From the NCBI GenBank assembly GCA_024276695.1, contig JAJRWR010000006.1:1-64000 (forward strand): a stretch of 64,000 nt of DNA, read 5' to 3'. Source of the stretch: an archaeon (GTDB lineage Archaea; Thermoproteota; Nitrososphaeria; Nitrososphaerales; Nitrosopumilaceae). Positions 1-64,000 of the stretch are shown here, in pieces. The notes under the pieces were generated by a model. It was given only the letters and a program-made list of their open reading frames with translations, ran no database searches and had not been told where the DNA came from. Both the position numbers and the translations under genes were made by a program. How positions within the stretch are numbered: the first letter of the stretch is position 1; every line of letters begins with the position of its first letter.

Positions 1-135
1 GTAGTGGAACGATTCTTTGCATGGATCAAGTGCGGATTCCACAGAACAAGAATTAGATACGAAAGAAAGATTGAGAACTATCTTGGATTGGCAAACATTG
101 CATGTGTCATGATGTATTGGAGAGTATTGGGATGA
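1..135 (+). mobile_element. IS5-like transposase, C-terminal tail (cut by window edge)
   Basis: The first 44 codons read in frame 1 from the window edge to a TGA at 133-135. The peptide contains VERFFAWIK, then RIRYERKIENYLG, then a hydrophobic end. This is the pattern around the last catalytic Glu of DDE transposases of the IS5/IS4 type (E-x(6)-R-x(6)-K region, followed by the NFL/NYL helix). Only the C-terminus is present, so intactness cannot be judged. I could not define a terminal inverted repeat between the stop and the next gene at 170. Family is inferred from the motif alone. Confidence 0.75.
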
Positions 136-169
136 GTTGGTTATACCATATGACAGTCTTTTTTTGAGC

Positions 170-1104
170 CTAAATTTTGGTATTGTCTATACGCGTAAAC
201 GCATTATCTGATACTCTCAAATTGACAAATTTTTCAGGCTGGATAATCTTTGCAAAAATCTCTATTCCTTCAATTGTTCTGATACTTGGTTTACTAAAAA
301 ATGAATTTGCATCTACTGCGAAAACTTTGTTATTTTTTACGGTAGTTAAGGCATTCCACACATTGTCTTTTTTCAGGGTTTGAGTGTATTTTGATACTGT
401 TCTTTTTACATCAAATCCACATGGCATTAAAACAATAATGTCTGGTTCTAATTTTGTTATTTCATCCATAGTTAAGCGTCTGGAGTGTTCTCCTGTTTTA
501 CTTATCATGTTTATTCCTCCTGCAATTTCAATCATTTCTGGCACCCAATGTCCTGCAGTAAAGAAAGATTCAATCCACTCAATTGCAAGTACTTTTGGAT
601 TCTTTGAAATTGTAGATTCTTTGATATTTTGAATTCTTTTTTCAAGTGAATGTGTAATTTCTCTGGATTTTTCATCACATTCTAGTATTCTCCCCAATTT
701 TGTAACTGATTCTAAAATTTCTTTCATACTGTGAGGATCCATTGAATGAAGAATTGGTTTTTTTCAAGAATTTTTACTGCTTTGATAACTTGATTTGTAT
801 AAGCTGCACATACCTCACATGTTTCTTGAGAAATTACCAAATCTGGATTTGCCTTTTTTAAATTATCTTCATGCAAAACAAAAATATCCTTGCCTTCTCT
901 TAACAAATTACAAGTTACTATGTCGATTTCCTTACTTGTTAATTCTTCTGAATTAATTACCGTAGTAATGACTATGTCTTTTTTTGTTGCATCTGGTGGA
1001 TGTTTACATTCATGAGTCACTCCAAATAATTTATCCTGCTCACCTAATTCATACAGTAATTCCGTTGCACTTGGTAAAAATGAAACAATTCTATTCACTG
1101 CCAT
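170..1104 (-). pseudogene. Cobalamin-binding-type ABC substrate-binding protein (BtuF-like), frameshifted
   Basis: Two minus-strand frames together make one TroA/BtuF-fold protein of about 311 residues. The N-terminal half (724-1104) starts MAVNRIVSFLPSATELLYEL, the usual opening of archaeal cobalamin-binding proteins, and has DLVISQETCEVCA. The C-terminal half (170-742) continues MDPHSMKEILESV and ends normally. The frame changes at a run of seven T at 758-764; with eight T the reading is EKKPILHSMDPHSM, a smooth join. No signal peptide is visible, as in many thaumarchaeal members. The family binds corrinoid or metal-chelate ligands, which would suit the B12-dependent mutase encoded in this window. 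The lesion is a single homopolymer base, so sequencing error is as likely as a real frameshift. Confidence 0.8.
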
Positions 1105-1206
1105 ATTTTTTTAAAATGAAAATTATCACTTAAACACCATCCGTTGACAAACCATCAATTTTTCTTATTAGGCAGATTAATAGGCATATTTTAGGCACAA
1201 ATTACC

Positions 1207-2364
1207 ATGTTATCTGACTCTCAAAATATCCGATGTGCAATTTTAGCTAAATGGTATGAATCCATTTCAAAACATGGAAATCTCTTCTCTTCTGATTATG
1301 TCAGTGGAACTAGTCCTCCATCTGTTTTTGTCGGATCATATGATTATCCCAAAGTCTTTGTCGGCCCCATGGTTCCACCAATACACGGTGATACAAGCAT
1401 ACTTGATAGTCCTGAACAATGGAAAGGAAAGTCATTAGAAGATATTGTTAATTTCAGATTAAATTTAGTTCGAGGCATACAAAAAATTACCATTGATCAA
1501 ACTGATGGACGCTACATTGAAAATCTTCAAGAACTCACAATGTCATCAAAACCTACTGGCTCTGATCTGATTTTTCAAAAATCTACTTTTCCTAATGTTT
1601 CATTAGATGGCGAAAGTGCTCCTTTTGGTCCTATTGGTGAAATAAAATCTGCAAAATTCTCTGGAACGACATCTGTCAAATCTATAGAAAAAATATACTA
1701 TGACAAAGATTTGAAATCTCAAGATGCAGTTTTAAATTTGTATAATTCCGGAATCGAAATTTCAAAAATCCAAAAATGTTTCAGTATTGGAATGTTGGGT
1801 CAGAAAAGAAAATTAGTTCCTACCAAATGGAGTATTGCTGCAACTGATGACATAATTTGTAAATCACTCACTGATGACATTCTAAATTATGACTTAATTG
1901 ATTCACACAGGGTTTTTTCATATGAGCATTTAGGAAATATTTTCACCATTGTGTTATTCCCACATAGATGGGTCTATGAAATGATTGAAGCCTGGTATTC
2001 TAATGGTGTGATGGGTTTTGGCTCTGATTATGAGGATGCTCGTGGAATTGATCATCCTCCTGCAATTGCTGGTGCATATTTTGCTGCAAAATTGGGTGTT
2101 TTGGAGTATCTGAATAGAAAGAAAATTCAAGCAGGCGTTGTAATTTTACGAGAGATTAGACCTGAATATGCTATCCCTGTAGGTGTGTGGCAAGTTAGAG
2201 AGGGAATCCGTGAGGCAATGAATCAGAATCCAATATTCGCTGATAATTTTGAACATGCTTTACTTTTAGCATCAAATAAGATGAGTATTCGTAAATCTGA
2301 ATGGCTTTCACATGGAAAAATCCTTGAATTGGTGAGACAAAAAACAATTTCTGATTTCTTCTAA
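1207..2364 (+). CDS. nreA: Nre-family archaeal DNA repair protein with C-terminal PCNA-binding PIP box
   Basis: A 385-residue protein of the archaeal Nre family (DUF650/DUF651). Family marks seen are VFVGSYDYPKVFVGP near residues 40-54, HGDTSILDSPEQW, and a C-terminal half with GSDYEDARG. Nre proteins in other archaea are linked to DNA damage repair together with PCNA. The last eight residues, QKTISDFF (378-385), fit the PIP consensus Q-x-x-[ILM]-x-x-[FY]-[FY] exactly. No N-terminal zinc-finger cysteine cluster is seen, which some Nre proteins have. The gene stands alone and diverges from the BtuF-like gene across a 102-bp promoter region. Function in this organism is inferred from the family. 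Confidence 0.88.
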   Translation: MLSDSQNIRCAILAKWYESISKHGNLFSSDYVSGTSPPSVFVGSYDYPKVFVGPMVPPIHGDTSILDSPEQWKGKSLEDIVNFRLNLVRGIQKITIDQTDGRYIENLQELTMSSKPTGSDLIFQKSTFPNVSLDGESAPFGPIGEIKSAKFSGTTSVKSIEKIYYDKDLKSQDAVLNLYNSGIEISKIQKCFSIGMLGQKRKLVPTKWSIAATDDIICKSLTDDILNYDLIDSHRVFSYEHLGNIFTIVLFPHRWVYEMIEAWYSNGVMGFGSDYEDARGIDHPPAIAGAYFAAKLGVLEYLNRKKIQAGVVILREIRPEYAIPVGVWQVREGIREAMNQNPIFADNFEHALLLASNKMSIRKSEWLSHGKILELVRQKTISDFF

Positions 2365-2429
2365 TTTCATGATTGATCTCTTTGAATAAGAGGGCATAAA
2401 TTCTAGATTTAAAATAAAAAGATGAAACG

Positions 2430-3186
2430 ATGAGTGAAAACAATGTGGAATCTGGTTATTCCAAATATGGTGAATATGCAATTGTTGATCGCCTTGAATT
2501 AACTTTGCCCGAAACTATTGTAAAAATTGAAAGAATAGGCGAACATGCTTTTTCCTATTTTAGACAAGACTCTGAAGGAAAAATAATTGAAAAAATGATT
2601 CCTGCAAAATCAAATGAACTAAAAATTGAGTTGGCTCCCATAAGGCCTCTTAACCATCCTGCAAGACGCACGGGCTATGTTTTTTTAAAATTTGATAAAG
2701 AAATCTATCTCAGCCAAAATTCAGCTGCTAGCATTTTTTGTTCATTGTCCGATAGAAGTGGGAGTTTTTTTGGTTAATGATTCAAAAAAAGAATCTTTGG
2801 ATTGGATAACATGTAACCCTCAAAATTCTAGATTTGGCCTGTATGGTTCTCCTGACACTGGTACATTATGCAAATTTGCTGAGGTAACTTTGGCTAATGA
2901 TTATTCTGATTCGACCCCTTATGTGGATGGAGTAATGAAAGTTATCGTAGAAAATAATTTAGATTTTGGAAAAACTGTCAGCAAAGTGATTTTTCCAATC
3001 ACTGATAATTCGTTGTATTATGAAGATTCTAAATCAATTCTTGATGGAATCAAAGTGACTTTGAAAAAACGTGCCCTTGTAAATATTGCAGATGTTCAAA
3101 CTGATTCAGTACAAACAGATTGGACTGCATCTCCTACTTGGGAGGCTAGTACATCAAAAACCACTATGGAGATGGGATTGGAATGA
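2430..3186 (+). pseudogene. DUF432 family protein, frameshifted, coupled to mscS
   Basis: An N-terminal frame (2430-2777, starting MSENNVESGYSKYGEYAIVD) and a C-terminal frame (up to 3186, with EVGVFLVNDSKKESLDWIT) form one DUF432 protein of about 250 residues. The frame switches at a run of six T at 2734-2739; with five T the sequence reads NSAASIFVHCPIEVGVFLV without interruption. The end overlaps the mscS start by four bases (ATGA), so translational coupling is likely. DUF432 genes are often found next to MscS channels in archaea, which suggests a partner or regulator of the channel; its biochemical role is unknown. The lesion is a one-base homopolymer change and could be a sequence error. 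Confidence 0.8.
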
Positions 3187-4010
3187 CTCCAATAGAATTT
3201 TTGCAAGGGTTATCTGAAATGGAAATAATTGGTGGTCTAACTGTGCTTTCTTTACTAATTGGAGGCATAATTATGGCTGTTGGAATTATTGCTGCAAAAA
3301 TTGCAAAACTAATTTTCTTCAAATATTATGCCCCCACTCTTCCTCAAGATACTGCAAAGAATTTTGGAAAAATTATTTATTTTGGAATCATTGTAATTGC
3401 TTTTTTGGTTTTTACATCTAGTCAAGGTATTGATTTCTCCGGTTTACTTGTAGCTGGTGGTATATTCGCTGTAGTTGTTGGATTTGCAACACAATCCGTA
3501 GTTTCTAATTTAATTTCAGGTGTATTCTTGATGATTGAAAAACCTGCAAAACATGGAGATACCATTCAAATTCCTGATATGAATATCTCTGGAACCTTAT
3601 TGGATATTGGTACGTTTTCTAGTAGGCTGAGAAAATTTGATGGGACTATAATCCGAATCCCTAATGACAAATTCTTCACATCTAATATTCACTCATTTAC
3701 TGCTTCAACAGTAAGGCGAGCAGAAGCAATGGTAGGAATTGCTTATAGCGATGACATTGAAAATGCCATTACTGTAATTAAAAATGAAATAAGGCTAACC
3801 ATGCCATTTGTTCTTAGACTCCCCGAACCTGAATTCAGAGTAGAAGAACTTGGAGATTCAAGTGTAAATATTCAGGTATTGGTATGGCACCCTAGAGATG
3901 ATTGGAGTCAAGCTCAACCTATCTTACTAACTGTAATTAAGCGAGCCTTGGATAAGGCTGAAATCGAAATTCCCTTTCCCCAACGCGTTATTTGGGATGC
4001 CAAAGATTAG
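3183..4010 (+). CDS. mscS: Small-conductance mechanosensitive ion channel, MscS family
   Basis: A 275-residue membrane protein. Three hydrophobic segments are visible (about residues 14-36, 63-80 and 86-118). The third is the Gly/Ala-rich pore helix (LLVAGGIFAVVVGFATQSVV, then SNLISGVFLMIEKP). It is followed by the MscS beta domain with KHGDTIQIPD and IRIPNDKFF, and by an alpha/beta C-terminal domain. MscS channels open on membrane tension and release solutes during osmotic downshock. The start ATG overlaps the stop of the DUF432 gene, so the two form a unit. The length matches the minimal E. coli-type MscS. Confidence 0.93.
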   Translation: MTPIEFLQGLSEMEIIGGLTVLSLLIGGIIMAVGIIAAKIAKLIFFKYYAPTLPQDTAKNFGKIIYFGIIVIAFLVFTSSQGIDFSGLLVAGGIFAVVVGFATQSVVSNLISGVFLMIEKPAKHGDTIQIPDMNISGTLLDIGTFSSRLRKFDGTIIRIPNDKFFTSNIHSFTASTVRRAEAMVGIAYSDDIENAITVIKNEIRLTMPFVLRLPEPEFRVEELGDSSVNIQVLVWHPRDDWSQAQPILLTVIKRALDKAEIEIPFPQRVIWDAKD

Positions 4011-4011
4011 T

Positions 4012-4293
4012 CTATGCAGCTTTTTGAATTTGTTTTTTCTGTGTTCTCTTCTTTTTGATCAAACTGAACATTATCATTCCAACATTAATGATTGAAATAA
4101 TTTCAATTAGATCAACACCATACAGGAACCAATCGATTACTGGATGAACTCTAGATACAATTCCTGCTTCTAACATTATGTCCGCATTCCACACCATATG
4201 TGGAACTTGAATGAATTGAATGACTGCAATTAAAATTACACTACCTAAAATTTTATTCTCATACCAATTCCAAAATTTATTCCATGCATTCAT
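4012..4293 (-). CDS. Small two-helix membrane protein, unknown function
   Basis: A 93-residue protein with two hydrophobic segments (about residues 15-35 and 55-80), a short loop rich in acidic residues between them, and a very basic tail (KKKRTQKKQIQ) that should face the cytoplasm. No enzyme motif is seen. It converges with mscS with only one base between their ends. A TATA-like TTTAATAG lies about 26 nt before its ATG, consistent with its own leaderless promoter. I do not recognise the family; similar small membrane proteins are common in thaumarchaea. Confidence 0.7.
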   Translation of the reverse strand: MNAWNKFWNWYENKILGSVILIAVIQFIQVPHMVWNADIMLEAGIVSRVHPVIDWFLYGVDLIEIISIINVGMIMFSLIKKKRTQKKQIQKAA

Positions 4294-4312
4294 GAATCAT
4301 ATCATTTTTCTA

Positions 4313-4400
4313 TTCTATTAAACACCGCGAAAATTAGATTCTCCTAATTAGACTGCCCTAATTTTTCTAGGCATTAAAATGATTAGTGTGTACTAATTAG
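4313..4400 (-). promoter_or_regulatory. Promoter region with TATA-like box and two CTAATTAG palindromes
   Basis: Reading toward the gene that starts at 4293, a TATA-like element lies at 4313-4320. Two perfect copies of the palindrome CTAATTAG lie farther upstream at 4344-4351 and 4393-4400, 49 bp apart, in the gap after cysS. Paired palindromes at this spacing could be operators for a dimeric regulator; this is inference, because AT-rich octamers also occur by chance. Confidence 0.3.
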
Positions 4401-4413
4401 CATGAACTAAGTT

Positions 4414-5802
4414 TTATTTTTCAGCTTTGATATTTTCTTTAATCATCCAGATTGTTTTTCCTTTATGATCAATTAATTCTACATTCATCTCGTTTAGTTT
4501 ATCTCTTATTTTATCTGCTTCTTCAAACTGTTTTTCTTTTCTTGATTGTTCTCTTTTTTCAATCAATTCATTGATTTCTTTAATTTCATTCTCAGTTACT
4601 TCTGGAATAGTTAATCCTAAAATTTCTAACATTCTTTTTAATTCAATTTTAATTGCATTGCTATTTTCTTTTCCTAGTTTCTCTTCAGCTGCTAATCTAT
4701 TCGTCTCTTTTATTAATTGGAAAAATGCCGATAATGCCAAGTGTGTATTAAAATCACTGTCTAATGCATTGTCAAATTCTGTGCCTGTTTTGTTGATGAA
4801 TTCATCAATGTTTTCACTATTTTCACTATTTGCATGAATTAACTCATAATGGCATGTTTCTACTTGCCTCCATTTGATAAGGTTTTCTTTTAGTAATTCT
4901 TTAGAATAATCTATTGGCTTTGAATAATGCCCTGACAAACAAAATAATCTGATAATGTTTGCCCCCCAGTTTTTTATGACGTGTTTAATTGATTTTACAT
5001 TTCCAATTGATTTTGACATTTTCTCCCCATCAATAGTTACCATTCCAACATGCATCCAAATTTTTGCAAATTGACTACCTGTACATGATTCTGATTGAGC
5101 AATTTCATTTTCATGATGTGGGAAAATCAAATCACGTCCTCCTCCATGGATGTCAAAATTTTCTCCTAGATACTTTATGCTCATGGTTGAACATTCTATG
5201 TGCCATCCTGGACGTCCTTTGCCCCATGGACTGTCCCAAGTTGGTGCTTTATCTGATAATTTCCATACTGCAAAATCCAGTGGATCTTTTTTCTCCTCGT
5301 CTACTTCTATTCTTGCCCCTGATTGAAGATCATCAATTTTCTTTTTAGATAATTTTCCATACTCTGGAAATTTTGTCACTGAAAAATATACTCCATTTTT
5401 TGTTGGGTATGCAACTCCTTTCTCAATTAGTTTTTCAATAAATTTTACAATGTCTTCTATGTGTTCTGTTGCTTTAGGATAGTTTGTTGCACGTTTTACA
5501 TTTAGTCCATCAAAGTCATGAAAATAATTTTTAATGTATTTTGTACTAATTTCATCAGCTGTTTTATTTTCTGCATTAGCACGATTGATGATTTTGTCAT
5601 CAACATCGGTAAAGTTTTGAATGAATTCAATCTCTATTCCTTTGTTTTCAAGATATTTTCTCAGTACATCAAAAATTATGATTGTTCTTGCATGGCCTAT
5701 GTGAGATTCGTCATAAACTGTGACTCCGCAAAGATAAATTTTGACTTTTTTTGAGATGTCTACATCTTGTTCTAATTTTGATAATGTGTCTTGAATCTTC
5801 AT
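4414..5802 (-). CDS. cysS: Cysteinyl-tRNA synthetase
   Basis: A class I aminoacyl-tRNA synthetase of 462 residues that charges tRNA-Cys. Visible motifs are the HIGH box (HIGH, residues 34-37, after LCGVTVYDE), the GWHIECS segment with zinc ligand Cys204, HHENE near 229-233, and KMSKS at 261-265. The C-terminal half is the helical DALR/anticodon region. The start at 5802 gives MKIQDTLSK, just one base after the nadE stop, so the two genes are an operon (nadE first). An upstream start at 5847 would add 15 residues lying inside nadE and is less likely. The length is normal. Confidence 0.95.
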   Translation of the reverse strand: MKIQDTLSKLEQDVDISKKVKIYLCGVTVYDESHIGHARTIIIFDVLRKYLENKGIEIEFIQNFTDVDDKIINRANAENKTADEISTKYIKNYFHDFDGLNVKRATNYPKATEHIEDIVKFIEKLIEKGVAYPTKNGVYFSVTKFPEYGKLSKKKIDDLQSGARIEVDEEKKDPLDFAVWKLSDKAPTWDSPWGKGRPGWHIECSTMSIKYLGENFDIHGGGRDLIFPHHENEIAQSESCTGSQFAKIWMHVGMVTIDGEKMSKSIGNVKSIKHVIKNWGANIIRLFCLSGHYSKPIDYSKELLKENLIKWRQVETCHYELIHANSENSENIDEFINKTGTEFDNALDSDFNTHLALSAFFQLIKETNRLAAEEKLGKENSNAIKIELKRMLEILGLTIPEVTENEIKEINELIEKREQSRKEKQFEEADKIRDKLNEMNVELIDHKGKTIWMIKENIKAEK

Positions 5803-5803
5803 T

Positions 5804-6598
5804 CTAATACCTATCTGGTTTTTGCGATGGCAATCTTTTATGTTCACTGTTTATGTGTAATTGATGTATTTTTTCAATTACTGCTTTATCGATTTGAGTA
5901 GTCTTTTCTGTTTCATCCATTGATAGTTTTTTCTCAAATAAACAATACAAAATAGAATCTAATTCCTCATATGATATACCCAATTCTTCTTCAGCTTGGT
6001 GATCTTTCCATAAATGGGGGCTGCTTTTCTTTGCAATAACATTTTCAGGTACTTTGAGATATTTTGCAATTTCCCTTACTTGTAATTTGTATAATGAAAT
6101 AATTGGTGTGATGTCTGATGCCCCATCTCCAAATTTGGTAAAATAACCTATCATGTACTCGCTTTTGTCACTTGATCCTAAAACAAGGTAGTTTTTGGCA
6201 TTTGCATAATAATACAAAATATTTGTTCTTACTCTAGCTCTTAGATTTCCTTTTGATTTTTCATTTGGTTCAAGATACATTGAATATTCATTTATGATTG
6301 GTTTAATGTCGATTAACTTGTATTCTATTCCTGTTAATGCAATCATCTTGAGTGCATCCTCTGTTTCTGATTTTGGAGTAATTGAAGTATCTGGCATTAT
6401 TAGTGCAAGAGTTTTGTCTTGGAGTTTCCTTTTACAAATGTAAGCTAAAACTGCTGAATCTATACCTCCACTTAATCCTAAAATGACTCCTTTTCCCTTC
6501 TTTTTTTCTATTTGTTCTGATAGAAAATTTTCTATAATCTCAATAATTTTCGAATAATCCTGATTTTTAATTTCATTTATAATTTCTTGATTCAACAA
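5804..6598 (-). CDS. nadE: NH3-dependent NAD+ synthetase
   Basis: A 264-residue N-type ATP pyrophosphatase that turns nicotinate adenine dinucleotide into NAD+ using ATP and ammonia. The pyrophosphate loop SGGIDS is at residues 43-48, followed by LGSSDKSE, GYFTKFGDGASD and a PHLWKDHQAEEELG segment typical of NadE. No glutaminase domain is present, so it should use free ammonia, which suits an ammonia oxidiser. It is followed after one base by cysS. This window also encodes an NAD kinase (56181-57179), so both late steps of NAD(P) supply are here. Confidence 0.95.
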   Translation of the reverse strand: MLNQEIINEIKNQDYSKIIEIIENFLSEQIEKKKGKGVILGLSGGIDSAVLAYICKRKLQDKTLALIMPDTSITPKSETEDALKMIALTGIEYKLIDIKPIINEYSMYLEPNEKSKGNLRARVRTNILYYYANAKNYLVLGSSDKSEYMIGYFTKFGDGASDITPIISLYKLQVREIAKYLKVPENVIAKKSSPHLWKDHQAEEELGISYEELDSILYCLFEKKLSMDETEKTTQIDKAVIEKIHQLHINSEHKRLPSQKPDRY

Positions 6599-6710
6599 TT
6601 GTTTTTGAGAATTTGTGAGAATAAAACTTATTCCTAATATCTAATCAGAGTTTGCCCATTTTGAACACACAATATTCCATATACTTTGTTGAAGTAATAT
6701 TATTACAGAA

Positions 6711-6785
6711 TTATCTGTGCCCAACATAACCCATACCTAGCACTGGGGGAGGGATTCCCTTCTCTTTTGCTCCATGTTCAAAACA
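6711..6785 (-). other. Short GC-rich open frame, possibly a coding remnant
   Basis: In an otherwise AT-rich gap (6599-6803), the minus strand holds an unusually GC-rich patch. One frame reads EHGAKEKGIPPPVLGMGYVGHR and then TAA (6711-6713). It opens just after a TAG at 6786-6788 and has no ATG/GTG/TTG start, so it is not a gene as it stands. It may be the tail of a small protein whose start has been lost, or a structured RNA. I do not recognise it. Confidence 0.25.
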
Positions 6786-6803
6786 CTAATTTTTGTAATG
6801 ATC

Positions 6804-7187
6804 TTAATTGTTTTCTAAAATCTCAAATGTTATTGACGCTATATCTACACCGTGATATTGTAGATTGACTTGATGGACACCAATTTGCGATTCATTTGTA
6901 ATGTGAAGAATGGTATAAATTTCCCCTTTTTTAGATGCATATATGTTAATTTCATTCTCTGATTTATCTGGTGCAATTATTGTAATGGTAACTTGTTCCC
7001 CTCTTGCATAGTTTTCAACAAACCCCAAAAAAACAATCTCTTGATAATTATACTTTGAACTTGGTTGTTCAAATGTTTCTTCATCTATTGCAATATATGC
7101 CGTTTTTTCTAATTCTGCAAATGCAATTTGTGAGATTCCAACTACTAGAATTCCCACCAATGCTGAAAAAATAACCTTACTTTGCAT
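6804..7187 (-). CDS. Secreted or membrane-anchored beta-rich protein, unknown function
   Basis: A 127-residue protein. Residues 1-24 form a clear signal peptide: a basic start, the hydrophobic core VIFSALVGILVVGISQIAF, and a likely cut after AFA. The mature part (about 100 residues) is rich in beta-strand-type alternation, with GEQVTITIIAPD and an ending THITFEILENN-like strand, suggesting an immunoglobulin-like sandwich exposed outside the cell. There are no cysteines or metal motifs. It stands alone. Such small exported beta proteins are common in thaumarchaea and are mostly uncharacterised. Confidence 0.75.
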   Translation of the reverse strand: MQSKVIFSALVGILVVGISQIAFAELEKTAYIAIDEETFEQPSSKYNYQEIVFLGFVENYARGEQVTITIIAPDKSENEINIYASKKGEIYTILHITNESQIGVHQVNLQYHGVDIASITFEILENN

Positions 7188-7331
7188 AATTCATTGACCC
7201 TTTTTAGACATAAAAGAAATATGCAAACATTCTATTTATGGAAATTGTTCCATTTTGTCATATTCTTACATTACATAAATTATGACCAAAATCGAGTTGT
7301 ATTTTTTTGAATTTACAGGACTGTTTTCTAA

Positions 7332-7634
7332 CTAAATATCGATATAGATTCCGTCATCTCTAGCTTCTACTGGATATGTTTCAAGCTTTACGTCTTTGAG
7401 ATAGTCTGTTAGCTCTCCTGTCTTAATATTGTAATGCCAAAAATGTAATGGACATTCTACAATATTTCCTTCTAGTTTCCCCGGGGCAATAGATCCATCT
7501 TGATGAACACAAAGATCATCCATTGCATGATATCCGTCTTGATTGAAAATTGCAATTTGTTTTCCATCGACTTTGAATGCTTTTCCTTTGCCAGCTTCTA
7601 CTGCACCTTTATCTGCAATTTTTTTCCAAGCCAA
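7332..7634 (-). CDS. Rieske-type [2Fe-2S] ferredoxin
   Basis: A 100-residue soluble Rieske protein. The cluster ligands are Cys42 and His44 (CVH) and Cys61 and His64 (CPLHFWH), the standard C-x-H...C-x-x-H pair. There is no signal peptide or membrane helix, so it is a cytoplasmic electron carrier or oxygenase ferredoxin of the NirD/BphF type rather than part of a bc1 complex. It diverges from ahcY across a short promoter gap. Its redox partner cannot be read from context, as no oxygenase lies nearby. Confidence 0.93.
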   Translation of the reverse strand: MAWKKIADKGAVEAGKGKAFKVDGKQIAIFNQDGYHAMDDLCVHQDGSIAPGKLEGNIVECPLHFWHYNIKTGELTDYLKDVKLETYPVEARDDGIYIDI

Positions 7635-7709
7635 TGATTCTGTGGAATTCTTATCATTTATTTACATTCGCATGATAGGATTTTATACTCAAACAAGCGG
7701 TCTGATTTA

Positions 7710-8951
7710 TTGAGTAAAGTAAAGTCTAGTTCAAAATTAATCAAAGAAGGAAAACTGTCTTATGAATGGGCTAGATCTCATATGCAAATTCTTGATAATA
7801 CCATTAATCGTTACAAGAAAACAAAACCTTTGAAGGGAATTACTTTAGGATTTTGTCTTCATATCACCAAAGAAACATCTGTTTTACTTATGGGTGCAAA
7901 AGAATTAGGAGCAACTATTGCTTGTTGTGGTGGAAATCCTCTTACTACACAAGATAATATTGCTGCATTTTTAGCATCTCAAGGAATTCATGTTTATTCT
8001 TGGCATGGACAATCTGTCAAAGAATATGATTGGTGTATTGATCAGGTTTTGAAACACCGTCCAACAATTCTTACTGATGATGGCGCTGATATGAACATCA
8101 AAGCTCATTTCGATAAACGATTTAAAAATATGAAAATTTTAGGAGCTACTGAAGAAACAACAGCAGGTGTTACTAGAATTAGAGCCGTAGAAAATCAAGG
8201 CAAACTCCGTTATCCTATAATCTTAGTAAATGAGGCATATACAAAACACATGTTTGACAATCGATATGGTACTGGACAAAGCACAATTGATGGCTACCTT
8301 CGTGCAATGAATCTCTTGATGGCATCAAAACGTGTTGTAGTTGTAGGTTATGGTTGGGTAGGACGTGGTGTTGCATCTAGGTGTCAAGGAATGGGTTCTA
8401 AAGTTATTGTAACTGAAGTTGATCCTGTAAAGGCTCTTGAAGCTCATATGGATGGCTTTGAAGTAATGCCCATGGCTCAAGCCACAAAGATTGGTGATAT
8501 GTTTATCACATGTACTGGAATGACTAGTGTAATTCGTAAAGAGCACATCGTGCAAATGAAAAATGGTGCTATCATGGGCAATGTGGGTCATTTTGATGTT
8601 GAAATTGATAGTAAATTTTTACTCAAATCATCAAAATCTGTTAAAGAAGTACGACCCAATCTTGATGAATGTACATTGAAAAATGGAAAAAGAGTTTATC
8701 TTATTGGACAAGGCCGTCTTGCTAATTTGGTTGCCGCAGAAGGTCATCCTCCAGAAGTAATGGCACAATCGTTTTCAAATCAAATTTTATCTGTTTTGTA
8801 TATTCTTAAAAATCACAAAAAGATGGAAAACAAAATTATCAACGTTCCTGAAGAAATTGACAAACAAATAGCAGTAGATGCACTAAAAGCAATGGATGTA
8901 AAAATTGACAAACTTACTCCTGAACAAGTAAAATATGCAAACAACTGGTAA
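7710..8951 (+). CDS. ahcY: S-adenosylhomocysteine hydrolase
   Basis: A 413-residue NAD+-dependent enzyme that splits S-adenosylhomocysteine into adenosine and homocysteine, so clearing the product of methyltransferases. Motifs seen are HITKETSVLL near residue 50, ILTDDGADM near 127, the Rossmann loop GYGWVGRG near residue 211, and the C-terminal EGHPPEVMAQSF. The start is TTG at 7710 (MSKVKSSSK), as no ATG lies between the promoter and the first conserved residues. The bacterial 40-residue insert is absent, as is usual in archaea. Confidence 0.95.
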   Translation: MSKVKSSSKLIKEGKLSYEWARSHMQILDNTINRYKKTKPLKGITLGFCLHITKETSVLLMGAKELGATIACCGGNPLTTQDNIAAFLASQGIHVYSWHGQSVKEYDWCIDQVLKHRPTILTDDGADMNIKAHFDKRFKNMKILGATEETTAGVTRIRAVENQGKLRYPIILVNEAYTKHMFDNRYGTGQSTIDGYLRAMNLLMASKRVVVVGYGWVGRGVASRCQGMGSKVIVTEVDPVKALEAHMDGFEVMPMAQATKIGDMFITCTGMTSVIRKEHIVQMKNGAIMGNVGHFDVEIDSKFLLKSSKSVKEVRPNLDECTLKNGKRVYLIGQGRLANLVAAEGHPPEVMAQSFSNQILSVLYILKNHKKMENKIINVPEEIDKQIAVDALKAMDVKIDKLTPEQVKYANNW

Positions 8952-8989
8952 AACTTCTTAACCTCAGTCCCGTCACTGACTAATATCTG

Positions 8990-10645
8990 ATGAACAAAAA
9001 AGCAATCATTACAAGTGCATTACCTTATGCAAACGGAGAAATCCATTTGGGCCATGTTGCATCTACATATCTTCCTGCTGATGTAACCACTAGGTTCTTG
9101 AAACTAAATGGTGTTGAGGCATACTATGTCTGTGCATCTGATGATTTTGGAACTCCGATTCTAATTCAATCTGAAAAAGAAGGGAAAACCCCTGCTGAAT
9201 ATGTTGCACATTGGAATAAACGAGATTATGAGGATTTCTCTGCATTCAATATTGAATTTGACTATTTTTACAAAACCAGCTCTTCAGAAAATATTGCATT
9301 TGTTCAAGATGTCTTCAAAAAATTGAATGATTCTGGACATATTTATGAAAAAGAGATCATTCAATTCTATTGTAATAATGATAAAAAATTCCTTCCTGAT
9401 AGATACGTGAAAGGTATCTGTCCTTATTGTAAAGCTGAAGATCAATACTCTGATCTTTGTGAAATCTGTGGACGAGTACCTGAGGAAATCACTGATCCTA
9501 AATGCTCTTTATGTGGTCAGCCTCCAACTAAAGAAAAAACAACACATTATTTTTTCAAACTCAAAAACTTTAGTGAGTCTTTATCAAAATGGTTGGATGA
9601 AAATCAAAATCTACAAAAAGATGTTAAAAAATATGTTCAAAATTGGATAAAATCTGGACTAATTGATTGGGATATCACCCGGGATATTCCTTGGGGTGTT
9701 CCTGTTCCATTAGATGGTGCAGAAGGAAAAGTGTTCTATGGTTGGTTTGATAACCACTTGGCATACATTTCAACTGCAATCAAATTTTTAAATGATAAAG
9801 GAATAAATGGAAAATATTTTTGGAATTCTGCTGACATTTATCACTTTATTGGTAAGGATATTGTGTATCACCATTATCTTTTCTTGCCTGCAATGAGACT
9901 TGGAATTAACAGTGAATACGAACTACCTGATTACATTCCAACTCGTGGACATTTAACATTACAATCAAAGAAGATTTCTAAAAGTCGGAATTGGTATATT
10001 GGATTAAAACAATTTTTAGAATATTATCCTGCAGACTATCTTAGATTCTATCTTGTTTCAATAAACCCCTACTCTCAGGATGATTTGAATTTTGATTGGG
10101 ATGACTTTACAACACGAATCAATTCTGAATTAATTGGAAATCTTGGAAATTTTGTTAACAGGGCACTCGGATTCACAAAAAAAGCATTTGATGGAAAAGT
10201 TCCTGAACCTGACTCCTTTGATGACAAAGATTTGGAGGCTGAACAAAAAATCAAAAACCTTGCATATGATGTGAGCTCACTTATGGAACAAAATCATCTT
10301 GATAGGGCTTTGAAAAAAATTATGGAATTCTCATCGTTCTTTAACCAATACTTTCAACATAAAGAACCCTGGAAAAAAGGTCCTGGAACTGCCAACTGCG
10401 TATATCTTTCAGTAAATGCTGCTAGAAGCATAGCCATTGCTCTATTCTCATTCTTACCTGAATCTTCACAAAAAATTTGGAATCAGTTGGGTATGGGTGG
10501 TGAAATAAGTAATTCATCTTGGAATGACATATCCGTATTGGGAATTTCATCTAATCATATATTGGGAGATGCATCTCCCATATTTACAAAAGTTGAAGAA
10601 TCTGATATTGAAAAACACAAAAGTCAGTTGGGTCCATCTGAGTGA
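8990..10645 (+). CDS. metG: Methionyl-tRNA synthetase
   Basis: A 551-residue class I synthetase. HLGH is at residues 19-22 (HIGH box), and the KMSKS loop appears as KISKS near residue 326. A double zinc knuckle insert has CPYC...CEICG and CSLCG between about residues 141 and 175, the four-cysteine-pair arrangement seen in archaeal MetRS. The C-terminal tRNA-binding EMAPII domain is missing, so that domain, if used, must be separate. The stop overlaps the next gene's GTG (GTGA). Confidence 0.95.
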   Translation: MNKKAIITSALPYANGEIHLGHVASTYLPADVTTRFLKLNGVEAYYVCASDDFGTPILIQSEKEGKTPAEYVAHWNKRDYEDFSAFNIEFDYFYKTSSSENIAFVQDVFKKLNDSGHIYEKEIIQFYCNNDKKFLPDRYVKGICPYCKAEDQYSDLCEICGRVPEEITDPKCSLCGQPPTKEKTTHYFFKLKNFSESLSKWLDENQNLQKDVKKYVQNWIKSGLIDWDITRDIPWGVPVPLDGAEGKVFYGWFDNHLAYISTAIKFLNDKGINGKYFWNSADIYHFIGKDIVYHHYLFLPAMRLGINSEYELPDYIPTRGHLTLQSKKISKSRNWYIGLKQFLEYYPADYLRFYLVSINPYSQDDLNFDWDDFTTRINSELIGNLGNFVNRALGFTKKAFDGKVPEPDSFDDKDLEAEQKIKNLAYDVSSLMEQNHLDRALKKIMEFSSFFNQYFQHKEPWKKGPGTANCVYLSVNAARSIAIALFSFLPESSQKIWNQLGMGGEISNSSWNDISVLGISSNHILGDASPIFTKVEESDIEKHKSQLGPSE

Positions 10646-11400
10646 CAATGAAACCTATACCCAGAATTTCTACTAGGGGTTATTATGATCTTTCTAATGG
10701 TAATACGTTGAAAAATAACTCATACTATACATATCCAAAAAATGATTTCAAAAAATTAATTGATTCACAAGAAATTACAATTATGATTCACGGTTTAAGA
10801 AATGATAATGCAGGGGCTATTGCCAAGGTTGTTTTAGCAAAAAAACAATTGAAAAAATTAGGATACATTCATCATGTGATTGGATTTAGTTATGATTCAA
10901 ACACTACTGGGGCTCATTTGATGAAATGTGCAAAACATGCTATGACAGTTGGTCAAAAAATTGCAAAGAAAAACGGTACAAATCTTGGAAAATTCATTGA
11001 AGATTTCAAAAAATCTAGCCCTAAAACAAAGATTAGGTTGATGGGCCACTCTTTAGGCTCTCAGGTAATTTTGAGTACACTTGAATATCTTGCAAAAAAG
11101 AAACAAAATGTTGGAATTATAGAGAGTACATATTTTTTTGGCGCATCAATTATTCAAGATGTTCCATCCTCAAAAAAATATGGAAAAATACTTCAATCCA
11201 TAATTCATTCAAAAATTGTAAATTACTATGCCCCAAAAGATGAAGTTCTTAGTTGGGCAAACACTGAAAAATTTGTCAAAGGTCCACTAGGCCTTAATGG
11301 TGCAACTGGTAAACCTGTAAAGAAATATCGCCAGAAATTAGTAAAGCCAAAAAATCACCGATTTGCTAGTTATGCTGCTGTTTTGGGTTCATTTCCATGA
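10642..11400 (+). CDS. Alpha/beta-hydrolase, DUF726-like
   Basis: A 252-residue alpha/beta-hydrolase. ITIMIHGLRN forms the oxyanion strand, GHSLGS near residue 135 is the nucleophile elbow, and likely acid and base residues follow in PKDEVLSW and KNHRFASY. It resembles DUF726-type esterases/lipases, but the substrate is unknown. The GTG at 10642 overlaps the metG stop; an ATG two codons later (10648) is an equal choice. There is no signal peptide, so it acts in the cytoplasm. Coupling to metG suggests co-transcription rather than a shared pathway. Confidence 0.75.
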   Translation: MTMKPIPRISTRGYYDLSNGNTLKNNSYYTYPKNDFKKLIDSQEITIMIHGLRNDNAGAIAKVVLAKKQLKKLGYIHHVIGFSYDSNTTGAHLMKCAKHAMTVGQKIAKKNGTNLGKFIEDFKKSSPKTKIRLMGHSLGSQVILSTLEYLAKKKQNVGIIESTYFFGASIIQDVPSSKKYGKILQSIIHSKIVNYYAPKDEVLSWANTEKFVKGPLGLNGATGKPVKKYRQKLVKPKNHRFASYAAVLGSFP

Positions 11401-11474
11401 TTTTCTTGAATTCTTTTGTTTAGTATGATTAGTACGTGAGCCTTTTATACAAAAAATGGCATTCATATATCGTA

Positions 11475-11585
11475 ATGAATATTAGCGTGTCCTCTTCATC
11501 TGGGAATAAGTCGATTTTGTACCATCTACAGATTTTAGATGAACAATATGATGAAAAATCAGATCTTTCTGAATATCCTTGCTAA
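11475..11585 (+). CDS. Possible 36-residue small protein
   Basis: A short frame starting MNISVSSSSGNKS and ending SEYPC. A TATA-like TTTATA lies near 11444-11450, about 27 nt before the ATG, a spacing that would give a leaderless transcript. It fills the gap between the hydrolase and the SelB-like gene. The acidic, serine-rich peptide shows no known motif. Support is only the promoter spacing, so it is weak. Confidence 0.35.
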   Translation: MNISVSSSSGNKSILYHLQILDEQYDEKSDLSEYPC

Positions 11586-11664
11586 ATTACACGACTCGTT
11601 TTTAAATTTGGCTTTTTAAAAAATAATTTCAAAACTTCATAAGATCGATTTCCAATCAAAATTT

Positions 11665-12585
11665 ATGATCCGTTCTGTGAATTTTGTAGTTTTAGGTAAA
11701 CAGGATCTTGCATCTGAATTTGGAAAAAAAGGCACAGAATCAGATCTTACTCTTTATGATAGAAAAGAATCTGACATTATCAAAACATGGGTGATTCCTA
11801 ACGGGTTTCCTGATAAAATTCAACCTCTCTTTCAGGCAATCAATTTAGCAGAATATGTGATATTATATGTTGATAAATTAGATAAATTCATTGGTGAACA
11901 AATCATTGCACTTGATTCTTTAAAAAAAGAAAAAGGAATCTTATCTCATACTTTCGACGTTGATGAATCAAAATTAAACATGATGATCAAAGGAACAGTT
12001 GTAGCAAATTACATCAAAGTTGATCAAGATAAAATCAAAGAAGAAATGGATAAATTGGAACCTATTACAAATAACGAACCCTCTGAATTGCTAATTGATC
12101 ATTGTTTTGATGTAAAAGGTGTCGGAACTGTAATTCTAGGCAAAGTAACAAATGGAACTATAAAACAATATGATAGCCTGAAATTATATCCTGCTGGAAT
12201 TGATGTTTTAATAAAATCAATTCAAATGCATGATGATCCTGTGAATGAATCTGTGTGTCCTGCAAGAGTTGGATTAGCAGTAAAGGGTGTGAAACCTGAT
12301 GAAGTTAGTCGTGGTGATGTGATTTCAAAAGAAGGCATAGTTGATATAAAAACTGAGGTTTCACTTGATTTTCAAAAGAATCCATTTTACAAAAGTGATA
12401 TTGCAGAAAATCACGGATGTCTAGTTAGTATTGGGTTGCAAATCAAATCTGCAAAATTCTCATCAATTTCTCCTCTAACACTAACCTTTGAGAAACCAAT
12501 TATTTGCAAAAAGGGACAAATTGCAGTAATTCTAAAACCTGAATCTACTACAATCCGAATTCTTGGTAGTGGCACTATACAATAG
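11665..12585 (+). CDS. EF-Tu/SelB-like translation factor paralogue with degenerate GTPase domain
   Basis: A 306-residue protein laid out like the first domains of SelB/EF1A. Residues 1-100 have the fold order of a G domain but lack the P-loop GxxxxGK[ST], DxxG and NKxD motifs. Residues 115-200 match an EF-Tu domain 2 beta barrel (FDVKGVGTVILGKV, then SIQMHDDPV and ARVGLAVKGV). The C-terminus resembles domain 3. Archaea often carry such a GTP-binding-dead SelB-like paralogue next to true EF1A; its job is unknown. Selenocysteine use is not implied. Confidence 0.72.
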   Translation: MIRSVNFVVLGKQDLASEFGKKGTESDLTLYDRKESDIIKTWVIPNGFPDKIQPLFQAINLAEYVILYVDKLDKFIGEQIIALDSLKKEKGILSHTFDVDESKLNMMIKGTVVANYIKVDQDKIKEEMDKLEPITNNEPSELLIDHCFDVKGVGTVILGKVTNGTIKQYDSLKLYPAGIDVLIKSIQMHDDPVNESVCPARVGLAVKGVKPDEVSRGDVISKEGIVDIKTEVSLDFQKNPFYKSDIAENHGCLVSIGLQIKSAKFSSISPLTLTFEKPIICKKGQIAVILKPESTTIRILGSGTIQ

Positions 12586-12623
12586 ACTGATTTAATTAAA
12601 TCAAAAGTTTCAATTGATTAATC

Positions 12624-12743
12624 ATGGAACCTGTTCGTGCTTGTCCCATTTGTCCTAAATGTGGTTCAAAGAGATTCATCAGACTTGCAGGTGAGAAGGT
12701 CACCGTAAAATGTCGTTCTTGTAAGAACATAATTGAAATCTAA
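12624..12743 (+). CDS. 39-residue zinc-ribbon protein
   Basis: A very short gene. The peptide MEPVRACPICPKCGSKRF is followed by a basic stretch and CRSCKNIIEI. Cys-x-x-Cys pairs at residues 10-13 and 30-33 (plus Cys7) make a compact zinc ribbon with a basic linker, suited to binding nucleic acid or a protein partner. It lies between the SelB-like gene and ilvC in the same direction. Codon use matches its neighbours. Function unknown. Confidence 0.75.
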   Translation: MEPVRACPICPKCGSKRFIRLAGEKVTVKCRSCKNIIEI

Positions 12744-12779
12744 ATCATAGTTAATATTTGCAATATTTATCTCAGAATC

Positions 12780-13778
12780 ATGGCAAAAATATGGAAAGAT
12801 GCTGATATCAGTCTTGATCCAATAAAAGATCAAACAATCGCTGTAATTGGTTACGGAATCCAAGGTGACGCACAAGCAAACAACATGAAAGACTCTGGTC
12901 TTGATGTGATAATTGGTCTTAAAGAAGGCGGCAATAGCTGGAAAAAGGCAGAATCTGATGGTCACAAAGTAATGTCTGTTGCAGATGCAACAAAACAAGC
13001 AGACATTGTTCACATATTGATTCCTGACATGATTCAAGGTCAAGTATACAAAGATGAAATCGGACCAAATCTTTCAGATGGAAAAGCATTGTCATTTTCT
13101 CATGCAGCTGCAATCTATTGGAAATGGATTGAAGCCCCAAGCAATGTTGATTTAATCATGATTGCACCAAAGGGCCCTGGTTCTAAAGTCCGAGAAACTT
13201 ACCTTGATAATTTTGGTACTCCTGCAATTGTTGCAGTTGAACAAGATTCTACGGGAAAAGCTTGGGATAGAACATTGGGAATTGCAAAAGCAATTGGAAG
13301 TGCAAGAGCTGGGTTAATCAAAACTGCTTTCAAAGAAGAAGTGGAAACTGATTGGTTTGGTGAACAAGCTGACCTTTGTGGTGGCACAGCATCTATGGTT
13401 ACAAATGCATTTGAAACTCTTGTTGAAGCAGGTTATCAACCAGAAATTGCATACTTTGAAGTTTTACATGAGCTCAAACTTATTGTAGATATGATTCAGA
13501 GATATGGAATAAATGGTATGTGGAGGCGTGTTAGTGAAACTGCCAGATACGGCGGATTGACTCGTGGACCAATGGTAATGGATTCTGCAAATAAAGAGAA
13601 CATGAAAAAAGTTCTTACCATGATTCAAGATGGCACATTCAACAGTGAGTGGATTTCTGAATATCAGAAAAATGGTAAAGATTCATTTGACAAATACATG
13701 AAAGAATATGACGAACACCAAATTGAAAAAGTTGGCAAAGAAATGCGTAAAATGATGTGGCCTGATTCCACAGAATAA
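12780..13778 (+). CDS. ilvC: Ketol-acid reductoisomerase
   Basis: A 332-residue class I enzyme of branched-chain amino acid synthesis that converts 2-acetolactate (or acetohydroxybutyrate) to the dihydroxy acid with NAD(P)H and Mg2+. The Rossmann loop reads GYGIQGDAQANN (from residue 24), where most relatives have GYGSQGHAHA. FSHAAAI, IAPKGPG and the C-terminal ETDWFGEQADLCGG metal-binding helix are present, followed by the knotted domain. A TATA-like TTAATATTT lies about 26 nt before the ATG. No other ilv gene is adjacent. Confidence 0.95.
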   Translation: MAKIWKDADISLDPIKDQTIAVIGYGIQGDAQANNMKDSGLDVIIGLKEGGNSWKKAESDGHKVMSVADATKQADIVHILIPDMIQGQVYKDEIGPNLSDGKALSFSHAAAIYWKWIEAPSNVDLIMIAPKGPGSKVRETYLDNFGTPAIVAVEQDSTGKAWDRTLGIAKAIGSARAGLIKTAFKEEVETDWFGEQADLCGGTASMVTNAFETLVEAGYQPEIAYFEVLHELKLIVDMIQRYGINGMWRRVSETARYGGLTRGPMVMDSANKENMKKVLTMIQDGTFNSEWISEYQKNGKDSFDKYMKEYDEHQIEKVGKEMRKMMWPDSTE

Positions 13779-13787
13779 TCTTTTTTC

Positions 13788-14210
13788 TTATATTTTCCTT
13801 AATTTAGATACGCCAGTTGTAATGTGATCTATGATTGTAGGCAATGGTGTACCTGGTCCAAATACATGATCAACTCCTGATTTTACTAGGTCTGCATGAT
13901 CAATTTCTGGAATTACTCCGCCACCTACTATCAACACATCCTTAATTCCTTTCTTTTTGAGAGTTTTGACCACTCTTGGAAATAGTGTTCCGTGAGCCCC
14001 ATTTAACAAACTCATTGCAACTGCATCAACATCTTCATCCTCTGCGATTTGTGCAACTCTGTCTGGGGTAGCAAAAAGCCCCGAATAGATCACTTCCATT
14101 CCTGCATCTCTAAATGCTCTGCACAATACAAGAGCTCCTCTGTCATGTCCGTCTAATCCTAATTTAGCAACTAAAATTTTGATACTTCGTGATGCTGCTT
14201 TTTGCTTCAT
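13788..14210 (-). CDS. mcmA2: Methylmalonyl-CoA mutase, small B12-binding subunit
   Basis: A 140-residue cobalamin-binding domain. DGHDRG at residues 20-25 is the DxHxxG motif, with His22 the axial ligand to cobalt. SLLNGAHGTLFP and VGGGVIPE follow as in the usual corrinoid fold. In archaea it pairs with the separate large subunit, here encoded at 20850-22445. The mutase interconverts methylmalonyl-CoA and succinyl-CoA, a step of the 3-hydroxypropionate/4-hydroxybutyrate CO2-fixation cycle of thaumarchaea. The start at 14210 (MKQKAASRSIK) is chosen because the longer frame has non-conserved sequence. It converges on ilvC. Confidence 0.93.
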   Translation of the reverse strand: MKQKAASRSIKILVAKLGLDGHDRGALVLCRAFRDAGMEVIYSGLFATPDRVAQIAEDEDVDAVAMSLLNGAHGTLFPRVVKTLKKKGIKDVLIVGGGVIPEIDHADLVKSGVDHVFGPGTPLPTIIDHITTGVSKLRKI

Positions 14211-14311
14211 GTTGATAGTTGTATTTTGGGATATTTTAAAAGGTTTATTTGATTTACAACCTTTTACCTCTTCAAATATATTGATTAATTCTTCAATATT
14301 GTAGATAAGAT

Positions 14312-14575
14312 ATGACTGATGATGTCTGTGATTTTTGTAAAGGCGTAGGTTCTTCATCTACAAATGTTTGTGTATATTGTAATGGCACTGGTGAATGGAA
14401 TCAAGCAGCTCAAGCATATGTCAAAAATCATATTTGTCAATGTATAGTACTTGATAGAAAATTCTGTCCTGTATGTAACAAAAAATGCCATCATGATACC
14501 TCATTGAATCCCAAACAAACCATTGATCCTGGTTATGGGGGAATGTCTTCTTCTGAAATTATAGTAGGCGCATAA
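14312..14575 (+). CDS. Cys-rich protein with DnaJ-type zinc-finger motifs
   Basis: An 87-residue protein. CDFCKGVG and CVYCNGTG near the N-terminus copy the CxxCxGxG repeats of DnaJ zinc fingers, and CQCIVLDRKFCPVCNKKC later offers more ligands. The tail is Gly/Ser-rich (DPGYGGMSSSE). There is no J domain, so it is not a co-chaperone by itself; it may bind unfolded protein or another factor. It diverges from mcmA2. Similar small proteins occur across thaumarchaea, with unknown function. Confidence 0.75.
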   Translation: MTDDVCDFCKGVGSSSTNVCVYCNGTGEWNQAAQAYVKNHICQCIVLDRKFCPVCNKKCHHDTSLNPKQTIDPGYGGMSSSEIIVGA

Positions 14576-14714
14576 AATGCAAAACTCTGTTATTGCCCAA
14601 AGAAAATACTCACCCTTCTTATAGATGAGAAATGCTTCTAAATCATGTCTGAACGTATCATAACTTATTGTATGTCAATTATGTCCATTACAATTAACGA
14701 GGTAGGCAATTAAC

Positions 14715-15614
14715 ATGGATAATCCAACTTGTGCCCGTTGTGGAAAAAATTCTTTGTTATCTGATGAAGTCACAGGTGAACAGTTTTGTGGAAAATGTGG
14801 GTATGTGATTACTGAAAAATCTCAAGAGTCTGGTCCGGAATGGAGATCATTTCAAAAAGACGGTGGTGCAGATCCTGCAAGAACTGGTGCTCCATCATCA
14901 CTCATGATACATGACATGGGATTATCCACTGTAATTAATCCCCTAAACAAAGATGCATCAGGAAAACCCCTTTCTTCATCTATGAAGAGTACTATTGAAA
15001 GACTAAGAACTTGGGATAGTAGAAGTCAAGTTCATGCTCCTGTTGATAGAAATCTAAGGCAAGCTCTAAGTGATTTGAATAAACTAAAAGACAAAGTTGC
15101 AATTCCTGCAAACGTTTTAGAAAAAGCAGCTTACATTTACAGAAAAGCATTAGAAAAAAAACTGGTTAGAGGAAGATCCATTTCTGCAATGATTGCTGCA
15201 TCTCTTTATGCTGCATGTAGAGACACTGAAACTCCTAGAACTTTGAAAGATGTTGCAGATGCTGCAAATGTTAAACGAAAAGATATTGCAAGATGCTATC
15301 GATTATTACATCATGAATTGGAATTGAAAATGCCTGTAGTTGATTCAATTCAATGTATTGCAAGAATTTCAAGTAAGCTTGAGATATCTGAAAAAACTAA
15401 ACGATATGCCGTCAAAGTACTCAAAGAGGCACAAGACCGTAAAGAATCTGCTGGAAAAGATCCTATGGGACTTGCTGCAACTGCACTTTATTTGTCCTGT
15501 GTGAAAAATGGAGTGTCTATTACTCAACGAGACCTTGCAGAAGCTGCCGGAGTTACTGAAGTCACAATCAGAAATCGTTACAAGGGATTAAAAGCAGACC
15601 AATCTCTGAAATAA
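14715..15614 (+). CDS. tfb: Transcription initiation factor IIB (TFB)
   Basis: A 299-residue TFB. The zinc ribbon has Cys6, Cys9, Cys25 and Cys28, followed by the B-reader/linker (EWRSFQKDGGADPARTG), then two cyclin-like repeats, the second ending in a helix-turn-helix (TQRDLAEAAGVTEVTIRNRY) that contacts the BRE. It bridges TBP and RNA polymerase at promoters like those seen in this window. Thaumarchaea carry several TFBs; whether this is the main or a specialised one cannot be told from sequence. Confidence 0.96.
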   Translation: MDNPTCARCGKNSLLSDEVTGEQFCGKCGYVITEKSQESGPEWRSFQKDGGADPARTGAPSSLMIHDMGLSTVINPLNKDASGKPLSSSMKSTIERLRTWDSRSQVHAPVDRNLRQALSDLNKLKDKVAIPANVLEKAAYIYRKALEKKLVRGRSISAMIAASLYAACRDTETPRTLKDVADAANVKRKDIARCYRLLHHELELKMPVVDSIQCIARISSKLEISEKTKRYAVKVLKEAQDRKESAGKDPMGLAATALYLSCVKNGVSITQRDLAEAAGVTEVTIRNRYKGLKADQSLK

Positions 15615-15687
15615 TAATTAATTTCTGTCTTGCAATGCACGCATGTGTCTGCTCAGTGATTATATCTTAAAGTTACTTAGTTGAATC

Positions 15688-16017
15688 ATGCAAACATTAA
15701 CACGATTAAAAATTGAAGAACCTGAAAGAAAAGAATCATTTCTTGAAATTCTTTCTGATAAGTATTGTAGATCTATTTTAGAGGCAATAATGGATACTCC
15801 GAAATCTGCTATAGAAGTATCTAGAGAAAAAATCATTCCCTTGAGTACTGTTTATCGAAGAATACAACAACTTTATGATTCAAAGATGATTAGAACTTCA
15901 GGTGTAATTACAGAAGAAGGTAAGCGCTTGTTTTTGTATAAAAGCAAAATCAAAGAAGCCAATACTAGTTTCAGTAATGGGAAAATTGATGTTGAAGTAG
16001 TTTTTAACAAAAACTAA
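15688..16017 (+). CDS. Winged-helix transcriptional regulator (ArsR-like)
   Basis: A 109-residue protein with a single winged helix (about residues 20-80): LSDKYCRSILEAIM, then SAIEVSREKIIPLSTVYRRI as the recognition helix, then a wing with GKRLFLYKSK. It ends with a short strand typical of the thaumarchaeal regulators that follow this pattern (see also 35081-35692). No metal or ligand pocket residues stand out. It follows tfb in the same direction after 73 bases. Confidence 0.75.
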   Translation: MQTLTRLKIEEPERKESFLEILSDKYCRSILEAIMDTPKSAIEVSREKIIPLSTVYRRIQQLYDSKMIRTSGVITEEGKRLFLYKSKIKEANTSFSNGKIDVEVVFNKN

Positions 16018-16028
16018 TCTTTATTTTT

Positions 16029-16613
16029 CTAATACATATGTTCACTGAAATCTCCTCCCAATGCAATTGATGCAATAACTGTTGATTCTGTTGTTTCACA
16101 TTTCATTTTTGAATCTGGTAAAAATTCTTTGAATATTTCTTGTAACAATTGCTGTGTAAATATGGACCAATTGCTTCCTAATTCATGTTGAATGATAAAA
16201 TGATGCATCTCTCCTTCAATCCTATGATCTGATTTCATTCCAGATGCACGCATATAATCCTCTAATGTCTCAATACATCTTTTCAAATCATATTTTCCTT
16301 TGATAAATAATACTGTGTCTTTGATTACTGGTTTTATGACATTGATGATTTCATTAATTTCTTCAGCAGTCATTTCTATTCCCAACGTATCCAGAATTTT
16401 TTTAGGTACTGGAATGATTCCTATCTTATCTGCAAATCTGTCCCATTGAACATATTTTTCTAAAATTTGTCTTGCCATTACGTTGTGGGAGATATTCTTA
16501 TTCATGGCTTCTATTTCAATCTCCTCTACTAGTTTCACTGGTAGGCGATATGTGATACTACGTGTTTTTTCTTTTTTTGGAGTATGCTGTTGTCGTTTAA
16601 TAGTAGAATCCAT
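16029..16613 (-). CDS. Putative ribbon-helix-helix-type regulator, 194 residues
   Basis: The N-terminus is basic, and residues 17-52 read like an Arc/CopG ribbon-helix-helix: strand SITYRLPVKLVEEIE, then two helices ending ARQILEKYV. A 140-residue C-terminal domain follows, with a HHFIIQHELGSNWS segment that could be a sensing or dimerising module. Proteins of this layout recur in thaumarchaeal genomes without known function. It converges with the winged-helix gene at 15688. Confidence 0.6.
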   Translation of the reverse strand: MDSTIKRQQHTPKKEKTRSITYRLPVKLVEEIEIEAMNKNISHNVMARQILEKYVQWDRFADKIGIIPVPKKILDTLGIEMTAEEINEIINVIKPVIKDTVLFIKGKYDLKRCIETLEDYMRASGMKSDHRIEGEMHHFIIQHELGSNWSIFTQQLLQEIFKEFLPDSKMKCETTESTVIASIALGGDFSEHMY

Positions 16614-16775
16614 TTTACACAGATATCCAAAATGAATTGAATATAAAGTTGATTCAAGTATGGCTGTGAATTTGTTCTCAAATTTGATAATCGTAATTAA
16701 TTATAAAATAAAATAGTCGTTCTATACTAAATGAGGGAATTTCTGTGCAAGATACACTGATAATTCATTTGAGAT

Positions 16776-16937
16776 ATGGGACAATACTGTAAAAATTGTG
16801 AAAAATTTATGAAAAATTCAGAGGTAACTCATTGCTCTGATGAATGTCTATTATTTACGATTAAAAATAGCAACACATTAGATGAAACTGGATTTAGTGC
16901 TATTACTTGGGATGAAAAATCTGATCCTTGGAAATAA
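16776..16937 (+). CDS. 53-residue Cys-rich protein
   Basis: The frame begins MGQYCKNCEKFMKNSEVTHC, continues to CLLF, and ends DEKSDPWK. Four cysteines (CxxC, then two more about 12 and 16 residues on) make a likely zinc-binding unit, while the C-terminal half is acidic and probably unstructured. It lies 46 bases before the aminopeptidase in the same direction. Unknown function; one of many tiny zinc proteins in this window. Confidence 0.65.
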   Translation: MGQYCKNCEKFMKNSEVTHCSDECLLFTIKNSNTLDETGFSAITWDEKSDPWK

Positions 16938-16983
16938 CTTTGAATAGAAAATCTACTTAAAGTGTACCCAAAGTATCTCAAAT

Positions 16984-19485
16984 GTGGACATAATTCCAAT
17001 TAATTATAAATTAATGTTTGAACCTGATCTTAAGAAATTTACTTTTGATGGAACTGAATCAATTACTGCTGATTGTAAAAAATCCACAAATTCTATAGTC
17101 ATACATTGTGCTGAACTAAAAATTATGTCGTGTCAAATCAAGTCCAAGGAGAAAATCATCAAATCAACTCCAAAATTACATGAAAAAAAAGAAGAATTGG
17201 AAATTAAATTATCTGAAAAAGTTAAAGGAAAAATAACTATTGATTTAGAATTTCAAGGAATTTTAAATGATAGATTACTTGGATTTTATCGAAGCCAATA
17301 TGTTCAAAACGGGAAGACAAAATACCTTGCAACAACACAATTTGAGGCAGCTGATGCTAGACGTGCATTTCCATGTTGGGATGGGCCTGAGGCTAAGGCA
17401 ACATTTGATATTTCTATTATTGCAGATAACAAATTTACTGCAATCTCAAACATGCCAATCAAATCCAAGAAAAAAATTGGAACTAAAACTATTTTCCATT
17501 TTTCAAAAACTCCAATTGTTTCAACATACCTTATCTATCTTGGAGTTGGAGAATTTGAATATCTTACAGGTAAAATTGGAAAAACTCAGATTAGAGTAAT
17601 TACAACAAAAGGAAATAAGTCCAAAGGTAAATTCTCACTTGATTTAGGAAAGAAACTTCTTACATCCTATGAAAAATATTTTGGAATAAAATACCCTTTG
17701 CCTAAACTAGACTTGATTGCAGTTCCTGATTTTGCAGCAGGAGCGATGGAAAATTGGGGTGCAATAACTTTCAGAGAGACTATCCTACTATATGATCCTA
17801 AAACATCTTCAACTAGAACTAAACAATTCATTGCTGAAGTAATCTCTCATGAAATTGCACACCAATGGTTTGGAAATCTTGTTACTATGAAATGGTGGAA
17901 TGATTTGTGGTTAAATGAAAGCTTTGCAACTTTCATGGCTACAAAATTTGTTGACAAATTTTACCCTGAATGGGATTTATGGAATCAGTTTGTTGAAGAT
18001 GCAATGAATGTTGCAATGGGGCTTGATTCACTTAAAACAACACATCCAATAGATGTCAAAGTAAATTCTCCTGCTGAAATTCGAGAGATTTTTGATGCAA
18101 TTTCTTATGATAAAGGTGGATGTGTATTGAGAATGCTAGAACATTATGTGGGCGAACCAAATTTCCAAAAAGGATTAAAAAAATATCTATCTGATTTCAA
18201 ATATCAAAATGCAAAGGGCCAAGATTTGTGGGATGCAATTGGCAAAGCCTCTAAAATGCCTGTATCCTCCATGGTCAATACTTGGCTAAAACAGCCTGGA
18301 TTTCCACTAGTCGAAATTAATCAAGATGGAAATACTTTGAAATTAAAACAAAAGAGATATCTTTTAGAATCTGATAAAAAGTCCAACAAAGGTTTATGGT
18401 CGATTCCATTATCATTGGGTTTGGAATCTGAAATTTCTAAAAAACTGTTTACTAAAAAATCCATATCTGTTAAACTTCCAAAGAATACAATTGGCTTTGT
18501 TGCAAACTATGGTCGAAAAGGATTCTATCGTGTAAAATATGACGAAGGTACTTTACTTGATTTAAAAATGTTGGTAGATGAAAAACGTATTCCTGCAATT
18601 GACAGATGGGCAATCCAAAATGATTTATTTTCATTATGTGTTTCAGGTGATGAACAAGTAAGAAATTATCTTGACTTTTCTGATGCATACTTTGAAGAAG
18701 ATAGTTACCTTGCATCAGTTAATGTTGCACATAATTTGGCATCCCTATACTTCCGCGCATTTGATGAATCCTTTGCAGAAGAGATTCGTGGATATGCTGT
18801 CAATTACTTTAGAAAAATTTTATTTAATTTAGGATGGGAGCCACAAAAATCTGATAAACACACAGATGCACTACTTCGTGGATTTACAATTTCTGTATTG
18901 GGAAAAATGAATGATGATGAGATAACTGATGAGGCACTTGGACGATATAAAAAATTCTTAAAATCCAAAAGCTCTCTTTCCCCTGATTTAGTAGAGCCCA
19001 TTTGCTCAATTGCTGCATGGAATGGAAATGCAAAAACTCATGCTGAACTCACTAAATTATACAAGAATGCAAAAACAATGGAAGAAAAACTCCGATTCTT
19101 AGGTGCATTATGTAGTTTCCAAGACAAAAAACTACTTCTCAAATCCCTTGATTTTTCCCAAACCCCTCAAGTTCGTTCTCAAAACATGCAATTACCAATC
19201 ATGAAAGTTGCTGCAAACCCGTATGGCGATAAAGTTTTGTGGTCTTGGCTAAAAAAGAATTGGAAAAATATCAACAAAAAAGTTGGACGTGGAAATCCTC
19301 TTTTTAATAGAATTGTAGCAAGCATTGTCTCTGTTGCAGACGATTCGATGGAAAAAGAAATTAAAACTTTCTTCAAAAAAAATCCTACACCTGGAACTGA
19401 ACGAACTCAATCACAAACTCTTGAAAGAATACGAATAAACTCTAAATTCCTTAGACGTATGAGAAAAGAGTTCAAAGATGGCTAA
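16984..19485 (+). CDS. M1-family zinc aminopeptidase (tricorn-interacting-factor type)
   Basis: An 833-residue M1 metallopeptidase that removes N-terminal residues from peptides. The substrate-recognition GAMENWG is near residue 252; HEIAH near 289-293 gives the two zinc His and the catalytic Glu, with the third ligand Glu about 19 residues on (LNESFA). An ERAP1-like helical C-terminal domain completes it. There is no signal peptide, so it is cytoplasmic and likely finishes proteasome products. The start is GTG at 16984. The next gene overlaps its end by eight bases. Confidence 0.94.
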   Translation: MDIIPINYKLMFEPDLKKFTFDGTESITADCKKSTNSIVIHCAELKIMSCQIKSKEKIIKSTPKLHEKKEELEIKLSEKVKGKITIDLEFQGILNDRLLGFYRSQYVQNGKTKYLATTQFEAADARRAFPCWDGPEAKATFDISIIADNKFTAISNMPIKSKKKIGTKTIFHFSKTPIVSTYLIYLGVGEFEYLTGKIGKTQIRVITTKGNKSKGKFSLDLGKKLLTSYEKYFGIKYPLPKLDLIAVPDFAAGAMENWGAITFRETILLYDPKTSSTRTKQFIAEVISHEIAHQWFGNLVTMKWWNDLWLNESFATFMATKFVDKFYPEWDLWNQFVEDAMNVAMGLDSLKTTHPIDVKVNSPAEIREIFDAISYDKGGCVLRMLEHYVGEPNFQKGLKKYLSDFKYQNAKGQDLWDAIGKASKMPVSSMVNTWLKQPGFPLVEINQDGNTLKLKQKRYLLESDKKSNKGLWSIPLSLGLESEISKKLFTKKSISVKLPKNTIGFVANYGRKGFYRVKYDEGTLLDLKMLVDEKRIPAIDRWAIQNDLFSLCVSGDEQVRNYLDFSDAYFEEDSYLASVNVAHNLASLYFRAFDESFAEEIRGYAVNYFRKILFNLGWEPQKSDKHTDALLRGFTISVLGKMNDDEITDEALGRYKKFLKSKSSLSPDLVEPICSIAAWNGNAKTHAELTKLYKNAKTMEEKLRFLGALCSFQDKKLLLKSLDFSQTPQVRSQNMQLPIMKVAANPYGDKVLWSWLKKNWKNINKKVGRGNPLFNRIVASIVSVADDSMEKEIKTFFKKNPTPGTERTQSQTLERIRINSKFLRRMRKEFKDG

Positions 19486-19882
19486 ACTCGGACCACCAAT
19501 TTTTCTTGGAGTTTTTACTATTTTAGCAATTATATTTTTAACCGGCGTGGCGTCCGATGATAAAGATATTCTCCGTCAAACATTTGATGTTGGAGCAATT
19601 TATTATGATGCAGGCTATGTAGAAGTTTCATATTTTGATAATTCAGATAAAACTAATACTGTTGTGATGGAAATCCTTGGTATGGATGAAACATTTCAAA
19701 AAACATTTTCTGATTCTGAATTTATTGAAATTGTTCCCTTTCCAAACAAACCAAAATATGGTTGGGCAATTCATCCTATAGTTTTAGAAATTGATCATGA
19801 AGAACTGGGACACATTCAATTAAAAACAGAAATTTATCCTATGGGTGACCCTGTTCCTCCTATAATCTATTCTACTCCTTAG
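19478..19882 (+). CDS. Membrane-anchored extracellular small protein
   Basis: A 134-residue protein with one N-terminal hydrophobic segment (about residues 7-24, ending TGVAS) that is a signal anchor or signal peptide. An acidic, beta-rich domain of about 105 residues follows and would lie outside. No catalytic or metal motif is visible. It overlaps the aminopeptidase stop by eight bases, so it is probably co-translated with it. Function unknown. Confidence 0.65.
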   Translation: MAKLGPPIFLGVFTILAIIFLTGVASDDKDILRQTFDVGAIYYDAGYVEVSYFDNSDKTNTVVMEILGMDETFQKTFSDSEFIEIVPFPNKPKYGWAIHPIVLEIDHEELGHIQLKTEIYPMGDPVPPIIYSTP

Positions 19883-19927
19883 ATCATATACAAGATTTAA
19901 TTGCACCTCTAAATCATCCACTGTATC

Positions 19928-20845
19928 ATGTATTTGCTTAATGATCTAAAAAAAGGAAAACGTGGCGCAATTGCAAAAGCAATAACTCTTGTTGAAAATG
20001 ATCAAATAGAAGCAAAAAAACTACTGAAGAAAATTTTCAAAAATAGTGGAAATTCTATAATAATTGGAATTACTGGTCCTGCAGGAGCTGGTAAAAGCTC
20101 TTTGATTAACAAAACCGTAATTGCCATGAAAAAATTAGGCACAAAACCTGCTGTTTTGGCAGTTGATCCTACAAGTCATGTAACTGGAGGTGCAATATTG
20201 GGAGACCGAGTTAGGATGAGTGAATCTACAGATTCTGGTACATACATTCGAAGCATTGCATCTAGGGGTGCCACTGGTGCTGTTTCTCGTTCATTACGAA
20301 ATAGTATTCGTGTTTTAGAGTATGCTGGATTTAATCCGATAATTATTGAAAGTGTTGGAGCTGGTCAAACTGAAGTAGAGATCTCTAACATTGCTGATAT
20401 CACAGTTGTCGTTTTTAATCCTAATACTGGTGATAGCATTCAAACCATTAAAGCTGGTTTGACAGAAATTGGTGATATTTATCTTGTAAACAAAAGTGAC
20501 CTTAGTGGAACAAATCAACTGTTTGATGCAGTTCGTGATTTTATTGGAGATTCTGAAAGGAATCCAACTATCTTAAAAACATCTGTGAAAAAGAATTCTG
20601 GAATTACAGTATTTGCAAAAACCTTGAAAGACATGATGAAATCTAAAAAGAAACTCAAGGATATTAAGGATAAAGAACGACTAGAGGCAGAACTAAAAGA
20701 TATTGTTTTAAATAACATAAAAGAAAAGATTGATGACATGCTTATTTCTGACAAAACATTTTCAAAATATCTTAAAAAATTACAATCAAAAGACATTGAT
20801 CCATTTCAAGCAGGAGATAAAATTACAAAATCCTTATTAAGGTGA
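19928..20845 (+). CDS. meaB: Methylmalonyl-CoA mutase-associated GTPase (MeaB/ArgK)
   Basis: A 305-residue G3E-family GTPase. The P-loop GPAGAGKSS lies near residues 50-58; VDPTS and GGAILGDRVRM follow, then ESVGAGQTEVE and the base-specificity NKSD. MeaB protects and reloads B12 in methylmalonyl-CoA mutase. Four bases separate its stop from the mutase large-subunit gene, so they form an operon, which supports the assignment over arginine-transport ArgK naming. Length is usual for the family. Confidence 0.95.
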   Translation: MYLLNDLKKGKRGAIAKAITLVENDQIEAKKLLKKIFKNSGNSIIIGITGPAGAGKSSLINKTVIAMKKLGTKPAVLAVDPTSHVTGGAILGDRVRMSESTDSGTYIRSIASRGATGAVSRSLRNSIRVLEYAGFNPIIIESVGAGQTEVEISNIADITVVVFNPNTGDSIQTIKAGLTEIGDIYLVNKSDLSGTNQLFDAVRDFIGDSERNPTILKTSVKKNSGITVFAKTLKDMMKSKKKLKDIKDKERLEAELKDIVLNNIKEKIDDMLISDKTFSKYLKKLQSKDIDPFQAGDKITKSLLR

Positions 20846-20849
20846 TACT

Positions 20850-22445
20850 GTGACTACGAAAAAATCATTAAAATCACCTGAAAAGAAAATTTTCACTGAT
20901 TCTACTTTTCCAGTAAAGAGAATTTATCAAAAATCTTCAAAAAAGAAACCTGTGGAGGATGCAGGTAAATATCCGTTCACTAGGGGAATTCATCCTGGAA
21001 TGTTCCGTGAAAGATTCTGGACTATGAGACAATATTCTGGATTTGGTGATGCCAAACTTACCAATGAACGATTCAAGTTCATGCTTGATAAGGGTCAGAC
21101 AGGCCTCAGCATGGCATTTGATTTACCAACACAAATAGGATATGATTCAGATTCGCCCCAAGCTGAGGGTGAAGTTGGAAAGGTAGGTGTATCAATCACA
21201 TCAATTATAGATATGATGACTGCTTTTGATGGAATTCCATTGGGCAAAGTCAGTTCATCAATGACAATTAATTCTACTGCATCTACATTACTTGCATATT
21301 ATATTGCAGTTGGAGAATCTCAAGGTTTCAAAAGCCATGAACTTCGTGGAACTACACAAAATGATATTCTTAAAGAATACATTGCAAGAAATACCTACAT
21401 TTATCCTCCACAACCATCAATGCGATTAATTGGTGATATGATAGAGTACTGTGCAGAAAAAGTTCCTTCATGGTATCCTGTTTCGATTTCTGGATACCAT
21501 ATGCGAGAAGCTGGTTGTACTGCTACTCAAGAAGTTGCATTCACATTAGCAAATGCAATAGCATACATTCAAACTTGTATTGATAAAGGACTAAAAATTG
21601 ATGAGTTCGCACCAAGACTTTCATTTTTTTTCTGTTGTACTATAGAATTTTTTGAAGAAGTCGCAAAGTTTAGAGTTGCAAGAAAAGTATATGCAAAAAT
21701 ACTAAAAGAAATGTTTCATGCAAAGAACCCTCGTTCATTACAACTAAAATTCCATACTCAAACCAGTGGTGAATCTCTGACTGCTCAACAACCAAACAAC
21801 AACATTGTTCGTGTTGCAATTCAAACTATGGCTGCAGTTGCTGGCGGTACCCAATCTCTTCATACTAATTCTAGAGATGAGGCACTTGCACTTCCAACCC
21901 AGGAATCTGCAAAAATTGCTCTTAGAACTCAACAAATTGTCGCTCATGAAAGCGGAATTACAAAAACCGCTGATCCTTTAGCTGGTTCTTACTATCTTGA
22001 AGAATTATGTGACCAAATTGAAGACGGTGTGTGGAAATACCTCAAAAAGATTCAAAAAATGGGCGGTTCTGTCAAAGCAATCGAAAAGGGATTCTTTCAA
22101 TCTGAAATTAGAGCAAATGCATATCGTCTTAAAAAAGAAATAGATGATGCTGAACGAGTAATTGTTGGTGTTAACAAATATGTCGAAGAAGAAGAGCAAC
22201 CTGAATTATTAAGAATTGATGGTAGAATTGAAATTCAACAAAAGAAAGCACTCAAAAAACTACGTGCAGAAAGAGATTCTAAGAAATTAGAAAAGACATT
22301 ATCTGCAATGCAAAGTGCAGCTGACACTGAAGAAAACCTTATGCCTTACATTGTTACAGCTGCTAAAGCATTTGCAACCACTGGTGAAATTAGTAATACG
22401 TTCCGAGAAGTCTTTGGGGAATATCGTCCAAAAGAGGTCTTTTAA
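20850..22445 (+). CDS. mcmA1: Methylmalonyl-CoA mutase, large (catalytic) subunit
   Basis: A 531-residue TIM-barrel subunit without the B12 domain. Signature stretches seen are TRGIHPGMFRERFWTMRQYSG, GLSMAFDLPTQIGYDSD, ISGYHMREAGCTATQEVAF and AGGTQSLHTNSRDEA. It works with the small subunit at 13788-14210 and MeaB upstream to turn methylmalonyl-CoA into succinyl-CoA. The start is GTG at 20850, four bases after meaB. The family also includes isobutyryl-CoA and related mutases; the epimerase gene nearby favours methylmalonyl-CoA. Confidence 0.95.
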   Translation: MTTKKSLKSPEKKIFTDSTFPVKRIYQKSSKKKPVEDAGKYPFTRGIHPGMFRERFWTMRQYSGFGDAKLTNERFKFMLDKGQTGLSMAFDLPTQIGYDSDSPQAEGEVGKVGVSITSIIDMMTAFDGIPLGKVSSSMTINSTASTLLAYYIAVGESQGFKSHELRGTTQNDILKEYIARNTYIYPPQPSMRLIGDMIEYCAEKVPSWYPVSISGYHMREAGCTATQEVAFTLANAIAYIQTCIDKGLKIDEFAPRLSFFFCCTIEFFEEVAKFRVARKVYAKILKEMFHAKNPRSLQLKFHTQTSGESLTAQQPNNNIVRVAIQTMAAVAGGTQSLHTNSRDEALALPTQESAKIALRTQQIVAHESGITKTADPLAGSYYLEELCDQIEDGVWKYLKKIQKMGGSVKAIEKGFFQSEIRANAYRLKKEIDDAERVIVGVNKYVEEEEQPELLRIDGRIEIQQKKALKKLRAERDSKKLEKTLSAMQSAADTEENLMPYIVTAAKAFATTGEISNTFREVFGEYRPKEVF

Positions 22446-22576
22446 TTTGACTTTTCATGAATTTGTTTTTTAAAGTATACTGAATTAACATAAGAATCAC
22501 TTGATGACTAATATTTCATTTATAATTTATGGCAAATAATAAAATTAATGATGATTTAACATTTGTAAAGTCTAGA

Positions 22577-22585
22577 TTATAAATA
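22577..22585 (+). promoter_or_regulatory. TATA box of the Met-rich protein gene
   Basis: TTATAAATA is centred about 27 nt before the ATG at 22608, the spacing expected for a leaderless archaeal transcript. Confidence 0.6.
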
Positions 22586-22607
22586 TCAAAAATTCATACA
22601 GTATTGC

Positions 22608-23288
22608 ATGTCTATGGGATTATTCATTGGAATTGGATTGGTAATTGGTCTAGTCGGAGGAATTGGCATTGGTTTTGGTATTTTTGGAACGTATGGGTCA
22701 GAAAGTGATTCTCAAGTATTAGATGCGCAACAATTTAGACAGATGATGTTGGATGATCCTGATTCTATGCAAAATATTATACTATCTACAATGCCAGATT
22801 CTGATCAAATGCAGATGATGGAAGATATGATGAAAGACCTGATGCAAAGAATGCAAACTGATCCAGAACTAAAAAAAGCCATGATGGAGCACATGGATAG
22901 GATGAAGACTTCAAAAGAATCTATGATGGATAATCAAATGATGGATGGCATGATGATCGGTTCCTCTATGATGAAACAGACTTCAAATCAAACAATGTCT
23001 ATGAGTTCTATTGATTTTAGTAATATACGAATAACACAAATTTCTGATACCGGTGTAACGATTGAAGGTGATACTGATCAGCCTGTTTTTTGTCAAGTAG
23101 AATATGGGACTGATGGCCTCTTTACAAATTTTGCCTCAGATGGAATGGATATGATGGGTATGTTACACTATAAACATGAAGTTATAATTTCTGATTTAGA
23201 ACCGAATACCTCATACAATTACAGGTTCAAAGCATCAATAGGTAATCAAACCTTTTACTCTGAAACAAAAACACTAATGACCGAATAA
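22608..23288 (+). CDS. Met-rich membrane-anchored protein with C-terminal fibronectin-like domain
   Basis: A 226-residue protein in three parts. Residues 4-28 are a Gly-rich transmembrane anchor (GIGLVIGLVGGIGIGFGIFG). Residues 45-145 are extraordinarily rich in methionine (MM pairs, QMQMMEDMMKDLMQRMQ, DNQMMDGMMIGSSMM). Residues 150-226 form a beta sandwich like a fibronectin III / purple-acid-phosphatase N-domain (VTIEGDTDQPVFCQVEYGT, then SDLEPNTSYNYRFKA). Met-rich exported segments often bind Cu(I), and thaumarchaea depend heavily on copper, so an extracytoplasmic copper role is a fair inference but not shown. Confidence 0.7.
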   Translation: MSMGLFIGIGLVIGLVGGIGIGFGIFGTYGSESDSQVLDAQQFRQMMLDDPDSMQNIILSTMPDSDQMQMMEDMMKDLMQRMQTDPELKKAMMEHMDRMKTSKESMMDNQMMDGMMIGSSMMKQTSNQTMSMSSIDFSNIRITQISDTGVTIEGDTDQPVFCQVEYGTDGLFTNFASDGMDMMGMLHYKHEVIISDLEPNTSYNYRFKASIGNQTFYSETKTLMTE

Positions 23289-23537
23289 TGTTGTTGGATT
23301 AAGTTTTAAAATTATTTTTAATATCTATTTGTATTGTTTTATTTCCAAATGATGTTACGCAATTGAGCTTTATCCAAATGTCTCAATTTCAATTATTTGA
23401 AATAAGTGATGATTTTATTTTAAATATAACTTGAGACCTCCGAATTATTAAATAGGACAATAAATAATTGTGACATTTTACAATTGTAAACTATAATCAT
23501 TAAATATTGTTTTTTAGCTATTAGAATCAATTCTGTG

Positions 23538-23912
23538 ATGATAAATACATACAAACTCTTTCTTGCTGTACCAATTACAGTAATCGTTGTAGTGATTTTT
23601 GTTATTGGTGTACCTGCAGTAAAATTATTTGTAGATGTTCCAGATTATGATCTGTATGTGGATGCAATAATAAATAAGCGAAGTTCTCCTCCTATTGGAC
23701 AAGTATTAATACAAAATATTGGCTCTCAACCACTTACTAATGTTAAAGTAGATTATGGCGAAGGAGACATTCTAGATCTTGGTACTCTCGATGCTAAACA
23801 TAAAATGATTCTCACTCCACCATTCAATAATAACATGGAATTTGTGATAGTAACTGCAGATCAAAACGTCTTTGTAAATATAACCTATAGCGATAAACAG
23901 TTAACAAAGTAA
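23538..23912 (+). CDS. Membrane-anchored extracellular beta-domain protein
   Basis: A 124-residue protein with an N-terminal hydrophobic helix (about residues 5-30, LFLAVPITVIVVVIFVIGV) and an outer domain of about 90 residues with alternating beta pattern (LIQNIGSQPLTNVKVDYG), like CARDB-type adhesion or scaffold modules. A GTG one codon earlier (23535) is an alternative start. It follows the Met-rich gene after a 246-base AT-rich gap in which I see no other gene. Function unknown. Confidence 0.65.
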   Translation: MINTYKLFLAVPITVIVVVIFVIGVPAVKLFVDVPDYDLYVDAIINKRSSPPIGQVLIQNIGSQPLTNVKVDYGEGDILDLGTLDAKHKMILTPPFNNNMEFVIVTADQNVFVNITYSDKQLTK

Positions 23913-24057
23913 TTTTTTTATATCAATGCGTTGACAAATTATCTCTAATTTCTTATAATTTGAGCTCTTGATTTTGATAAACCCTCTAGTGGGATTTTGA
24001 CATTTGGTTCATTTTCTAAACTCTCAAATAAAATAAAACCCATTAATACTGTAAGTT

Positions 24058-24065
24058 GAGGAGGT
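24058..24065 (+). promoter_or_regulatory. Strong Shine-Dalgarno site of the epimerase gene
   Basis: GAGGAGGT lies seven bases before the ATG at 24073 and is a near-perfect anti-16S match. It is unusual here because many genes in this window appear leaderless; it fixes the start of the epimerase. Confidence 0.7.
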
Positions 24066-24072
24066 CTTTTAG

Positions 24073-24471
24073 ATGAAAATCGATCATATTGCAATTGCAG
24101 TAAATGATGTGGAAGAATCTGCCAAAGTTTACCAGCAAGCTTTAGGTGTTGACAATGTTGAATTTGAAACCATAGAGTCTGAAGGAGTTAAAGTTGCAAT
24201 AATTCATTTGGATAATGCCCGTGTTGAATTAATGCAACCTACAAATGATGAGAGTCCTATTAAGAAATTCCTTGATAAAAAAGGTCAAGGATTACATCAC
24301 ATGGCATTAGATACTAATAATATTGAGGGTGAAGTGGAGCGAATGGAAGGTTGTGGAATCCAATTTTTAGGAAAAATACGACCTGGATCTGCTGGAACCA
24401 AAGTTACTTTCATACATCCAAAATCGCTTCACGGTGTTTTGACCGAACTATGTTCTCATCCTAAAGGGTGA
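24073..24471 (+). CDS. mce: Methylmalonyl-CoA epimerase
   Basis: A 132-residue VOC-fold enzyme that interconverts the 2S and 2R forms of methylmalonyl-CoA. Metal ligands are visible as His4 (KIDHIAIAV), His near residue 75 (GLHHMALDT) and Glu in the C-terminal strand (GVLTELC), with glutamate in VELMQP. It supplies the mutase (20850 and 13788) with the right isomer. It has a strong Shine-Dalgarno site, and its stop overlaps the GTG of the next small gene. Confidence 0.95.
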   Translation: MKIDHIAIAVNDVEESAKVYQQALGVDNVEFETIESEGVKVAIIHLDNARVELMQPTNDESPIKKFLDKKGQGLHHMALDTNNIEGEVERMEGCGIQFLGKIRPGSAGTKVTFIHPKSLHGVLTELCSHPKG

Positions 24472-24662
24472 ATAAATTCTTGAGTGATTCTGAAACAATT
24501 TCAAAAATAAAATCTCATTTAGAAAAAACAAATGAAATTATTGAAAATTCCATTGAACAGGATTCGCTATTTCATGATTCTTCCAAAAACAAAATATTCA
24601 AACTCTGGCTTGAATCAAATAACTTTGCTTTGGCTATTCTAGAACAAAATTCTAAAGAATAA
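24468..24662 (+). CDS. 64-residue hypothetical protein downstream of mce
   Basis: A short, mostly helical and charged frame (SETISKIKSHLEKTNEIIEN, then a second helix ending LEQNSKE). The GTG start overlaps the mce stop (GTGA), so coupled translation is plausible; a TTG at 24480 is an alternative. It ends one base before the stop of the convergent CBS regulator. No motif recognised. Confidence 0.5.
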   Translation: MNKFLSDSETISKIKSHLEKTNEIIENSIEQDSLFHDSSKNKIFKLWLESNNFALAILEQNSKE

Positions 24663-25220
24663 TTATTCCATCATTTTCAAAGTATCAGAAGCTGTTATTA
24701 TCCCAATAATTTTAGATTTTTTTGAAACTAGAATGCACTTTGAGTATCTAATCAATGGAACCAATACATTTGCTGGGGTATCAAAATCCACTATGGGTGG
24801 GACTGAATCCATCGTGTCTGATAACTTTGCTTTTTTCAGTTCCATTTCCCCTAAATCTGCCAAGTGTTTTACAATTCCGTCCTCAGATACAACTCCTACT
24901 ACTTCCGAATTATCAAAAACAGGAATTTGACTAATTGATAATTCGTGCATTTTCTTGATTGCATCATGAAGTGTATTTGTCGGTTTTAGTTTTACAATAT
25001 CCTTGCTACAAAAGTCTCCTGCTGTATGTGATGATGATTCTCCTTCTAATTGTGTAAGGCTCTCAAAAATCTTTTTAGCCGTTTCATAGCTTGGCTGGCT
25101 TCTTCCTGATTCGATTTGGTTGATCATTGATGTGCTAACTCCAGTCAAAGATGCAAGTTTTTTTTGGGTAATGCCTATTTTTTGTCTAATTTGCTTTATA
25201 GAATCAATTCTAGGTAACAA
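24663..25220 (-). CDS. XRE-type HTH regulator with two CBS domains
   Basis: A 185-residue protein. Residues 5-55 are a Cro/C1-type helix-turn-helix (IRQKIGITQKKLASLTGVS, then SMINQIESGRSQPSYETA). Residues 66-120 and 130-183 are two CBS motifs (DAIKKMHELSISQIPVFD; then KIIGIITASD), which form an adenine-nucleotide-sensing Bateman module. This points to a DNA-binding switch that reads AMP/ATP or SAM levels. HTH-CBS proteins are widespread in archaea; targets are unknown. It converges on the mce operon. Confidence 0.88.
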   Translation of the reverse strand: MLPRIDSIKQIRQKIGITQKKLASLTGVSTSMINQIESGRSQPSYETAKKIFESLTQLEGESSSHTAGDFCSKDIVKLKPTNTLHDAIKKMHELSISQIPVFDNSEVVGVVSEDGIVKHLADLGEMELKKAKLSDTMDSVPPIVDFDTPANVLVPLIRYSKCILVSKKSKIIGIITASDTLKMME

Positions 25221-25267
25221 TTCATTTAGTGGTGATTTTGATTGATTTAAAAATTTATTTTCTAAAA

Positions 25268-25444
25268 TCAGATATCTTTGACGAGTGATTTGATGCTGGA
25301 AATTATTTCTGAATTAAGCTCAATCTCTTTATGATCTTTTTTTACATGTTCAGTTACTTTTTCCATCAACTCTTCTTCTGTGGGTGCTGATGTGGACCAT
25401 CCATAGTCTTTGCCTGCATCTGAACAACTAATGCTTTTTGTCAT
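25268..25444 (-). CDS. DUF1059-type small protein
   Basis: A 58-residue frame starting MTKSISCSDAGKDYGWSTSA, followed by TEEELMEKVTEHVKKDH and a final helix. This matches the DUF1059 pattern: an N-terminal strand with CxDxG, an aromatic residue, then 'T-E-E-E-[LV]' and a His-ending helix. Function is unknown across the family. It sits upstream of the CBS regulator in the same direction, 47 bases away. Confidence 0.75.
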   Translation of the reverse strand: MTKSISCSDAGKDYGWSTSAPTEEELMEKVTEHVKKDHKEIELNSEIISSIKSLVKDI

Positions 25445-25468
25445 AATTATGATGATTTAGTCTAGAGT

Positions 25469-28144
25469 TTATTTATTTTTTCTTTGTTTTTTTGGTTGCT
25501 CAATTGCTGCTTGTGCTGCTGCAACAATGGCGATGGGAATTCTATGTGGTGATGCGCTAACATAACTAAGGCCTACACTATGACAGAATTTAATTGAATC
25601 AGGATCTCCTCCATGTTCTCCGCAAATCCCAACTTCCATGTTTGGTCTGAGTCCTCGACCTGCCGCAACTCCAATTTTTATCAAATTACCTACACCGTTG
25701 ACATCAATTGATTGGAATGGGTTTCTTTCAAGTAATTCTTTTTCCATATATTCGGGAAGAAATTTCCCTTCTACATCTTCTCGACTGAAACTGAACGTTC
25801 CTTGTGTGAGGTCATTAGTACCAAAACTGAAGAATTCTGCTGTAGTTGCAAGTTCATTTGCAGTAAGTGCTGCTCTTACAACTTCAATCATAGTACCAAA
25901 GTTTATCTTTAATTTCATTTTGTGTTTTGATTCTGTCTCTCTTTTGATGGAATCATAAATTTTCTTGATATGGTTTAATTCTGCAATGCTGCTAATCTGT
26001 GGAATCATAATTTGAGGATGTGCTTTGACTTTTTTCTTTGTCAATTCAACCAATGCTTCAAAAACTGCACGAATTTGCATTTCATAGATTTCAGGATATG
26101 TAATTCCTACACGAACTCCTCTATGTCCCATCATTGGATTAATCTCTGCAAGATCCCTTGCTCTTTTCAAAACTATTTTTGCTTGTTTGACTTCATTTAC
26201 GTATCCTTTTGATTCTAATTTTTGAATTTTTTCGACTCATTCTTCTGGATTGGGCAAGAATTCATGTAATGGTGGATCTAATAATCTGATTGTGACTTCA
26301 TAACCTTCCATGGCTTTTAAAATTTCAATAAAATCACTTTTTTGTAATTGACCTAATTTCTTCAATATTTTATTTCGTTCTTCAATATTTTCAGCCATGA
26401 TCATTTCTACAAATAAATTAATTCTATCACTGCCGTTGAACATTCTTTCTGTTCTGCATAATCCGATTCCTTGACCTCCGAACTTTCTTGCAAGTTTTGC
26501 ACCTTCTGGAGTATCTGCATTTGCTCTAATTCCGATCTTCTTTGCTTTTTGGGCCCAATCTAAAATTTGTTCAAAGTCTTTTGTTACTTTTGGCTCTACA
26601 GTTGGAATTTCTCCAATGAATACGGTGCCTGCACTTCCATCAATGGTGATTGTTTCTCCTCCTTTGATTGTTATTCCATTTGCAGTACATGTGTTGTTAT
26701 CATAATCAATTTTTAATTCTGGACATCCTACTATGCATGGTTTTCCCATTCCTCTTGAAACAATTGCTGCATGAGATGACTTTCCTCCTAAACTGGTCAA
26801 AATCCCTTCTGATGAAAAGAATGCAGGAACATCTTCTGGCTTTGTTTCTTTTCTTACTAGGATGATTTTATTTCCAGAGTCTCCTAATTCTATTGCTTTT
26901 TTAACATCAAATACTACTATTCCACTTGCTGCACCTGGAGAAGATGCAATTCCTTTTGCTAATTGTTTATAATTTTTAATTTTAGATTCATCCATCGTTC
27001 TATGTAGTAATGCTTCTAATTGTTGTGCAGGAATTCTTGTAAGTGCTTTATTTTTATCAATTAATTTTTCTTTCACCATGTCAACTGATGTTTTTACTAG
27101 TGCGGCTGCACTCATCTTTGCTGTTCTTGTTTGTAATAGGTAGAATTTTCCTTGCTCAATGGTAAATTCAATATCTTGTGGTTCTTTAAAATGTTTCTCT
27201 AATTTTGTACATGCATTACTTAACTCCCTGTGTGATTTTGGCATGTCTTTTTTTAGCAATTCAATACTTTTTCCTGTTCTTACTCCTGCAACAACATCTT
27301 CTCCTTGAGCATTAATTAGGTACTCTCCTTCGATCTCTTTTTTGCCATTATGACCATTTCTTGTAAATACTACACCTGTTGCGCTATCGTCTCCCATATT
27401 TCCAAATACCATTGTAACTACGTTTACTGCTGTTCCGTTAGCAATATCTTTTGTAATGTTATTCTTTTCTCGATAAACTATCGCCCTTTCTCCCATCCAA
27501 CTTTTGAAAACAGCTTCTATCGATAATACTAATTGCTCGTCAGGAGTATCTGGAAATTTCCTTTTGGTATGTACTTCACAAATTTTTTTATATTCTGATA
27601 CAATCATTTTTAGTGATTCTACGTTTAGTTTACTATCGTCTGAAACGCCTTGTTTGCTTTTTGCAGAGTCTAATACCTGATCGAATTTTTCATCGTTTAC
27701 TCCAAATACAACTTTTCCAAACAATTGGATAAATCTTCGATATGAATCCCATGAAAATCGTGGATTTTTTGTTTGTTCTGCAAATCCTTCTACTGTTTTT
27801 TCATTTAATCCCAAATTCAAAATTGTATCCATCATCCCTGGCATTGATATTGCTGCACCGGAACGAACCGAAACTAGTAGTGGATTCTTTGTTGAATTCC
27901 ATTTTTTACCTGTCTTTTTTTCCATTTTTGCAATATTTTTCATTACTGCTGGCATGACATCTTTTGGAAGTTTTCTGTTGTTATCATAATACTTGTTACA
28001 AACTTCAGTTGTGATCGTAAATCCTGGAGGTACTGGAAGTTTTAGTCGAGTCATCTCGCTTAATCCTGCACCTTTTCCGCCTAGGAGCATTCTTTTTTTG
28101 CTGTCTGCTTCTTCAAACGCATAAACTGGTTTGTTTTTTACCAT
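25469..28144 (-). pseudogene. ppdK: Pyruvate, phosphate dikinase with an in-frame TGA
   Basis: One continuous minus-strand frame of 891 codons encodes PPDK, broken only by TGA at 26237-26239 (PNPEE-stop-VEKIQKLE). Before it lie the ATP-grasp domain (GGKGAGLSEM, SVRSGAAISMPGMMDT) and the phosphohistidine domain (GGKSSHAAIVSRGMG). After it lies the rest of the PEP/pyruvate barrel with the catalytic Cys in GICGEHGGDP. A truncated product would lack that Cys and be inactive. A single base (TTA to TGA) explains the stop. PPDK makes PEP for gluconeogenesis in thaumarchaea, so loss is unexpected; sequence error or a rare allele must be excluded. No selenocysteine machinery is seen. Confidence 0.88.
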
Positions 28145-28171
28145 GCAAAATTTTGTAAATTATTTGGCTTT

Positions 28172-28828
28172 TTAAACTAATGCCTTGGCAAATTCAGAAA
28201 TTATTTTATTCCAATCTTTTGCTTTAATTATTCCGCTTGCAACTAGGATTCCATCTGATCCTAACTCTTTGGCTTTTACTACATCTTCTCCTGACACAAT
28301 GCCTGCGCCACAAAGCAATTTTGTTTTATTTTTTGAATTATTTACTACACTTGCAGCTTTTGCAATCAATTCTGGTTTTTCTTTGGATACTGCTTTACCT
28401 GAACCAATTAACTCTGGTGGCTCAATTGCAATATAATTTGGATTTAACTTTACATACTTTTTGACTTCTGCAATATCTTTTACACACAAAATTGATATCA
28501 TTTTTAGCTCTTTTAATTTTAAGATTAACTTTTCAATTTCTTTACCTGAAATTCTATGTTCACTGTGATTGATTAATGATCCTTTAACTTTAGATTTTTT
28601 TAATAATTCTGGGATGACAAACCCTGTTGTGCTTCCCACTTTAGAATCATCAACATGTTGAGCTAAGATTTGAATTGAACTGTTTGCTACTAATCCAATA
28701 AGATGTTGTGGTGGTGATATTGCTATTTTTATTTTATATTTTTTAGAAATCTTTTCAGCTATTTTTACAAATTTAACTATTTTATCTCCAGAAATTTCTT
28801 CATAATTTTTACAATTAATTATAAACAT
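28172..28828 (-). CDS. tpiA: Triosephosphate isomerase
   Basis: A 218-residue archaeal-type TIM, shorter than bacterial enzymes as expected. Catalytic residues are Lys7 (INCKNYE), His88 (NHSEHR) and Glu136 (AIEPPELIGSG); the phosphate loop GAGIVSGEDV is near the C-terminus. It interconverts glyceraldehyde-3-phosphate and dihydroxyacetone phosphate in gluconeogenesis, which matches the PPDK gene 27 bases downstream in the same direction. Confidence 0.94.
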   Translation of the reverse strand: MFIINCKNYEEISGDKIVKFVKIAEKISKKYKIKIAISPPQHLIGLVANSSIQILAQHVDDSKVGSTTGFVIPELLKKSKVKGSLINHSEHRISGKEIEKLILKLKELKMISILCVKDIAEVKKYVKLNPNYIAIEPPELIGSGKAVSKEKPELIAKAASVVNNSKNKTKLLCGAGIVSGEDVVKAKELGSDGILVASGIIKAKDWNKIISEFAKALV

Positions 28829-28866
28829 CTTTCTTTGAAATTTTTTGTATTGTATTTAATTCTTGA

Positions 28867-29157
28867 TTATGGTTGTGATGTTTTGGCTTGAATGTCGTAT
28901 CTTTTTTTCATTCCTAATACAATTATCATTAGGATCAATCCCGACATGTTTGTACCCATAATGAATATGTCATCTACTATAATGCCATAAATCAGCCACA
29001 AAATTGAACCTGCGGCAATGAAAATCATTAAAAACTTTGAAACATCTTTGAGTCTTTTAGTCTTGTATCCTTTGTAGATTTGTTCAACCCAACCCATCAA
29101 AATCAAAATCCCTGCAGCTATCCCTAGCATTGTTAAAAGTGTTCCATCAACTTCCAT
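28867..29157 (-). CDS. SemiSWEET / MtN3-type sugar transporter
   Basis: A 96-residue protein with three transmembrane helices (about residues 8-25, 40-60 and 66-84) and a QIYKGYKTKRLKDVS loop that fits the PQ-loop/MtN3 triple-helix bundle (the usual Pro-Gln is here Glu-Gln). SemiSWEETs work as dimers and let small sugars pass. It is sandwiched between tpiA and polB on the same strand. Substrate unknown. Confidence 0.85.
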   Translation of the reverse strand: MEVDGTLLTMLGIAAGILILMGWVEQIYKGYKTKRLKDVSKFLMIFIAAGSILWLIYGIIVDDIFIMGTNMSGLILMIIVLGMKKRYDIQAKTSQP

Positions 29158-29165
29158 GCTTTACA

Positions 29166-31724
29166 TTAACTCCAAAAGAATTCATCTAATCCTGTTTGCT
29201 TTGGTTTTCCTAACATTGTATCAAAATCTAAATCCATTGAAGATGTTATTTGCTCTAATGTTGACTCTAAAAATTCCATATATTTTTTAGAATCAATTTC
29301 TTCTTTCTTAGCCAATTCAACTGGTTTTACGCCTGGCTTGTTTAGAATTTTGATAAATGAAATTTTATCTCCTTTTTTTATCTCTCTAATTGATTCTAAC
29401 TGTTTTGCAGCTCTGATGTGTTGTGGAATTGTTTTTACATATTCTGATGGAGCTTTACTTAGCATTACATTAAATGTTAAATCTTCTAATGGAATTTCTT
29501 TTGCTTCCACTTTTTTACCACATGTTGCAATTTTTTCAGAAATCTCTTGTTTTGCATTTACAAAATCTTCCATTGTTTGAACTTTAGCTAATACATCAAT
29601 CAATTCATAAAATAAATTTTTAATAAATGCAGGCGTATGTGATTTTTTCCCTGTTAATCCTTTGACATCTACTTTGCCTGATTTTGTTACTCCTAGATAA
29701 TTTTTCTTTCTATTACTTAATACGCAATACCTGTATGTTTTGTCAATCTCTAAATCTACACCGTGATCTTTCTTTGCCTGTTCAATAACAATTTGAATTT
29801 GTTCCTTTGTTGGATTTTTGATAAATAGTGAATCCGTATCTCCATAAAGAACTTCTATCCCTGTTTCTTTACATTTTTTGATTGTCTCCAAAATTGTGTG
29901 TCTCCCTATAGCTGTAGTTGCCTCTGCTACTGGTAGGAAATATAGTGGAAATATTTCAGCACCCATTACCCCATAACTGGCATTTAGAATCACTTTGAGT
30001 GCTTGACTGACTACTGTATATTGCTGCCTTTGATCATCCGTTAGAGTTTCTTTCTTTGAAAGACTCTTGTAATAATTTACTCTCAAATCCCTCAATGATC
30101 CAATGATCATTGATGTTAGACCATTTTTCTTTGTGCATGCCCAATGATTAGTTCCCGGTATTGTATTTTTTTTACATTCTTCATGAGGGCATCTTACTGT
30201 TTCATATGATAAATTTCTAACTTTGATGATGCTTGGATACAGACTTGCAAAATCCATTACAACAACATCGAAATGAATTCCCTCTTTTGGTTCAACAACG
30301 AGACCTCCTCTATATTTTTTATCTTTGATAACTGCATCTGACATGACTCCTTCTGATCTTCTTTGCAATTCTTCTCGTTTTGGAATTAAGCAGTTTCTTC
30401 GTCTATGCTCATAATACAATAAACTTCTAATCCACTGTGATACGCCCATCCTTGCAATGTCATCAATTGGCATTCTACCAATCCTTGCAATGATTACAAG
30501 CAAATCCATCATCAAATCTTTGTTAAAACTGGTTAGTTCGTATGTTAGTAAGGCATCATTGTAACAATAATTTGCTGTTTGGTATAGAGATAATTCGTCA
30601 AATTCCAATCCATAGTCTATCTTTTCTTTTCCTAACAGTGCTTTTGATACGCTATTCAGAGAAAAATCAGTATATTTTTGACTGAACGCATAGATTTGAA
30701 ATGATCTATTAGAAAGTACTTTGTACAAATCAAGATGAACTCCAACTTTCAAGGTCGCAGAATCTCTCATCATGTAAAGTGGGTTTTCTGAATTTTTTAC
30801 TCCTAACCTCTCTGCTCTATTGTATAGGTATGGCAAATCAAATTCATCCCCATTGTATGTTAGAACAAATGGAAATGATTTGATGATTTGAAATGCATCT
30901 TGAATCATTTCTTTTTCTTTATCTAAATCATAAAATGTGATTTTGATGTTTTGTTCTAATTCATTCGTTCCTTGTTCAGTCCCTTCTGTTTTGAGCACAA
31001 AAATTTGATCAAATCCATCAGAACCCTTCAATCCTATGGCTGTGACTTTTTTTTCTGCAATTTTTGGATCTGGAATACGTCCAATCTCTGCTTCAACTTC
31101 GATATCTACACTGAGCCTTTTTATTTTTGGAATTGGTTGGTTTAACAAATCTGCCCATTCTGAAATATATTTTTTAAATTCTTCTGCATCTACCATGCTT
31201 TCGCTGTCTACTTTATCCCACAGCAGACTCTTCAATGCTATCTTAACTTCATCTGAAATTTCTAGATCATGTGGTTTTATTTCTCCATTTACAATTTCAT
31301 AATATTTTCCAACAATTAATTTTCTATCATACAAATAATTTTCATAATATTTGATATCTGATTCCCATGTCTCAATTACATTCCTAATACTTTTATCTCC
31401 TGTAGTTCCTCCTATTGCTAATGGATCTGCAACAGTGATTTTTGACATGTCGATTTCTTTGTCTTTCATTAAATCATATCTTTTAACAGTTTTAATTTCT
31501 AGAATGTCTTCTCTTTCTTGAAGAAAATCTAATTCTTCTGGTGATAACCTTGAATAACAATATGGTTTGTGACCAATTTCATCTTTCCATATGAATAGTT
31601 TTCTAGATTCTGGTTCATAGAATTTCAATACTGCTGATTTTGAAATATTATCATATGTTGCAGATACTAACATCGATGGTGGCCTTGATTCAATCTTATT
31701 AGTTTCAGGCAAATTTACTTGCAT
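29166..31724 (-). CDS. polB: Family B DNA polymerase with C-terminal PIP box
   Basis: An 852-residue replicative-type polymerase. The exonuclease domain has RLSVDIEVEAE (Exo I) near residue 205 and TYNGDEFDLPYLYNRA (Exo II). The polymerase has DFASLYPSI (motif A), KVILNASYGVMG (motif B) and YGDTDS (motif C), then KKNYLG. The tail QTGLDEFF (843-850) is a perfect PCNA-binding PIP box. It copies DNA with 3'-5' proofreading. It lies upstream of the SemiSWEET gene and just downstream of the deaminase gene, both on the same strand. Confidence 0.96.
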   Translation of the reverse strand: MQVNLPETNKIESRPPSMLVSATYDNISKSAVLKFYEPESRKLFIWKDEIGHKPYCYSRLSPEELDFLQEREDILEIKTVKRYDLMKDKEIDMSKITVADPLAIGGTTGDKSIRNVIETWESDIKYYENYLYDRKLIVGKYYEIVNGEIKPHDLEISDEVKIALKSLLWDKVDSESMVDAEEFKKYISEWADLLNQPIPKIKRLSVDIEVEAEIGRIPDPKIAEKKVTAIGLKGSDGFDQIFVLKTEGTEQGTNELEQNIKITFYDLDKEKEMIQDAFQIIKSFPFVLTYNGDEFDLPYLYNRAERLGVKNSENPLYMMRDSATLKVGVHLDLYKVLSNRSFQIYAFSQKYTDFSLNSVSKALLGKEKIDYGLEFDELSLYQTANYCYNDALLTYELTSFNKDLMMDLLVIIARIGRMPIDDIARMGVSQWIRSLLYYEHRRRNCLIPKREELQRRSEGVMSDAVIKDKKYRGGLVVEPKEGIHFDVVVMDFASLYPSIIKVRNLSYETVRCPHEECKKNTIPGTNHWACTKKNGLTSMIIGSLRDLRVNYYKSLSKKETLTDDQRQQYTVVSQALKVILNASYGVMGAEIFPLYFLPVAEATTAIGRHTILETIKKCKETGIEVLYGDTDSLFIKNPTKEQIQIVIEQAKKDHGVDLEIDKTYRYCVLSNRKKNYLGVTKSGKVDVKGLTGKKSHTPAFIKNLFYELIDVLAKVQTMEDFVNAKQEISEKIATCGKKVEAKEIPLEDLTFNVMLSKAPSEYVKTIPQHIRAAKQLESIREIKKGDKISFIKILNKPGVKPVELAKKEEIDSKKYMEFLESTLEQITSSMDLDFDTMLGKPKQTGLDEFFWS

Positions 31725-31763
31725 TTTCTCACTCTGAATTTTTGTATTTGCTTACAAGTTCTT

Positions 31764-32252
31764 TTATCCATTTGTAATCTTATTTTTATCCAAACCAATC
31801 ATTTCAACTCCTGCCTCTTTTAACAAATCATAGTCTGTTTCTGGATATGTATCAAGACAAACAAATTTTCTAATTCCAATTGTAATTGCCATTTTTGTGC
31901 ATTCTAAGCATGGAACAAATGTTGTGTACAGTATTGCACCTTCAACTCCTGCCTCTATACCTAAAATTGCACAATGCATGATTGCATTAGCTTCTGCATG
32001 ATTACACAGACATCTATCTAATGATGCCCCTGATTCAATCTTACCTTCCATTCTTAATTGACATCTCTTACATCCTCCCTCAAAACAATTTTTGATTCCT
32101 GGAGGTGTTCCATTGTATCCTGTTGCTAATTGTCTGTGATTTCTTACAATTACTGCACCTACTTGCCTTGTCATGCAGTTTGAACGAAGCTTAGCAAGTT
32201 CTGCTTGCAGCATAAAATATTCGTCCCAATTTGGTCTGTCAAAAGAACTCAT
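31764..32252 (-). CDS. dCMP/cytidine deaminase family protein (ComE-like)
   Basis: A 162-residue zinc deaminase. NHAEANAI provides the zinc His and the catalytic Glu; PCLECTK provides the two zinc cysteines. An extra cluster CFEGGCKRCQLRM and the GYNGTPPG segment match dCMP deaminases, which make dUMP for thymidylate synthesis. It stands 39 bases upstream of polB, so a shared role in dNTP supply is a natural inference. Riboflavin-type deaminases are less likely given the insert. Confidence 0.9.
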   Translation of the reverse strand: MSSFDRPNWDEYFMLQAELAKLRSNCMTRQVGAVIVRNHRQLATGYNGTPPGIKNCFEGGCKRCQLRMEGKIESGASLDRCLCNHAEANAIMHCAILGIEAGVEGAILYTTFVPCLECTKMAITIGIRKFVCLDTYPETDYDLLKEAGVEMIGLDKNKITNG

Positions 32253-32366
32253 ACAAACTCTGTTTGACTGCTCAATATATGGATCACGCTAATTCTAAAC
32301 TAAATTGCGATCAGAAAAATTATTCAATTTTTATGATTGATGAATCTTTCCGGGTTTTACATTTTT

Positions 32367-32513
32367 TTAAACATCGATCTTTGTCTTAATTTTCTTTTTC
32401 TTTTTATAGTTTTCTTTCTTTATAGCTAATTCCAAATATAGCGTTTGTAACTCTTCTCTGAGTTTTCTCTCTATCTCCTTTTCTGTAGTTGCTGGTTTTG
32501 ATTTATTAGGCAT
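32367..32513 (-). CDS. 48-residue Lys-rich helical protein
   Basis: A short frame starting MPNKSKPATTEKEIERKL, continuing as a single amphipathic helix (REELQTLYLELAIKKENY) and ending in a strongly basic tail (KKKKKIKTKIDV). The composition suggests binding to nucleic acid or ribosomes. It diverges from the helicase gene. No family recognised; the frame is longer and more regular than chance sequence, but support is modest. Confidence 0.5.
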   Translation of the reverse strand: MPNKSKPATTEKEIERKLREELQTLYLELAIKKENYKKKKKIKTKIDV

Positions 32514-32676
32514 AAATTACTTTGAATGCTCTTCTTTGAGATTTAAAAATTACTTGTATTAAATTTTTGAATATCTTGTGCCTGTTTTTTCAGAATTATT
32601 TGTTGATTATTGAGTGGTGAATAGTTGTTTGTTATACGAAAGCATAAAATCAATAAATTTTATTCTTATATTATAC

Positions 32677-34185
32677 ATGACTGAATTTGTTGAAAAAAAA
32701 TATGTTAAAAATAATTCTATAGAGAAACGAGATTATCAGATAAATCTTGCAAATCAGGCCATTGATGAAAATTGTATTGTTGTTTTACCTACAGGTCTTG
32801 GAAAAACAGCAGTTGCATTACATATAATTGCTGAATATTTATCAAAAGGAACTGGAGGTATTTTGTTTTTAGCACCTACCAGAGTTTTAGTCAATCAACA
32901 TTATGAATTCTTAAAAAATAATCTTACCTTGGATGACATTTCTATGATTACGGGCGAAGACCCCCTCCAAAAAAGAACAAAGTTATGGAATAACAGTGTT
33001 GTTTGTGCAACTCCTGAGATTGCTAGAAATGATCTGAATCGTGAAATTGTCTCCCCGAATCAGTTTAATCTTGTAGTGTTTGATGAAGTTCATAGAACTA
33101 TTGGTGATTATGCATATTCTGGAATTGCTACCTGGTTTGAAAATACTTCTGCTAGAATAGTTGGAATGACCGCTACTTTGCCTAGTGAAAAAGAAAAAGC
33201 AACTGAAATTTTAACAAAACTAAGAATTTCTAGTGTTGCAGAAAGAACTGAAGATAGTCCTGATGTAAAACCATACACTCAAGAAACTAATACAGAATGG
33301 ATTAACGTAGAACTTCCTCCAGAGTTAAAAACAATTCAAACATTATTGAAATCTGCAATAGATGAACGATATGATTTGTTAAGAAAAAATGGGATTCGTT
33401 TAGCAGAACACCAATCCCTTTCAGCACTTCTTCGAATTAGGCAGTTTGTATTGAACCAAAATAGACGTTCTGCAAAACCCTTGTTTACAGCTATTCGAAT
33501 CCATTATGCGCTAAGTATGCTTGAAGCTCATGGAATTACACCGTTTTTAAAATTCTGTGATCGTACTAGGACAAAAAAAGGCGTAGGTGTGAAAGAATTA
33601 TTTGAAGTTGATCCTAATTTCACAAAAGCAATTCAATTGGCAAAAGAAGCACAATCTCATGGGATTGAGCATTCGAAGATTCCAAAACTAAAAGAAATTC
33701 TTGATTCTGTCCCTGGCAAAGCTTTGATTTTTACTAGTTATCGCGATTCAGTCGATTTAATTTTCAATAAATTAACTGAATTGGGAATTAGTGCTGGAAT
33801 TTTAATTGGAAAAGCTGGTGAAACAGGGCTAAAACAAAAAAAACAGATTGAAACTGTACAGAATTTTCGAGATGGTGTCTTTCAAGTATTGGTTGCTACT
33901 CGTGTTGGGGAGGAGGGGTTGGATATTGCTGAAGTGAATCAGGTTATTTTTTATGATAATGTACCTAGTTCTGTTAGATTTATTCAACGACGGGGTAGAA
34001 CTGGAAGAAAAGATACTGGCAAACTCGTAGTTTTAATTGCAAAAAATACTATTGATGAGACCTATTATTGGATTGGAAAACGAAAAATGACTGCATCTAA
34101 ATCTATGGGTAGTAAAATGACTCAGGAATTAGAAAAAAATCAAGAGATTGAATCTAGAAAACAAGGATTAGATGCATTTATCTAA
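32677..34185 (+). CDS. hef: Hef/FANCM-type SF2 helicase without nuclease domain
   Basis: A 502-residue superfamily 2 helicase. Motif I is PTGLGKTAV, motif II DEVH, motif III GMTATLPS, motif VI QRRGRTGR, and the FANCM/Hef-specific helical insert sits between the two RecA domains. Hef remodels stalled forks. The C-terminal ERCC4 nuclease of euryarchaeal Hef is absent, as in crenarchaea and thaumarchaea where XPF is separate. The end KQGLDAFI looks like a degenerate PIP box. The ATG at 32677 (MTEFVEKKY) is preferred; upstream GTG codons lack conserved sequence. Confidence 0.9.
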   Translation: MTEFVEKKYVKNNSIEKRDYQINLANQAIDENCIVVLPTGLGKTAVALHIIAEYLSKGTGGILFLAPTRVLVNQHYEFLKNNLTLDDISMITGEDPLQKRTKLWNNSVVCATPEIARNDLNREIVSPNQFNLVVFDEVHRTIGDYAYSGIATWFENTSARIVGMTATLPSEKEKATEILTKLRISSVAERTEDSPDVKPYTQETNTEWINVELPPELKTIQTLLKSAIDERYDLLRKNGIRLAEHQSLSALLRIRQFVLNQNRRSAKPLFTAIRIHYALSMLEAHGITPFLKFCDRTRTKKGVGVKELFEVDPNFTKAIQLAKEAQSHGIEHSKIPKLKEILDSVPGKALIFTSYRDSVDLIFNKLTELGISAGILIGKAGETGLKQKKQIETVQNFRDGVFQVLVATRVGEEGLDIAEVNQVIFYDNVPSSVRFIQRRGRTGRKDTGKLVVLIAKNTIDETYYWIGKRKMTASKSMGSKMTQELEKNQEIESRKQGLDAFI

Positions 34186-34451
34186 TTTTTATACTGATTA
34201 GATATCTTACCAAGAATTATTTGTTTTCTTTGAATTATTGTATTCTTCATTCCTGATTCCAAATGGTGAACACTGCTTTTTTTAACAACGAGCATGTTCT
34301 CCAACCTCACATCGAACTGATTTTCAAGGAAATTTTCTATTGATGATCTTCCCTCTATCTCTAAATTTTCAAATGCCTCACTTGCTAATTTTTCTATTGA
34401 TTTATCTAAATAATCCAAAATTTCACCCAGCATCTCAATTGTAAATACCAT
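34182..34451 (-). CDS. Hypothetical helical protein, about 89 residues
   Basis: The part from MVFTIEMLGEILDYLDKSI onward reads as charged helices with an NFLENQFDVRLENML segment. The frame stays open upstream to 34577, but that extension overlaps another likely small gene and has poor composition, so the ATG at 34451 is preferred. Its stop overlaps the helicase stop by four bases in convergent orientation. No known family. Confidence 0.5.
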   Translation of the reverse strand: MVFTIEMLGEILDYLDKSIEKLASEAFENLEIEGRSSIENFLENQFDVRLENMLVVKKSSVHHLESGMKNTIIQRKQIILGKISNQYKN

Positions 34452-34587
34452 GATCTCTTCAGATTGGTAACTGCAAAAAATGTTGTGTATTTTATTTTGG
34501 TTTTTTAGGTGTAGAAATTGATAATGTCGTTCTAAACCCTTTTTCATCAACCATAATTTGTTGACAAACCCTGACAAATCAAAAGAA

Positions 34588-34710
34588 ATGAAAGATTTGG
34601 TTCAAAAAGAGAAAAAGCTTCACCATGAAATCCGTGAAGATTATGAAAAAATCAGTCAGAAAATTAATGAGGATTTTGAGAAGGTGAAAAAATCAAAGTT
34701 ATCGAAATAA
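34588..34710 (+). CDS. 40-residue coiled-coil protein
   Basis: The frame reads MKDLVQKEKKLHHEIREDY, then EKISQKINEDFEKVKK and a basic end. It is almost entirely a heptad-like charged helix. A TTG at 34561 would add MTNPDKSKE-type residues and may be the real start. It lies one base before the stop of the parvulin gene (convergent). Function unknown. Confidence 0.45.
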   Translation: MKDLVQKEKKLHHEIREDYEKISQKINEDFEKVKKSKLSK

Positions 34711-34711
34711 C

Positions 34712-34990
34712 CTATGCAAATCTTTTGATTATGTGATATCCGAATTCTGTTTTTATTGGTTCAGAAATTTCTCCAATCTGAAGTTTGAATGCTGCCTCTT
34801 CAAATGGTTTAACCATCATTCCTTTTGTAAAATAGCCTAAACTGCCTTCTTTTTTTCCACTACCTTTGTCTGTTGAAAATTCTTTGGCCAAATTTCCGAA
34901 CTTTTCACCATTTTTGATCTTTTCTAAAATTGCTAGTGATTCACTTTGTTTTTCAACCAGAATGTGTGAACACTTTATTTTGTTGCTCAT
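34712..34990 (-). CDS. Parvulin-type peptidyl-prolyl cis/trans isomerase
   Basis: A 92-residue single-domain parvulin. CSHILVEK at the start, FGNLAKEFSTDKGS, GSLGYFTKGMMVKPFEEAAF and the final GYHIIKRF are the full family signature. It speeds turnover of peptide bonds before proline. Thaumarchaea are among the few archaea with stand-alone parvulins (CsPinA of Cenarchaeum and NmPin of Nitrosopumilus are known examples), which supports the lineage call. No signal peptide is present. Confidence 0.95.
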   Translation of the reverse strand: MSNKIKCSHILVEKQSESLAILEKIKNGEKFGNLAKEFSTDKGSGKKEGSLGYFTKGMMVKPFEEAAFKLQIGEISEPIKTEFGYHIIKRFA

Positions 34991-35080
34991 TTCTGTCTGT
35001 GTTTTGCCTTTGCCTTTATTTGTTTTTAATAATAATTAATAAAGTTCTAGAAATAATTATGTTAATTTTATTTCATAAAT

Positions 35081-35692
35081 TCATTTGTCATAAATTGTCT
35101 GAAGAATTGTACTGTTCTTAATAACCTCTGGTGTGAACTGAACATTAACTGTTACTTTGTTGTTGAAGTCAATATTCACATTATCAAATAATGATTTGTA
35201 TTTGTACACACTTCGTCGATTTTCTGTATATTCGTGCCCTGTTTTTATTAATAATCCTTCCTCAACCAATAAATTAATTTTTCTATATCCTGATGTCTTT
35301 GGAATGTTTAATCTTTCTAAAATTTCTGAAATTGTCCATGGTTCCACAATAGACGCATTCAGAATTTTTGACATTTCATCATCACTAAATGCCTTTAAAA
35401 TTGATTGATTAATCGATGGATTTAGTATTGTAAATCTTTTTTCCATTCTATCCTCTTTTGACTTGATGCTACAAATATTGTCTAGGAATTTTCTCTCCAG
35501 ACCTTTTGCACCATGTCCAAAAAATTCAGTTAAAACCGAATCTAATTTTTCAAATTCTTTTATTGATTGTGTAATGGATATGCCATACTTTTCAAATAAT
35601 CTATTTTGTATGCTGTGAAATGTAGTATCTCCAAGATTTTTTCGAATTATTTGTTCAAGGGCCGCTGTAAATAATTGATCAAACTCAGTCAT
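35081..35692 (-). CDS. Winged-helix regulator paired with a response regulator
   Basis: A 203-residue protein. The N-terminal half (FDQLFTAALEQIIRK, then LTEFFGHGAKGLER) is a conserved thaumarchaeal module of unknown role. Residues about 110-170 are a winged helix (EPWTISEILERLNIPKTSGYRKINLLVEEGLL), ending in a strand like that of the regulator at 15688. Its start overlaps the stop of the receiver gene by four bases, so the two are likely translated together and act as a split two-component output pair. Confidence 0.75.
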   Translation of the reverse strand: MTEFDQLFTAALEQIIRKNLGDTTFHSIQNRLFEKYGISITQSIKEFEKLDSVLTEFFGHGAKGLERKFLDNICSIKSKEDRMEKRFTILNPSINQSILKAFSDDEMSKILNASIVEPWTISEILERLNIPKTSGYRKINLLVEEGLLIKTGHEYTENRRSVYKYKSLFDNVNIDFNNKVTVNVQFTPEVIKNSTILQTIYDK

Positions 35693-36288
35693 GTAGTTAT
35701 CATCTCCGATAAATCACGAATTTTTCCAGTGTCGTTTTGTATTGCCAAGTCAAGTGCTTCTTGCATTTCTTTTTCTGATTTGATGCTTTTATTGTCACTA
35801 TTTACTATTTTACATTCTTGTATGATGTCTAATTCTTTGAAATTCCTATATTGATCATAGTTTACAAGGCATAAATAATAATCAGGATCATCTTTGAATT
35901 TGATTTCAAATGATGCAGGCATTGAATTTTCATTTTCAGAAATATCTGAAATGGTTTGCTTTAATACATTAGTCCCAAAGGGTTTTGATATTACAGGTAT
36001 GTTTAACAATTCAAAAAGATCCATTTCATAATCATTTGAATTTGCTGTAACTACAATTATTTTGGCGTTTTGATTCTTGTCTTTGATATTTTCTACCGCA
36101 TACAGTCCATCATAGTTTGGCATTGCCAAGTCTGTAAAAACAATATCTGGGGTATGTTTTTCATACAACTCTACAGCATCTTTGCCATTATTTCCTGTGG
36201 CCAGAACATCTATTTTGAGCATATCTAGAAAATCACAAAACATATCTAAAATATTTTGATCATCATCTATCACAATACAATTGAACAT
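35689..36288 (-). CDS. Response regulator with receiver domain and unknown C-terminal domain
   Basis: A protein of about 199 residues. The receiver domain has acidic pair DDD (near residue 8-10), phosphoacceptor Asp in VFTDLAMPNYD, a switch residue in VVTANS, and Lys in ISKPFG. The C-terminal 75 residues (EIKFKDDPDYYLCLVNYDQY, then a helical tail) are not a known DNA-binding fold. The partner winged-helix protein (35081-35692) probably supplies DNA binding. No histidine kinase is nearby. The ATG at 36288 (MFNCIVIDDD) is preferred over one five codons upstream. Confidence 0.85.
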   Translation of the reverse strand: MFNCIVIDDDQNILDMFCDFLDMLKIDVLATGNNGKDAVELYEKHTPDIVFTDLAMPNYDGLYAVENIKDKNQNAKIIVVTANSNDYEMDLFELLNIPVISKPFGTNVLKQTISDISENENSMPASFEIKFKDDPDYYLCLVNYDQYRNFKELDIIQECKIVNSDNKSIKSEKEMQEALDLAIQNDTGKIRDLSEMITT

Positions 36289-36365
36289 ATTTGTACTTCT
36301 CATTCCTCATCTTTAGTCATATTTTCATACTTTATATGATTATCTTATATTTATGAATCCCATTT

Positions 36366-36644
36366 TTGGGAATTCATAAAAATGTATGTCTGCTTGTTGA
36401 ATTACATTTTGATAAATGCCATAACATAATAGAATGTCTATTGAAATACCAATTTGATGAAAATCCCTTCGTACAATCTGAGATGTCTCTATCGATAAAA
36501 GAGATTACTCAATGTCCAAAATGTCTTTCAAATAATGTTCTTTGTTGATTTCATATAAAGTCATTACAATCAAGTGTTGTCACTGATGTTCAAAACTGGA
36601 TTAAAGATTGTAAAATGATTCATAAAAATGATGATTTAAAATAA
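36366..36644 (+). pseudogene. Small Cys-motif protein interrupted by an in-frame TGA
   Basis: One frame runs from 36366 to a TAA at 36642-36644, interrupted only by TGA at 36546-36548. Before the stop it reads MSLSIKEITQCPKCLSNNVL (from ATG 36483); after it, SSVVTDVQNWIKDCKMIH. Both sides look coding, and the CPKC plus later Cys suggest a zinc-ribbon protein of a kind frequent in thaumarchaea. The first 39 codons, from TTG 36366, may or may not belong. A single base change would restore the frame. Confidence 0.5.
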
Positions 36645-36753
36645 TTTTATATCGTTATTTGTTGATTTTTGATCGAGATTTTTAATTTTAAATCTTAAAG
36701 TTTATTCAAATGGGCAAACTTGTTCTTATCAATTCTGGTACGTTTCATATAGT

Positions 36754-37119
36754 GTGAAGATTCTTCATATTGAAGATACCCCTGAAATAAGTAGAATATT
36801 TGCAGATATCTTGTCTAACAAAAATTATGATTTTGATAGCATCTTGGATGGTAGGGCTGGATTAGAGTTGGCAGTTTACAAAGAATATGATTTGATTTTA
36901 CTTGATATGTGCATGCCAGAATATAATGTGGTTAACTTTCTTTTGGATCTGAAATCTAGGAAACCTTCAGAATTATCTAAAGTTGTTATTGTTAGTGGCC
37001 TTTCTATGAGTCCTATTCAAGAACAAGAATTATTGAAATTGGGAATTCGTTCTGTTTTAAGAAAACCTATTTCTGTTCAGACACTACTTTCTCAAATTGA
37101 ACAGAAAATTACTATTTAA
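36754..37119 (+). CDS. Stand-alone receiver domain (CheY-like)
   Basis: A 121-residue receiver. Acidic residues in HIEDTPE, phosphoacceptor Asp in LLDMCMPE near residue 51, Ser in VIVSGLS and Lys in LRKPIS are all present. There is no output domain, so it must signal by protein contact. The start is GTG at 36754. Together with the receiver at 35689-36288 it makes two receivers and no kinase within this window, so the donor must be encoded elsewhere. Confidence 0.88.
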   Translation: MKILHIEDTPEISRIFADILSNKNYDFDSILDGRAGLELAVYKEYDLILLDMCMPEYNVVNFLLDLKSRKPSELSKVVIVSGLSMSPIQEQELLKLGIRSVLRKPISVQTLLSQIEQKITI

Positions 37120-37129
37120 TTTAGACCAA

Positions 37130-37423
37130 CTAATTTCTGTATTGAACATTATCTTCAAAAAAGGTGGATTCTTTCTTTCCAGAGTTCTTTTCTAACCCCT
37201 TGAAACTTTTTGTGAAAAACATCGTATATTTTGAAATTCTTCTCCGTTTTCAACAATTTTTACTTTACCTTGAATACATTACGCATCATGTTCACCTAAT
37301 TTGCAAATGTCCATCACAATTCCAACATTGAGATTGAATTTAATGTTGGCATATGTTGTTCTTGTCAGGCGTTACAATTCTTGCCTCTTCTAATATGTTT
37401 AGAAACTCTATTCTGATTAAATT
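37130..37423 (-). pseudogene. Degraded pyridoxamine-oxidase-like (PPOX/FMN-binding) gene
   Basis: Pieces of one protein can be read on the minus strand only by changing frame at least three times: FLNILEEARIVTPDKNN; then FNLNVGIVMDICKLGEHDA, a TAA, IQGKVKIVENGEEF; then KIYDVFHKKFQGVRKELWKE; then ESTFFEDNVQYRN and a stop at 37130-37132. The order and the 'GKVKIVENGEEF' strand suggest a flavin-nucleotide-binding PPOX-type barrel, inferred without a search. With three frameshifts and a nonsense codon it is a true pseudogene. Confidence 0.75.
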
Positions 37424-37426
37424 CTA

Positions 37427-37705
37427 TCAATTAAAAATTCGTTCTCTTATCTCTGGAATATGTTTGTATACTATGTCTCTGACTTTGATTTGATCTTCTG
37501 CCGTTGGCATTTCTTTTTGTGCACTAAGAATTGCACCACTCATTCCAAGTGCCATGCCCATGACAATTCCATAAACAAACTCTTTGGGGTCTTCCACCTT
37601 TAGTATTTCTTTATTCTGATTAATTTCTTCTAGATATGCTGGAATCGTTGCAACAGCCCCATTAATGGTTTGCAGAATTATTGATTCTAATTGTTCTTCA
37701 CTCAT
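37427..37705 (-). CDS. Conserved-looking small helical protein, unknown function
   Basis: A 92-residue protein: an acidic helical N-terminus (SEEQLESIILQTINGAVATI), a Gly/Met-rich hydrophobic middle (YGIVMGMALGMSGAILSA) that could be a buried helix or short membrane segment, and a basic C-terminal helix ending PEIRERIF. The frame is intact although its downstream neighbour is a pseudogene. No family recognised. Confidence 0.6.
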   Translation of the reverse strand: MSEEQLESIILQTINGAVATIPAYLEEINQNKEILKVEDPKEFVYGIVMGMALGMSGAILSAQKEMPTAEDQIKVRDIVYKHIPEIRERIFN

Positions 37706-37776
37706 GATTTTATTTTAAAATATTTCTTAATAAATTTGCACCTAAGATTTTTAATCTCTGCTTCTAAGGAGTGTAC

Positions 37777-38178
37777 ATGTTCTCTTTTTTTACCCCAAAT
37801 GAGGCAAACGATGCTTTGCCTGATGTCATAAAAAAATTTGAGTATGCTTTAGCAAAAAATAACGAAGTTAAGAAAATAGAGCGTGAATTACAGATGAGTA
37901 TATCGACTACGAATTCTTTTGAATCTTATGTGAATCTTAAACAACATCTAAACTCCGCAATTACAAAATTTTATGAATCTGTTGAAATATTGGAAAATAC
38001 AGGCGTTGTTGTCAAAAGTATCGAGCAAGGTCTGTTGGATTTCCCTTCAAAACGATTTGAAGAAGAAGTTTGGCTATGCTGGAAGTATGGTGAAATTGAA
38101 ATCAAATTTTGGCATGAAAAAGACTCTGGTTTTATGGGACGAAAACCCATCGAAGTTACAGATGATTCACTGGTTTAA
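37777..38178 (+). CDS. DUF2203 family protein
   Basis: A 133-residue protein matching DUF2203: FFTPNEANDALPDV at the start, a long helical hairpin, then IEQGLLDFPSK, EEVWLCWKYGE and a final FWHEKDSGFMGRKPI. Function is unknown, though the family is widespread in bacteria and archaea. AAGGAG at 37766-37771 is placed five bases before the ATG at 37777 and decides the start over the GTG at 37771. Its end overlaps by 12 bases a small minus-strand gene. Confidence 0.85.
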   Translation: MFSFFTPNEANDALPDVIKKFEYALAKNNEVKKIERELQMSISTTNSFESYVNLKQHLNSAITKFYESVEILENTGVVVKSIEQGLLDFPSKRFEEEVWLCWKYGEIEIKFWHEKDSGFMGRKPIEVTDDSLV

Positions 38179-38298
38179 TAATTTAATTTCGTGATTGACT
38201 CTTAGATCATTCCAAGATTCTGCCAAATGATGACAAAATTCATCCCTGCATTTTGTAGAATATCCGCAACTACATCTACTCAATGAAAATCTCCTCAT
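38167..38298 (-). CDS. 43-residue Cys/His-rich protein
   Basis: The frame reads MRRFSLSRCSCGYSTKCRDE, then FCHHLAESWNDL and ends KLLNQ. Four Cys and two His in 20 residues form a likely zinc site. Its ATG lies 23 bases inside the end of the regulator fragment upstream (38276-38520), the overlap expected if the two were once an operon. It is intact although its upstream partner is truncated. Confidence 0.55.
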   Translation of the reverse strand: MRRFSLSRCSCGYSTKCRDEFCHHLAESWNDLRVNHEIKLLNQ

Positions 38299-38520
38299 CT
38301 AATTTTGTTCTTGACCAGAGGTTGTTAAACAACAATGCTTTGGAATAGATAATTGTTTCAGAATTTGTCCATATCGCTCTCATCTCTTTATTGTTTCCTT
38401 CATTTTTAATAAAAAATAACACTTCATCATCGTCCTTGATTAGAAAACACAAGTTCTCTTTTACTGATGAACATAGTTTTTTGATTTTTGTTTTATCTAT
38501 GTCATCAAAAATTCCCTTTG
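38276..38520 (-). pseudogene. C-terminal fragment of a thaumarchaeal sensor/regulator
   Basis: A minus-strand frame without its beginning: KKSKGIFDDIDKTKIKKLC, then ENLCFLIKDDDEVLFFIKNE, then RAIWTNSETIIYSKALLF and NNLWSR before TAG at 38276-38278. The 'AIWTN...LF..LW' ending is typical of a family of thaumarchaeal signal-output or HTH proteins, recognised only loosely. Upstream, the frame runs directly into the TadC remnant at about 38520, so its N-terminal part has been lost at a junction. Confidence 0.6.
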
Positions 38521-39595
38521 ATTTTTTAGTTCTGGAGTTAATGCCCCCAAGTTTCTGTCCCCGGCCTGCTCTATGGCTTTGATCAAATTGGCCCCACTTT
38601 GAACTGAACTTAATAATGCAAGCAAAAACACTGGCAAATTCCTATCTATGCTATCTTTTCTTTGAATTTCTTTTAATTGATGGATGGTTAATGGAATTAT
38701 TCCTACTAGAATCCCAAAGATTAATCCTACATCTCTAATGGTTGTAGAATTTGAAAATTCTGAAAAATAAAAATTCATTGAGAGAACAGTTACTGATGCA
38801 ATTAATGAAAATGTTAATGTCTTTAGAATCTCATTTTTTAGAATTGATTGTTTTGGTTCTACTTTCATTCCTACTTTCTTCTTTTGTTTTCTTTCAACTC
38901 TTTCCATTTCGCTTATCTCTTTGGCACCATGTGTCCATCATCACCAACATTAACACGCCACTAAGTGGAATTACTGCAAAAGTTAGAATGTTCATCAGTG
39001 TTAACAAGTCAAATCCTGCAAGACTTGGATTCATTATTCCCATAATTGACAACATAATTACTGCAAGTAATGGAAAAACAATTAGTAAAATTGTATAAAT
39101 TTCTGCAACACTCTCTAATGACTCAGTAGTTTTTTGCATTAGCATTTTCTTTTCTTCAAGTTGAACTTTTGCCGTTGTATTGAAGTATTCTTTAAGATCT
39201 CCTCCTGATTGAACTGTGACAATTGCTCCTTCAAGTAATTCTGAATATGGTCCTGCAGGTGTTCTATGAATTAAATCTTTGATGGCACTAATCAAATCCA
39301 TGCCTAGAATATCGATATTTCTCACGATAAATCTTGAATCTTTGACAATATCTTCATCAGTGTATTCTTTTGCAATTGCCTTGAAAATCCCCTCTAATGT
39401 CAAACCACTAGTTGCCAATGTTGACATGTATCCGATAAAGTGAGGAATTTCTTCAATGAGTTTTGCTGCTCTGTTTTTTACTTTAATTGTTGGAATCATC
39501 TGTAATATACCAAAAGTCATTCCAAACAGCATTAATCCACTTAATACTGGAAGTAACATTCCTACACTTGCAGTAAAATCAAAAATCACTTCATC
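38521..39595 (-). pseudogene. TadC/FlaJ-type (GspF) membrane assembly protein, truncated and frameshifted
   Basis: The minus strand holds the first GspF domain (IPHFIGYMSTLATSGLTLEG, RTPAGPYSELLEGAIVTVQS, GGDLKEYF) and helices up to VMMDT, then changes frame around 38894-38930 to ERVERKQKKKVGMKVE, more helices and the start of a second GspF domain (LPVFLLALLSSVQSGANL), which stops dead at about 38520. The family is the inner-membrane platform of archaeal type IV pili or archaella. Both ends are missing and at least one indel lies inside, so it is a decayed gene. No pilus ATPase remains nearby. Confidence 0.78.
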
Positions 39596-40214
39596 TGTAG
39601 ATGATGTTGTACAAATTATTGACGATGCTATAATTCCTACTGGTTCATCATATGCTTCATTCCCAATTAAAACAACGGGTATTGTTGGTGATCCAATTAT
39701 CGCTGTAAGTGCTAAAGGTGTTAATGGAACTTCAACTTTGATTACTGCAGCCTCCTCTCAAACCTAATTATAAATATTCACTGGTGGGCTTGCAGATGAA
39801 ATTAAAGCCAATGAGCCTTTTGAATTTAAATTATTTGTAGATGATGAAAATACTGATTCTGTTTCTGGTGCTTCATTAAAAATCATCACTGGTGATAATG
39901 CAATAATAACTCCTGAAGTAGTTAGGACAAGTTCTGATGGTAGTACAGTTGTTAGTTTAACTGCATATGAGGGACCACATATCTCATTTGATATTATTGC
40001 AACAGCTGAAGGTTATGCTGAAGGGCAAGATTCTTTCACGGTAAATGTTGATGCTCCTAACAAAGTATTTGACTCGATTGATTTGGAATTACCTGAATGG
40101 ATTATCTATATTATAATTGGAGGAATATTGATGGTATGTGTAATAGTATTCATGTTCTTGAGAAAATCTAAAACTACTTTAGAAGAAGAATGGGAAGAGG
40201 AAGACGAACTTTAA
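39596..40214 (+). pseudogene. Ig-like extracellular protein with C-terminal membrane helix, truncated, two stops
   Basis: The plus strand reads DDAIIPTGSSYASFPIKTTG, further beta-rich sequence, then TAA-TTA-TAA (39765-39773), and continues in the same frame with FTGGLADEIKANEPFEFKLF, repeated Ig/big-like strands, a membrane helix (WIIYIIIGGILMVCVIVFMF) and an acidic tail ending DEL. Two C-to-T changes (CAA to TAA) explain both stops. The N-terminus is missing: it meets the 5' end of the TadC remnant head to head near 39590. This was probably a surface protein. Confidence 0.75.
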
Positions 40215-40423
40215 TTCTTAGTTCGTTTTTTATCTCTACAAATTCCACAAAGATAATTTTTCATAAATTCTTCTAATTCCACTTTGAATTTATCAGTTTT
40301 AGAAAATTTTTCTCCTGTTTTTAGTCCTCTCGGAACCTGTTTGCCACAATTTATGCAATGAATATCTGCCTCAAATTCAATTTTTTTATCATTTTCTGAA
40401 ATTTTCCCTATGATCACATTCAA
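40211..40423 (-). CDS. 70-residue zinc-ribbon protein
   Basis: The protein has CINCGKQVPRG in the middle and CGICRDKK near the end, two Cys-x-x-Cys pairs about 35 residues apart that should hold one zinc. Between them is a charged helix (KTDKFKVELEEFMKNY). The stop overlaps that of the convergent Ig-like remnant. It diverges from the prenyltransferase gene. Unknown function. Confidence 0.65.
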   Translation of the reverse strand: MNVIIGKISENDKKIEFEADIHCINCGKQVPRGLKTGEKFSKTDKFKVELEEFMKNYLCGICRDKKRTKN

Positions 40424-40500
40424 TTTTTATTTCATTTAGATATAAACAAGTCTCATTCATAAACTCATGAATATTATACTGAAAAATTAATGATATCGAT

Positions 40501-41385
40501 ATGCTATCTGTATGGTTTCGTGTTATACGTGTACGATTCCTATTAGCCTCAGTCATTGCAGTTTCCGTAGGTCTATCGTTAAATTGGTGGCAAAATTCTT
40601 CCTTGGATGTATTTGATGCAGTTTTGACTTTTGCAGGTATACTGGCACTTCATGCAAGTGTTGATTTGCTAAATGATTTTTGGGATTTTAAACGAGGTAT
40701 TGATACTAAAACAACAAGAACAAAAATGAGCGGTGGTACTGGTGTATTGCCTGAAGGATTGCTCAAACCTTCTTCTGTTTATCGTGCAGGAATTACATTT
40801 TTAATTATTGGTACTGTAATTGGAGGATACTTTGTAATTACTGATGGAATTACTATAGCAATAATTTTGGGATTTGCAATTGCATCTATCTATTTCTATT
40901 CTACTAAAATTGTTGATTCTGGATTAGGGGAATTCTTTGTTGCTGTAAAGGGTTCTATGATTGTAATTGGTACTTTTTTCATTCAGTCCGGTCAAATATC
41001 TGTTGAATCAATTCTTGCTGGAATTGTTGTGGGGACTCTCTCTTCCTTGGTACTTTTTATCGCATCATTTCCTGATCATGATGCAGACAAATCTAAAGGT
41101 AGAAAAACTTTGGTGATTGTGGTTGGTAAACAAAAAGGGGCAAAATTATTCTGGATTTTTCCTCTGATATCTTATTTGGCAATAATCATTGGAGTCTCTG
41201 CAAATCTATTCCCTGTGCTATCTTTGATTAGTTTTCTTAGCTTTCCATTAATGATAAAATCTGGTCTTGGTTTGCAGAAAAATTATAATCCGATTGATCA
41301 TCTTGTCCCATACATGTCTTCAACTTTGATGTTTGGCAGGCTTACTGGCATTTTATTTATACTTGGATTTTTAATTCCAATATGA
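40501..41385 (+). CDS. UbiA-family prenyltransferase (MenA-like)
   Basis: A 294-residue membrane enzyme with about eight helices. The first Asp-rich motif is NDFWDFKRGIDT and the second is FPDHDADKSKGRKT, which bind Mg2+ and the prenyl diphosphate. The layout is closest to 1,4-dihydroxy-2-naphthoate prenyltransferase (MenA). The product could be a quinone or another prenylated aromatic; without neighbouring men genes the acceptor is uncertain. The next gene starts 38 bases later in the same direction. Confidence 0.87.
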   Translation: MLSVWFRVIRVRFLLASVIAVSVGLSLNWWQNSSLDVFDAVLTFAGILALHASVDLLNDFWDFKRGIDTKTTRTKMSGGTGVLPEGLLKPSSVYRAGITFLIIGTVIGGYFVITDGITIAIILGFAIASIYFYSTKIVDSGLGEFFVAVKGSMIVIGTFFIQSGQISVESILAGIVVGTLSSLVLFIASFPDHDADKSKGRKTLVIVVGKQKGAKLFWIFPLISYLAIIIGVSANLFPVLSLISFLSFPLMIKSGLGLQKNYNPIDHLVPYMSSTLMFGRLTGILFILGFLIPI

Positions 41386-41423
41386 TGCTTTAGACATAAA
41401 TTTAGTAATTAATCCCAAAGAAT

Positions 41424-42524
41424 ATGATTTCAGGATGTGCTAGCTCTGAAGGTACTCAAAAATTCACTGAAAATTCAGGCATAAATCCAATGAATTTTAA
41501 CCATTTTGAAAGGCTTCATCTATCAAATGTTGGTGTTGGAACATATCTGGGAGATGCTGATGCCAAAACTGATGAATTAGTTACAAGTGCAGTAAAACAA
41601 TCCATCTTGTCTGGAGTCAATGTAATAGATACTGCAATCAATTATCGTTCTCAAAAGGCTGAGCGCTCAGTTGGAAAGGCAATATCTGAATTGATTAACG
41701 ATGAAAAAATTACTCGTGATCAAATTTTCCTGAGTTCAAAAAATGGCTATGTTACAAATGATGCTGATGTAAATTTGGGTTTTTGGGAGTATGTTAAAGA
41801 AGAATATTCTCAAAAAGGCGTAATCAAAGAAGGCGATGTGACCTCAGGATATCACTGCATGACTATTGCATATCTTTCAGATCAATTAGATAGGAGCCTG
41901 AAAAATTTGAATGTCGAATGTATTGATTTGATGTATCTTCACAATGCTGTTGAAGGTCAAATTAAAGATGTATCAAAAGAAAAATTTCTAGAAAATTTAA
42001 AATCTGTTTTTGAATTATATGAACAAAAAAGAAAAGAAGGAAAAATTAAATTTTATGGTCTGGCCACTTGGGAATGTTTCAGAGTTCCACCTGGCAATCT
42101 TCAATACCTTTCACTAGAGGATACTGTTAACATGGCAAAAGAAGTTGGTGGAAAAAATCATGGTTTTAGATTTATTCAATTGCCATATAACATGAATTAT
42201 GATCAGGCTTTACTTATAAAAAATCAGTTACTTGGAACCGAATCTGTATCAATTTTAGACGCAGCGGTAAGATTGGGAATTGGTATTTTCACTAGCGTTC
42301 CTTTCATGCAAGGTAGATTGTTAACCTCTGGAACAATACCTGAATTTAATGAATTAAAACCATCACTTCGTGCCTTACAATTCATCCGTTCATCTCCCGG
42401 TGTACTTGCACCTTTGGTTGGTCAGAAATCTTCGGAACATGTGTCTGAAAATCTTGAAATTATGAATATTGCTCCAATGTCCGAAGATGAATTTCTTACA
42501 TTGGTAAAGAAACTGACTTTATAG
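41424..42524 (+). CDS. Aldo/keto reductase family protein
   Basis: A 366-residue TIM-barrel oxidoreductase. Catalytic tetrad positions are seen as DTAINY (Asp, Tyr), SSKNGY (Lys) and MYLHN (His). It carries inserts compared with typical 300-residue members, for example the segment with DVTSGYHCMTIAYLSDQLD. It likely uses NADPH to reduce a carbonyl; the substrate is unknown. It follows the prenyltransferase, but a shared pathway is only a guess. Confidence 0.88.
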   Translation: MISGCASSEGTQKFTENSGINPMNFNHFERLHLSNVGVGTYLGDADAKTDELVTSAVKQSILSGVNVIDTAINYRSQKAERSVGKAISELINDEKITRDQIFLSSKNGYVTNDADVNLGFWEYVKEEYSQKGVIKEGDVTSGYHCMTIAYLSDQLDRSLKNLNVECIDLMYLHNAVEGQIKDVSKEKFLENLKSVFELYEQKRKEGKIKFYGLATWECFRVPPGNLQYLSLEDTVNMAKEVGGKNHGFRFIQLPYNMNYDQALLIKNQLLGTESVSILDAAVRLGIGIFTSVPFMQGRLLTSGTIPEFNELKPSLRALQFIRSSPGVLAPLVGQKSSEHVSENLEIMNIAPMSEDEFLTLVKKLTL

Positions 42525-42581
42525 ATATTTCAATCATCAGCCTCAAAATTATGTATAAAGATAATAAATGAGTGAATTTTA

Positions 42582-42962
42582 GTGACACATAGTAATTTGT
42601 CCGCTAAAATTTATGATTACACGAAAATCTGTAATTCGATATTTACAATTGATCCTAAAATTCGATTCGCAGGCGTCATCAATGAACGTGGTCGTTTAGT
42701 TGCAGGTGGAATGAAAGAAAATGTTGAACCGTTAGAAAGCGAAAAAGATGATGAAATGATTTTCATGGAACTTGCGTTACGTGTTAAAATGAGAAAAGAG
42801 TTTGATAAACAACTTGGACCTGTTATTTTTGCAATGGCTTCTCGTGAACGTGCACTAGCAATTAGTGTGATAATTAATAATGATATTCTATATGTTGCAT
42901 CAGAACCTGATACTGATTATTGTACATTACCAAAAAAAATCCTTAAAATAATCCAATCGTAA
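42582..42962 (+). CDS. DUF6659-like thaumarchaeal sensor-type protein
   Basis: A 126-residue protein. YTKICNSIFTIDPKIRFAGV and INERGRLVAGGMKE are the opening of a profilin/roadblock-like fold repeatedly seen in thaumarchaea (DUF6659 as I recall it), followed by ELALRVKMRKEFDKQLG and a hydrophobic strand pair. Probably a cytoplasmic sensor or scaffold, not proven. Start GTG at 42582. Confidence 0.7.
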   Translation: MTHSNLSAKIYDYTKICNSIFTIDPKIRFAGVINERGRLVAGGMKENVEPLESEKDDEMIFMELALRVKMRKEFDKQLGPVIFAMASRERALAISVIINNDILYVASEPDTDYCTLPKKILKIIQS

Positions 42963-43031
42963 GTATATTTCATTTCCACTTTTGGGACATTATGATCTTC
43001 TTAATTAAATATAAAATTACAAATTCTTTAC

Positions 43032-43226
43032 ATGCAATTTAGTGAAAAACTTGAATCTGACTGTTTGGCCATGTCTGAGTTGACAAAAGAAATTGGCTCT
43101 ATCGTACAAAATTCATTTAATCAAGGGAGGGGTGATTTAACCTCATCTGATATTGAACATATTTTAAAAATCACCTCTGATGTTACATGTAAAATAAAAT
43201 CACAAACTTGGGAATTGACAGTATGA
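43032..43226 (+). CDS. 64-residue helical protein, unknown
   Basis: A short, mainly helical frame (MQFSEKLESDCLAMSELTKE, then SDIEHILKITSDVTCKIK). Its stop overlaps the ATG of the next gene (ATGA at 43223-43226), which indicates an operon and supports both frames. No motif recognised. Confidence 0.55.
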   Translation: MQFSEKLESDCLAMSELTKEIGSIVQNSFNQGRGDLTSSDIEHILKITSDVTCKIKSQTWELTV

Positions 43227-43462
43227 ATAATTGTAATGAACAACACTCTCTAATGTACAAAATAACCTACAAATCAACTGTCCTTAACAGTACTACCAAT
43301 GAATGGTTAGTTTGTGAGAAATGTTTTGGAAAAGAAGAATTTTTTGGCAAATCTGGAGAAATCGAATCAATCACATCTTTACGTAATTTAAGTAAGATTA
43401 GACTGGAACTTGATCATCCCACACTGACTGAAATTATCCCAGAAACTCAAAAAATTTTGTAA
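43223..43462 (+). CDS. 79-residue zinc-ribbon-like protein
   Basis: From ATG 43223 the frame reads MNNCNEQHSLMYKITY and later WLVCEKCFGKEEFF. Cys4, His8 and the CEKC pair make a probable zinc site; the remaining half is helical. Translationally coupled to the preceding 64-residue gene. A longer TTG start at 43208 is possible. Function unknown. Confidence 0.6.
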   Translation: MNNCNEQHSLMYKITYKSTVLNSTTNEWLVCEKCFGKEEFFGKSGEIESITSLRNLSKIRLELDHPTLTEIIPETQKIL

Positions 43463-43491
43463 TTATTTGATATGTTTTCTCTAGCTTAATC

Positions 43492-43499
43492 TATAAATA
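43492..43499 (+). promoter_or_regulatory. TATA box of the YHS-domain gene
   Basis: TATAAATA is centred about 26 nt upstream of the GTG at 43521, which supports that start and a leaderless transcript. Confidence 0.6.
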
Positions 43500-43520
43500 G
43501 AAATTAAATGTTGGAAATCT

Positions 43521-43664
43521 GTGCCAGTAGATCCTGTATGTGGAATTGAACTTGATGAAGACTTAGCATTAATTCATGATCATAATGGAAAGAACTTCTA
43601 TTTTTGTTGTAATGGCTGTAGAAGAATTTTCATCAAAAAACCACGCAAGTACAAAAACAACTAA
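43521..43664 (+). CDS. YHS-domain metal-binding protein
   Basis: A 47-residue YHS domain: MPVDPVCGIELDED, then FYFCCNGCRRIF and a basic end. The Cys in VCG and the FCCNGC cluster are the family's usual metal ligands, as found next to copper ATPases and phenol hydroxylases. Copper or another soft metal is a likely ligand; a copper role would suit an ammonia oxidiser, but this is inference. The stop overlaps the convergent asparagine-synthase-like gene by four bases. Confidence 0.8.
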   Translation: MPVDPVCGIELDEDLALIHDHNGKNFYFCCNGCRRIFIKKPRKYKNN

Positions 43665-44608
43665 AGAGGAAAAGCCCCACACATTCTACAAAATTTTGAT
43701 TTTCCTATATTGTGTTTACAATAGGGGCATTTTTCATCCAATTTGGAATCTTTTGGAGTTCCAAACAATTTCTTAAAAATCTCATAATAATGCATTGATT
43801 CTCTGCTTCTAATTCTTACCCCATCCATTTTTTCAACTGTTAGTTTTTTCTCAACAAATTGTTCTTCTCCTATGATTGAATCAAACAAATTTGTCAATCC
43901 TACAGTACCTGATCCGTCTTGCATTGGGGATTTTTCTCTCCATGCAATTTGAGGTGGAATATGTTTTTCAAATGTTTTACGTAAAATCCACTTTCCATAT
44001 CTCTTTTCATTTTCATTTCTTACTTTGAGGTTTATTGGTATTTTCTCAGATAGATTCATCACTTTTTCATTTAGAAAAGGTGATTCTATGGTAACTCCTA
44101 ACGCATCCCCTATCTTTTGTGTGGGAAAATGCATGACCGAACAAATTCTTTTGATTTCTCTTGTTAATTCTTCTTCTGACTTGTTTATGAGGAAACTATA
44201 CCCTGCAAATAATTCGTCAGCTCCATCACCTGTAATAATTGACTTTTCTCCGTTTTCCTTTGCCCATTTTATTGCTAAATACATTACAACATTATTGCGA
44301 ATTTCAATATCGTTAAAGTTTTTTAAAATTTTTATGGTCTTTTCTATTGCTTCTAAAATTTCAGCTATTTTTACATTGTAAATTGTCAATGACAATTCCA
44401 TTTCTTTTGAAATCATTTGGCAATATGTTAAATCTGTTGAAACAAAATCCTCTGCAATCACTGCAATAGTTTTTGGTTTTCTCTGTTTTAGAAAATATGC
44501 TATAATAGAACTATCCAATCCGCCCGACAATGAAATTAAATTTGATGTGCATTCGTTACATGCTTCTTTTAAAACCCTGTATAGTTTTTGAGAAAATTCT
44601 TCCAACAT
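43661..44608 (-). CDS. Asparagine-synthase-like ATP-pyrophosphatase with zinc-ribbon tail
   Basis: A 315-residue protein with only the synthetase half of class B asparagine synthase: SGGLDSS at residues 28-34, IITGDGADELFAGY, and ESPFLNEKVM. The glutaminase (Ntn) domain is absent, so it should take free ammonia or another amine. The last 30 residues add a zinc ribbon (CPYCKHNIGKSKFCRMCG) not found in AsnB. It may make asparagine, or adenylate and amidate another target such as a protein or tRNA. Confidence 0.85.
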   Translation of the reverse strand: MLEEFSQKLYRVLKEACNECTSNLISLSGGLDSSIIAYFLKQRKPKTIAVIAEDFVSTDLTYCQMISKEMELSLTIYNVKIAEILEAIEKTIKILKNFNDIEIRNNVVMYLAIKWAKENGEKSIITGDGADELFAGYSFLINKSEEELTREIKRICSVMHFPTQKIGDALGVTIESPFLNEKVMNLSEKIPINLKVRNENEKRYGKWILRKTFEKHIPPQIAWREKSPMQDGSGTVGLTNLFDSIIGEEQFVEKKLTVEKMDGVRIRSRESMHYYEIFKKLFGTPKDSKLDEKCPYCKHNIGKSKFCRMCGAFPL

Positions 44609-44714
44609 CTCTTACATATTTTTGAAATTAAAATAGATATGCCTAATGAAGTAGAGCATAATCCAAAAAATCTCATTGCAAACTTTAAATTCTTTATCAA
44701 ATTCTTGAGGATTA

Positions 44715-45131
44715 ATGCTACTTCCTGCTGAAATAGAATCTAAAACTCTGATTCCTGCATTACGAGCAATTCTTGCTAAAAAACTTGCAGAAGATCATAA
44801 TATTAGAGAAGATGAAATTTCTAAAATGCTTGGAGTAACACAAGCTGCAATTAGTAATTACATTCGTGGAACAAGAGGGGATCCATCATTAATTGCAAAA
44901 CTTTTAGCAGAAAAACAAGTTGCAACAATGATTGATGAATTAAGTGACAGTCTTTCTTCTGATATGGCATACACTCCATCAAGTCTATCTAAATTTATCG
45001 GACTTTGTAATTATATTAAATCAAGTCTATTAATTTGCGAGATACATCATAATTTAGAATCTAACATTGATGAACAAGTTTGTAAAGAATGTGAAAATAT
45101 GCTTCTCAAAGGTCCTGGAAGCGTTTACTAG
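44715..45131 (+). CDS. XRE/COG2522-type HTH regulator with Cys/His cluster
   Basis: A 138-residue protein. Residues 30-65 are a helix-turn-helix (REDEISKMLGVTQAAISNYI, then RGTRG). The C-terminus has CEIHHNL and CKECENML, which could bind zinc or an Fe-S cluster. This layout matches COG2522-like archaeal regulators that in some species are fused to the ThiN thiamine-phosphate synthase. The stop overlaps the Alba stop by four bases. Confidence 0.78.
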   Translation: MLLPAEIESKTLIPALRAILAKKLAEDHNIREDEISKMLGVTQAAISNYIRGTRGDPSLIAKLLAEKQVATMIDELSDSLSSDMAYTPSSLSKFIGLCNYIKSSLLICEIHHNLESNIDEQVCKECENMLLKGPGSVY

Positions 45132-45439
45132 TTTTTAACTAAAATAATTTCTACAGTTGATGTCATATTTCCAATGCCCGCAGCAGCTACTGTATCTAAA
45201 GTAATTTTTTCAACTTTGGAATTACCATTAAGCATTTTTTCTGTAATGATATTTGCTATTGCCACTGCATTAGGAATTGAATTACCCTTTGCTTTTAGAA
45301 TAACTTTACTTTTATTCCCTAAAATTGATAATACTTCAAGAGCTGATTCCATTACAGGATAGTTTCCAATTTGTATCGTAGCTTCAGACTTTTCGGTCTG
45401 CTCTTGACCAAGCGGTTCAGTTGTCTCTTCCATGAGCAT
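45128..45439 (-). CDS. albA: Alba DNA/RNA-binding chromatin protein
   Basis: A 103-residue Alba. The acidic N-terminal extension (about 20 residues) precedes the Alba core: VMESALEVLSILG, KAKGNSIPNAVAIANII, and the ending MTSTVEIILVK. The usual acetylatable Lys pair near the N-terminus of the core is not obvious (IQIGNYPVM replaces the common VLIGKKPVM), which may change how it binds DNA. It coats DNA or RNA as a dimer. Confidence 0.9.
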   Translation of the reverse strand: MLMEETTEPLGQEQTEKSEATIQIGNYPVMESALEVLSILGNKSKVILKAKGNSIPNAVAIANIITEKMLNGNSKVEKITLDTVAAAGIGNMTSTVEIILVKN

Positions 45440-45490
45440 TATTCAATATTTAGAAATTTTATGTTCTTTTAAGTTTTATCGACCATTGAT

Positions 45491-45985
45491 TCATTTTTCA
45501 AAGTAATCAATTGGTATATTTTGATAATCGCCATTTGGCAGTACTCTTCTAATTGTAATTGGAATCACTCTTTGTTCCAACTCTTCCATTGAAATGTCTA
45601 ATGAAATTCTGGCAGTTTTTGGAATTGGAATGAAAGGCGGTGCACCTAATGATAACTGTAATGCTCTTGCTCCCATAATTCTTGCTTTTTCAAATCTTGT
45701 TAATGTTGGTGGTCCAATGGTGATTTTATTTTTTTCACAAGGAATTTCTACTGGGTCGTGTTCTTCAATTTTTTCAACAACCTCTCTATTTTCAATTTCT
45801 TTAATTCTTTTTTCTAAACTATCTTGTTCTTTTTCAGTAAGTGGTTCTACAAGATCTTTTCTATCGATTAATTTTCGATAAGTATCTAATGCTTTGTTTA
45901 ATCCTGCATTTTCTTCGACCTCTGCATCCAGTTCCTCTTCAACTGGTGAAGCTTCAACCAATTCAGGTTCTTTAACATTAGCCAA
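45491..45985 (-). CDS. rpo6: RNA polymerase subunit Rpo6 (RpoK) with acidic N-terminal extension
   Basis: A protein of about 164 residues. The C-terminal 85 residues are the Rpb6 fold: IGPPTLTRFEKARIMGARAL, then QLSLGAPPFI and ISLDISMEELEQRVIPI. The N-terminal 75 residues are acidic (EPELVEASPVEEELDAEVEE), like the tail of eukaryotic Rpb6 and longer than in most archaea. It fixes the clamp of RNA polymerase. The start is taken as TTG at 45985 (LANVKEPE), 26.5 bases from the centre of a palindromic TATA box. The ATG at 46024 would put the TATA inside the gene. Confidence 0.9.
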   Translation of the reverse strand: MANVKEPELVEASPVEEELDAEVEENAGLNKALDTYRKLIDRKDLVEPLTEKEQDSLEKRIKEIENREVVEKIEEHDPVEIPCEKNKITIGPPTLTRFEKARIMGARALQLSLGAPPFIPIPKTARISLDISMEELEQRVIPITIRRVLPNGDYQNIPIDYFEK

Positions 45986-46007
45986 GTACGAGAATTTTCT
46001 TAAAACG

Positions 46008-46015
46008 TTATATAA
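46008..46015. promoter_or_regulatory. Palindromic TATA box shared by two divergent genes
   Basis: TTATATAA at 46008-46015 is perfectly palindromic. Its centre (46011.5) is exactly 26.5 bases from the TTG of the plus-strand cyclophilin-like gene (46038) and 26.5 bases from the TTG of rpo6 on the minus strand (45985). This is the expected TATA-to-start distance for leaderless transcripts in both directions. Confidence 0.6.
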
Positions 46016-46037
46016 TCTAATCATTTTAAAGTACGAA

Positions 46038-46424
46038 TTGAATACATCATCAGTCTCGAGAAAGCATCTGATTTTAGAAATTCGAGGAAAAGCAAAAATC
46101 TCTTGTGATCTAAAACGTCATTTGTCTCCCCGAACTGTTGGGACTATTATGAGATCTTTGCCTTTAGAAGGACATGCTCATTTGTTAGGCAAAAGCATTT
46201 CATATTTTGAAACAAGTGTTGATTCTGGAATTGAAAGATCAAGAACTGAATTCAAAAAAGGTGATGTCACATTTTTACCCTCTACTGGGAGTATCTGTTT
46301 TTTTCTAAATGATGCTGTATTTGCTAAAACAATGACTCCAATTGGAAAACTAATTGGTGATATTGATGCATTAAATGATGTTAAATCTGGCGATGTGTTT
46401 TGTATCTATGAAGATACTGCTTGA
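46038..46424 (+). CDS. Cyclophilin-like fold protein (TM1367/DUF3830-like)
   Basis: A 128-residue beta-barrel protein: HLILEIRGKAKISCDLKRH, SPRTVGTIMRSLPLEGHAHL, then FKKGDVTFLPSTGSICFF and MTPIGKLIGDI. This matches small cyclophilin-like proteins without proof of isomerase activity. The start is TTG at 46038, based on the shared TATA element and the position of the first conserved strand. Its end overlaps the eS25 gene by 19 bases (convergent). Confidence 0.8.
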   Translation: MNTSSVSRKHLILEIRGKAKISCDLKRHLSPRTVGTIMRSLPLEGHAHLLGKSISYFETSVDSGIERSRTEFKKGDVTFLPSTGSICFFLNDAVFAKTMTPIGKLIGDIDALNDVKSGDVFCIYEDTA

Positions 46425-46714
46425 TAAAGGTGATGACCTGAATAACCCCCAACTCTTTTTACAATTCCTTTGTTTGTGGATTCTTTTAGAAATGCATTTA
46501 CTGCAGAAATTTTAACTCCTGTCTGTCTTGCAAGATCTTGAACTGTGACAACTTTGGAGTTTTGAATAATTTTTAATGCTTGCTGCTCATTTACTATGAC
46601 TGTGATCTCTGCTTTCTTTGGTTCGCCTTCACCTTTGTCTTTCTTTTTCTTTGTGTCTTTGGAACCTGTAGATTTATCTTTGTTAGCAGTCGTTGGTTTC
46701 TTTGCCCCACCCAT
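46406..46714 (-). CDS. rps25e: Ribosomal protein eS25
   Basis: A 102-residue protein of the small ribosomal subunit, found in eukaryotes and in some archaea such as thaumarchaea. A Lys-rich, disordered N-terminus (residues 1-35) leads to a winged helix: VVTVQDLARQTGVKISAVNA, then FLKESTNKGIVKRV and a C-terminal YSGHHLYQ. No bacterial counterpart exists, supporting the archaeal call. It converges with the cyclophilin-like gene. Confidence 0.92.
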   Translation of the reverse strand: MGGAKKPTTANKDKSTGSKDTKKKKDKGEGEPKKAEITVIVNEQQALKIIQNSKVVTVQDLARQTGVKISAVNAFLKESTNKGIVKRVGGYSGHHLYQAVSS

Positions 46715-46808
46715 AATTTAAGAAAAAAATATTCCTCTTATAAACGATGAACCATTTTTTTAATTATTTGACTGTAAATTATTTGAAAATTTGAAAACTA
46801 TTTTCAAG

Positions 46809-46816
46809 TATAAATA
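46809..46816 (+). promoter_or_regulatory. TATA box of the 70-residue zinc protein gene
   Basis: TATAAATA centred about 26 nt before the ATG at 46838; fits a leaderless promoter. Confidence 0.6.
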
Positions 46817-46837
46817 ACATCTTGTGCACTATTTTGT

Positions 46838-47050
46838 ATGGGAATAGTTTCAAAAGGTGCAAAATGTAATTTTGAAGGCTGTGATCAAGATGGTGCTCGT
46901 TCTCTTAATACTAGTAAAGTTGAAAATGCTGGACTACGTGTAAATTCTACTGGTAAAAAAACGGTTCTTTGTAAAGAACACTACAAAGAATACAAGAAGG
47001 AATCTAAAGACGATCGAGATCTTGAACGTGCAAGATTTGACAAGTTTTAG
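46838..47050 (+). CDS. 70-residue zinc-finger-like basic protein
   Basis: The protein has KCNFEGCDQDGARSLN near the start and VLCKEHYKEYKKESKDD near the end. Two cysteines, then Cys and His, form a probable zinc site; the C-terminal third is a charged helix. Its own TATA box is present. It ends overlapping the deoxyhypusine synthase stop by four bases. Small proteins of this pattern are common in thaumarchaea; function unknown. Confidence 0.72.
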   Translation: MGIVSKGAKCNFEGCDQDGARSLNTSKVENAGLRVNSTGKKTVLCKEHYKEYKKESKDDRDLERARFDKF

Positions 47051-48141
47051 TCCTTCTTTTTTGACTTAGCAATTTTGTCGGCTGGATTTTTGAAATAGTC
47101 TTTACTCAGATTTTCATATAGTTTGTCTAGCTTTTTGTAAATTCTTTTTGGGTTTCTTGTTTTTTGATTGCTAATAACATATAGCGCAAGAATTGGAAAT
47201 GCTATTGTGGCATCAGTATAAACTGTAACCATTCCATTATGTGCATCTTGAACTTTGCCCCAGCTTTTCCCTTCTTGTAATGTGGCCCCAGATAACCCCC
47301 CTGTGTCCGGACGTGCATCTGTAATCTGAATAATATAATCTTGTCCTCCGTCATTTCTTTTTAAGATTTGATCTAATAGTGGACCTGTTTGCTGAGCCGT
47401 GTTCTTTGGTACTCCTCCCCCTAATTCTAAAATCCCTGATTTTCTTGAATCATATACAATTGCTGCTTGCTCGATTATCTCTCTTACAAAATCTAAATTG
47501 TATGTTTTATCTTCTAACCTATGAACTGCCAAATTTAGTGCCAATGACGAATCTTTGATTGTTGAAATGTATACTGGAACATCATAGTCATATGCTGTAA
47601 CTATGAAACTTTTCTCAGGGTGTTTGGATTTCTCTTTACTAATTTTACCCATCAAATTACAAAATTCAGCAGTAGTGAATGGTTTATCTGGAAAATCTTT
47701 TCCAAACATTTTTTGGATTAATTGATCTTGCTCTTCTAATGTTTCAATAAATTTGATATACACATCTCTAATTCTAACAATCTCATTCTCATACAGTTTC
47801 ATATCGTCAACATCAAAACTCCCTTGTTTTACTGGCAATCCCCAAGCAAAATGATCTTCATGATACACATTAGCTCCTGTTGTAACTATCCAGTCTACAA
47901 ATCCTCGTTCAATTAACGTCTTGATTATTCCACCAAACCCTACTGGTGTCATTGCACCTGATACTGTGAGACAAATGGTTGCATCCTCTTCTATCATTTT
48001 TGCATAAAGCTTTGCTGCATCTCCAAGTTGTCTACCATTATATCCTGAACTTGCAAAAACATTCACCAGATCTTCGATAGTCATTTTTGGTTCTAATTTA
48101 ATATGAGGAATATTTTTACCATGAAATTTATGAGGATCCAT
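47047..48141 (-). CDS. dys: Deoxyhypusine synthase
   Basis: A 364-residue enzyme that moves the aminobutyl group of spermidine to a lysine of aIF5A, the first step of hypusine formation. Seen are GYNGRQLGDAAKLYAKM, VYHEDHFAWGLP, GGGVPKNTAQQT and the active-site lysine region EGKSWGKV (classical enzymes have EAVSWGKI). The Lys in SWGK is kept, so activity is plausible. The polyamine link makes the agmatinase gene at 52653 of interest. It diverges from the dicarboxylate transporter. Confidence 0.92.
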   Translation of the reverse strand: MDPHKFHGKNIPHIKLEPKMTIEDLVNVFASSGYNGRQLGDAAKLYAKMIEEDATICLTVSGAMTPVGFGGIIKTLIERGFVDWIVTTGANVYHEDHFAWGLPVKQGSFDVDDMKLYENEIVRIRDVYIKFIETLEEQDQLIQKMFGKDFPDKPFTTAEFCNLMGKISKEKSKHPEKSFIVTAYDYDVPVYISTIKDSSLALNLAVHRLEDKTYNLDFVREIIEQAAIVYDSRKSGILELGGGVPKNTAQQTGPLLDQILKRNDGGQDYIIQITDARPDTGGLSGATLQEGKSWGKVQDAHNGMVTVYTDATIAFPILALYVISNQKTRNPKRIYKKLDKLYENLSKDYFKNPADKIAKSKKKD

Positions 48142-48189
48142 ATTTGAAAAACTAATTTTTTAGTAAATAATACTATCGAATCCTTTTTG

Positions 48190-49491
48190 ATGGATGCTGA
48201 AAATCTAAGAATGTATAAAATGACGTTTAAAAATTACATTTTCAAAAATTTGTGGCTACAAGTTGTAATCTCTTTAATCATAGGGCTTTGTGTAGGATTG
48301 ATTTTAGGCGATGATGTAGGTGTTGGGCTAGACGATGATGCTTTAGATTCTCTAACATCGTATCTAAAAATTCCTGCCAACATATTTTTGAGTGTAATTT
48401 TGATGATTATTGTTCCATTAATTTTTACATCAATTGTAGTATCTATAACTAATTTAGGAACAAAAGATAAACTAAAAACTCTAGGATTGGGTGTTGGTAC
48501 TTATTTTGTGATTACTACAACAATTGCAATACTTGTAGCAGTATCGCTTGCATCCATTATAGCACCAGGAAATATTTTGGATCTTACTGCACTCCAAGAA
48601 ACACATGATTTTTCTGAAGATGATTTGAAAGTCACAGAAGGTTTTTCGTTAGATGATATTCCAAACGTAGTATCAAACATTATTCCAAAAAATCCCATTT
48701 CTTCATATCTTGAAGGACAAATGTTTAGCATCTTGGTAATGGCACTCATTGTAGGGTTATCAATGGCAGTCCTTCCAAAAGAATCAATCAAACCATTGCT
48801 AGATGTACTGGAATCAATTCAAAAAATAACATTACACATTCTGTTGATTTCTATGAAGATTGTACCGTTTGCAGTTTTTGGATTGATTGTTGGAATGGTT
48901 GCTACAGTTGGTATAGGAACAATGATTGGATTGGGGGTATACATGGGAACAGTTGTTCTGGGTCTTGGAGTTATGTTGCTGGTATATGCATTGTTCTTAA
49001 AGTTTGTAGCAAAAAGACCCATATCTTCCACATTTTCAAAATTCCGTAATCCTCAAACCTTGGCTTTTTCAACAGCCAGCTCAATGGCAACAATGCCTGT
49101 GACATTAAAGACTGCGGAAGAGGATCTCAAGATAGATACAAGAGTTTCAAAATTTGTAATTCCACTTGGAACTACTGTGAATATGGATGGTACTGCCTTG
49201 TATCAAGTAATTGCTGTCTTCTTTTTGGCACAGCTCTTTGCAATTGAATTGAGTATGGTGTCCATTTTAGTGATAATCATAACCTCACTTTTAGCTTCTA
49301 TTGGAACCCCTGCGGTCCCTGGAGCTGGTGTAATTGTCTTGTCTACAATACTGATAACAGTTGGCATTCCTCCAGTTGGAATTTTATTATTACTTTCTGT
49401 AGATAGAATTTTGGACATGATTAGAACTATGGTAAATGTTACAGGAGATCTTACAGCCAGTTGTGTCTTTGATAAAATAACGCGAGATTAG
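48190..49491 (+). CDS. Dicarboxylate/amino acid:cation symporter (DAACS)
   Basis: A 433-residue membrane transporter of the GltP/DctA family. Conserved parts are the Ser-rich hairpin (AFSTASSMATMPVT), NMDGTALYQ in helix 7, the second hairpin (LASIGTPAVPGAG) and the final DRILDMIRTMVNVTGD. It brings glutamate, aspartate or C4-dicarboxylates into the cell with Na+ or H+. An acidic loop (TALQETHDFSEDDLKV) is inserted between helices 3 and 4. A TTG one codon before the ATG at 48190 is possible. Confidence 0.94.
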   Translation: MDAENLRMYKMTFKNYIFKNLWLQVVISLIIGLCVGLILGDDVGVGLDDDALDSLTSYLKIPANIFLSVILMIIVPLIFTSIVVSITNLGTKDKLKTLGLGVGTYFVITTTIAILVAVSLASIIAPGNILDLTALQETHDFSEDDLKVTEGFSLDDIPNVVSNIIPKNPISSYLEGQMFSILVMALIVGLSMAVLPKESIKPLLDVLESIQKITLHILLISMKIVPFAVFGLIVGMVATVGIGTMIGLGVYMGTVVLGLGVMLLVYALFLKFVAKRPISSTFSKFRNPQTLAFSTASSMATMPVTLKTAEEDLKIDTRVSKFVIPLGTTVNMDGTALYQVIAVFFLAQLFAIELSMVSILVIIITSLLASIGTPAVPGAGVIVLSTILITVGIPPVGILLLLSVDRILDMIRTMVNVTGDLTASCVFDKITRD

Positions 49492-49561
49492 GTACGTTTT
49501 TTCTTATGAGAATCTGTGTTGATATTATTACTTATTTAGGAATAATTCTAAATAATACAGA

Positions 49562-49897
49562 ATGAATGTTATAGATTTACATGATCCTAAACGAGTAGAT
49601 GGAACTCCTGATGATGTTGAAGTTTTACTTTCTTCTGGAGATTTTCTCCAAGATGATTTCAAAATTTCAAAGGTTGAATTGAGACTATACAATGAAAGAA
49701 CTGATGAAAAATTAGGAATATTCTCTTTGATCACTTCATTTGTGGAAACCGACAAAGGTTCAATCGAAATGATTTATGATGAGGGATTTCGTGGCCAAAA
49801 TCCCCTGTTAAGGGCAACTGAATTCCTTACATCCAATCTGGGGATCTCTGGTTTGATTTTACGTTCAGTAATCACACTTCAAGAAAAATTAAAATGA
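49562..49897 (+). CDS. 111-residue hypothetical protein
   Basis: A cytoplasmic-looking protein, beta-rich then helical: VIDLHDPKRVDGTPDDVEVL, then KVELRLYNERTDEKLG, and a helix ending SVITLQEKLK. No cysteines and no membrane segment. It follows the symporter gene but has its own gap of 70 bases. It converges on the pentapeptide-repeat gene. I do not recognise the family. Confidence 0.55.
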   Translation: MNVIDLHDPKRVDGTPDDVEVLLSSGDFLQDDFKISKVELRLYNERTDEKLGIFSLITSFVETDKGSIEMIYDEGFRGQNPLLRATEFLTSNLGISGLILRSVITLQEKLK

Positions 49898-49920
49898 TTT
49901 TTATTCCATCTGGTGATTCT

Positions 49921-50418
49921 TTACCAGAGATTTCCTTTGCTTTCTAAAACCCTTTTTTTCTCCTTTGAAATCGTATCCAAAGTATGTGAATCATAATTTG
50001 CACTCGTAAAATCTACTGATGTCAAAATTGTACCTGTTAGATTTGTATATCTTAGATTGGCTCCTCTCATGTTTGCATCTTCCAAATCTGCATTTCTTAA
50101 ATCTGCATAAAATAAATCCGCTCCTCTCATGTCTGCTTTTCTCAAATCTGCACCATACAACTCTGCATCCCATAATTTTGCATTTGAAAGATTGGCTCCT
50201 CTCATGTCTGCCCCTCTAAGCTTTACATTAAACAATATGGCTCCACTTAAATCAGATTCACTAAGGTTTGAACAACTAAAATCAGCATTATGAATATCTC
50301 TATTCTTGAGATTAACTCCATGCATGTTGGAATCTGACAAATCCCTCCCAACTAAATCTTCATAATCAAAGTTAACTTTTGATAGATTTCTTTTTCTAAA
50401 TACGTCTGATGGATTCAT
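49921..50418 (-). CDS. Pentapeptide-repeat protein
   Basis: A 165-residue protein; about 20 tandem repeats of the A(D/N)LXX type (for example NADFSCSNLSESDLSGAILF, and ADMRGANLSNAKL) fill residues 25-150. They stack as a right-handed square beta helix. Known relatives mimic DNA (gyrase protection) or act as scaffolds; which applies here is unknown. The DNA repeats also open long shadow frames on other strands. Confidence 0.9.
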   Translation of the reverse strand: MNPSDVFRKRNLSKVNFDYEDLVGRDLSDSNMHGVNLKNRDIHNADFSCSNLSESDLSGAILFNVKLRGADMRGANLSNAKLWDAELYGADLRKADMRGADLFYADLRNADLEDANMRGANLRYTNLTGTILTSVDFTSANYDSHTLDTISKEKKRVLESKGNLW

Positions 50419-50485
50419 TCTATGAATAATTAATCAAATCTAGTACATTTGAATTTAGATCTGAAATTAACTTCAAAATAAATTT

Positions 50486-50635
50486 TCAACTATATAATTC
50501 TAATTCTTGTAAAATCTTGCCCATTGAATACTTCCACCTTCTCATTTCATCAATGCTGTGCGGTCTGTTTTTCCCCAACTCTTTCTTTTCTTTTATTAAT
50601 TCTTGATGCCTCTTTTCGCTTTTTTTATCCTGCAT
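50486..50635 (-). CDS. 49-residue basic helical protein
   Basis: The frame reads MQDKKSEKRHQELIKEKKEL, then NRPHSIDEMRRWKYSMGKIL and ends ELELYS. It is strongly charged, with a conserved-looking 'SIDEMRRWKYSMGKIL' helix. It lies in the gap between the pentapeptide gene and thrS on the minus strand. No family recognised. Confidence 0.55.
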   Translation of the reverse strand: MQDKKSEKRHQELIKEKKELGKNRPHSIDEMRRWKYSMGKILQELELYS

Positions 50636-50749
50636 GCAGAATTGACATAGTTTCTGAATAAATTTTAATACTGTAAAATCGGTAATTTTTATCTAAAAGA
50701 GTCTCAAAATATTCCCAATTTGTAGAATCTGTTGTGTTCATGAGAATCG

Positions 50750-50758
50750 TATATTTAT
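50750..50758 (+). promoter_or_regulatory. TATA box of thrS
   Basis: TATATTTAT centred about 27 nt before the ATG at 50781; it supports that start over an upstream ATG at 50757, which lies inside the box. Confidence 0.55.
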
Positions 50759-50780
50759 GCCACTTTTAACATGTCTTAAC

Positions 50781-52649
50781 ATGCGTATATTACAGCTTCA
50801 TTGTGATCATATCGAGTACACTCCAACAAAAAAAGAGATTAAATCTGCCGAGGATATTGAAGATCCTCAAACTCAAAGATTGGAGGAACTTGTAGTTGTG
50901 TTTGTCGCAATTGAAGATGGTGATGACTCATCAGTAGCACAAAACGCCATATCTCAAATTAAAGCATCTATGGAAAAGATAGGATGCAAAAAATTATTGT
51001 TATATCCATATGCTCATCTCAGTTCTAATCTTGCAAAACCATCAACTGCAATGAGTTTATTAAAAGAGATGGAATGTGGTGCATCAGAACTTGATGTATC
51101 TCATTCTCCATTTGGTTGGACAAAATCCTACAAAATTCAAGTAAAGGGACATCCTCTTGCTGAAAGCTCTAAAGTTGTGACAAAAGATTCCTTTGATTCA
51201 AAATCTGATGACGAGATTACTTCTGATGCTCTCAAGAGTGAATCTAAAATCCGTTCTTACTGGAAAATACTTTCCCCTGATGGAACAATGACTAACATCG
51301 GTGATTTTGATTTCTCAAAGCATGAGAAATTAGAAATTTTAGCAAAATACGAATCTGCAAAAATTCGTAAAGTTGATCAACCACCACCACATGTTGTATT
51401 GATGAAGAAAATGGGTATCTCTGATTATGAACCTGCATCTGACTCTGGCAATATGAGATTCTATCCAAATGGCCGCTTGATTAAATCTTTGATTGAGCGA
51501 TATGTAACTGACAGAGTCAAAGAATATGGCGGATATGAAGTTGAAACTCCAATCATGTATGATTCTGAACATCCAAGTATGGTGAGTTACTTTAATCGAT
51601 TCCCAGCTAGACAGTATAATATTGATTCAGAAGGAAAAAAACTCTTTTTACGTTTTGCTGCATGCTTTGGTCAATTTCTTATGGTCAATCAATATCAATT
51701 ATCATACAAGAATTTACCCTACAAACTTTATGAACTCACTCGTTATAGTTTTAGACGAGAACAATCCGGCGAATTGGTTGGTTTGAGACGTCTGAGGGCA
51801 TTTACCATGCCTGATTGTCACGCATTTTGTAAAAATATGGAGCAGGCAATTGATGAAATCAAAACTCGTTTTGATCTTTCTCAAAGTGTTCTTCGAGAAC
51901 TTGGAATCAATGAAACTGATTATGATATGGCAATTCGATTTACTGAGGACTTTTACAATGAAAATAAATCTGCAATCGAAGAACTAGTCAAGAAACATGG
52001 GCGCCCTGTATTAGTTGAAATGTGGAAAGAGAAATTCTTTTATTTTGTTTTAAAATGGGAGTTTAACTTTATTGATGGACTTGGAAAGGCATCAGCCTTA
52101 TCAACAGACCAGATTGATGTTGAAAATGGAGAACGATATGGAATTGACTTTGTTGATGAAAATAATGTTAAACAACATCCAATCATCTTGCACAATTCCC
52201 CTAGCGGTGCAATTGAGAGAATAATTTATGCATTATTAGAAAAAGCAGCTAAAGATTCCTATGAGGGGAGAAAACCACAATTCCCTCTTTGGTTAGCTCC
52301 AACACAAGTTAGAATTATTCCGCTCAAAGAAGAATTCAATGAATTCACAAACACTCTTGCTGATAAAATTTCTGCAAATGATGTACGTGTTGACGTTGAT
52401 GATAGAAATGAAAGTATTGGAAAAAGAATTAGAGAAGCTGAAAAAGAATGGATTAGATACATTCTAGTTATTGGTGAGAAAGAAGCAAATTCTCAAAATC
52501 TTAACATTCGTGATAGACAAACAGGGGATGTGAGAAAAATGCCATTTGATGATTTCATAAACGAAATTAACGAACAAACCAAAGGAAAACCTTTCACTGG
52601 TTTGAACTTGCCAAAGTATCTCTCAAAGAGACCTAAACTAATGGTGTAA
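50781..52649 (+). CDS. thrS: Threonyl-tRNA synthetase, archaeal type with DTD-like editing domain
   Basis: A 622-residue class II synthetase. Residues 1-145 are the archaeal N-terminal editing domain related to D-aminoacyl-tRNA deacylase (MRILQLHCDHIEYTP, then LLLYPYAHLSSNLAKP), which removes mischarged serine. The catalytic core has YELTRYSFRREQSGELVGLR, MPDCHAF and HNSPSGAIERIIYALLE (motif 3), and the C-terminal anticodon-binding domain follows. The agmatinase gene follows after three bases, so the two form an operon. Confidence 0.95.
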   Translation: MRILQLHCDHIEYTPTKKEIKSAEDIEDPQTQRLEELVVVFVAIEDGDDSSVAQNAISQIKASMEKIGCKKLLLYPYAHLSSNLAKPSTAMSLLKEMECGASELDVSHSPFGWTKSYKIQVKGHPLAESSKVVTKDSFDSKSDDEITSDALKSESKIRSYWKILSPDGTMTNIGDFDFSKHEKLEILAKYESAKIRKVDQPPPHVVLMKKMGISDYEPASDSGNMRFYPNGRLIKSLIERYVTDRVKEYGGYEVETPIMYDSEHPSMVSYFNRFPARQYNIDSEGKKLFLRFAACFGQFLMVNQYQLSYKNLPYKLYELTRYSFRREQSGELVGLRRLRAFTMPDCHAFCKNMEQAIDEIKTRFDLSQSVLRELGINETDYDMAIRFTEDFYNENKSAIEELVKKHGRPVLVEMWKEKFFYFVLKWEFNFIDGLGKASALSTDQIDVENGERYGIDFVDENNVKQHPIILHNSPSGAIERIIYALLEKAAKDSYEGRKPQFPLWLAPTQVRIIPLKEEFNEFTNTLADKISANDVRVDVDDRNESIGKRIREAEKEWIRYILVIGEKEANSQNLNIRDRQTGDVRKMPFDDFINEINEQTKGKPFTGLNLPKYLSKRPKLMV

Positions 52650-52652
52650 AAA

Positions 52653-53525
52653 ATGAGTTTCCTTGATTTATACATGAACAAAAATCCGTTAATCACTGCA
52701 TCTGATGGTGATTCTGAGCCTGTAGCTACAATATTTGGAATTCCTTTTGATGCTACTCATTCTTACAAACCTGGATGCAGATTTGGCCCTGATTCGATTC
52801 GTGATTCTTTTAACAATATAGAGATTTTTCATCCTGAACTAGGAATTGATTTGGAAACTATAAACATTGAAGATTTAGGAAATACTCGCCATACTGTTGT
52901 TGCATCAGAAATGATTGACATGATAAAAAAAATCACTACTGAACTTGTCTCAAAACAAAGACAATTGTTCATTTTGGGTGGAGAGCATTCCATTACGTAT
53001 GGAACATACACAAGTTTCCCAAAAGAAACTGGATATGTTGTTTTTGATGCACATTATGATTTAAGAGATGAATTTGCTGATATCAAACTAAGCCATGCAT
53101 CCTATCTGAGAAGAATTATTGAGGAAAGAGGCTCTGAAAATATTTTACATGTTGGTGCACGAGCTTTTGTTAAAAAAGAATTAGAATTTCTTACTGAAAA
53201 CAAAATCAAAACAATTACTGATAGGCAAATTAGGGATGGACAGGGACCTTGTCTTCTAAAAGATTATGTTTCTACATTTGATTCAGTTTATTCTAGTTTT
53301 GATCTTGACGTTTTAGATCCTGCTTTTGCACCCGGTGTTGGAAACCCCGAAGCTATTGGCATCACTTCAAGAGAACTTTTTGACATGATTCATTCTTTTG
53401 ATGAAACCAAAGTAACTGGTGTTGATATCGTGGAGTTAAATCCATATCATGATAATGGCTCCACTGCATCACTTGCAGCAAAAATAATCTCTACACTAAT
53501 TGCCATTAATTTATCTCAAAATTGA
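52653..53525 (+). CDS. speB: Agmatinase-family ureohydrolase
   Basis: A 290-residue binuclear manganese enzyme. Metal ligands are in GGEHS near residue 110, DAHYD near residue 130 and SFDLDVLDPAFAPG near residue 213. Agmatinase hydrolyses agmatine to putrescine and urea; the archaeal family also includes arginases and formiminoglutamases. Its product would feed polyamine synthesis needed by deoxyhypusine synthase (47047-48141), and urea could be a nitrogen source. It lies three bases after thrS. Confidence 0.88.
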   Translation: MSFLDLYMNKNPLITASDGDSEPVATIFGIPFDATHSYKPGCRFGPDSIRDSFNNIEIFHPELGIDLETINIEDLGNTRHTVVASEMIDMIKKITTELVSKQRQLFILGGEHSITYGTYTSFPKETGYVVFDAHYDLRDEFADIKLSHASYLRRIIEERGSENILHVGARAFVKKELEFLTENKIKTITDRQIRDGQGPCLLKDYVSTFDSVYSSFDLDVLDPAFAPGVGNPEAIGITSRELFDMIHSFDETKVTGVDIVELNPYHDNGSTASLAAKIISTLIAINLSQN

Positions 53526-53655
53526 ACCTCGGACTTTGAATATCTGAAATCACAATCGATTTTTTGTCCATTTAGAAAACTTGAATGATTTTTACTCGAT
53601 TTTACCTCAATTCTTCTCCTACTCACTTTATTAGATGGTATTTTGGGTGTATTTC

Positions 53656-54228
53656 GTGTTAAACAACCTCCGAGGTACTCTCAAGCCTACTCTTGAAAAG
53701 ATCGGTAAAGGGTTTGCAGCAACAGGATTATCTGCTAACTTTTGGACATTTGTTGGTCTTGGATTTGCACTTGTATCTGCAATCGTTTATGGAATGGGAA
53801 TAGAATTTGGATTAATTATTGGAGGTATTTTTTTACTTGTTTCAGGATTTTTTGACATGGTTGATGGACAAGTCGCACGAGCTACTGGAAAGACATCAAA
53901 AAAAGGCGAATACCTTGATTCAATGTTTGATAAAATTGCCGAAGTTGCAATATTTTTAGGAATTTTAATTGGTGGATATGCAGAACCATATCTTGTATTA
54001 CTTGCAATCACATTATCTTTGTTGGTAAGTTATGCACGGGCAAAATCAGACATAATCAATATCAAACTTCAAGGTATTGGAATGGGGGAAAGAGCTGAAA
54101 GACTTTTGGTGATTGCAATTATTGGAATTATTGGTTTTATGGATTATGCCATAATTATTGTGGTAATAATTGCTGGAATCACATTAATTCAAAGAATGAT
54201 TTTTACTGCAAAAAATATTAAAGAATAA
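53656..54228 (+). CDS. CDP-alcohol phosphatidyltransferase (archaetidylinositol-phosphate synthase-like)
   Basis: A membrane enzyme of about 190 residues. The signature DMVDGQVAR, then GEYLDSMFDKIAE, is the D-x2-D-G-x2-A-R-x8-G-x3-D-x3-D motif that binds Mg2+ and CDP-lipid. Six hydrophobic segments follow the usual pattern. In archaea close relatives make archaetidylinositol phosphate, a polar head-group step. GTG at 53656 (MLNNLRGTLKPTLEK) is preferred; a GTG/ATG-type start at 53635 would add seven hydrophobic residues. Confidence 0.88.
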   Translation: MLNNLRGTLKPTLEKIGKGFAATGLSANFWTFVGLGFALVSAIVYGMGIEFGLIIGGIFLLVSGFFDMVDGQVARATGKTSKKGEYLDSMFDKIAEVAIFLGILIGGYAEPYLVLLAITLSLLVSYARAKSDIINIKLQGIGMGERAERLLVIAIIGIIGFMDYAIIIVVIIAGITLIQRMIFTAKNIKE

Positions 54229-54259
54229 TTCATACAGAATACCTATACTGAAATCCATA

Positions 54260-54424
54260 TTATGGAAATCTTCCTTCATCGATTAACTCTTTGTATATTG
54301 TTGATTCAATACGATTTTGTACTTTACCGCATTTACTACACATACCAGTATCATCAGCATTCTCTTTCTTTTTCTTCTCACATTCTACACATGTGTTGAT
54401 ACCTTTTTTTGAATCCCATCTCAT
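54260..54424 (-). CDS. 54-residue zinc-ribbon protein
   Basis: The frame reads MRWDSKKGINTCVECEKKKK, then TGMCSKCGKVQNRIES and ends LIDEGRFP. Two Cys-x-x-Cys pairs separated by a short charged loop give a classic zinc ribbon; the C-terminal helix may bind a partner. It stands alone between the lipid enzyme gene and a non-coding region. Function unknown. Confidence 0.72.
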   Translation of the reverse strand: MRWDSKKGINTCVECEKKKKENADDTGMCSKCGKVQNRIESTIYKELIDEGRFP

Positions 54425-54719
54425 AATTTTTCTTAATCTTGATAATAACTATATCTGGAACTCTTGATTTTTAGGGATTTTCAAAAATCGTCTAGTTTTA
54501 CGTCCCCACACTGATAATCTGTTGCGTGATTCCAAAAATCGCGATTACCAAATCGGGTAGTCAAAACGTAATTATGAAGAACGGATTCTCCATTTTTCAT
54601 GAGATTGGAAGAGTCCCTTTAGTTCTTTCAATCTCGCTTTTGATAAATTTTAAAAAGAATAGACAACACGCATCAGTTTAGTGTATTTAGTGTCGAAAGT
54701 TTGAGATTATATAATAATA
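54425..54719. other. 295-base intergenic region with a strong hairpin
   Basis: No convincing gene is seen. At 54601-54612 and 54624-54635 two arms (GAGATTGGAAGA and TCTTTCAATCTC) form a 12-bp stem with one G-T pair and an 11-base loop. A perfect palindrome AATCGCGATT lies at 54537-54546. Local GC is higher than in other gaps. The hairpin is 85-119 bases past the eS26 stop, so it may mark a 3' end or belong to a non-coding RNA. Confidence 0.4.
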
Positions 54720-55007
54720 CTAACGTAGTTTACCGCGTTTTCTTCTATTATCGGCTGATCTAATTTTTAGAATCTTAAAGTGAATTGCACATGATATACA
54801 ATAATGTTTCAAAACTGTTGGTGATGCAATGTATGCTCCTTGTGCACGAAGTTCTTTTGCCAATGTATGTTCAACCAAGTTTAATTTGGATGTGACTTTT
54901 TTTGCTTTGTCTTTTGGGACAGTTTGTCCACAGTTTGTACATTGTACAACACCTGAGGATCCTTTTCCTCCTTTTGTACGACCTCTACTTGCACGCTTAA
55001 GTGGCAT
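54720..55007 (-). CDS. rps26e: Ribosomal protein eS26
   Basis: A 95-residue small-subunit protein found in eukaryotes and some archaea. It starts MPLKRASRGRTKGGKG, has the zinc pair CTNCG, and a second pair CISC near residue 73, ending in a basic KIRSADNRRKRGKLR. In eukaryotes eS26 lies at the mRNA exit channel. The ATG at 55007 is chosen over ATG 55013 and TTG 55019 because the TATA box at 55029-55036 is then 26 nt away. Confidence 0.92.
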   Translation of the reverse strand: MPLKRASRGRTKGGKGSSGVVQCTNCGQTVPKDKAKKVTSKLNLVEHTLAKELRAQGAYIASPTVLKHYCISCAIHFKILKIRSADNRRKRGKLR

Positions 55008-55028
55008 GCACATGAACAAATTTGCCTA

Positions 55029-55036
55029 CTTATATT
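55029..55036 (-). promoter_or_regulatory. TATA box of rps26e
   Basis: On the minus strand AATATAAG is centred 26 nt before the ATG at 55007; it decides the start of eS26. Confidence 0.55.
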
Positions 55037-55136
55037 CTTGTAGAATTTTCAATGAAATTTGCTATTCCATGCCTAAAATTTGGGCAAAAATCCTCTATGT
55101 TTTAATCCTAGATCTAAACATTTCCATTGATATCTC

Positions 55137-55244
55137 ATGCGTGGATTATGTCATACTTGTTTTAGATCTGGAATGGAATTGGAAGTACATAAAGGTGAAA
55201 TTCTCTGTCGCGATTGCATATCCAAAGTCAATGCAAAAAACTAA
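55137..55244 (+). CDS. 35-residue zinc-ribbon protein
   Basis: The frame reads MRGLCHTCFRSGMELEVHKG and ILCRDCISKVNAKN. Two Cys-x-x-Cys knuckles joined by a beta-hairpin-like linker form a complete mini zinc ribbon. A TGA immediately upstream limits the N-terminus. It lies 26 bases before the PfkB gene in the same direction. Unknown function; it is one of the shortest plausible genes here. Confidence 0.65.
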   Translation: MRGLCHTCFRSGMELEVHKGEILCRDCISKVNAKN

Positions 55245-55270
55245 ATCTACACTGATTAAAACTAAGAGAA

Positions 55271-56140
55271 ATGAAATTATCTGTTTTTGCTCATTGTGCA
55301 ATTGATACCATTGCCCTTGATGGAAATAATTATGAGCAAATCGGGGGTGCATCTTGTTACTGTGGAATCACTGCAAGACAATTCAAATTTGATGTTGATT
55401 TGTTTACTAAATTTGGGCCTGATTTCCCTAAACAGTATTTGTCTGAACATAACATCAATTTCCCAAACTCTGAATCTACAAAAAATACCACAAAATTTGC
55501 AATCTCAATTATTGGTTCAGATAGAACATTAAATCTTGAAAATTAATGTGAACAAATAGATTACTCTACATCTGATGCAGATGCACATCTTGTCAGTCCA
55601 ATATACCATGAAATATCTGATGATACATTTAAAAAAATAAAAAATGATTCAAATTTTCTTTTTGTTGATCCTCAAGGATTTCTCAGAAGAAAAGATTCTC
55701 AAAGTAATGTCTTTTTGGAAAAAACTGATCTTGATTTATCTGATGTTAATGCAATAAAGGTTAATTCAGAAGAATCCCAACAACTTGTTAGTGGTACTAA
55801 TGATGAAATGATGTTGGCGTTACAAAAAAAAGGAATTGAATATGTAATAATGACCAATAAAACTGATGTAACCATGTTAGTCAAAGATAAAATTTATTCT
55901 ATCACTTTACCCAATAGACAAATTTATGACACTACTGGTGTTGGTGATATTTTTTGCTCGGCATTTACGTGTACTATGCTTAAAGAAAAAGACTTTTTGT
56001 GGGCACTCTGTTTTGCTGGAGGTGCTGCACAAGCTGCATTGGAATCTAATCATGTGGGATTGCAGAAAATACCTAAAAAAGGAACAATTCAAACTAATGC
56101 CTCATATTTTTACAATTTGGTAAAATTTAGAGACTTGTAA
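55271..56140 (+). pseudogene. PfkB-family carbohydrate kinase with an in-frame TAA
   Basis: A single frame of 289 codons encodes a PfkB/ribokinase-fold protein, interrupted only by TAA at 55544-55546 (LNLEN-stop-CEQIDYS). Before the stop are MKLSVFAHCAIDTIALDG and IGGASCYCG; after it are VNAIKVNSEE, the nucleotide loop and TTGVGDIFCSAF, the catalytic GxGD anion hole. A truncated product would lack the active site. A single G-to-T or A-to-T change explains it. Substrate unknown (sugar or nucleoside). Confidence 0.8.
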
Positions 56141-56180
56141 TGCATTATTCTTTTATTGAACCAAATTGACTGTTTCTTCT

Positions 56181-57179
56181 ATGCAGATAGGTATCTATGG
56201 CTCTGGAACTACCGAATCAGCTGCAAAAAATATTAGAAAAATTCTTGATGAATCTGGAATCAAATCTTTTACAATTACAAAATCAAAGAATCAACAAGCA
56301 GATTGCATTATTGTTTTAGGTGGGGATAGAGGTGTCAGAAATTACTTTCATAGAACTTTTGATTCAACATTACCTGTATTGGGAATTAGTGAAGGTGAGG
56401 CAAGTGGATTTTTGGCTCAAATTGATCTTCGAGAATTCTCAACATATGTTAATGTCTTAAAAAAACAAAAATATGTCATAGAAGAAGTTCCAAGACTTGG
56501 AGTGAAGATTGATGGAAAGAATGTTTATCCTGTGTTAAATGATGTTGCAGTATTTTCATCTAAAAGTGCAATGTTGATGGAGCATACCTTGCGAGTAAAT
56601 GGCGATGAAGTATGGCATGACAACTGTGATGGGATAATTGTATCAACGCCAATCGGCTCTTCTGCATATTCAATGTCTGCAGGTGGTCCTGTACTATTTC
56701 AAGATTCTGCAGTGTTTGAAATCATTTCAGTAAATTCTTTAGATGTAACAAGAAGACCTATTATCGTATCCAATGATAGCTCAATTGAAATTGATGATAT
56801 ATCTGCAAGACTGCACTGTGAGGTGGTGTTGGATGGATTGGACCGATACAAAGTAAAGAACACCGTGGAGTGTACACAATTTTTTCCTCCTGCAAAAATT
56901 ATCCGTTTAAAGAAAAATTCTACTGCCATTTCTGCACTTGCAAAAAAGGTACATTTAGCAGAAGAACTGTTGAGTATGCCTCCAAGCTCAAAATTGTTGC
57001 TAAAAACATTAGAATATGAAGGCTCATTAACCCAAAAAGATTTGGCAAATAAAACTCTGTTACCTGATAGGACAGTCAGATTGGCATTAAGTCATTTGCT
57101 CAAAAAAGGATATGTCAAAAAGAAAATATCTATCAGAGATGCAAGACAGAAAATTTATGAGATATCTAAAATAGAATAA
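56181..57179 (+). CDS. nadK: NAD kinase fused to a C-terminal winged helix
   Basis: A 332-residue protein. Residues 1-235 are a NAD kinase: VLGGDRGVRNYF (the GGDGT loop in a changed form), NDVAVFSS, and DGIIVSTPIGSSAYSMSAGGP. The last 80 residues are a MarR-like winged helix (LLKTLEYEGSLTQKDLANKT, LPDRTVRLALSHLLKKGYV, then a basic wing). The kinase makes NADP+; the added HTH suggests a DNA-binding enzyme that may regulate genes by NAD(P) state. ATG at 56181 is 28 nt past a TATA-like box; a TTG at 56166 is an alternative. Confidence 0.9.
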   Translation: MQIGIYGSGTTESAAKNIRKILDESGIKSFTITKSKNQQADCIIVLGGDRGVRNYFHRTFDSTLPVLGISEGEASGFLAQIDLREFSTYVNVLKKQKYVIEEVPRLGVKIDGKNVYPVLNDVAVFSSKSAMLMEHTLRVNGDEVWHDNCDGIIVSTPIGSSAYSMSAGGPVLFQDSAVFEIISVNSLDVTRRPIIVSNDSSIEIDDISARLHCEVVLDGLDRYKVKNTVECTQFFPPAKIIRLKKNSTAISALAKKVHLAEELLSMPPSSKLLLKTLEYEGSLTQKDLANKTLLPDRTVRLALSHLLKKGYVKKKISIRDARQKIYEISKIE

Positions 57180-57181
57180 AA

Positions 57182-58852
57182 TTATTTTTTAGATGCTGCT
57201 TTGATAAATGCAGCAAAGGATTCTTCTGGAAACCCTGGCCTACTGTTAAATTCAGGATGGAATTGAACTCCGAGATAGAATTTATGTGATGGAATTTCTA
57301 ACATCTCCATTCTTTTTCCATCGTCACTATCGGCTGAAAATACTAATCCATTTTTCTCAAATTCTGGAATGTATTCTTTATTAATTTCATATCTATGTCT
57401 ATGACGTTTACTAATAGTCTCAATGTTGTAGATTTTTTGGGCATTTGTATTTTCTTTAATAATCACATCATTTGCTCCCAATCTTAATGATCCCCCCATA
57501 TCTGAAACATCTTTTTGCTCTGGCAGCAAGTCTACGATTGGATTCTTTGTATCCAATTTGATTTCAGTAGAGTTTGCATCCTCTAATTTCATCACATTTC
57601 TTCCAAATGCAATTGCGGCCAGTTGGAATCCAAAACAAATTCCAAGATATGGTATGTTTTTCTCTCGTGCATAATTTGCAGTTTGAATAATTCCTTCAGA
57701 CCCCCTAGTTCCAAATCCACCTGGAACCAAAATTCCATCATAGTTTGACAAAATGTTATAATCTGTAATTGATTCAGAATCAATCCAATCAATGTCAATT
57801 GATTTTCCAATTGCTGCTCCTGCATGTTTTAATGCATGATTTACACTTACATAACTATCTGCTAATGTAACATATTTTCCAACCATTGCTATCTTGACTT
57901 TATTATTTTCATGATTAACCATGTTTTGGGTAATCTTATTCCATTTGTCCCAGTTGGATGAAGCATTTACCATTCCCACTTTTCCAAATTTTGTAAATAT
58001 TGAATCCATTATTCCTTGGTCGTATAACATCTGTGGAACTTCAAAAATAGATTTTGCATCGTGGCATGATAGTACATCTTTTGGAGTTACATTTGTAAAC
58101 ATTGCAATCTTTTTCTTCGTCTTTTCCTCTAATGGTAAAGTACATCGTACTGCCAAGAAATCAGGCTGAATACCAATTCTTCTTAATTCTTGAACACTGT
58201 GCTGAGTTGGTTTTGTTTTTTGTTCTCCTACCACGTCTAGGGATGGTGCCAATGTAACATGTACAAAAATTACATTTTCTGATCCTTCTTCCACTTTCAT
58301 TTGCCTTAGTGCTTCTAAGAATGGTAGTGATTCAATATCTCCTACTGTTCCACCACACTCTACAATCAAAAAGTCTAATTTTTCATCTTCGGCAATTTTT
58401 TTAATTCTATTTTTAATTTCATCTGTAATGTGGGGGATGATTTGTACACATGCACCTAGATACTTTCCCTTTCTTTCTGCTTCTATAACTGATGAATAAA
58501 CCTGTGCTGTGGTAATGTTGTGACTTTTAGGAATATTTTGATTTAGAAATCTCTCGTAATTTCCAATATCCATGTCACATTCTCCGCCGTCATCTGTAAC
58601 GAAGACCTCTCCATGTGCTACTGGATTCATTGTTCCTGCATCATAGTTCAGATATGGATCAATTTTGATACATGATACTTTTTGATCTGCTAATTGTAAT
58701 AATTTTGCAATCGAGGAAGTTGTTACACCTTTCCCAAGACCAGACATCACACCACCTGTTACAAAAATAAATTTCGTCTGCACATTAAACAAACGAATAT
58801 CTGGTTTTTGTATGTTTTGTCTATCCTGATTATAAGATGTTGGGTGTGGCAT
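57182..58852 (-). CDS. pyrG: CTP synthase
   Basis: A 556-residue enzyme that makes CTP from UTP, ATP and glutamine. The synthetase half has [18 protein letters not shown] near residue 31, then [18 protein letters not shown]-type segments and [15 protein letters not shown]-like residues; the glutaminase half has GICFGFQLA with the nucleophile Cys, and HPEFNSRP with the His-Glu pair. The first about 25 residues are an extra tail. Its stop lies two bases from that of the convergent NAD kinase. Confidence 0.95.
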
Positions 58853-58886
58853 AAATGTCCTTTTTGGTGGATTTAAAATTTATTTT

Positions 58887-59051
58887 TTAATATTTGCGAT
58901 CTTTACACTTGTAAATTAATTTCTCTATTTTCAAATGAATTTTAGAGATTCTTTCCATTGCTTTTTTATTTTTCTTTGTATGATATTCTGCGACAACCTC
59001 TAGTTTGGCGGCCATAACCGAAATCGAGTTCCCCTCCATGAAAGTTTGCAT
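58887..59051 (-). CDS. 54-residue basic helical protein downstream of trpA
   Basis: The frame reads MQTFMEGNSISVMAAKLEVV, then AEYHTKKNKKAMERISKIHL and ends in KCKDRKY. It is helical and basic. A TATA-like AAAAATATCG at 59071-59080, overlapping the trpA stop, is 26 nt before the ATG, suggesting its own leaderless promoter rather than trp read-through. An inner ATG at 59015 is another possible start. Unknown family. Confidence 0.55.
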   Translation of the reverse strand: MQTFMEGNSISVMAAKLEVVAEYHTKKNKKAMERISKIHLKIEKLIYKCKDRKY

Positions 59052-59066
59052 ACTTGACCGCCAACT
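59003..59066. repeat. Inverted repeat around the start of the small gene after trpA
   Basis: GTTTGGCGG at 59003-59011 and CCGCCAACT at 59058-59066 are inverted copies (seven exact bases, TTGGCGG/CCGCCAA, plus a partly matching flank) around a 46-base spacer that includes the ATG at 59051. The block is GC-rich compared with its surroundings. It could be an operator flanking a transcription start or the stem of a structured RNA. Confidence 0.4.
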
Positions 59067-59081
59067 TGGACGATATTTTTC

Positions 59082-59882
59082 TTAAAGGATGGTTTGTTTT
59101 TTGAGACTTTTTGTAAATGATGCAATCTTCATTTCTAGTTGATTTTTAGATGTCTTCTCTATTAATTTCAAATATGCACTTCCTATAATCACTGCATCAG
59201 CTCCTGCTTTGATGTATTTTTTTACATCTTCTGGTGTAGAAACTCCAAATCCTACACCAATTGGGATTTTCCCTTTGGTTTGTTTTTTGACCTGTTTGAT
59301 TGCATCTATTGTATATTTTTTAATTCCAGTTTTTACTCCTGTAGTTCCAAAGACTGCAACAAGATACAAAAATCCTGATGACGTTTTAGATATTTTTTGA
59401 ATTCTTTGTTTACTGGTGTTTGGAGAAATTAAAAATATTGTATCTGCATTATTTTTTGCTGCTTGTAAATATTCTTTTGATTCTTCCACTGACATGTCAG
59501 GTAGGATAAAACCATCAATTCCTGATTTTTTTGCTTCTGCGATAAACTTTGCATATCCTTTATGATATAAAATATTGGTGTAAGTCATTAGAATTAGAGG
59601 GATGTCTGTTTCTTTTCTTATCTTTTTTACAAGACTAAAAAACATTGCAATCTTTGTTCCTTTTTTTAGGGATATTGTGCTTGCATTTTGAATTACAGAC
59701 CCATCAGCTAGGGGATCTGAAAATGGAAATCCTAATTCGATTATGTCTATGCCGCCTTTTACAAGTCCTCTGATGATGGATATTGTGGCTTTCTCATTTG
59801 TAAAACCTACCATGATATATGATATCAATGCTTTTTGGTTTTTAGCCTCCAACTCTGCAAATTTTTCTTTAATTCTTGACAT
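59082..59882 (-). CDS. trpA: Tryptophan synthase alpha subunit
   Basis: A 266-residue TIM barrel that splits indole-3-glycerol phosphate to indole. The catalytic Glu is in [16 protein letters not shown], followed by [14 protein letters not shown] and [12 protein letters not shown] near the phosphate site. The start overlaps trpB by 14 bases (trpB upstream). It is the last trp gene of the operon. Confidence 0.95.
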
Positions 59883-61059
59883 GTTTATTTAAATAATTTT
59901 GTACTTCTTCAATGTCTTTGTCTCCTCTTCCAGAAAGAGTAACTACAATTGATTCTGATTTTTTACTCTTTCTTGCAACCTTCATAGCTTCCGCAATTGC
60001 ATGAGATGATTCCAAAGCTGGAATAATTCCTTCAGTTCTTGTTAATGTTAGAAATGCCTCAATAACTTCTGTATCTGTTGCTGCATGATATTTTATTCGT
60101 TTAGTATCTTTATAGTATGAATGCTCAGGACCTACTCCTGGATAATCTAGTCCTGCAGAAATGCTGTGAGTCTCTGTAACCTGTCCTTCTTTATCTTGTA
60201 ACAAATATGTCATCATTCCATGTAAGACTCCTTTGGTTCCTGCAGACAATGTTGCTGAATGCATTTTTGATTTTAATCCGTGACCTGCTGCTTCTACTCC
60301 GATGATTTCAGAATTAGTATCTACCAGTGGATAAAATGTTCCAATTGCATTAGATCCTCCTCCAACACATGCAATTACAGTATCTGGTGCTCTGTTGTTA
60401 ATTTTCTTCATCTGTGATTTTATCTCATTTCCAATTACACTTTGAAAATCCCTGACCATCACAGGATATGGATGTGGGCCAACTGCTGAACCAAGCAAAT
60501 AGTATGTATTCTCCACATTTGTAATCCAGTCACGAATTGCTTCATTAATTGCATCTTTGAGTGTTTTAGAGCCAGATTTTACTGGATATACTTCACAACC
60601 AAGCATATTCATTCGAAATACGTTTTGTTTTTGTCTAATTGTATCTCTATATCCCATGTATACTTCAGCCTTCATCCCCAAAGCAGCACATGCCATTGCG
60701 GTTGCAACTCCATGTTGACCTGCACCAGTTTCGGCAATAATTCGTTTTTTGCTCATCTTTTTTGCAAGCAATGCTTGACCTAGAGTATTGTTAATTTTAT
60801 GAGCTCCTCCATGAAGCAAGTCTTCTCGTTTAAGATAGATTTTGGCGCCTCCTATTTTTTCAGACAAATTCTTTGCATAGTATAATGGTGTAGGTCTTCC
60901 TGCATAGACTTTGAGATAGTAATCTAATTCATTTTTGAATTTTTTATCATTTTTGAATTTCAGATAATTTTCTTCTAGTTCTTCTATTGCTGGTACTAGT
61001 GTTTCTGGAATATATTTTCCACCAAATTCTCCAAATCGACCATTTTTAGGATATTTCAA
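59869..61059 (-). CDS. trpB: Tryptophan synthase beta subunit
   Basis: A 396-residue PLP enzyme joining indole and serine. The pyridoxal Lys is in [23 protein letters not shown] follows, and the phosphate cup is [10 protein letters not shown]. It is a TrpB1-type chain (pairs with TrpA), not the longer TrpB2. It overlaps both trpA and trpC (by four bases with trpC) in the operon. Confidence 0.96.
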
Positions 61060-61832
61060 TATGCATTCACCAATTTCTTTACTTGTTCTTCAATGTTGTC
61101 ACTTTTCATTATGCTTGATCCTATCAGAAATGCATCTGCTCCACACTTTTTTAGATATTGAATATCTTCAGGAGTATTAATTCCACTTTCAGATAGCATG
61201 GGTCTTGATTTTTCTTCTCCTGAAAGAATGGTTTCAGTTGTTTTAAGATCAATTTCTAAAGTGTCCAAGTTTCTATTATTAATTCCAATTAGATCTGCTT
61301 CTGTGTTTAATGCATTTTGAAATTCTTGTTTTGTATGTACTTCAAGCAAAATCTGTAATCCTTGCTTGTGACCATAATCAATAAACTCGTCAATTTCTGA
61401 GAGGAATTTCTGATCATAAAGTGATTGAATAATTAACATGTAATCTGCACCGATTTTTTTTGCTGCATCTATTTGGATCTTGTCGATCATGATATCTTTC
61501 ATCAACATTGGAACATCTATTGCCTCTCTTACTTTCATGAAGTGCTCTGGTGAACCATGAAATAGATGTGGCTGAGTTAAAACTGATAATGCTTTTGAGC
61601 CTCCCGCGATCATTTGATTTGCTATACTTACAGGATCAGTCAATGTTCTAATTTTACCTAGTGATGGGGATGCAAATTTTACCTCGGTTAGTAATGTTGC
61701 ATGCGGATTTGTTTTGATTATATGAACAAAGTCTTTGGTTGATTTTTCCAAATTAGCCTCAACCTCATACACTCCATCATCAATTGCCATCTGAGAATTA
61801 TTTACCAGTCTTCGAAGAATATTTTCAGCCAT
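61056..61832 (-). CDS. trpC: Indole-3-glycerol-phosphate synthase
   Basis: A 258-residue TIM barrel. [13 protein letters not shown] gives the Lys and substrate loop, [14 protein letters not shown] follows, then [15 protein letters not shown] and [12 protein letters not shown]. It closes the indole ring of CdRP. It overlaps trpD and trpB by a few bases. No PRA isomerase (TrpF) domain is fused. Confidence 0.94.
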
Positions 61833-62871
61833 TACTAATCTCCTTTAGTTTTGTAATGTCTCCTGTATCTTGAACAAATTTTTTTAATAATGAAAATGCT
61901 TTTCCATTTTTTATTGTGTTTAATGCTAGTTCTACTGCATCTTCAAAATTTTTGGAAATATTTGCAACAATTAATCCCCCTGCGGCATTTAATGCTGTAG
62001 TTTCAATCATTGCTTGGTTTGCTGTATTGTTTAATACTCCCACAAATGATTTTATCGCATCTTCTTTTGTTTTGATTTGAATATCTTGTAGGAGTGATTC
62101 ATGCAATCCTATCACTCCAGGATCAATTGCATTCATTAACACTTTGTCATTTTTTAGAATACATACACGATTTGTTGCACTGGTAGAAAATTCATCCATT
62201 CCATCATCTGACCTAACTGTCATGATGTTCTCTGCCCCTTTTCTTTTAAGAATTAATGGCAATCGGTCTAAATATTCTATAGAAAATACTCCAACTAGCT
62301 GATTTTTCACTCCAGCTGGATTTGATAGTGGACCTAGTAAATTAAAAGCAGTTCTTTTCCCTAGTTGTTTTCTAGCTGACGATACGTGTCTCATTGCTGG
62401 ATGAAACTTTTGAGCAAACATGAAGCAGATGTTGTGTTTTTGTAAAATATCTGCAATTTTTGGAGGTTCCAAATTTAAATCATATCCAAAATATTCAAAA
62501 ATATCTGCACTTCCAGAAACTCCTGAACTGGAACGATTGCCATGCTTTGCTACGATTCCACCAGCTGCTGCTACTACAAATGATGCTGTTGTTGAAATGT
62601 TGAATGTCTGCAGTTTGTCTCCTCCTGTGCCACACATGTCAATGACTGTGCCATGATTTCTAGGCTCAACTTTGAGTGAGAATTCTTGCATTTTATCAAG
62701 CATTCCTAATAGTTCATCATCTGTTTCTCCTTTTTCTGTAAGGCTTGATAGAAAATCAGCATTTTGTGCGTCATCTGTTTTTCCAGATAGAACATCTATC
62801 ATTACCTGATTCATCTCATCATATGTTAGGTCTGTTTTTTCTTGTAATTTTGTAATCAAGTCTGAAATCAA
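61825..62871 (-). CDS. trpD: Anthranilate phosphoribosyltransferase
   Basis: A 348-residue enzyme adding phosphoribose to anthranilate. MCGTGGDKLQTFNIST binds PRPP, KHGNRSSSGVSGSAD and the acidic DDGMDEFS Mg2+ motif follow. Overlaps trpG by four bases and trpC by eight, all on one transcript. Confidence 0.95.
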   Translation of the reverse strand: MISDLITKLQEKTDLTYDEMNQVMIDVLSGKTDDAQNADFLSSLTEKGETDDELLGMLDKMQEFSLKVEPRNHGTVIDMCGTGGDKLQTFNISTTASFVVAAAGGIVAKHGNRSSSGVSGSADIFEYFGYDLNLEPPKIADILQKHNICFMFAQKFHPAMRHVSSARKQLGKRTAFNLLGPLSNPAGVKNQLVGVFSIEYLDRLPLILKRKGAENIMTVRSDDGMDEFSTSATNRVCILKNDKVLMNAIDPGVIGLHESLLQDIQIKTKEDAIKSFVGVLNNTANQAMIETTALNAAGGLIVANISKNFEDAVELALNTIKNGKAFSLLKKFVQDTGDITKLKEISNG

Positions 62872-63464
62872 TTCTGTCTCTCCTTCACTTGCTTGATGAA
62901 ATTACCTAAGATCTTTTTTCCATCTTCTGTCATTATTGATTCTGGATGAAATTGTACTCCTTGAATGAGATAATCCTTATGTTGAATGGCCATAACTTCC
63001 CCGTCATCTGATGCCGTTGCTATTACTTCTAAAACATCTGGAATTATTGTTTTATCTCCAACCAAACTATGATATCTTGTTGCTCTAAATGGATTTTTTA
63101 CATCTGTAAATAATTTTGAATTTGTATGATCAACAGGACTAGTCTTCCCATGTCTCACACATCCTGCATTAGTTACTTTACCTCCAAATGCATCTATGAT
63201 TCCTTGATGTCCCAGACAAACTCCTAGAATTGGAGTATTTGATCCCACGTCTTTGATGACTTCTGAGCATATTCCAAAGTATTTTTTATCTTCAGGAGTT
63301 CCTGGACCTGGAGAAATAATTATTGCATCATAATTTTTTTCTTTAATTTGATGTATAGTAATCTTGTCATTTCTAATCACATCACATTCTACTCCAAGTT
63401 CTCCCAAGTATTGTGCAATATTATACACAAATGAATCGTAATTATCTATGATTAAAAATTTCAA
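62868..63464 (-). CDS. trpG: Anthranilate synthase glutaminase subunit
   Basis: A 198-residue class I glutamine amidotransferase. The nucleophile Cys is in GVCLGHQG, the His-Glu pair in QFHPESI, and the oxyanion turn in ISPGPGTPE. It supplies ammonia to TrpE. PabA use for folate is possible in principle but the operon favours tryptophan. Overlaps trpE by four bases. Confidence 0.95.
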   Translation of the reverse strand: MKFLIIDNYDSFVYNIAQYLGELGVECDVIRNDKITIHQIKEKNYDAIIISPGPGTPEDKKYFGICSEVIKDVGSNTPILGVCLGHQGIIDAFGGKVTNAGCVRHGKTSPVDHTNSKLFTDVKNPFRATRYHSLVGDKTIIPDVLEVIATASDDGEVMAIQHKDYLIQGVQFHPESIMTEDGKKILGNFIKQVKERQN

Positions 63465-64000
63465 CTTGATGCTTCCTTTAATGCTTGAAGCATAGCTCCT
63501 GCTTTATGCTCTGTTTCTTTGAATTCATTTTTAGCAATGGAATCTGAAACTATGCCTGCTCCTGATTGGACAAAGCCTTTGTCATTTTCAATGAATATAC
63601 TTCTAATTGCAATTGCAAAATCACAGCATCCGTTGTACGAAAAATAACCCACTGCACCTGCATATGGTCCTCTGGACTCTGTCTCTAATTCATCAATTAT
63701 TTCCATGGCTCTAACTTTTGGTGCACCTGACACTGTTCCTGCTGGAAATACTGCCTGAAATGCATCAAACATATCGTTTTCAGGCGCCAAATTGCCTACT
63801 ATGTGACTAACAATATGTTGGACGTGACTAAATTGCTTTATCTCCATTAATGATTCTGGATGAACTGTTCCATATTTACAGACTCTGCCAATATCATTTC
63901 TGCCTAAATCTACTAGCATTGTATGCTCTGCTAACTCCTTTTCATCATGGATCAATTCTTCAGATAATGCATTGTTCTTTTCCTCATCATTTGTTACTTT
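63461..64000 (-). CDS. trpE: Anthranilate synthase component I (C-terminal part, cut by window edge)
   Basis: The frame is open from the right edge; about 179 C-terminal residues are present. VDLGRNDIGRVCKYG, FPAGTVSGAPKVRAMEII, GPYAGAVGYFS and GAGIVSDS are chorismate-enzyme signatures with the Mg2+-binding Glu residues. It is the first gene of trpEGDCBA as far as the window shows. The apparent TTG start at 63955 is not real, because conserved-looking codons continue upstream to 64000. Confidence 0.93.
   Translation of the reverse strand, partial: KVTNDEEKNNALSEELIHDEKELAEHTMLVDLGRNDIGRVCKYGTVHPESLMEIKQFSHVQHIVSHIVGNLAPENDMFDAFQAVFPAGTVSGAPKVRAMEIIDELETESRGPYAGAVGYFSYNGCCDFAIAIRSIFIENDKGFVQSGAGIVSDSIAKNEFKETEHKAGAMLQALKEASS

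Follow-up and report, generated by a model that had tools for sequence, protein, structure and literature searches.

A probable recent deletion scar of an archaeal type IV pilus locus in a Nitrosopumilaceae genome, and differently cut scars at the same site in relatives

Main finding

We analysed a 64,000-nucleotide stretch of DNA from a Nitrosopumilus-type ammonia-oxidizing archaeon (hereafter the window), which lies on contig C35 of a 41-contig draft genome that is 99.5% complete. Very probably, two collinear deletions recently destroyed an archaeal type IV pilus locus here, and the window carries the resulting scar. That a pilus/surface-protein system had been deleted was strongly supported. 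In addition, sequence comparison suggested that this pilus locus has been lost repeatedly in Nitrosopumilus/Nitrosarchaeum, with many relatives carrying their own differently cut leftovers.

Results

Four gene remnants between conserved flanks

To characterize the block at 38276-40214, we translated it in six frames and compared it with 95 genomes of the same genus. Four gene remnants were found. The first was the 3' remnant of a TrmB-family regulator (38276..38530, minus strand; residues 199-278 of 280; 86% identity by tblastn), the N-terminal DNA-binding domain of which was deleted; PF01978 (TrmB) was present in the intact copy of relative G032. It was followed on the minus strand by the 5' remnant of TadC2 (38515..38907; residues 1-131 of 305; 85% identity) and the 3' remnant of TadC1 (38918..39571; residues 89-306 of 307; 91% identity), both GspF/FlaJ-like. 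PF00482 was found in the intact copy of TadC2 and, at 55 bits, in the TadC1 remnant of the window. The last was the 3' remnant of an Ig-like membrane-anchored surface protein on the plus strand (39573..40214; residues ~691-908; 75% identity), which is 908 residues long when intact in G032. Because the protein-level identity to intact genes was 75-91% and the blocks had the same order and orientation in the intact relatives that carry TrmB1, the remnants could not be attributed to chance.

The original prediction had described a TadC-like remnant (minus) and an Ig-like remnant (plus), both lacking their 5' ends, meeting near 39590. These were recovered, and the meeting point was placed at ~39572. 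It had further proposed three fragments joined by two junctions; both junctions stood, and the number of fragments rose to four, as the TadC remnant consisted of TadC1 and TadC2. Since the two TadC pieces are tandem neighbour genes, some of what looked like a frame change is simply the place where one gene ends and the next begins. The predicted decay was likewise observed: two CAA-to-TAA changes created stops at 39765-39767 and 39771-39773 in the surface-protein remnant, and a 1-nt deletion at ~38931 shifted the frame of the TadC1 3' end. The block showed the features of pseudogenes and a deletion scar: genes were truncated, inactivating lesions were present, and relatives had intact orthologues at this site. 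Annotation of the window should not present the truncated TadC and surface-protein reading frames as a functional pilus.

The site was bracketed on the left by a DUF2203 gene (37771..38178, plus strand; PF09969, E=5.8e-37), which was kept at intact, scarred and empty pilus sites in the 95-genome scan. On the right lay a gene for a small Cys-rich protein, 'ZnF80' (40211..40423, minus strand; conserved, and without a match in Pfam), which converges on the surface-protein remnant, followed by a prenyltransferase-like gene, presumably UbiA (40501..41385, plus strand), which served as a synteny anchor and tree marker. tRNA-associated integration was considered and rejected, with zero tRNA genes in 30000-48000.

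The intact locus in relatives

At exactly the site of the scar, intact relatives of the genus had a type IV pilus locus of 14-20 kb. Its order was a TrmB-like regulator, a variable module, TadC2, TadC1, a FlaI/GspE-type ATPase, a TackOD1 protein, four small pilin-like/secreted genes and the Ig-like surface protein. The variable module contained an EamA transporter, RHH-like, wHTH and membrane genes, and sometimes SET, HEAT and a second TrmB; gene calling in G032 found all seven between the TrmB-like regulator and TadC2. The names EamA, RHH, SET and HEAT were assigned by reading the sequences rather than by family scan. A winged-helix protein at 35081-35692 of the window, ~40% identical to the wHTH gene of this module, is a paralogue still present 2.6 kb from the scar.

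The VirB11/FlaI-type assembly ATPase was present in the ancestral-type locus (in G032: PF00437, E=2e-42; PDB 2oap, E=1.5e-110; FlaI 4ii7, 8.7e-79) and absent from the scar in the window. Both TadC1 and TadC2 contained the PF00482 domain of GspF/TadC/FlaJ platform proteins. Among the four pilin-like genes of G032, only pilA4 scored above the TIGR02537 cut-off for the archaeal class III signal/pilin N-terminal domain; pilA1 and pilA2 had no Pfam match and pilA3 no NCBIfam match, and these three were assigned from position and N-terminal pattern only. The intact surface protein gave weak Big_1/CarboxypepD_reg/SpaA matches below cut-off. An archaellum locus was not supported at the equivalog level, with FlaI scoring 410.6 bits and FlaJ 71 bits against cut-offs of 550.

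In intact relatives, the DNA of the window scar appeared as three blocks on one contig, spaced ~6.5-7 kb and ~9-10 kb apart; in G007, for example, they lay at 662410-662679, 669224-670294 and 679397-680053, all plus. Nine relatives were fetched with their surroundings and showed synteny on both sides. The left part of the locus varied: G031, G052, G072, G081 and G094 were intact but lacked the TrmB1 module here.

Two loci of this set were unusual in themselves. In G055 (L035-L036), the locus was present with 12 unusual changes at otherwise invariant columns of TadC1, and pilA2 and EamA were apparently broken, so that early decay is possible. The complete genome of G052 (L043) had the full locus, but a frameshift near residue 140 interrupted its ATPase reading frame; this may mark the beginning of loss or reflect a sequencing error.

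Two junctions account for the missing DNA

The abrupt end of the TadC block that had been predicted at the start of a regulator tail was verified: the block stopped at 38520-38527, where the regulator C-terminus began. At this junction (D1, 38520..38527), ~6.5 kb was missing, and an exact 8-bp sequence, GATTTTTT, occurred at both deletion ends in G064, that is, at both ancestral breakpoints, and was kept once in the window. At the second junction (D2, 39571..39574), ~9.2 kb was missing, with ~1 bp of exact shared base inside ~14 bp of imperfect similarity. Of the short repeats that the original prediction had suggested looking for at both junctions, one was present at D1, and at D2 the homology was minimal or imperfect. 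Relative to G064, the nearest intact genome (87% identical across the TadC block), D1 removed 6531 bp and D2 removed 9185 bp, a sum of 15716 bp. The flank-to-flank distance was 17765 in G064 and 2048 in the window, a difference of 15717 bp. The agreement within 1 bp indicated that the two junctions explain the whole 15.7 kb shortfall relative to G064.

To evaluate junction homology, we simulated 290 random joins of real intact-locus points and aligned them in the same way as the natural scars. The median overlap between left and right alignments was 8 for 19 scar junctions and -2 for the 290 simulated ones (Mann-Whitney p = 1e-7); overlap measured by alignment overstates exact homology and serves as a comparison only. 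The overlap value of 23 at D1 was reached by none of the 290 simulated junctions. Junction homology above that of random joins points to short-repeat deletion. The mechanism of D2 is less certain because its exact homology is almost nil. Across the 95 genomes scanned, neither junction was shared by any relative, nor did any relative carry the same fusion as intact genes, an observation that the original prediction had named as counter-evidence.

From these results, we propose that D1 fused the tail of TrmB to the start of TadC2 and that D2 fused the truncated TadC1 to the tail of the surface protein. Illegitimate recombination at short direct repeats would have produced both deletions, recently and only in the lineage of the window. 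The cells would have been left without this pilus, while a diverged second pilus ATPase gene stays.

Age of the loss and remaining pilus-like genes

The dN/dS of the TadC1 remnant relative to G064 was 0.042, and that of intact pairs was 0.029-0.054. The surface-protein tail gave a raised value of 0.17, compared with 0.09-0.13 for intact pairs. Apart from one 1-nt deletion and two stops, the remnants still look purifying-selected, suggesting that the loss was recent, because prolonged neutral evolution would have left many more amino-acid replacements. A lesion common to the sister genomes was considered and rejected: the scars G033a, G033b and G037 are without the TadC block still present in the window, and each keeps parts lost from another. 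The breakpoints alone would still accommodate a small common first lesion inside the ATPase/pilin segment of the window and its sisters; the lack of a clear excess of amino-acid change in the TadC1 remnant argues for a recent private loss.

Translocation of the deleted genes within the genome was also rejected. The ATPase and the four pilin-like genes are missing from the window, and the 9.2-kb D2 segment with the ATPase/pilin genes and TackOD1 had no match elsewhere in the 41-contig draft, although an empty answer of this kind is weak evidence. Just one further pilus ATPase of the same genome gave a long match, a diverged type IV pilus-type paralogue on contig C2 (G000 C2:1-7000; L045, L048), 35-36% identical and cut by the contig end. 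Contig C2 also encodes a second GspF-like protein of 642 residues. The cell has probably lost this pilus, not all pilus-like genes.

Recurrent scars and empty sites in the genus

The ATPase was found at an identity of at least 85% in 20 of the 95 genomes of the genus. In the other genomes, where the site was visible, it was empty (in many of them), scarred or occupied by other genes. Gap analysis and maps revealed ~16 scars with different contents and breakpoints in Nitrosopumilus/Nitrosarchaeum; these are distinct scars, and the underlying events may be fewer, as the close-relative pairs G051/G038 and G069/G020 could each share a first lesion. The window retained the TrmB1 tail, TadC2, TadC1 and the surface protein from residue 691 on. 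Other scars joined EamA 329 to surface 572 (G033a), TrmB2 244 to surface 768 (G033b), TrmB1 120 to surface 829 (G037) and TrmB2 40 to surface ~829 (G044). Further scars were found in G085, G013, L106 and L128 (an ATPase fragment), and in G069, G020, G051, G038, G062 and G009 (several pieces). In the sister genus, Nitrosarchaeum sp. BD3 (L157) retained a regulator tail and the surface protein from residue 656 on. The site of G061 was empty, with a 29-bp gap.

The metagenome-assembled genome (MAG) NIOZ-UU107 (G033) had two contigs over the same region, C79 and C61 (L089, L090; coverage 30.6 and 36.4 for G033a and G033b according to the contig titles), with two different scars. Neither is derivable from the other, and the two represent strain-level polymorphism of loss.

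Unrelated genes were also seen at the site. In G054 (C1:1567000-1595000; L169-L170), ~25 kb of other genes lay between the flanks, including a Cas1 protein (PF01867, E=4e-59), a serpin and a GMC oxidoreductase. Smaller unrelated inserts, named by eye, encoded cation-efflux-like and Met-rich proteins (L118:6090-9720) and methyltransferase-like and Cys-rich proteins (L145:7220-9710). These small inserts suggest that the site is generally variable.

Alternative explanations

We considered whether selection by viruses, acting on top of the deletion mechanism, drives the losses: the pilus would serve as an infection route, and pilus-free mutants would be selected repeatedly. Different short-repeat deletions would then be selected in different cells within populations, and some lineages may regain the locus by recombination in the flanks. 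The many differently cut scars and the two different scars within NIOZ-UU107 are consistent with this proposal. A precedent is virus-challenged Sulfolobus islandicus, in which convergent 2-14 kb deletions of pilin genes conferred broad resistance (Rowland et al. 2019, PMC7217056), and this precedent makes virus selection a concrete hypothesis. However, open-ocean streamlining or loss of surface life predicts the same pattern; we regard planktonic streamlining as an equally possible cause. Repeated, possibly virus-driven selection for loss is a tentative suggestion that we consider rather unlikely. If true, the pilus would be an on/off surface trait of the genus.

The opposite history, in which an empty site is ancestral, the locus spreads horizontally as a cassette and was acquired many times at this site, and the scars are failed gains, appears improbable. 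In a prenyltransferase+AKR tree, presence and absence of the locus required at least 16 changes. The window grouped with G033a, G033b and G037 (support 95), adjoining intact G064 (99), so its closest kin have different scars. The trees of pilus genes and flank genes conflicted significantly, and the AU test rejected the topology of each for the other, indicating that some transfer or recombination has occurred; strictly vertical inheritance was rejected on this basis. Other cargo in some genomes also fits a cassette. However, intact loci in the sister genus Nitrosarchaeum occupied this site too, with the prenyltransferase gene alongside, which makes loss the better reading. Moreover, both trees shared clades, such as Nitrosarchaeum apart, G034+G072, G031/G052/G094/G081 and G007+G002, and graded remnants can arise from loss only. 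Given the conflict between the trees, recombination or regain also happens besides loss.

It is very unlikely that the junctions are an assembly or amplification chimera present in no cell. The genome is a draft of 41 contigs and both junctions lie within 1.1 kb, but the remnants bear independent stops and a frameshift, and analogous scars occurred in independently assembled genomes, including single-contig G013 and G062. In addition, overlaps of 8 bp or ~1 bp are too short for ordinary assembler joins.

Lastly, the original prediction had invoked deletion plus inversion; deletion was borne out, with 15.7 kb accounted for, whereas inversion was refuted. The remnants do sit head-to-head without their N-termini, but in intact relatives the minus-strand TadC2/TadC1 pair is already placed between a minus-strand regulator and the plus-strand surface gene, every intact locus examined had the same relative orientation, and blastn of the window against nine intact regions found no inverted block with the remnants. 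The comparison of alignment and gene order with intact relatives that had been proposed as a check thus defined the deleted segments and identified the head-to-head geometry as the ancestral arrangement.

Discussion

The scar in the window is a real and recent deletion of an ordinary mechanism, and its value lies in the recurrent pattern. That type IV pili are patchily distributed among ammonia-oxidizing archaea was already known; here, the loss resolves into separate events that can be roughly dated, and our literature searches found no paper on these scars. The ~16 scars at this single site, some of them from very closely related genomes, provide natural pilus-plus/pilus-minus comparisons in an ecologically major group. 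The function of the pilus and the selection against it (viruses, cost, planktonic life) become directly testable.

In bacterial and archaeal genome reduction, illegitimate deletion between short repeats is followed by pseudogene decay. The scars described here resemble this process in their excess junction homology, truncated remnants, and later stops and frameshifts. Unlike general genome reduction, the losses cluster recurrently in a single surface-structure locus, flanked by two genes that are kept.

The available parts of two published surveys describe pilus diversity and a patchy distribution with losses in ammonia-oxidizing archaea, and report that N. maritimus SCM1 lacks secretion ATPases (Abby et al. 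2020, PMC7554672; Makarova et al. 2016, PMC4858521). The locus studied here shares with the archaeal type IV pili in those parts a FlaI/GspE2-type ATPase, tandem TadC/FlaJ-like proteins and a pilin with an archaeal class III signal region. Whereas those parts treat presence and absence, the present analysis resolved base-level scars, junction homology, timing and recurrence at one fixed site. As in Sulfolobus islandicus, kilobase-scale chromosomal deletions removed type IV pilin genes (PMC7217056). That case involved laboratory selection, a known virus and a resistance phenotype, whereas the present losses were found in natural genomes and took the whole assembly machinery.
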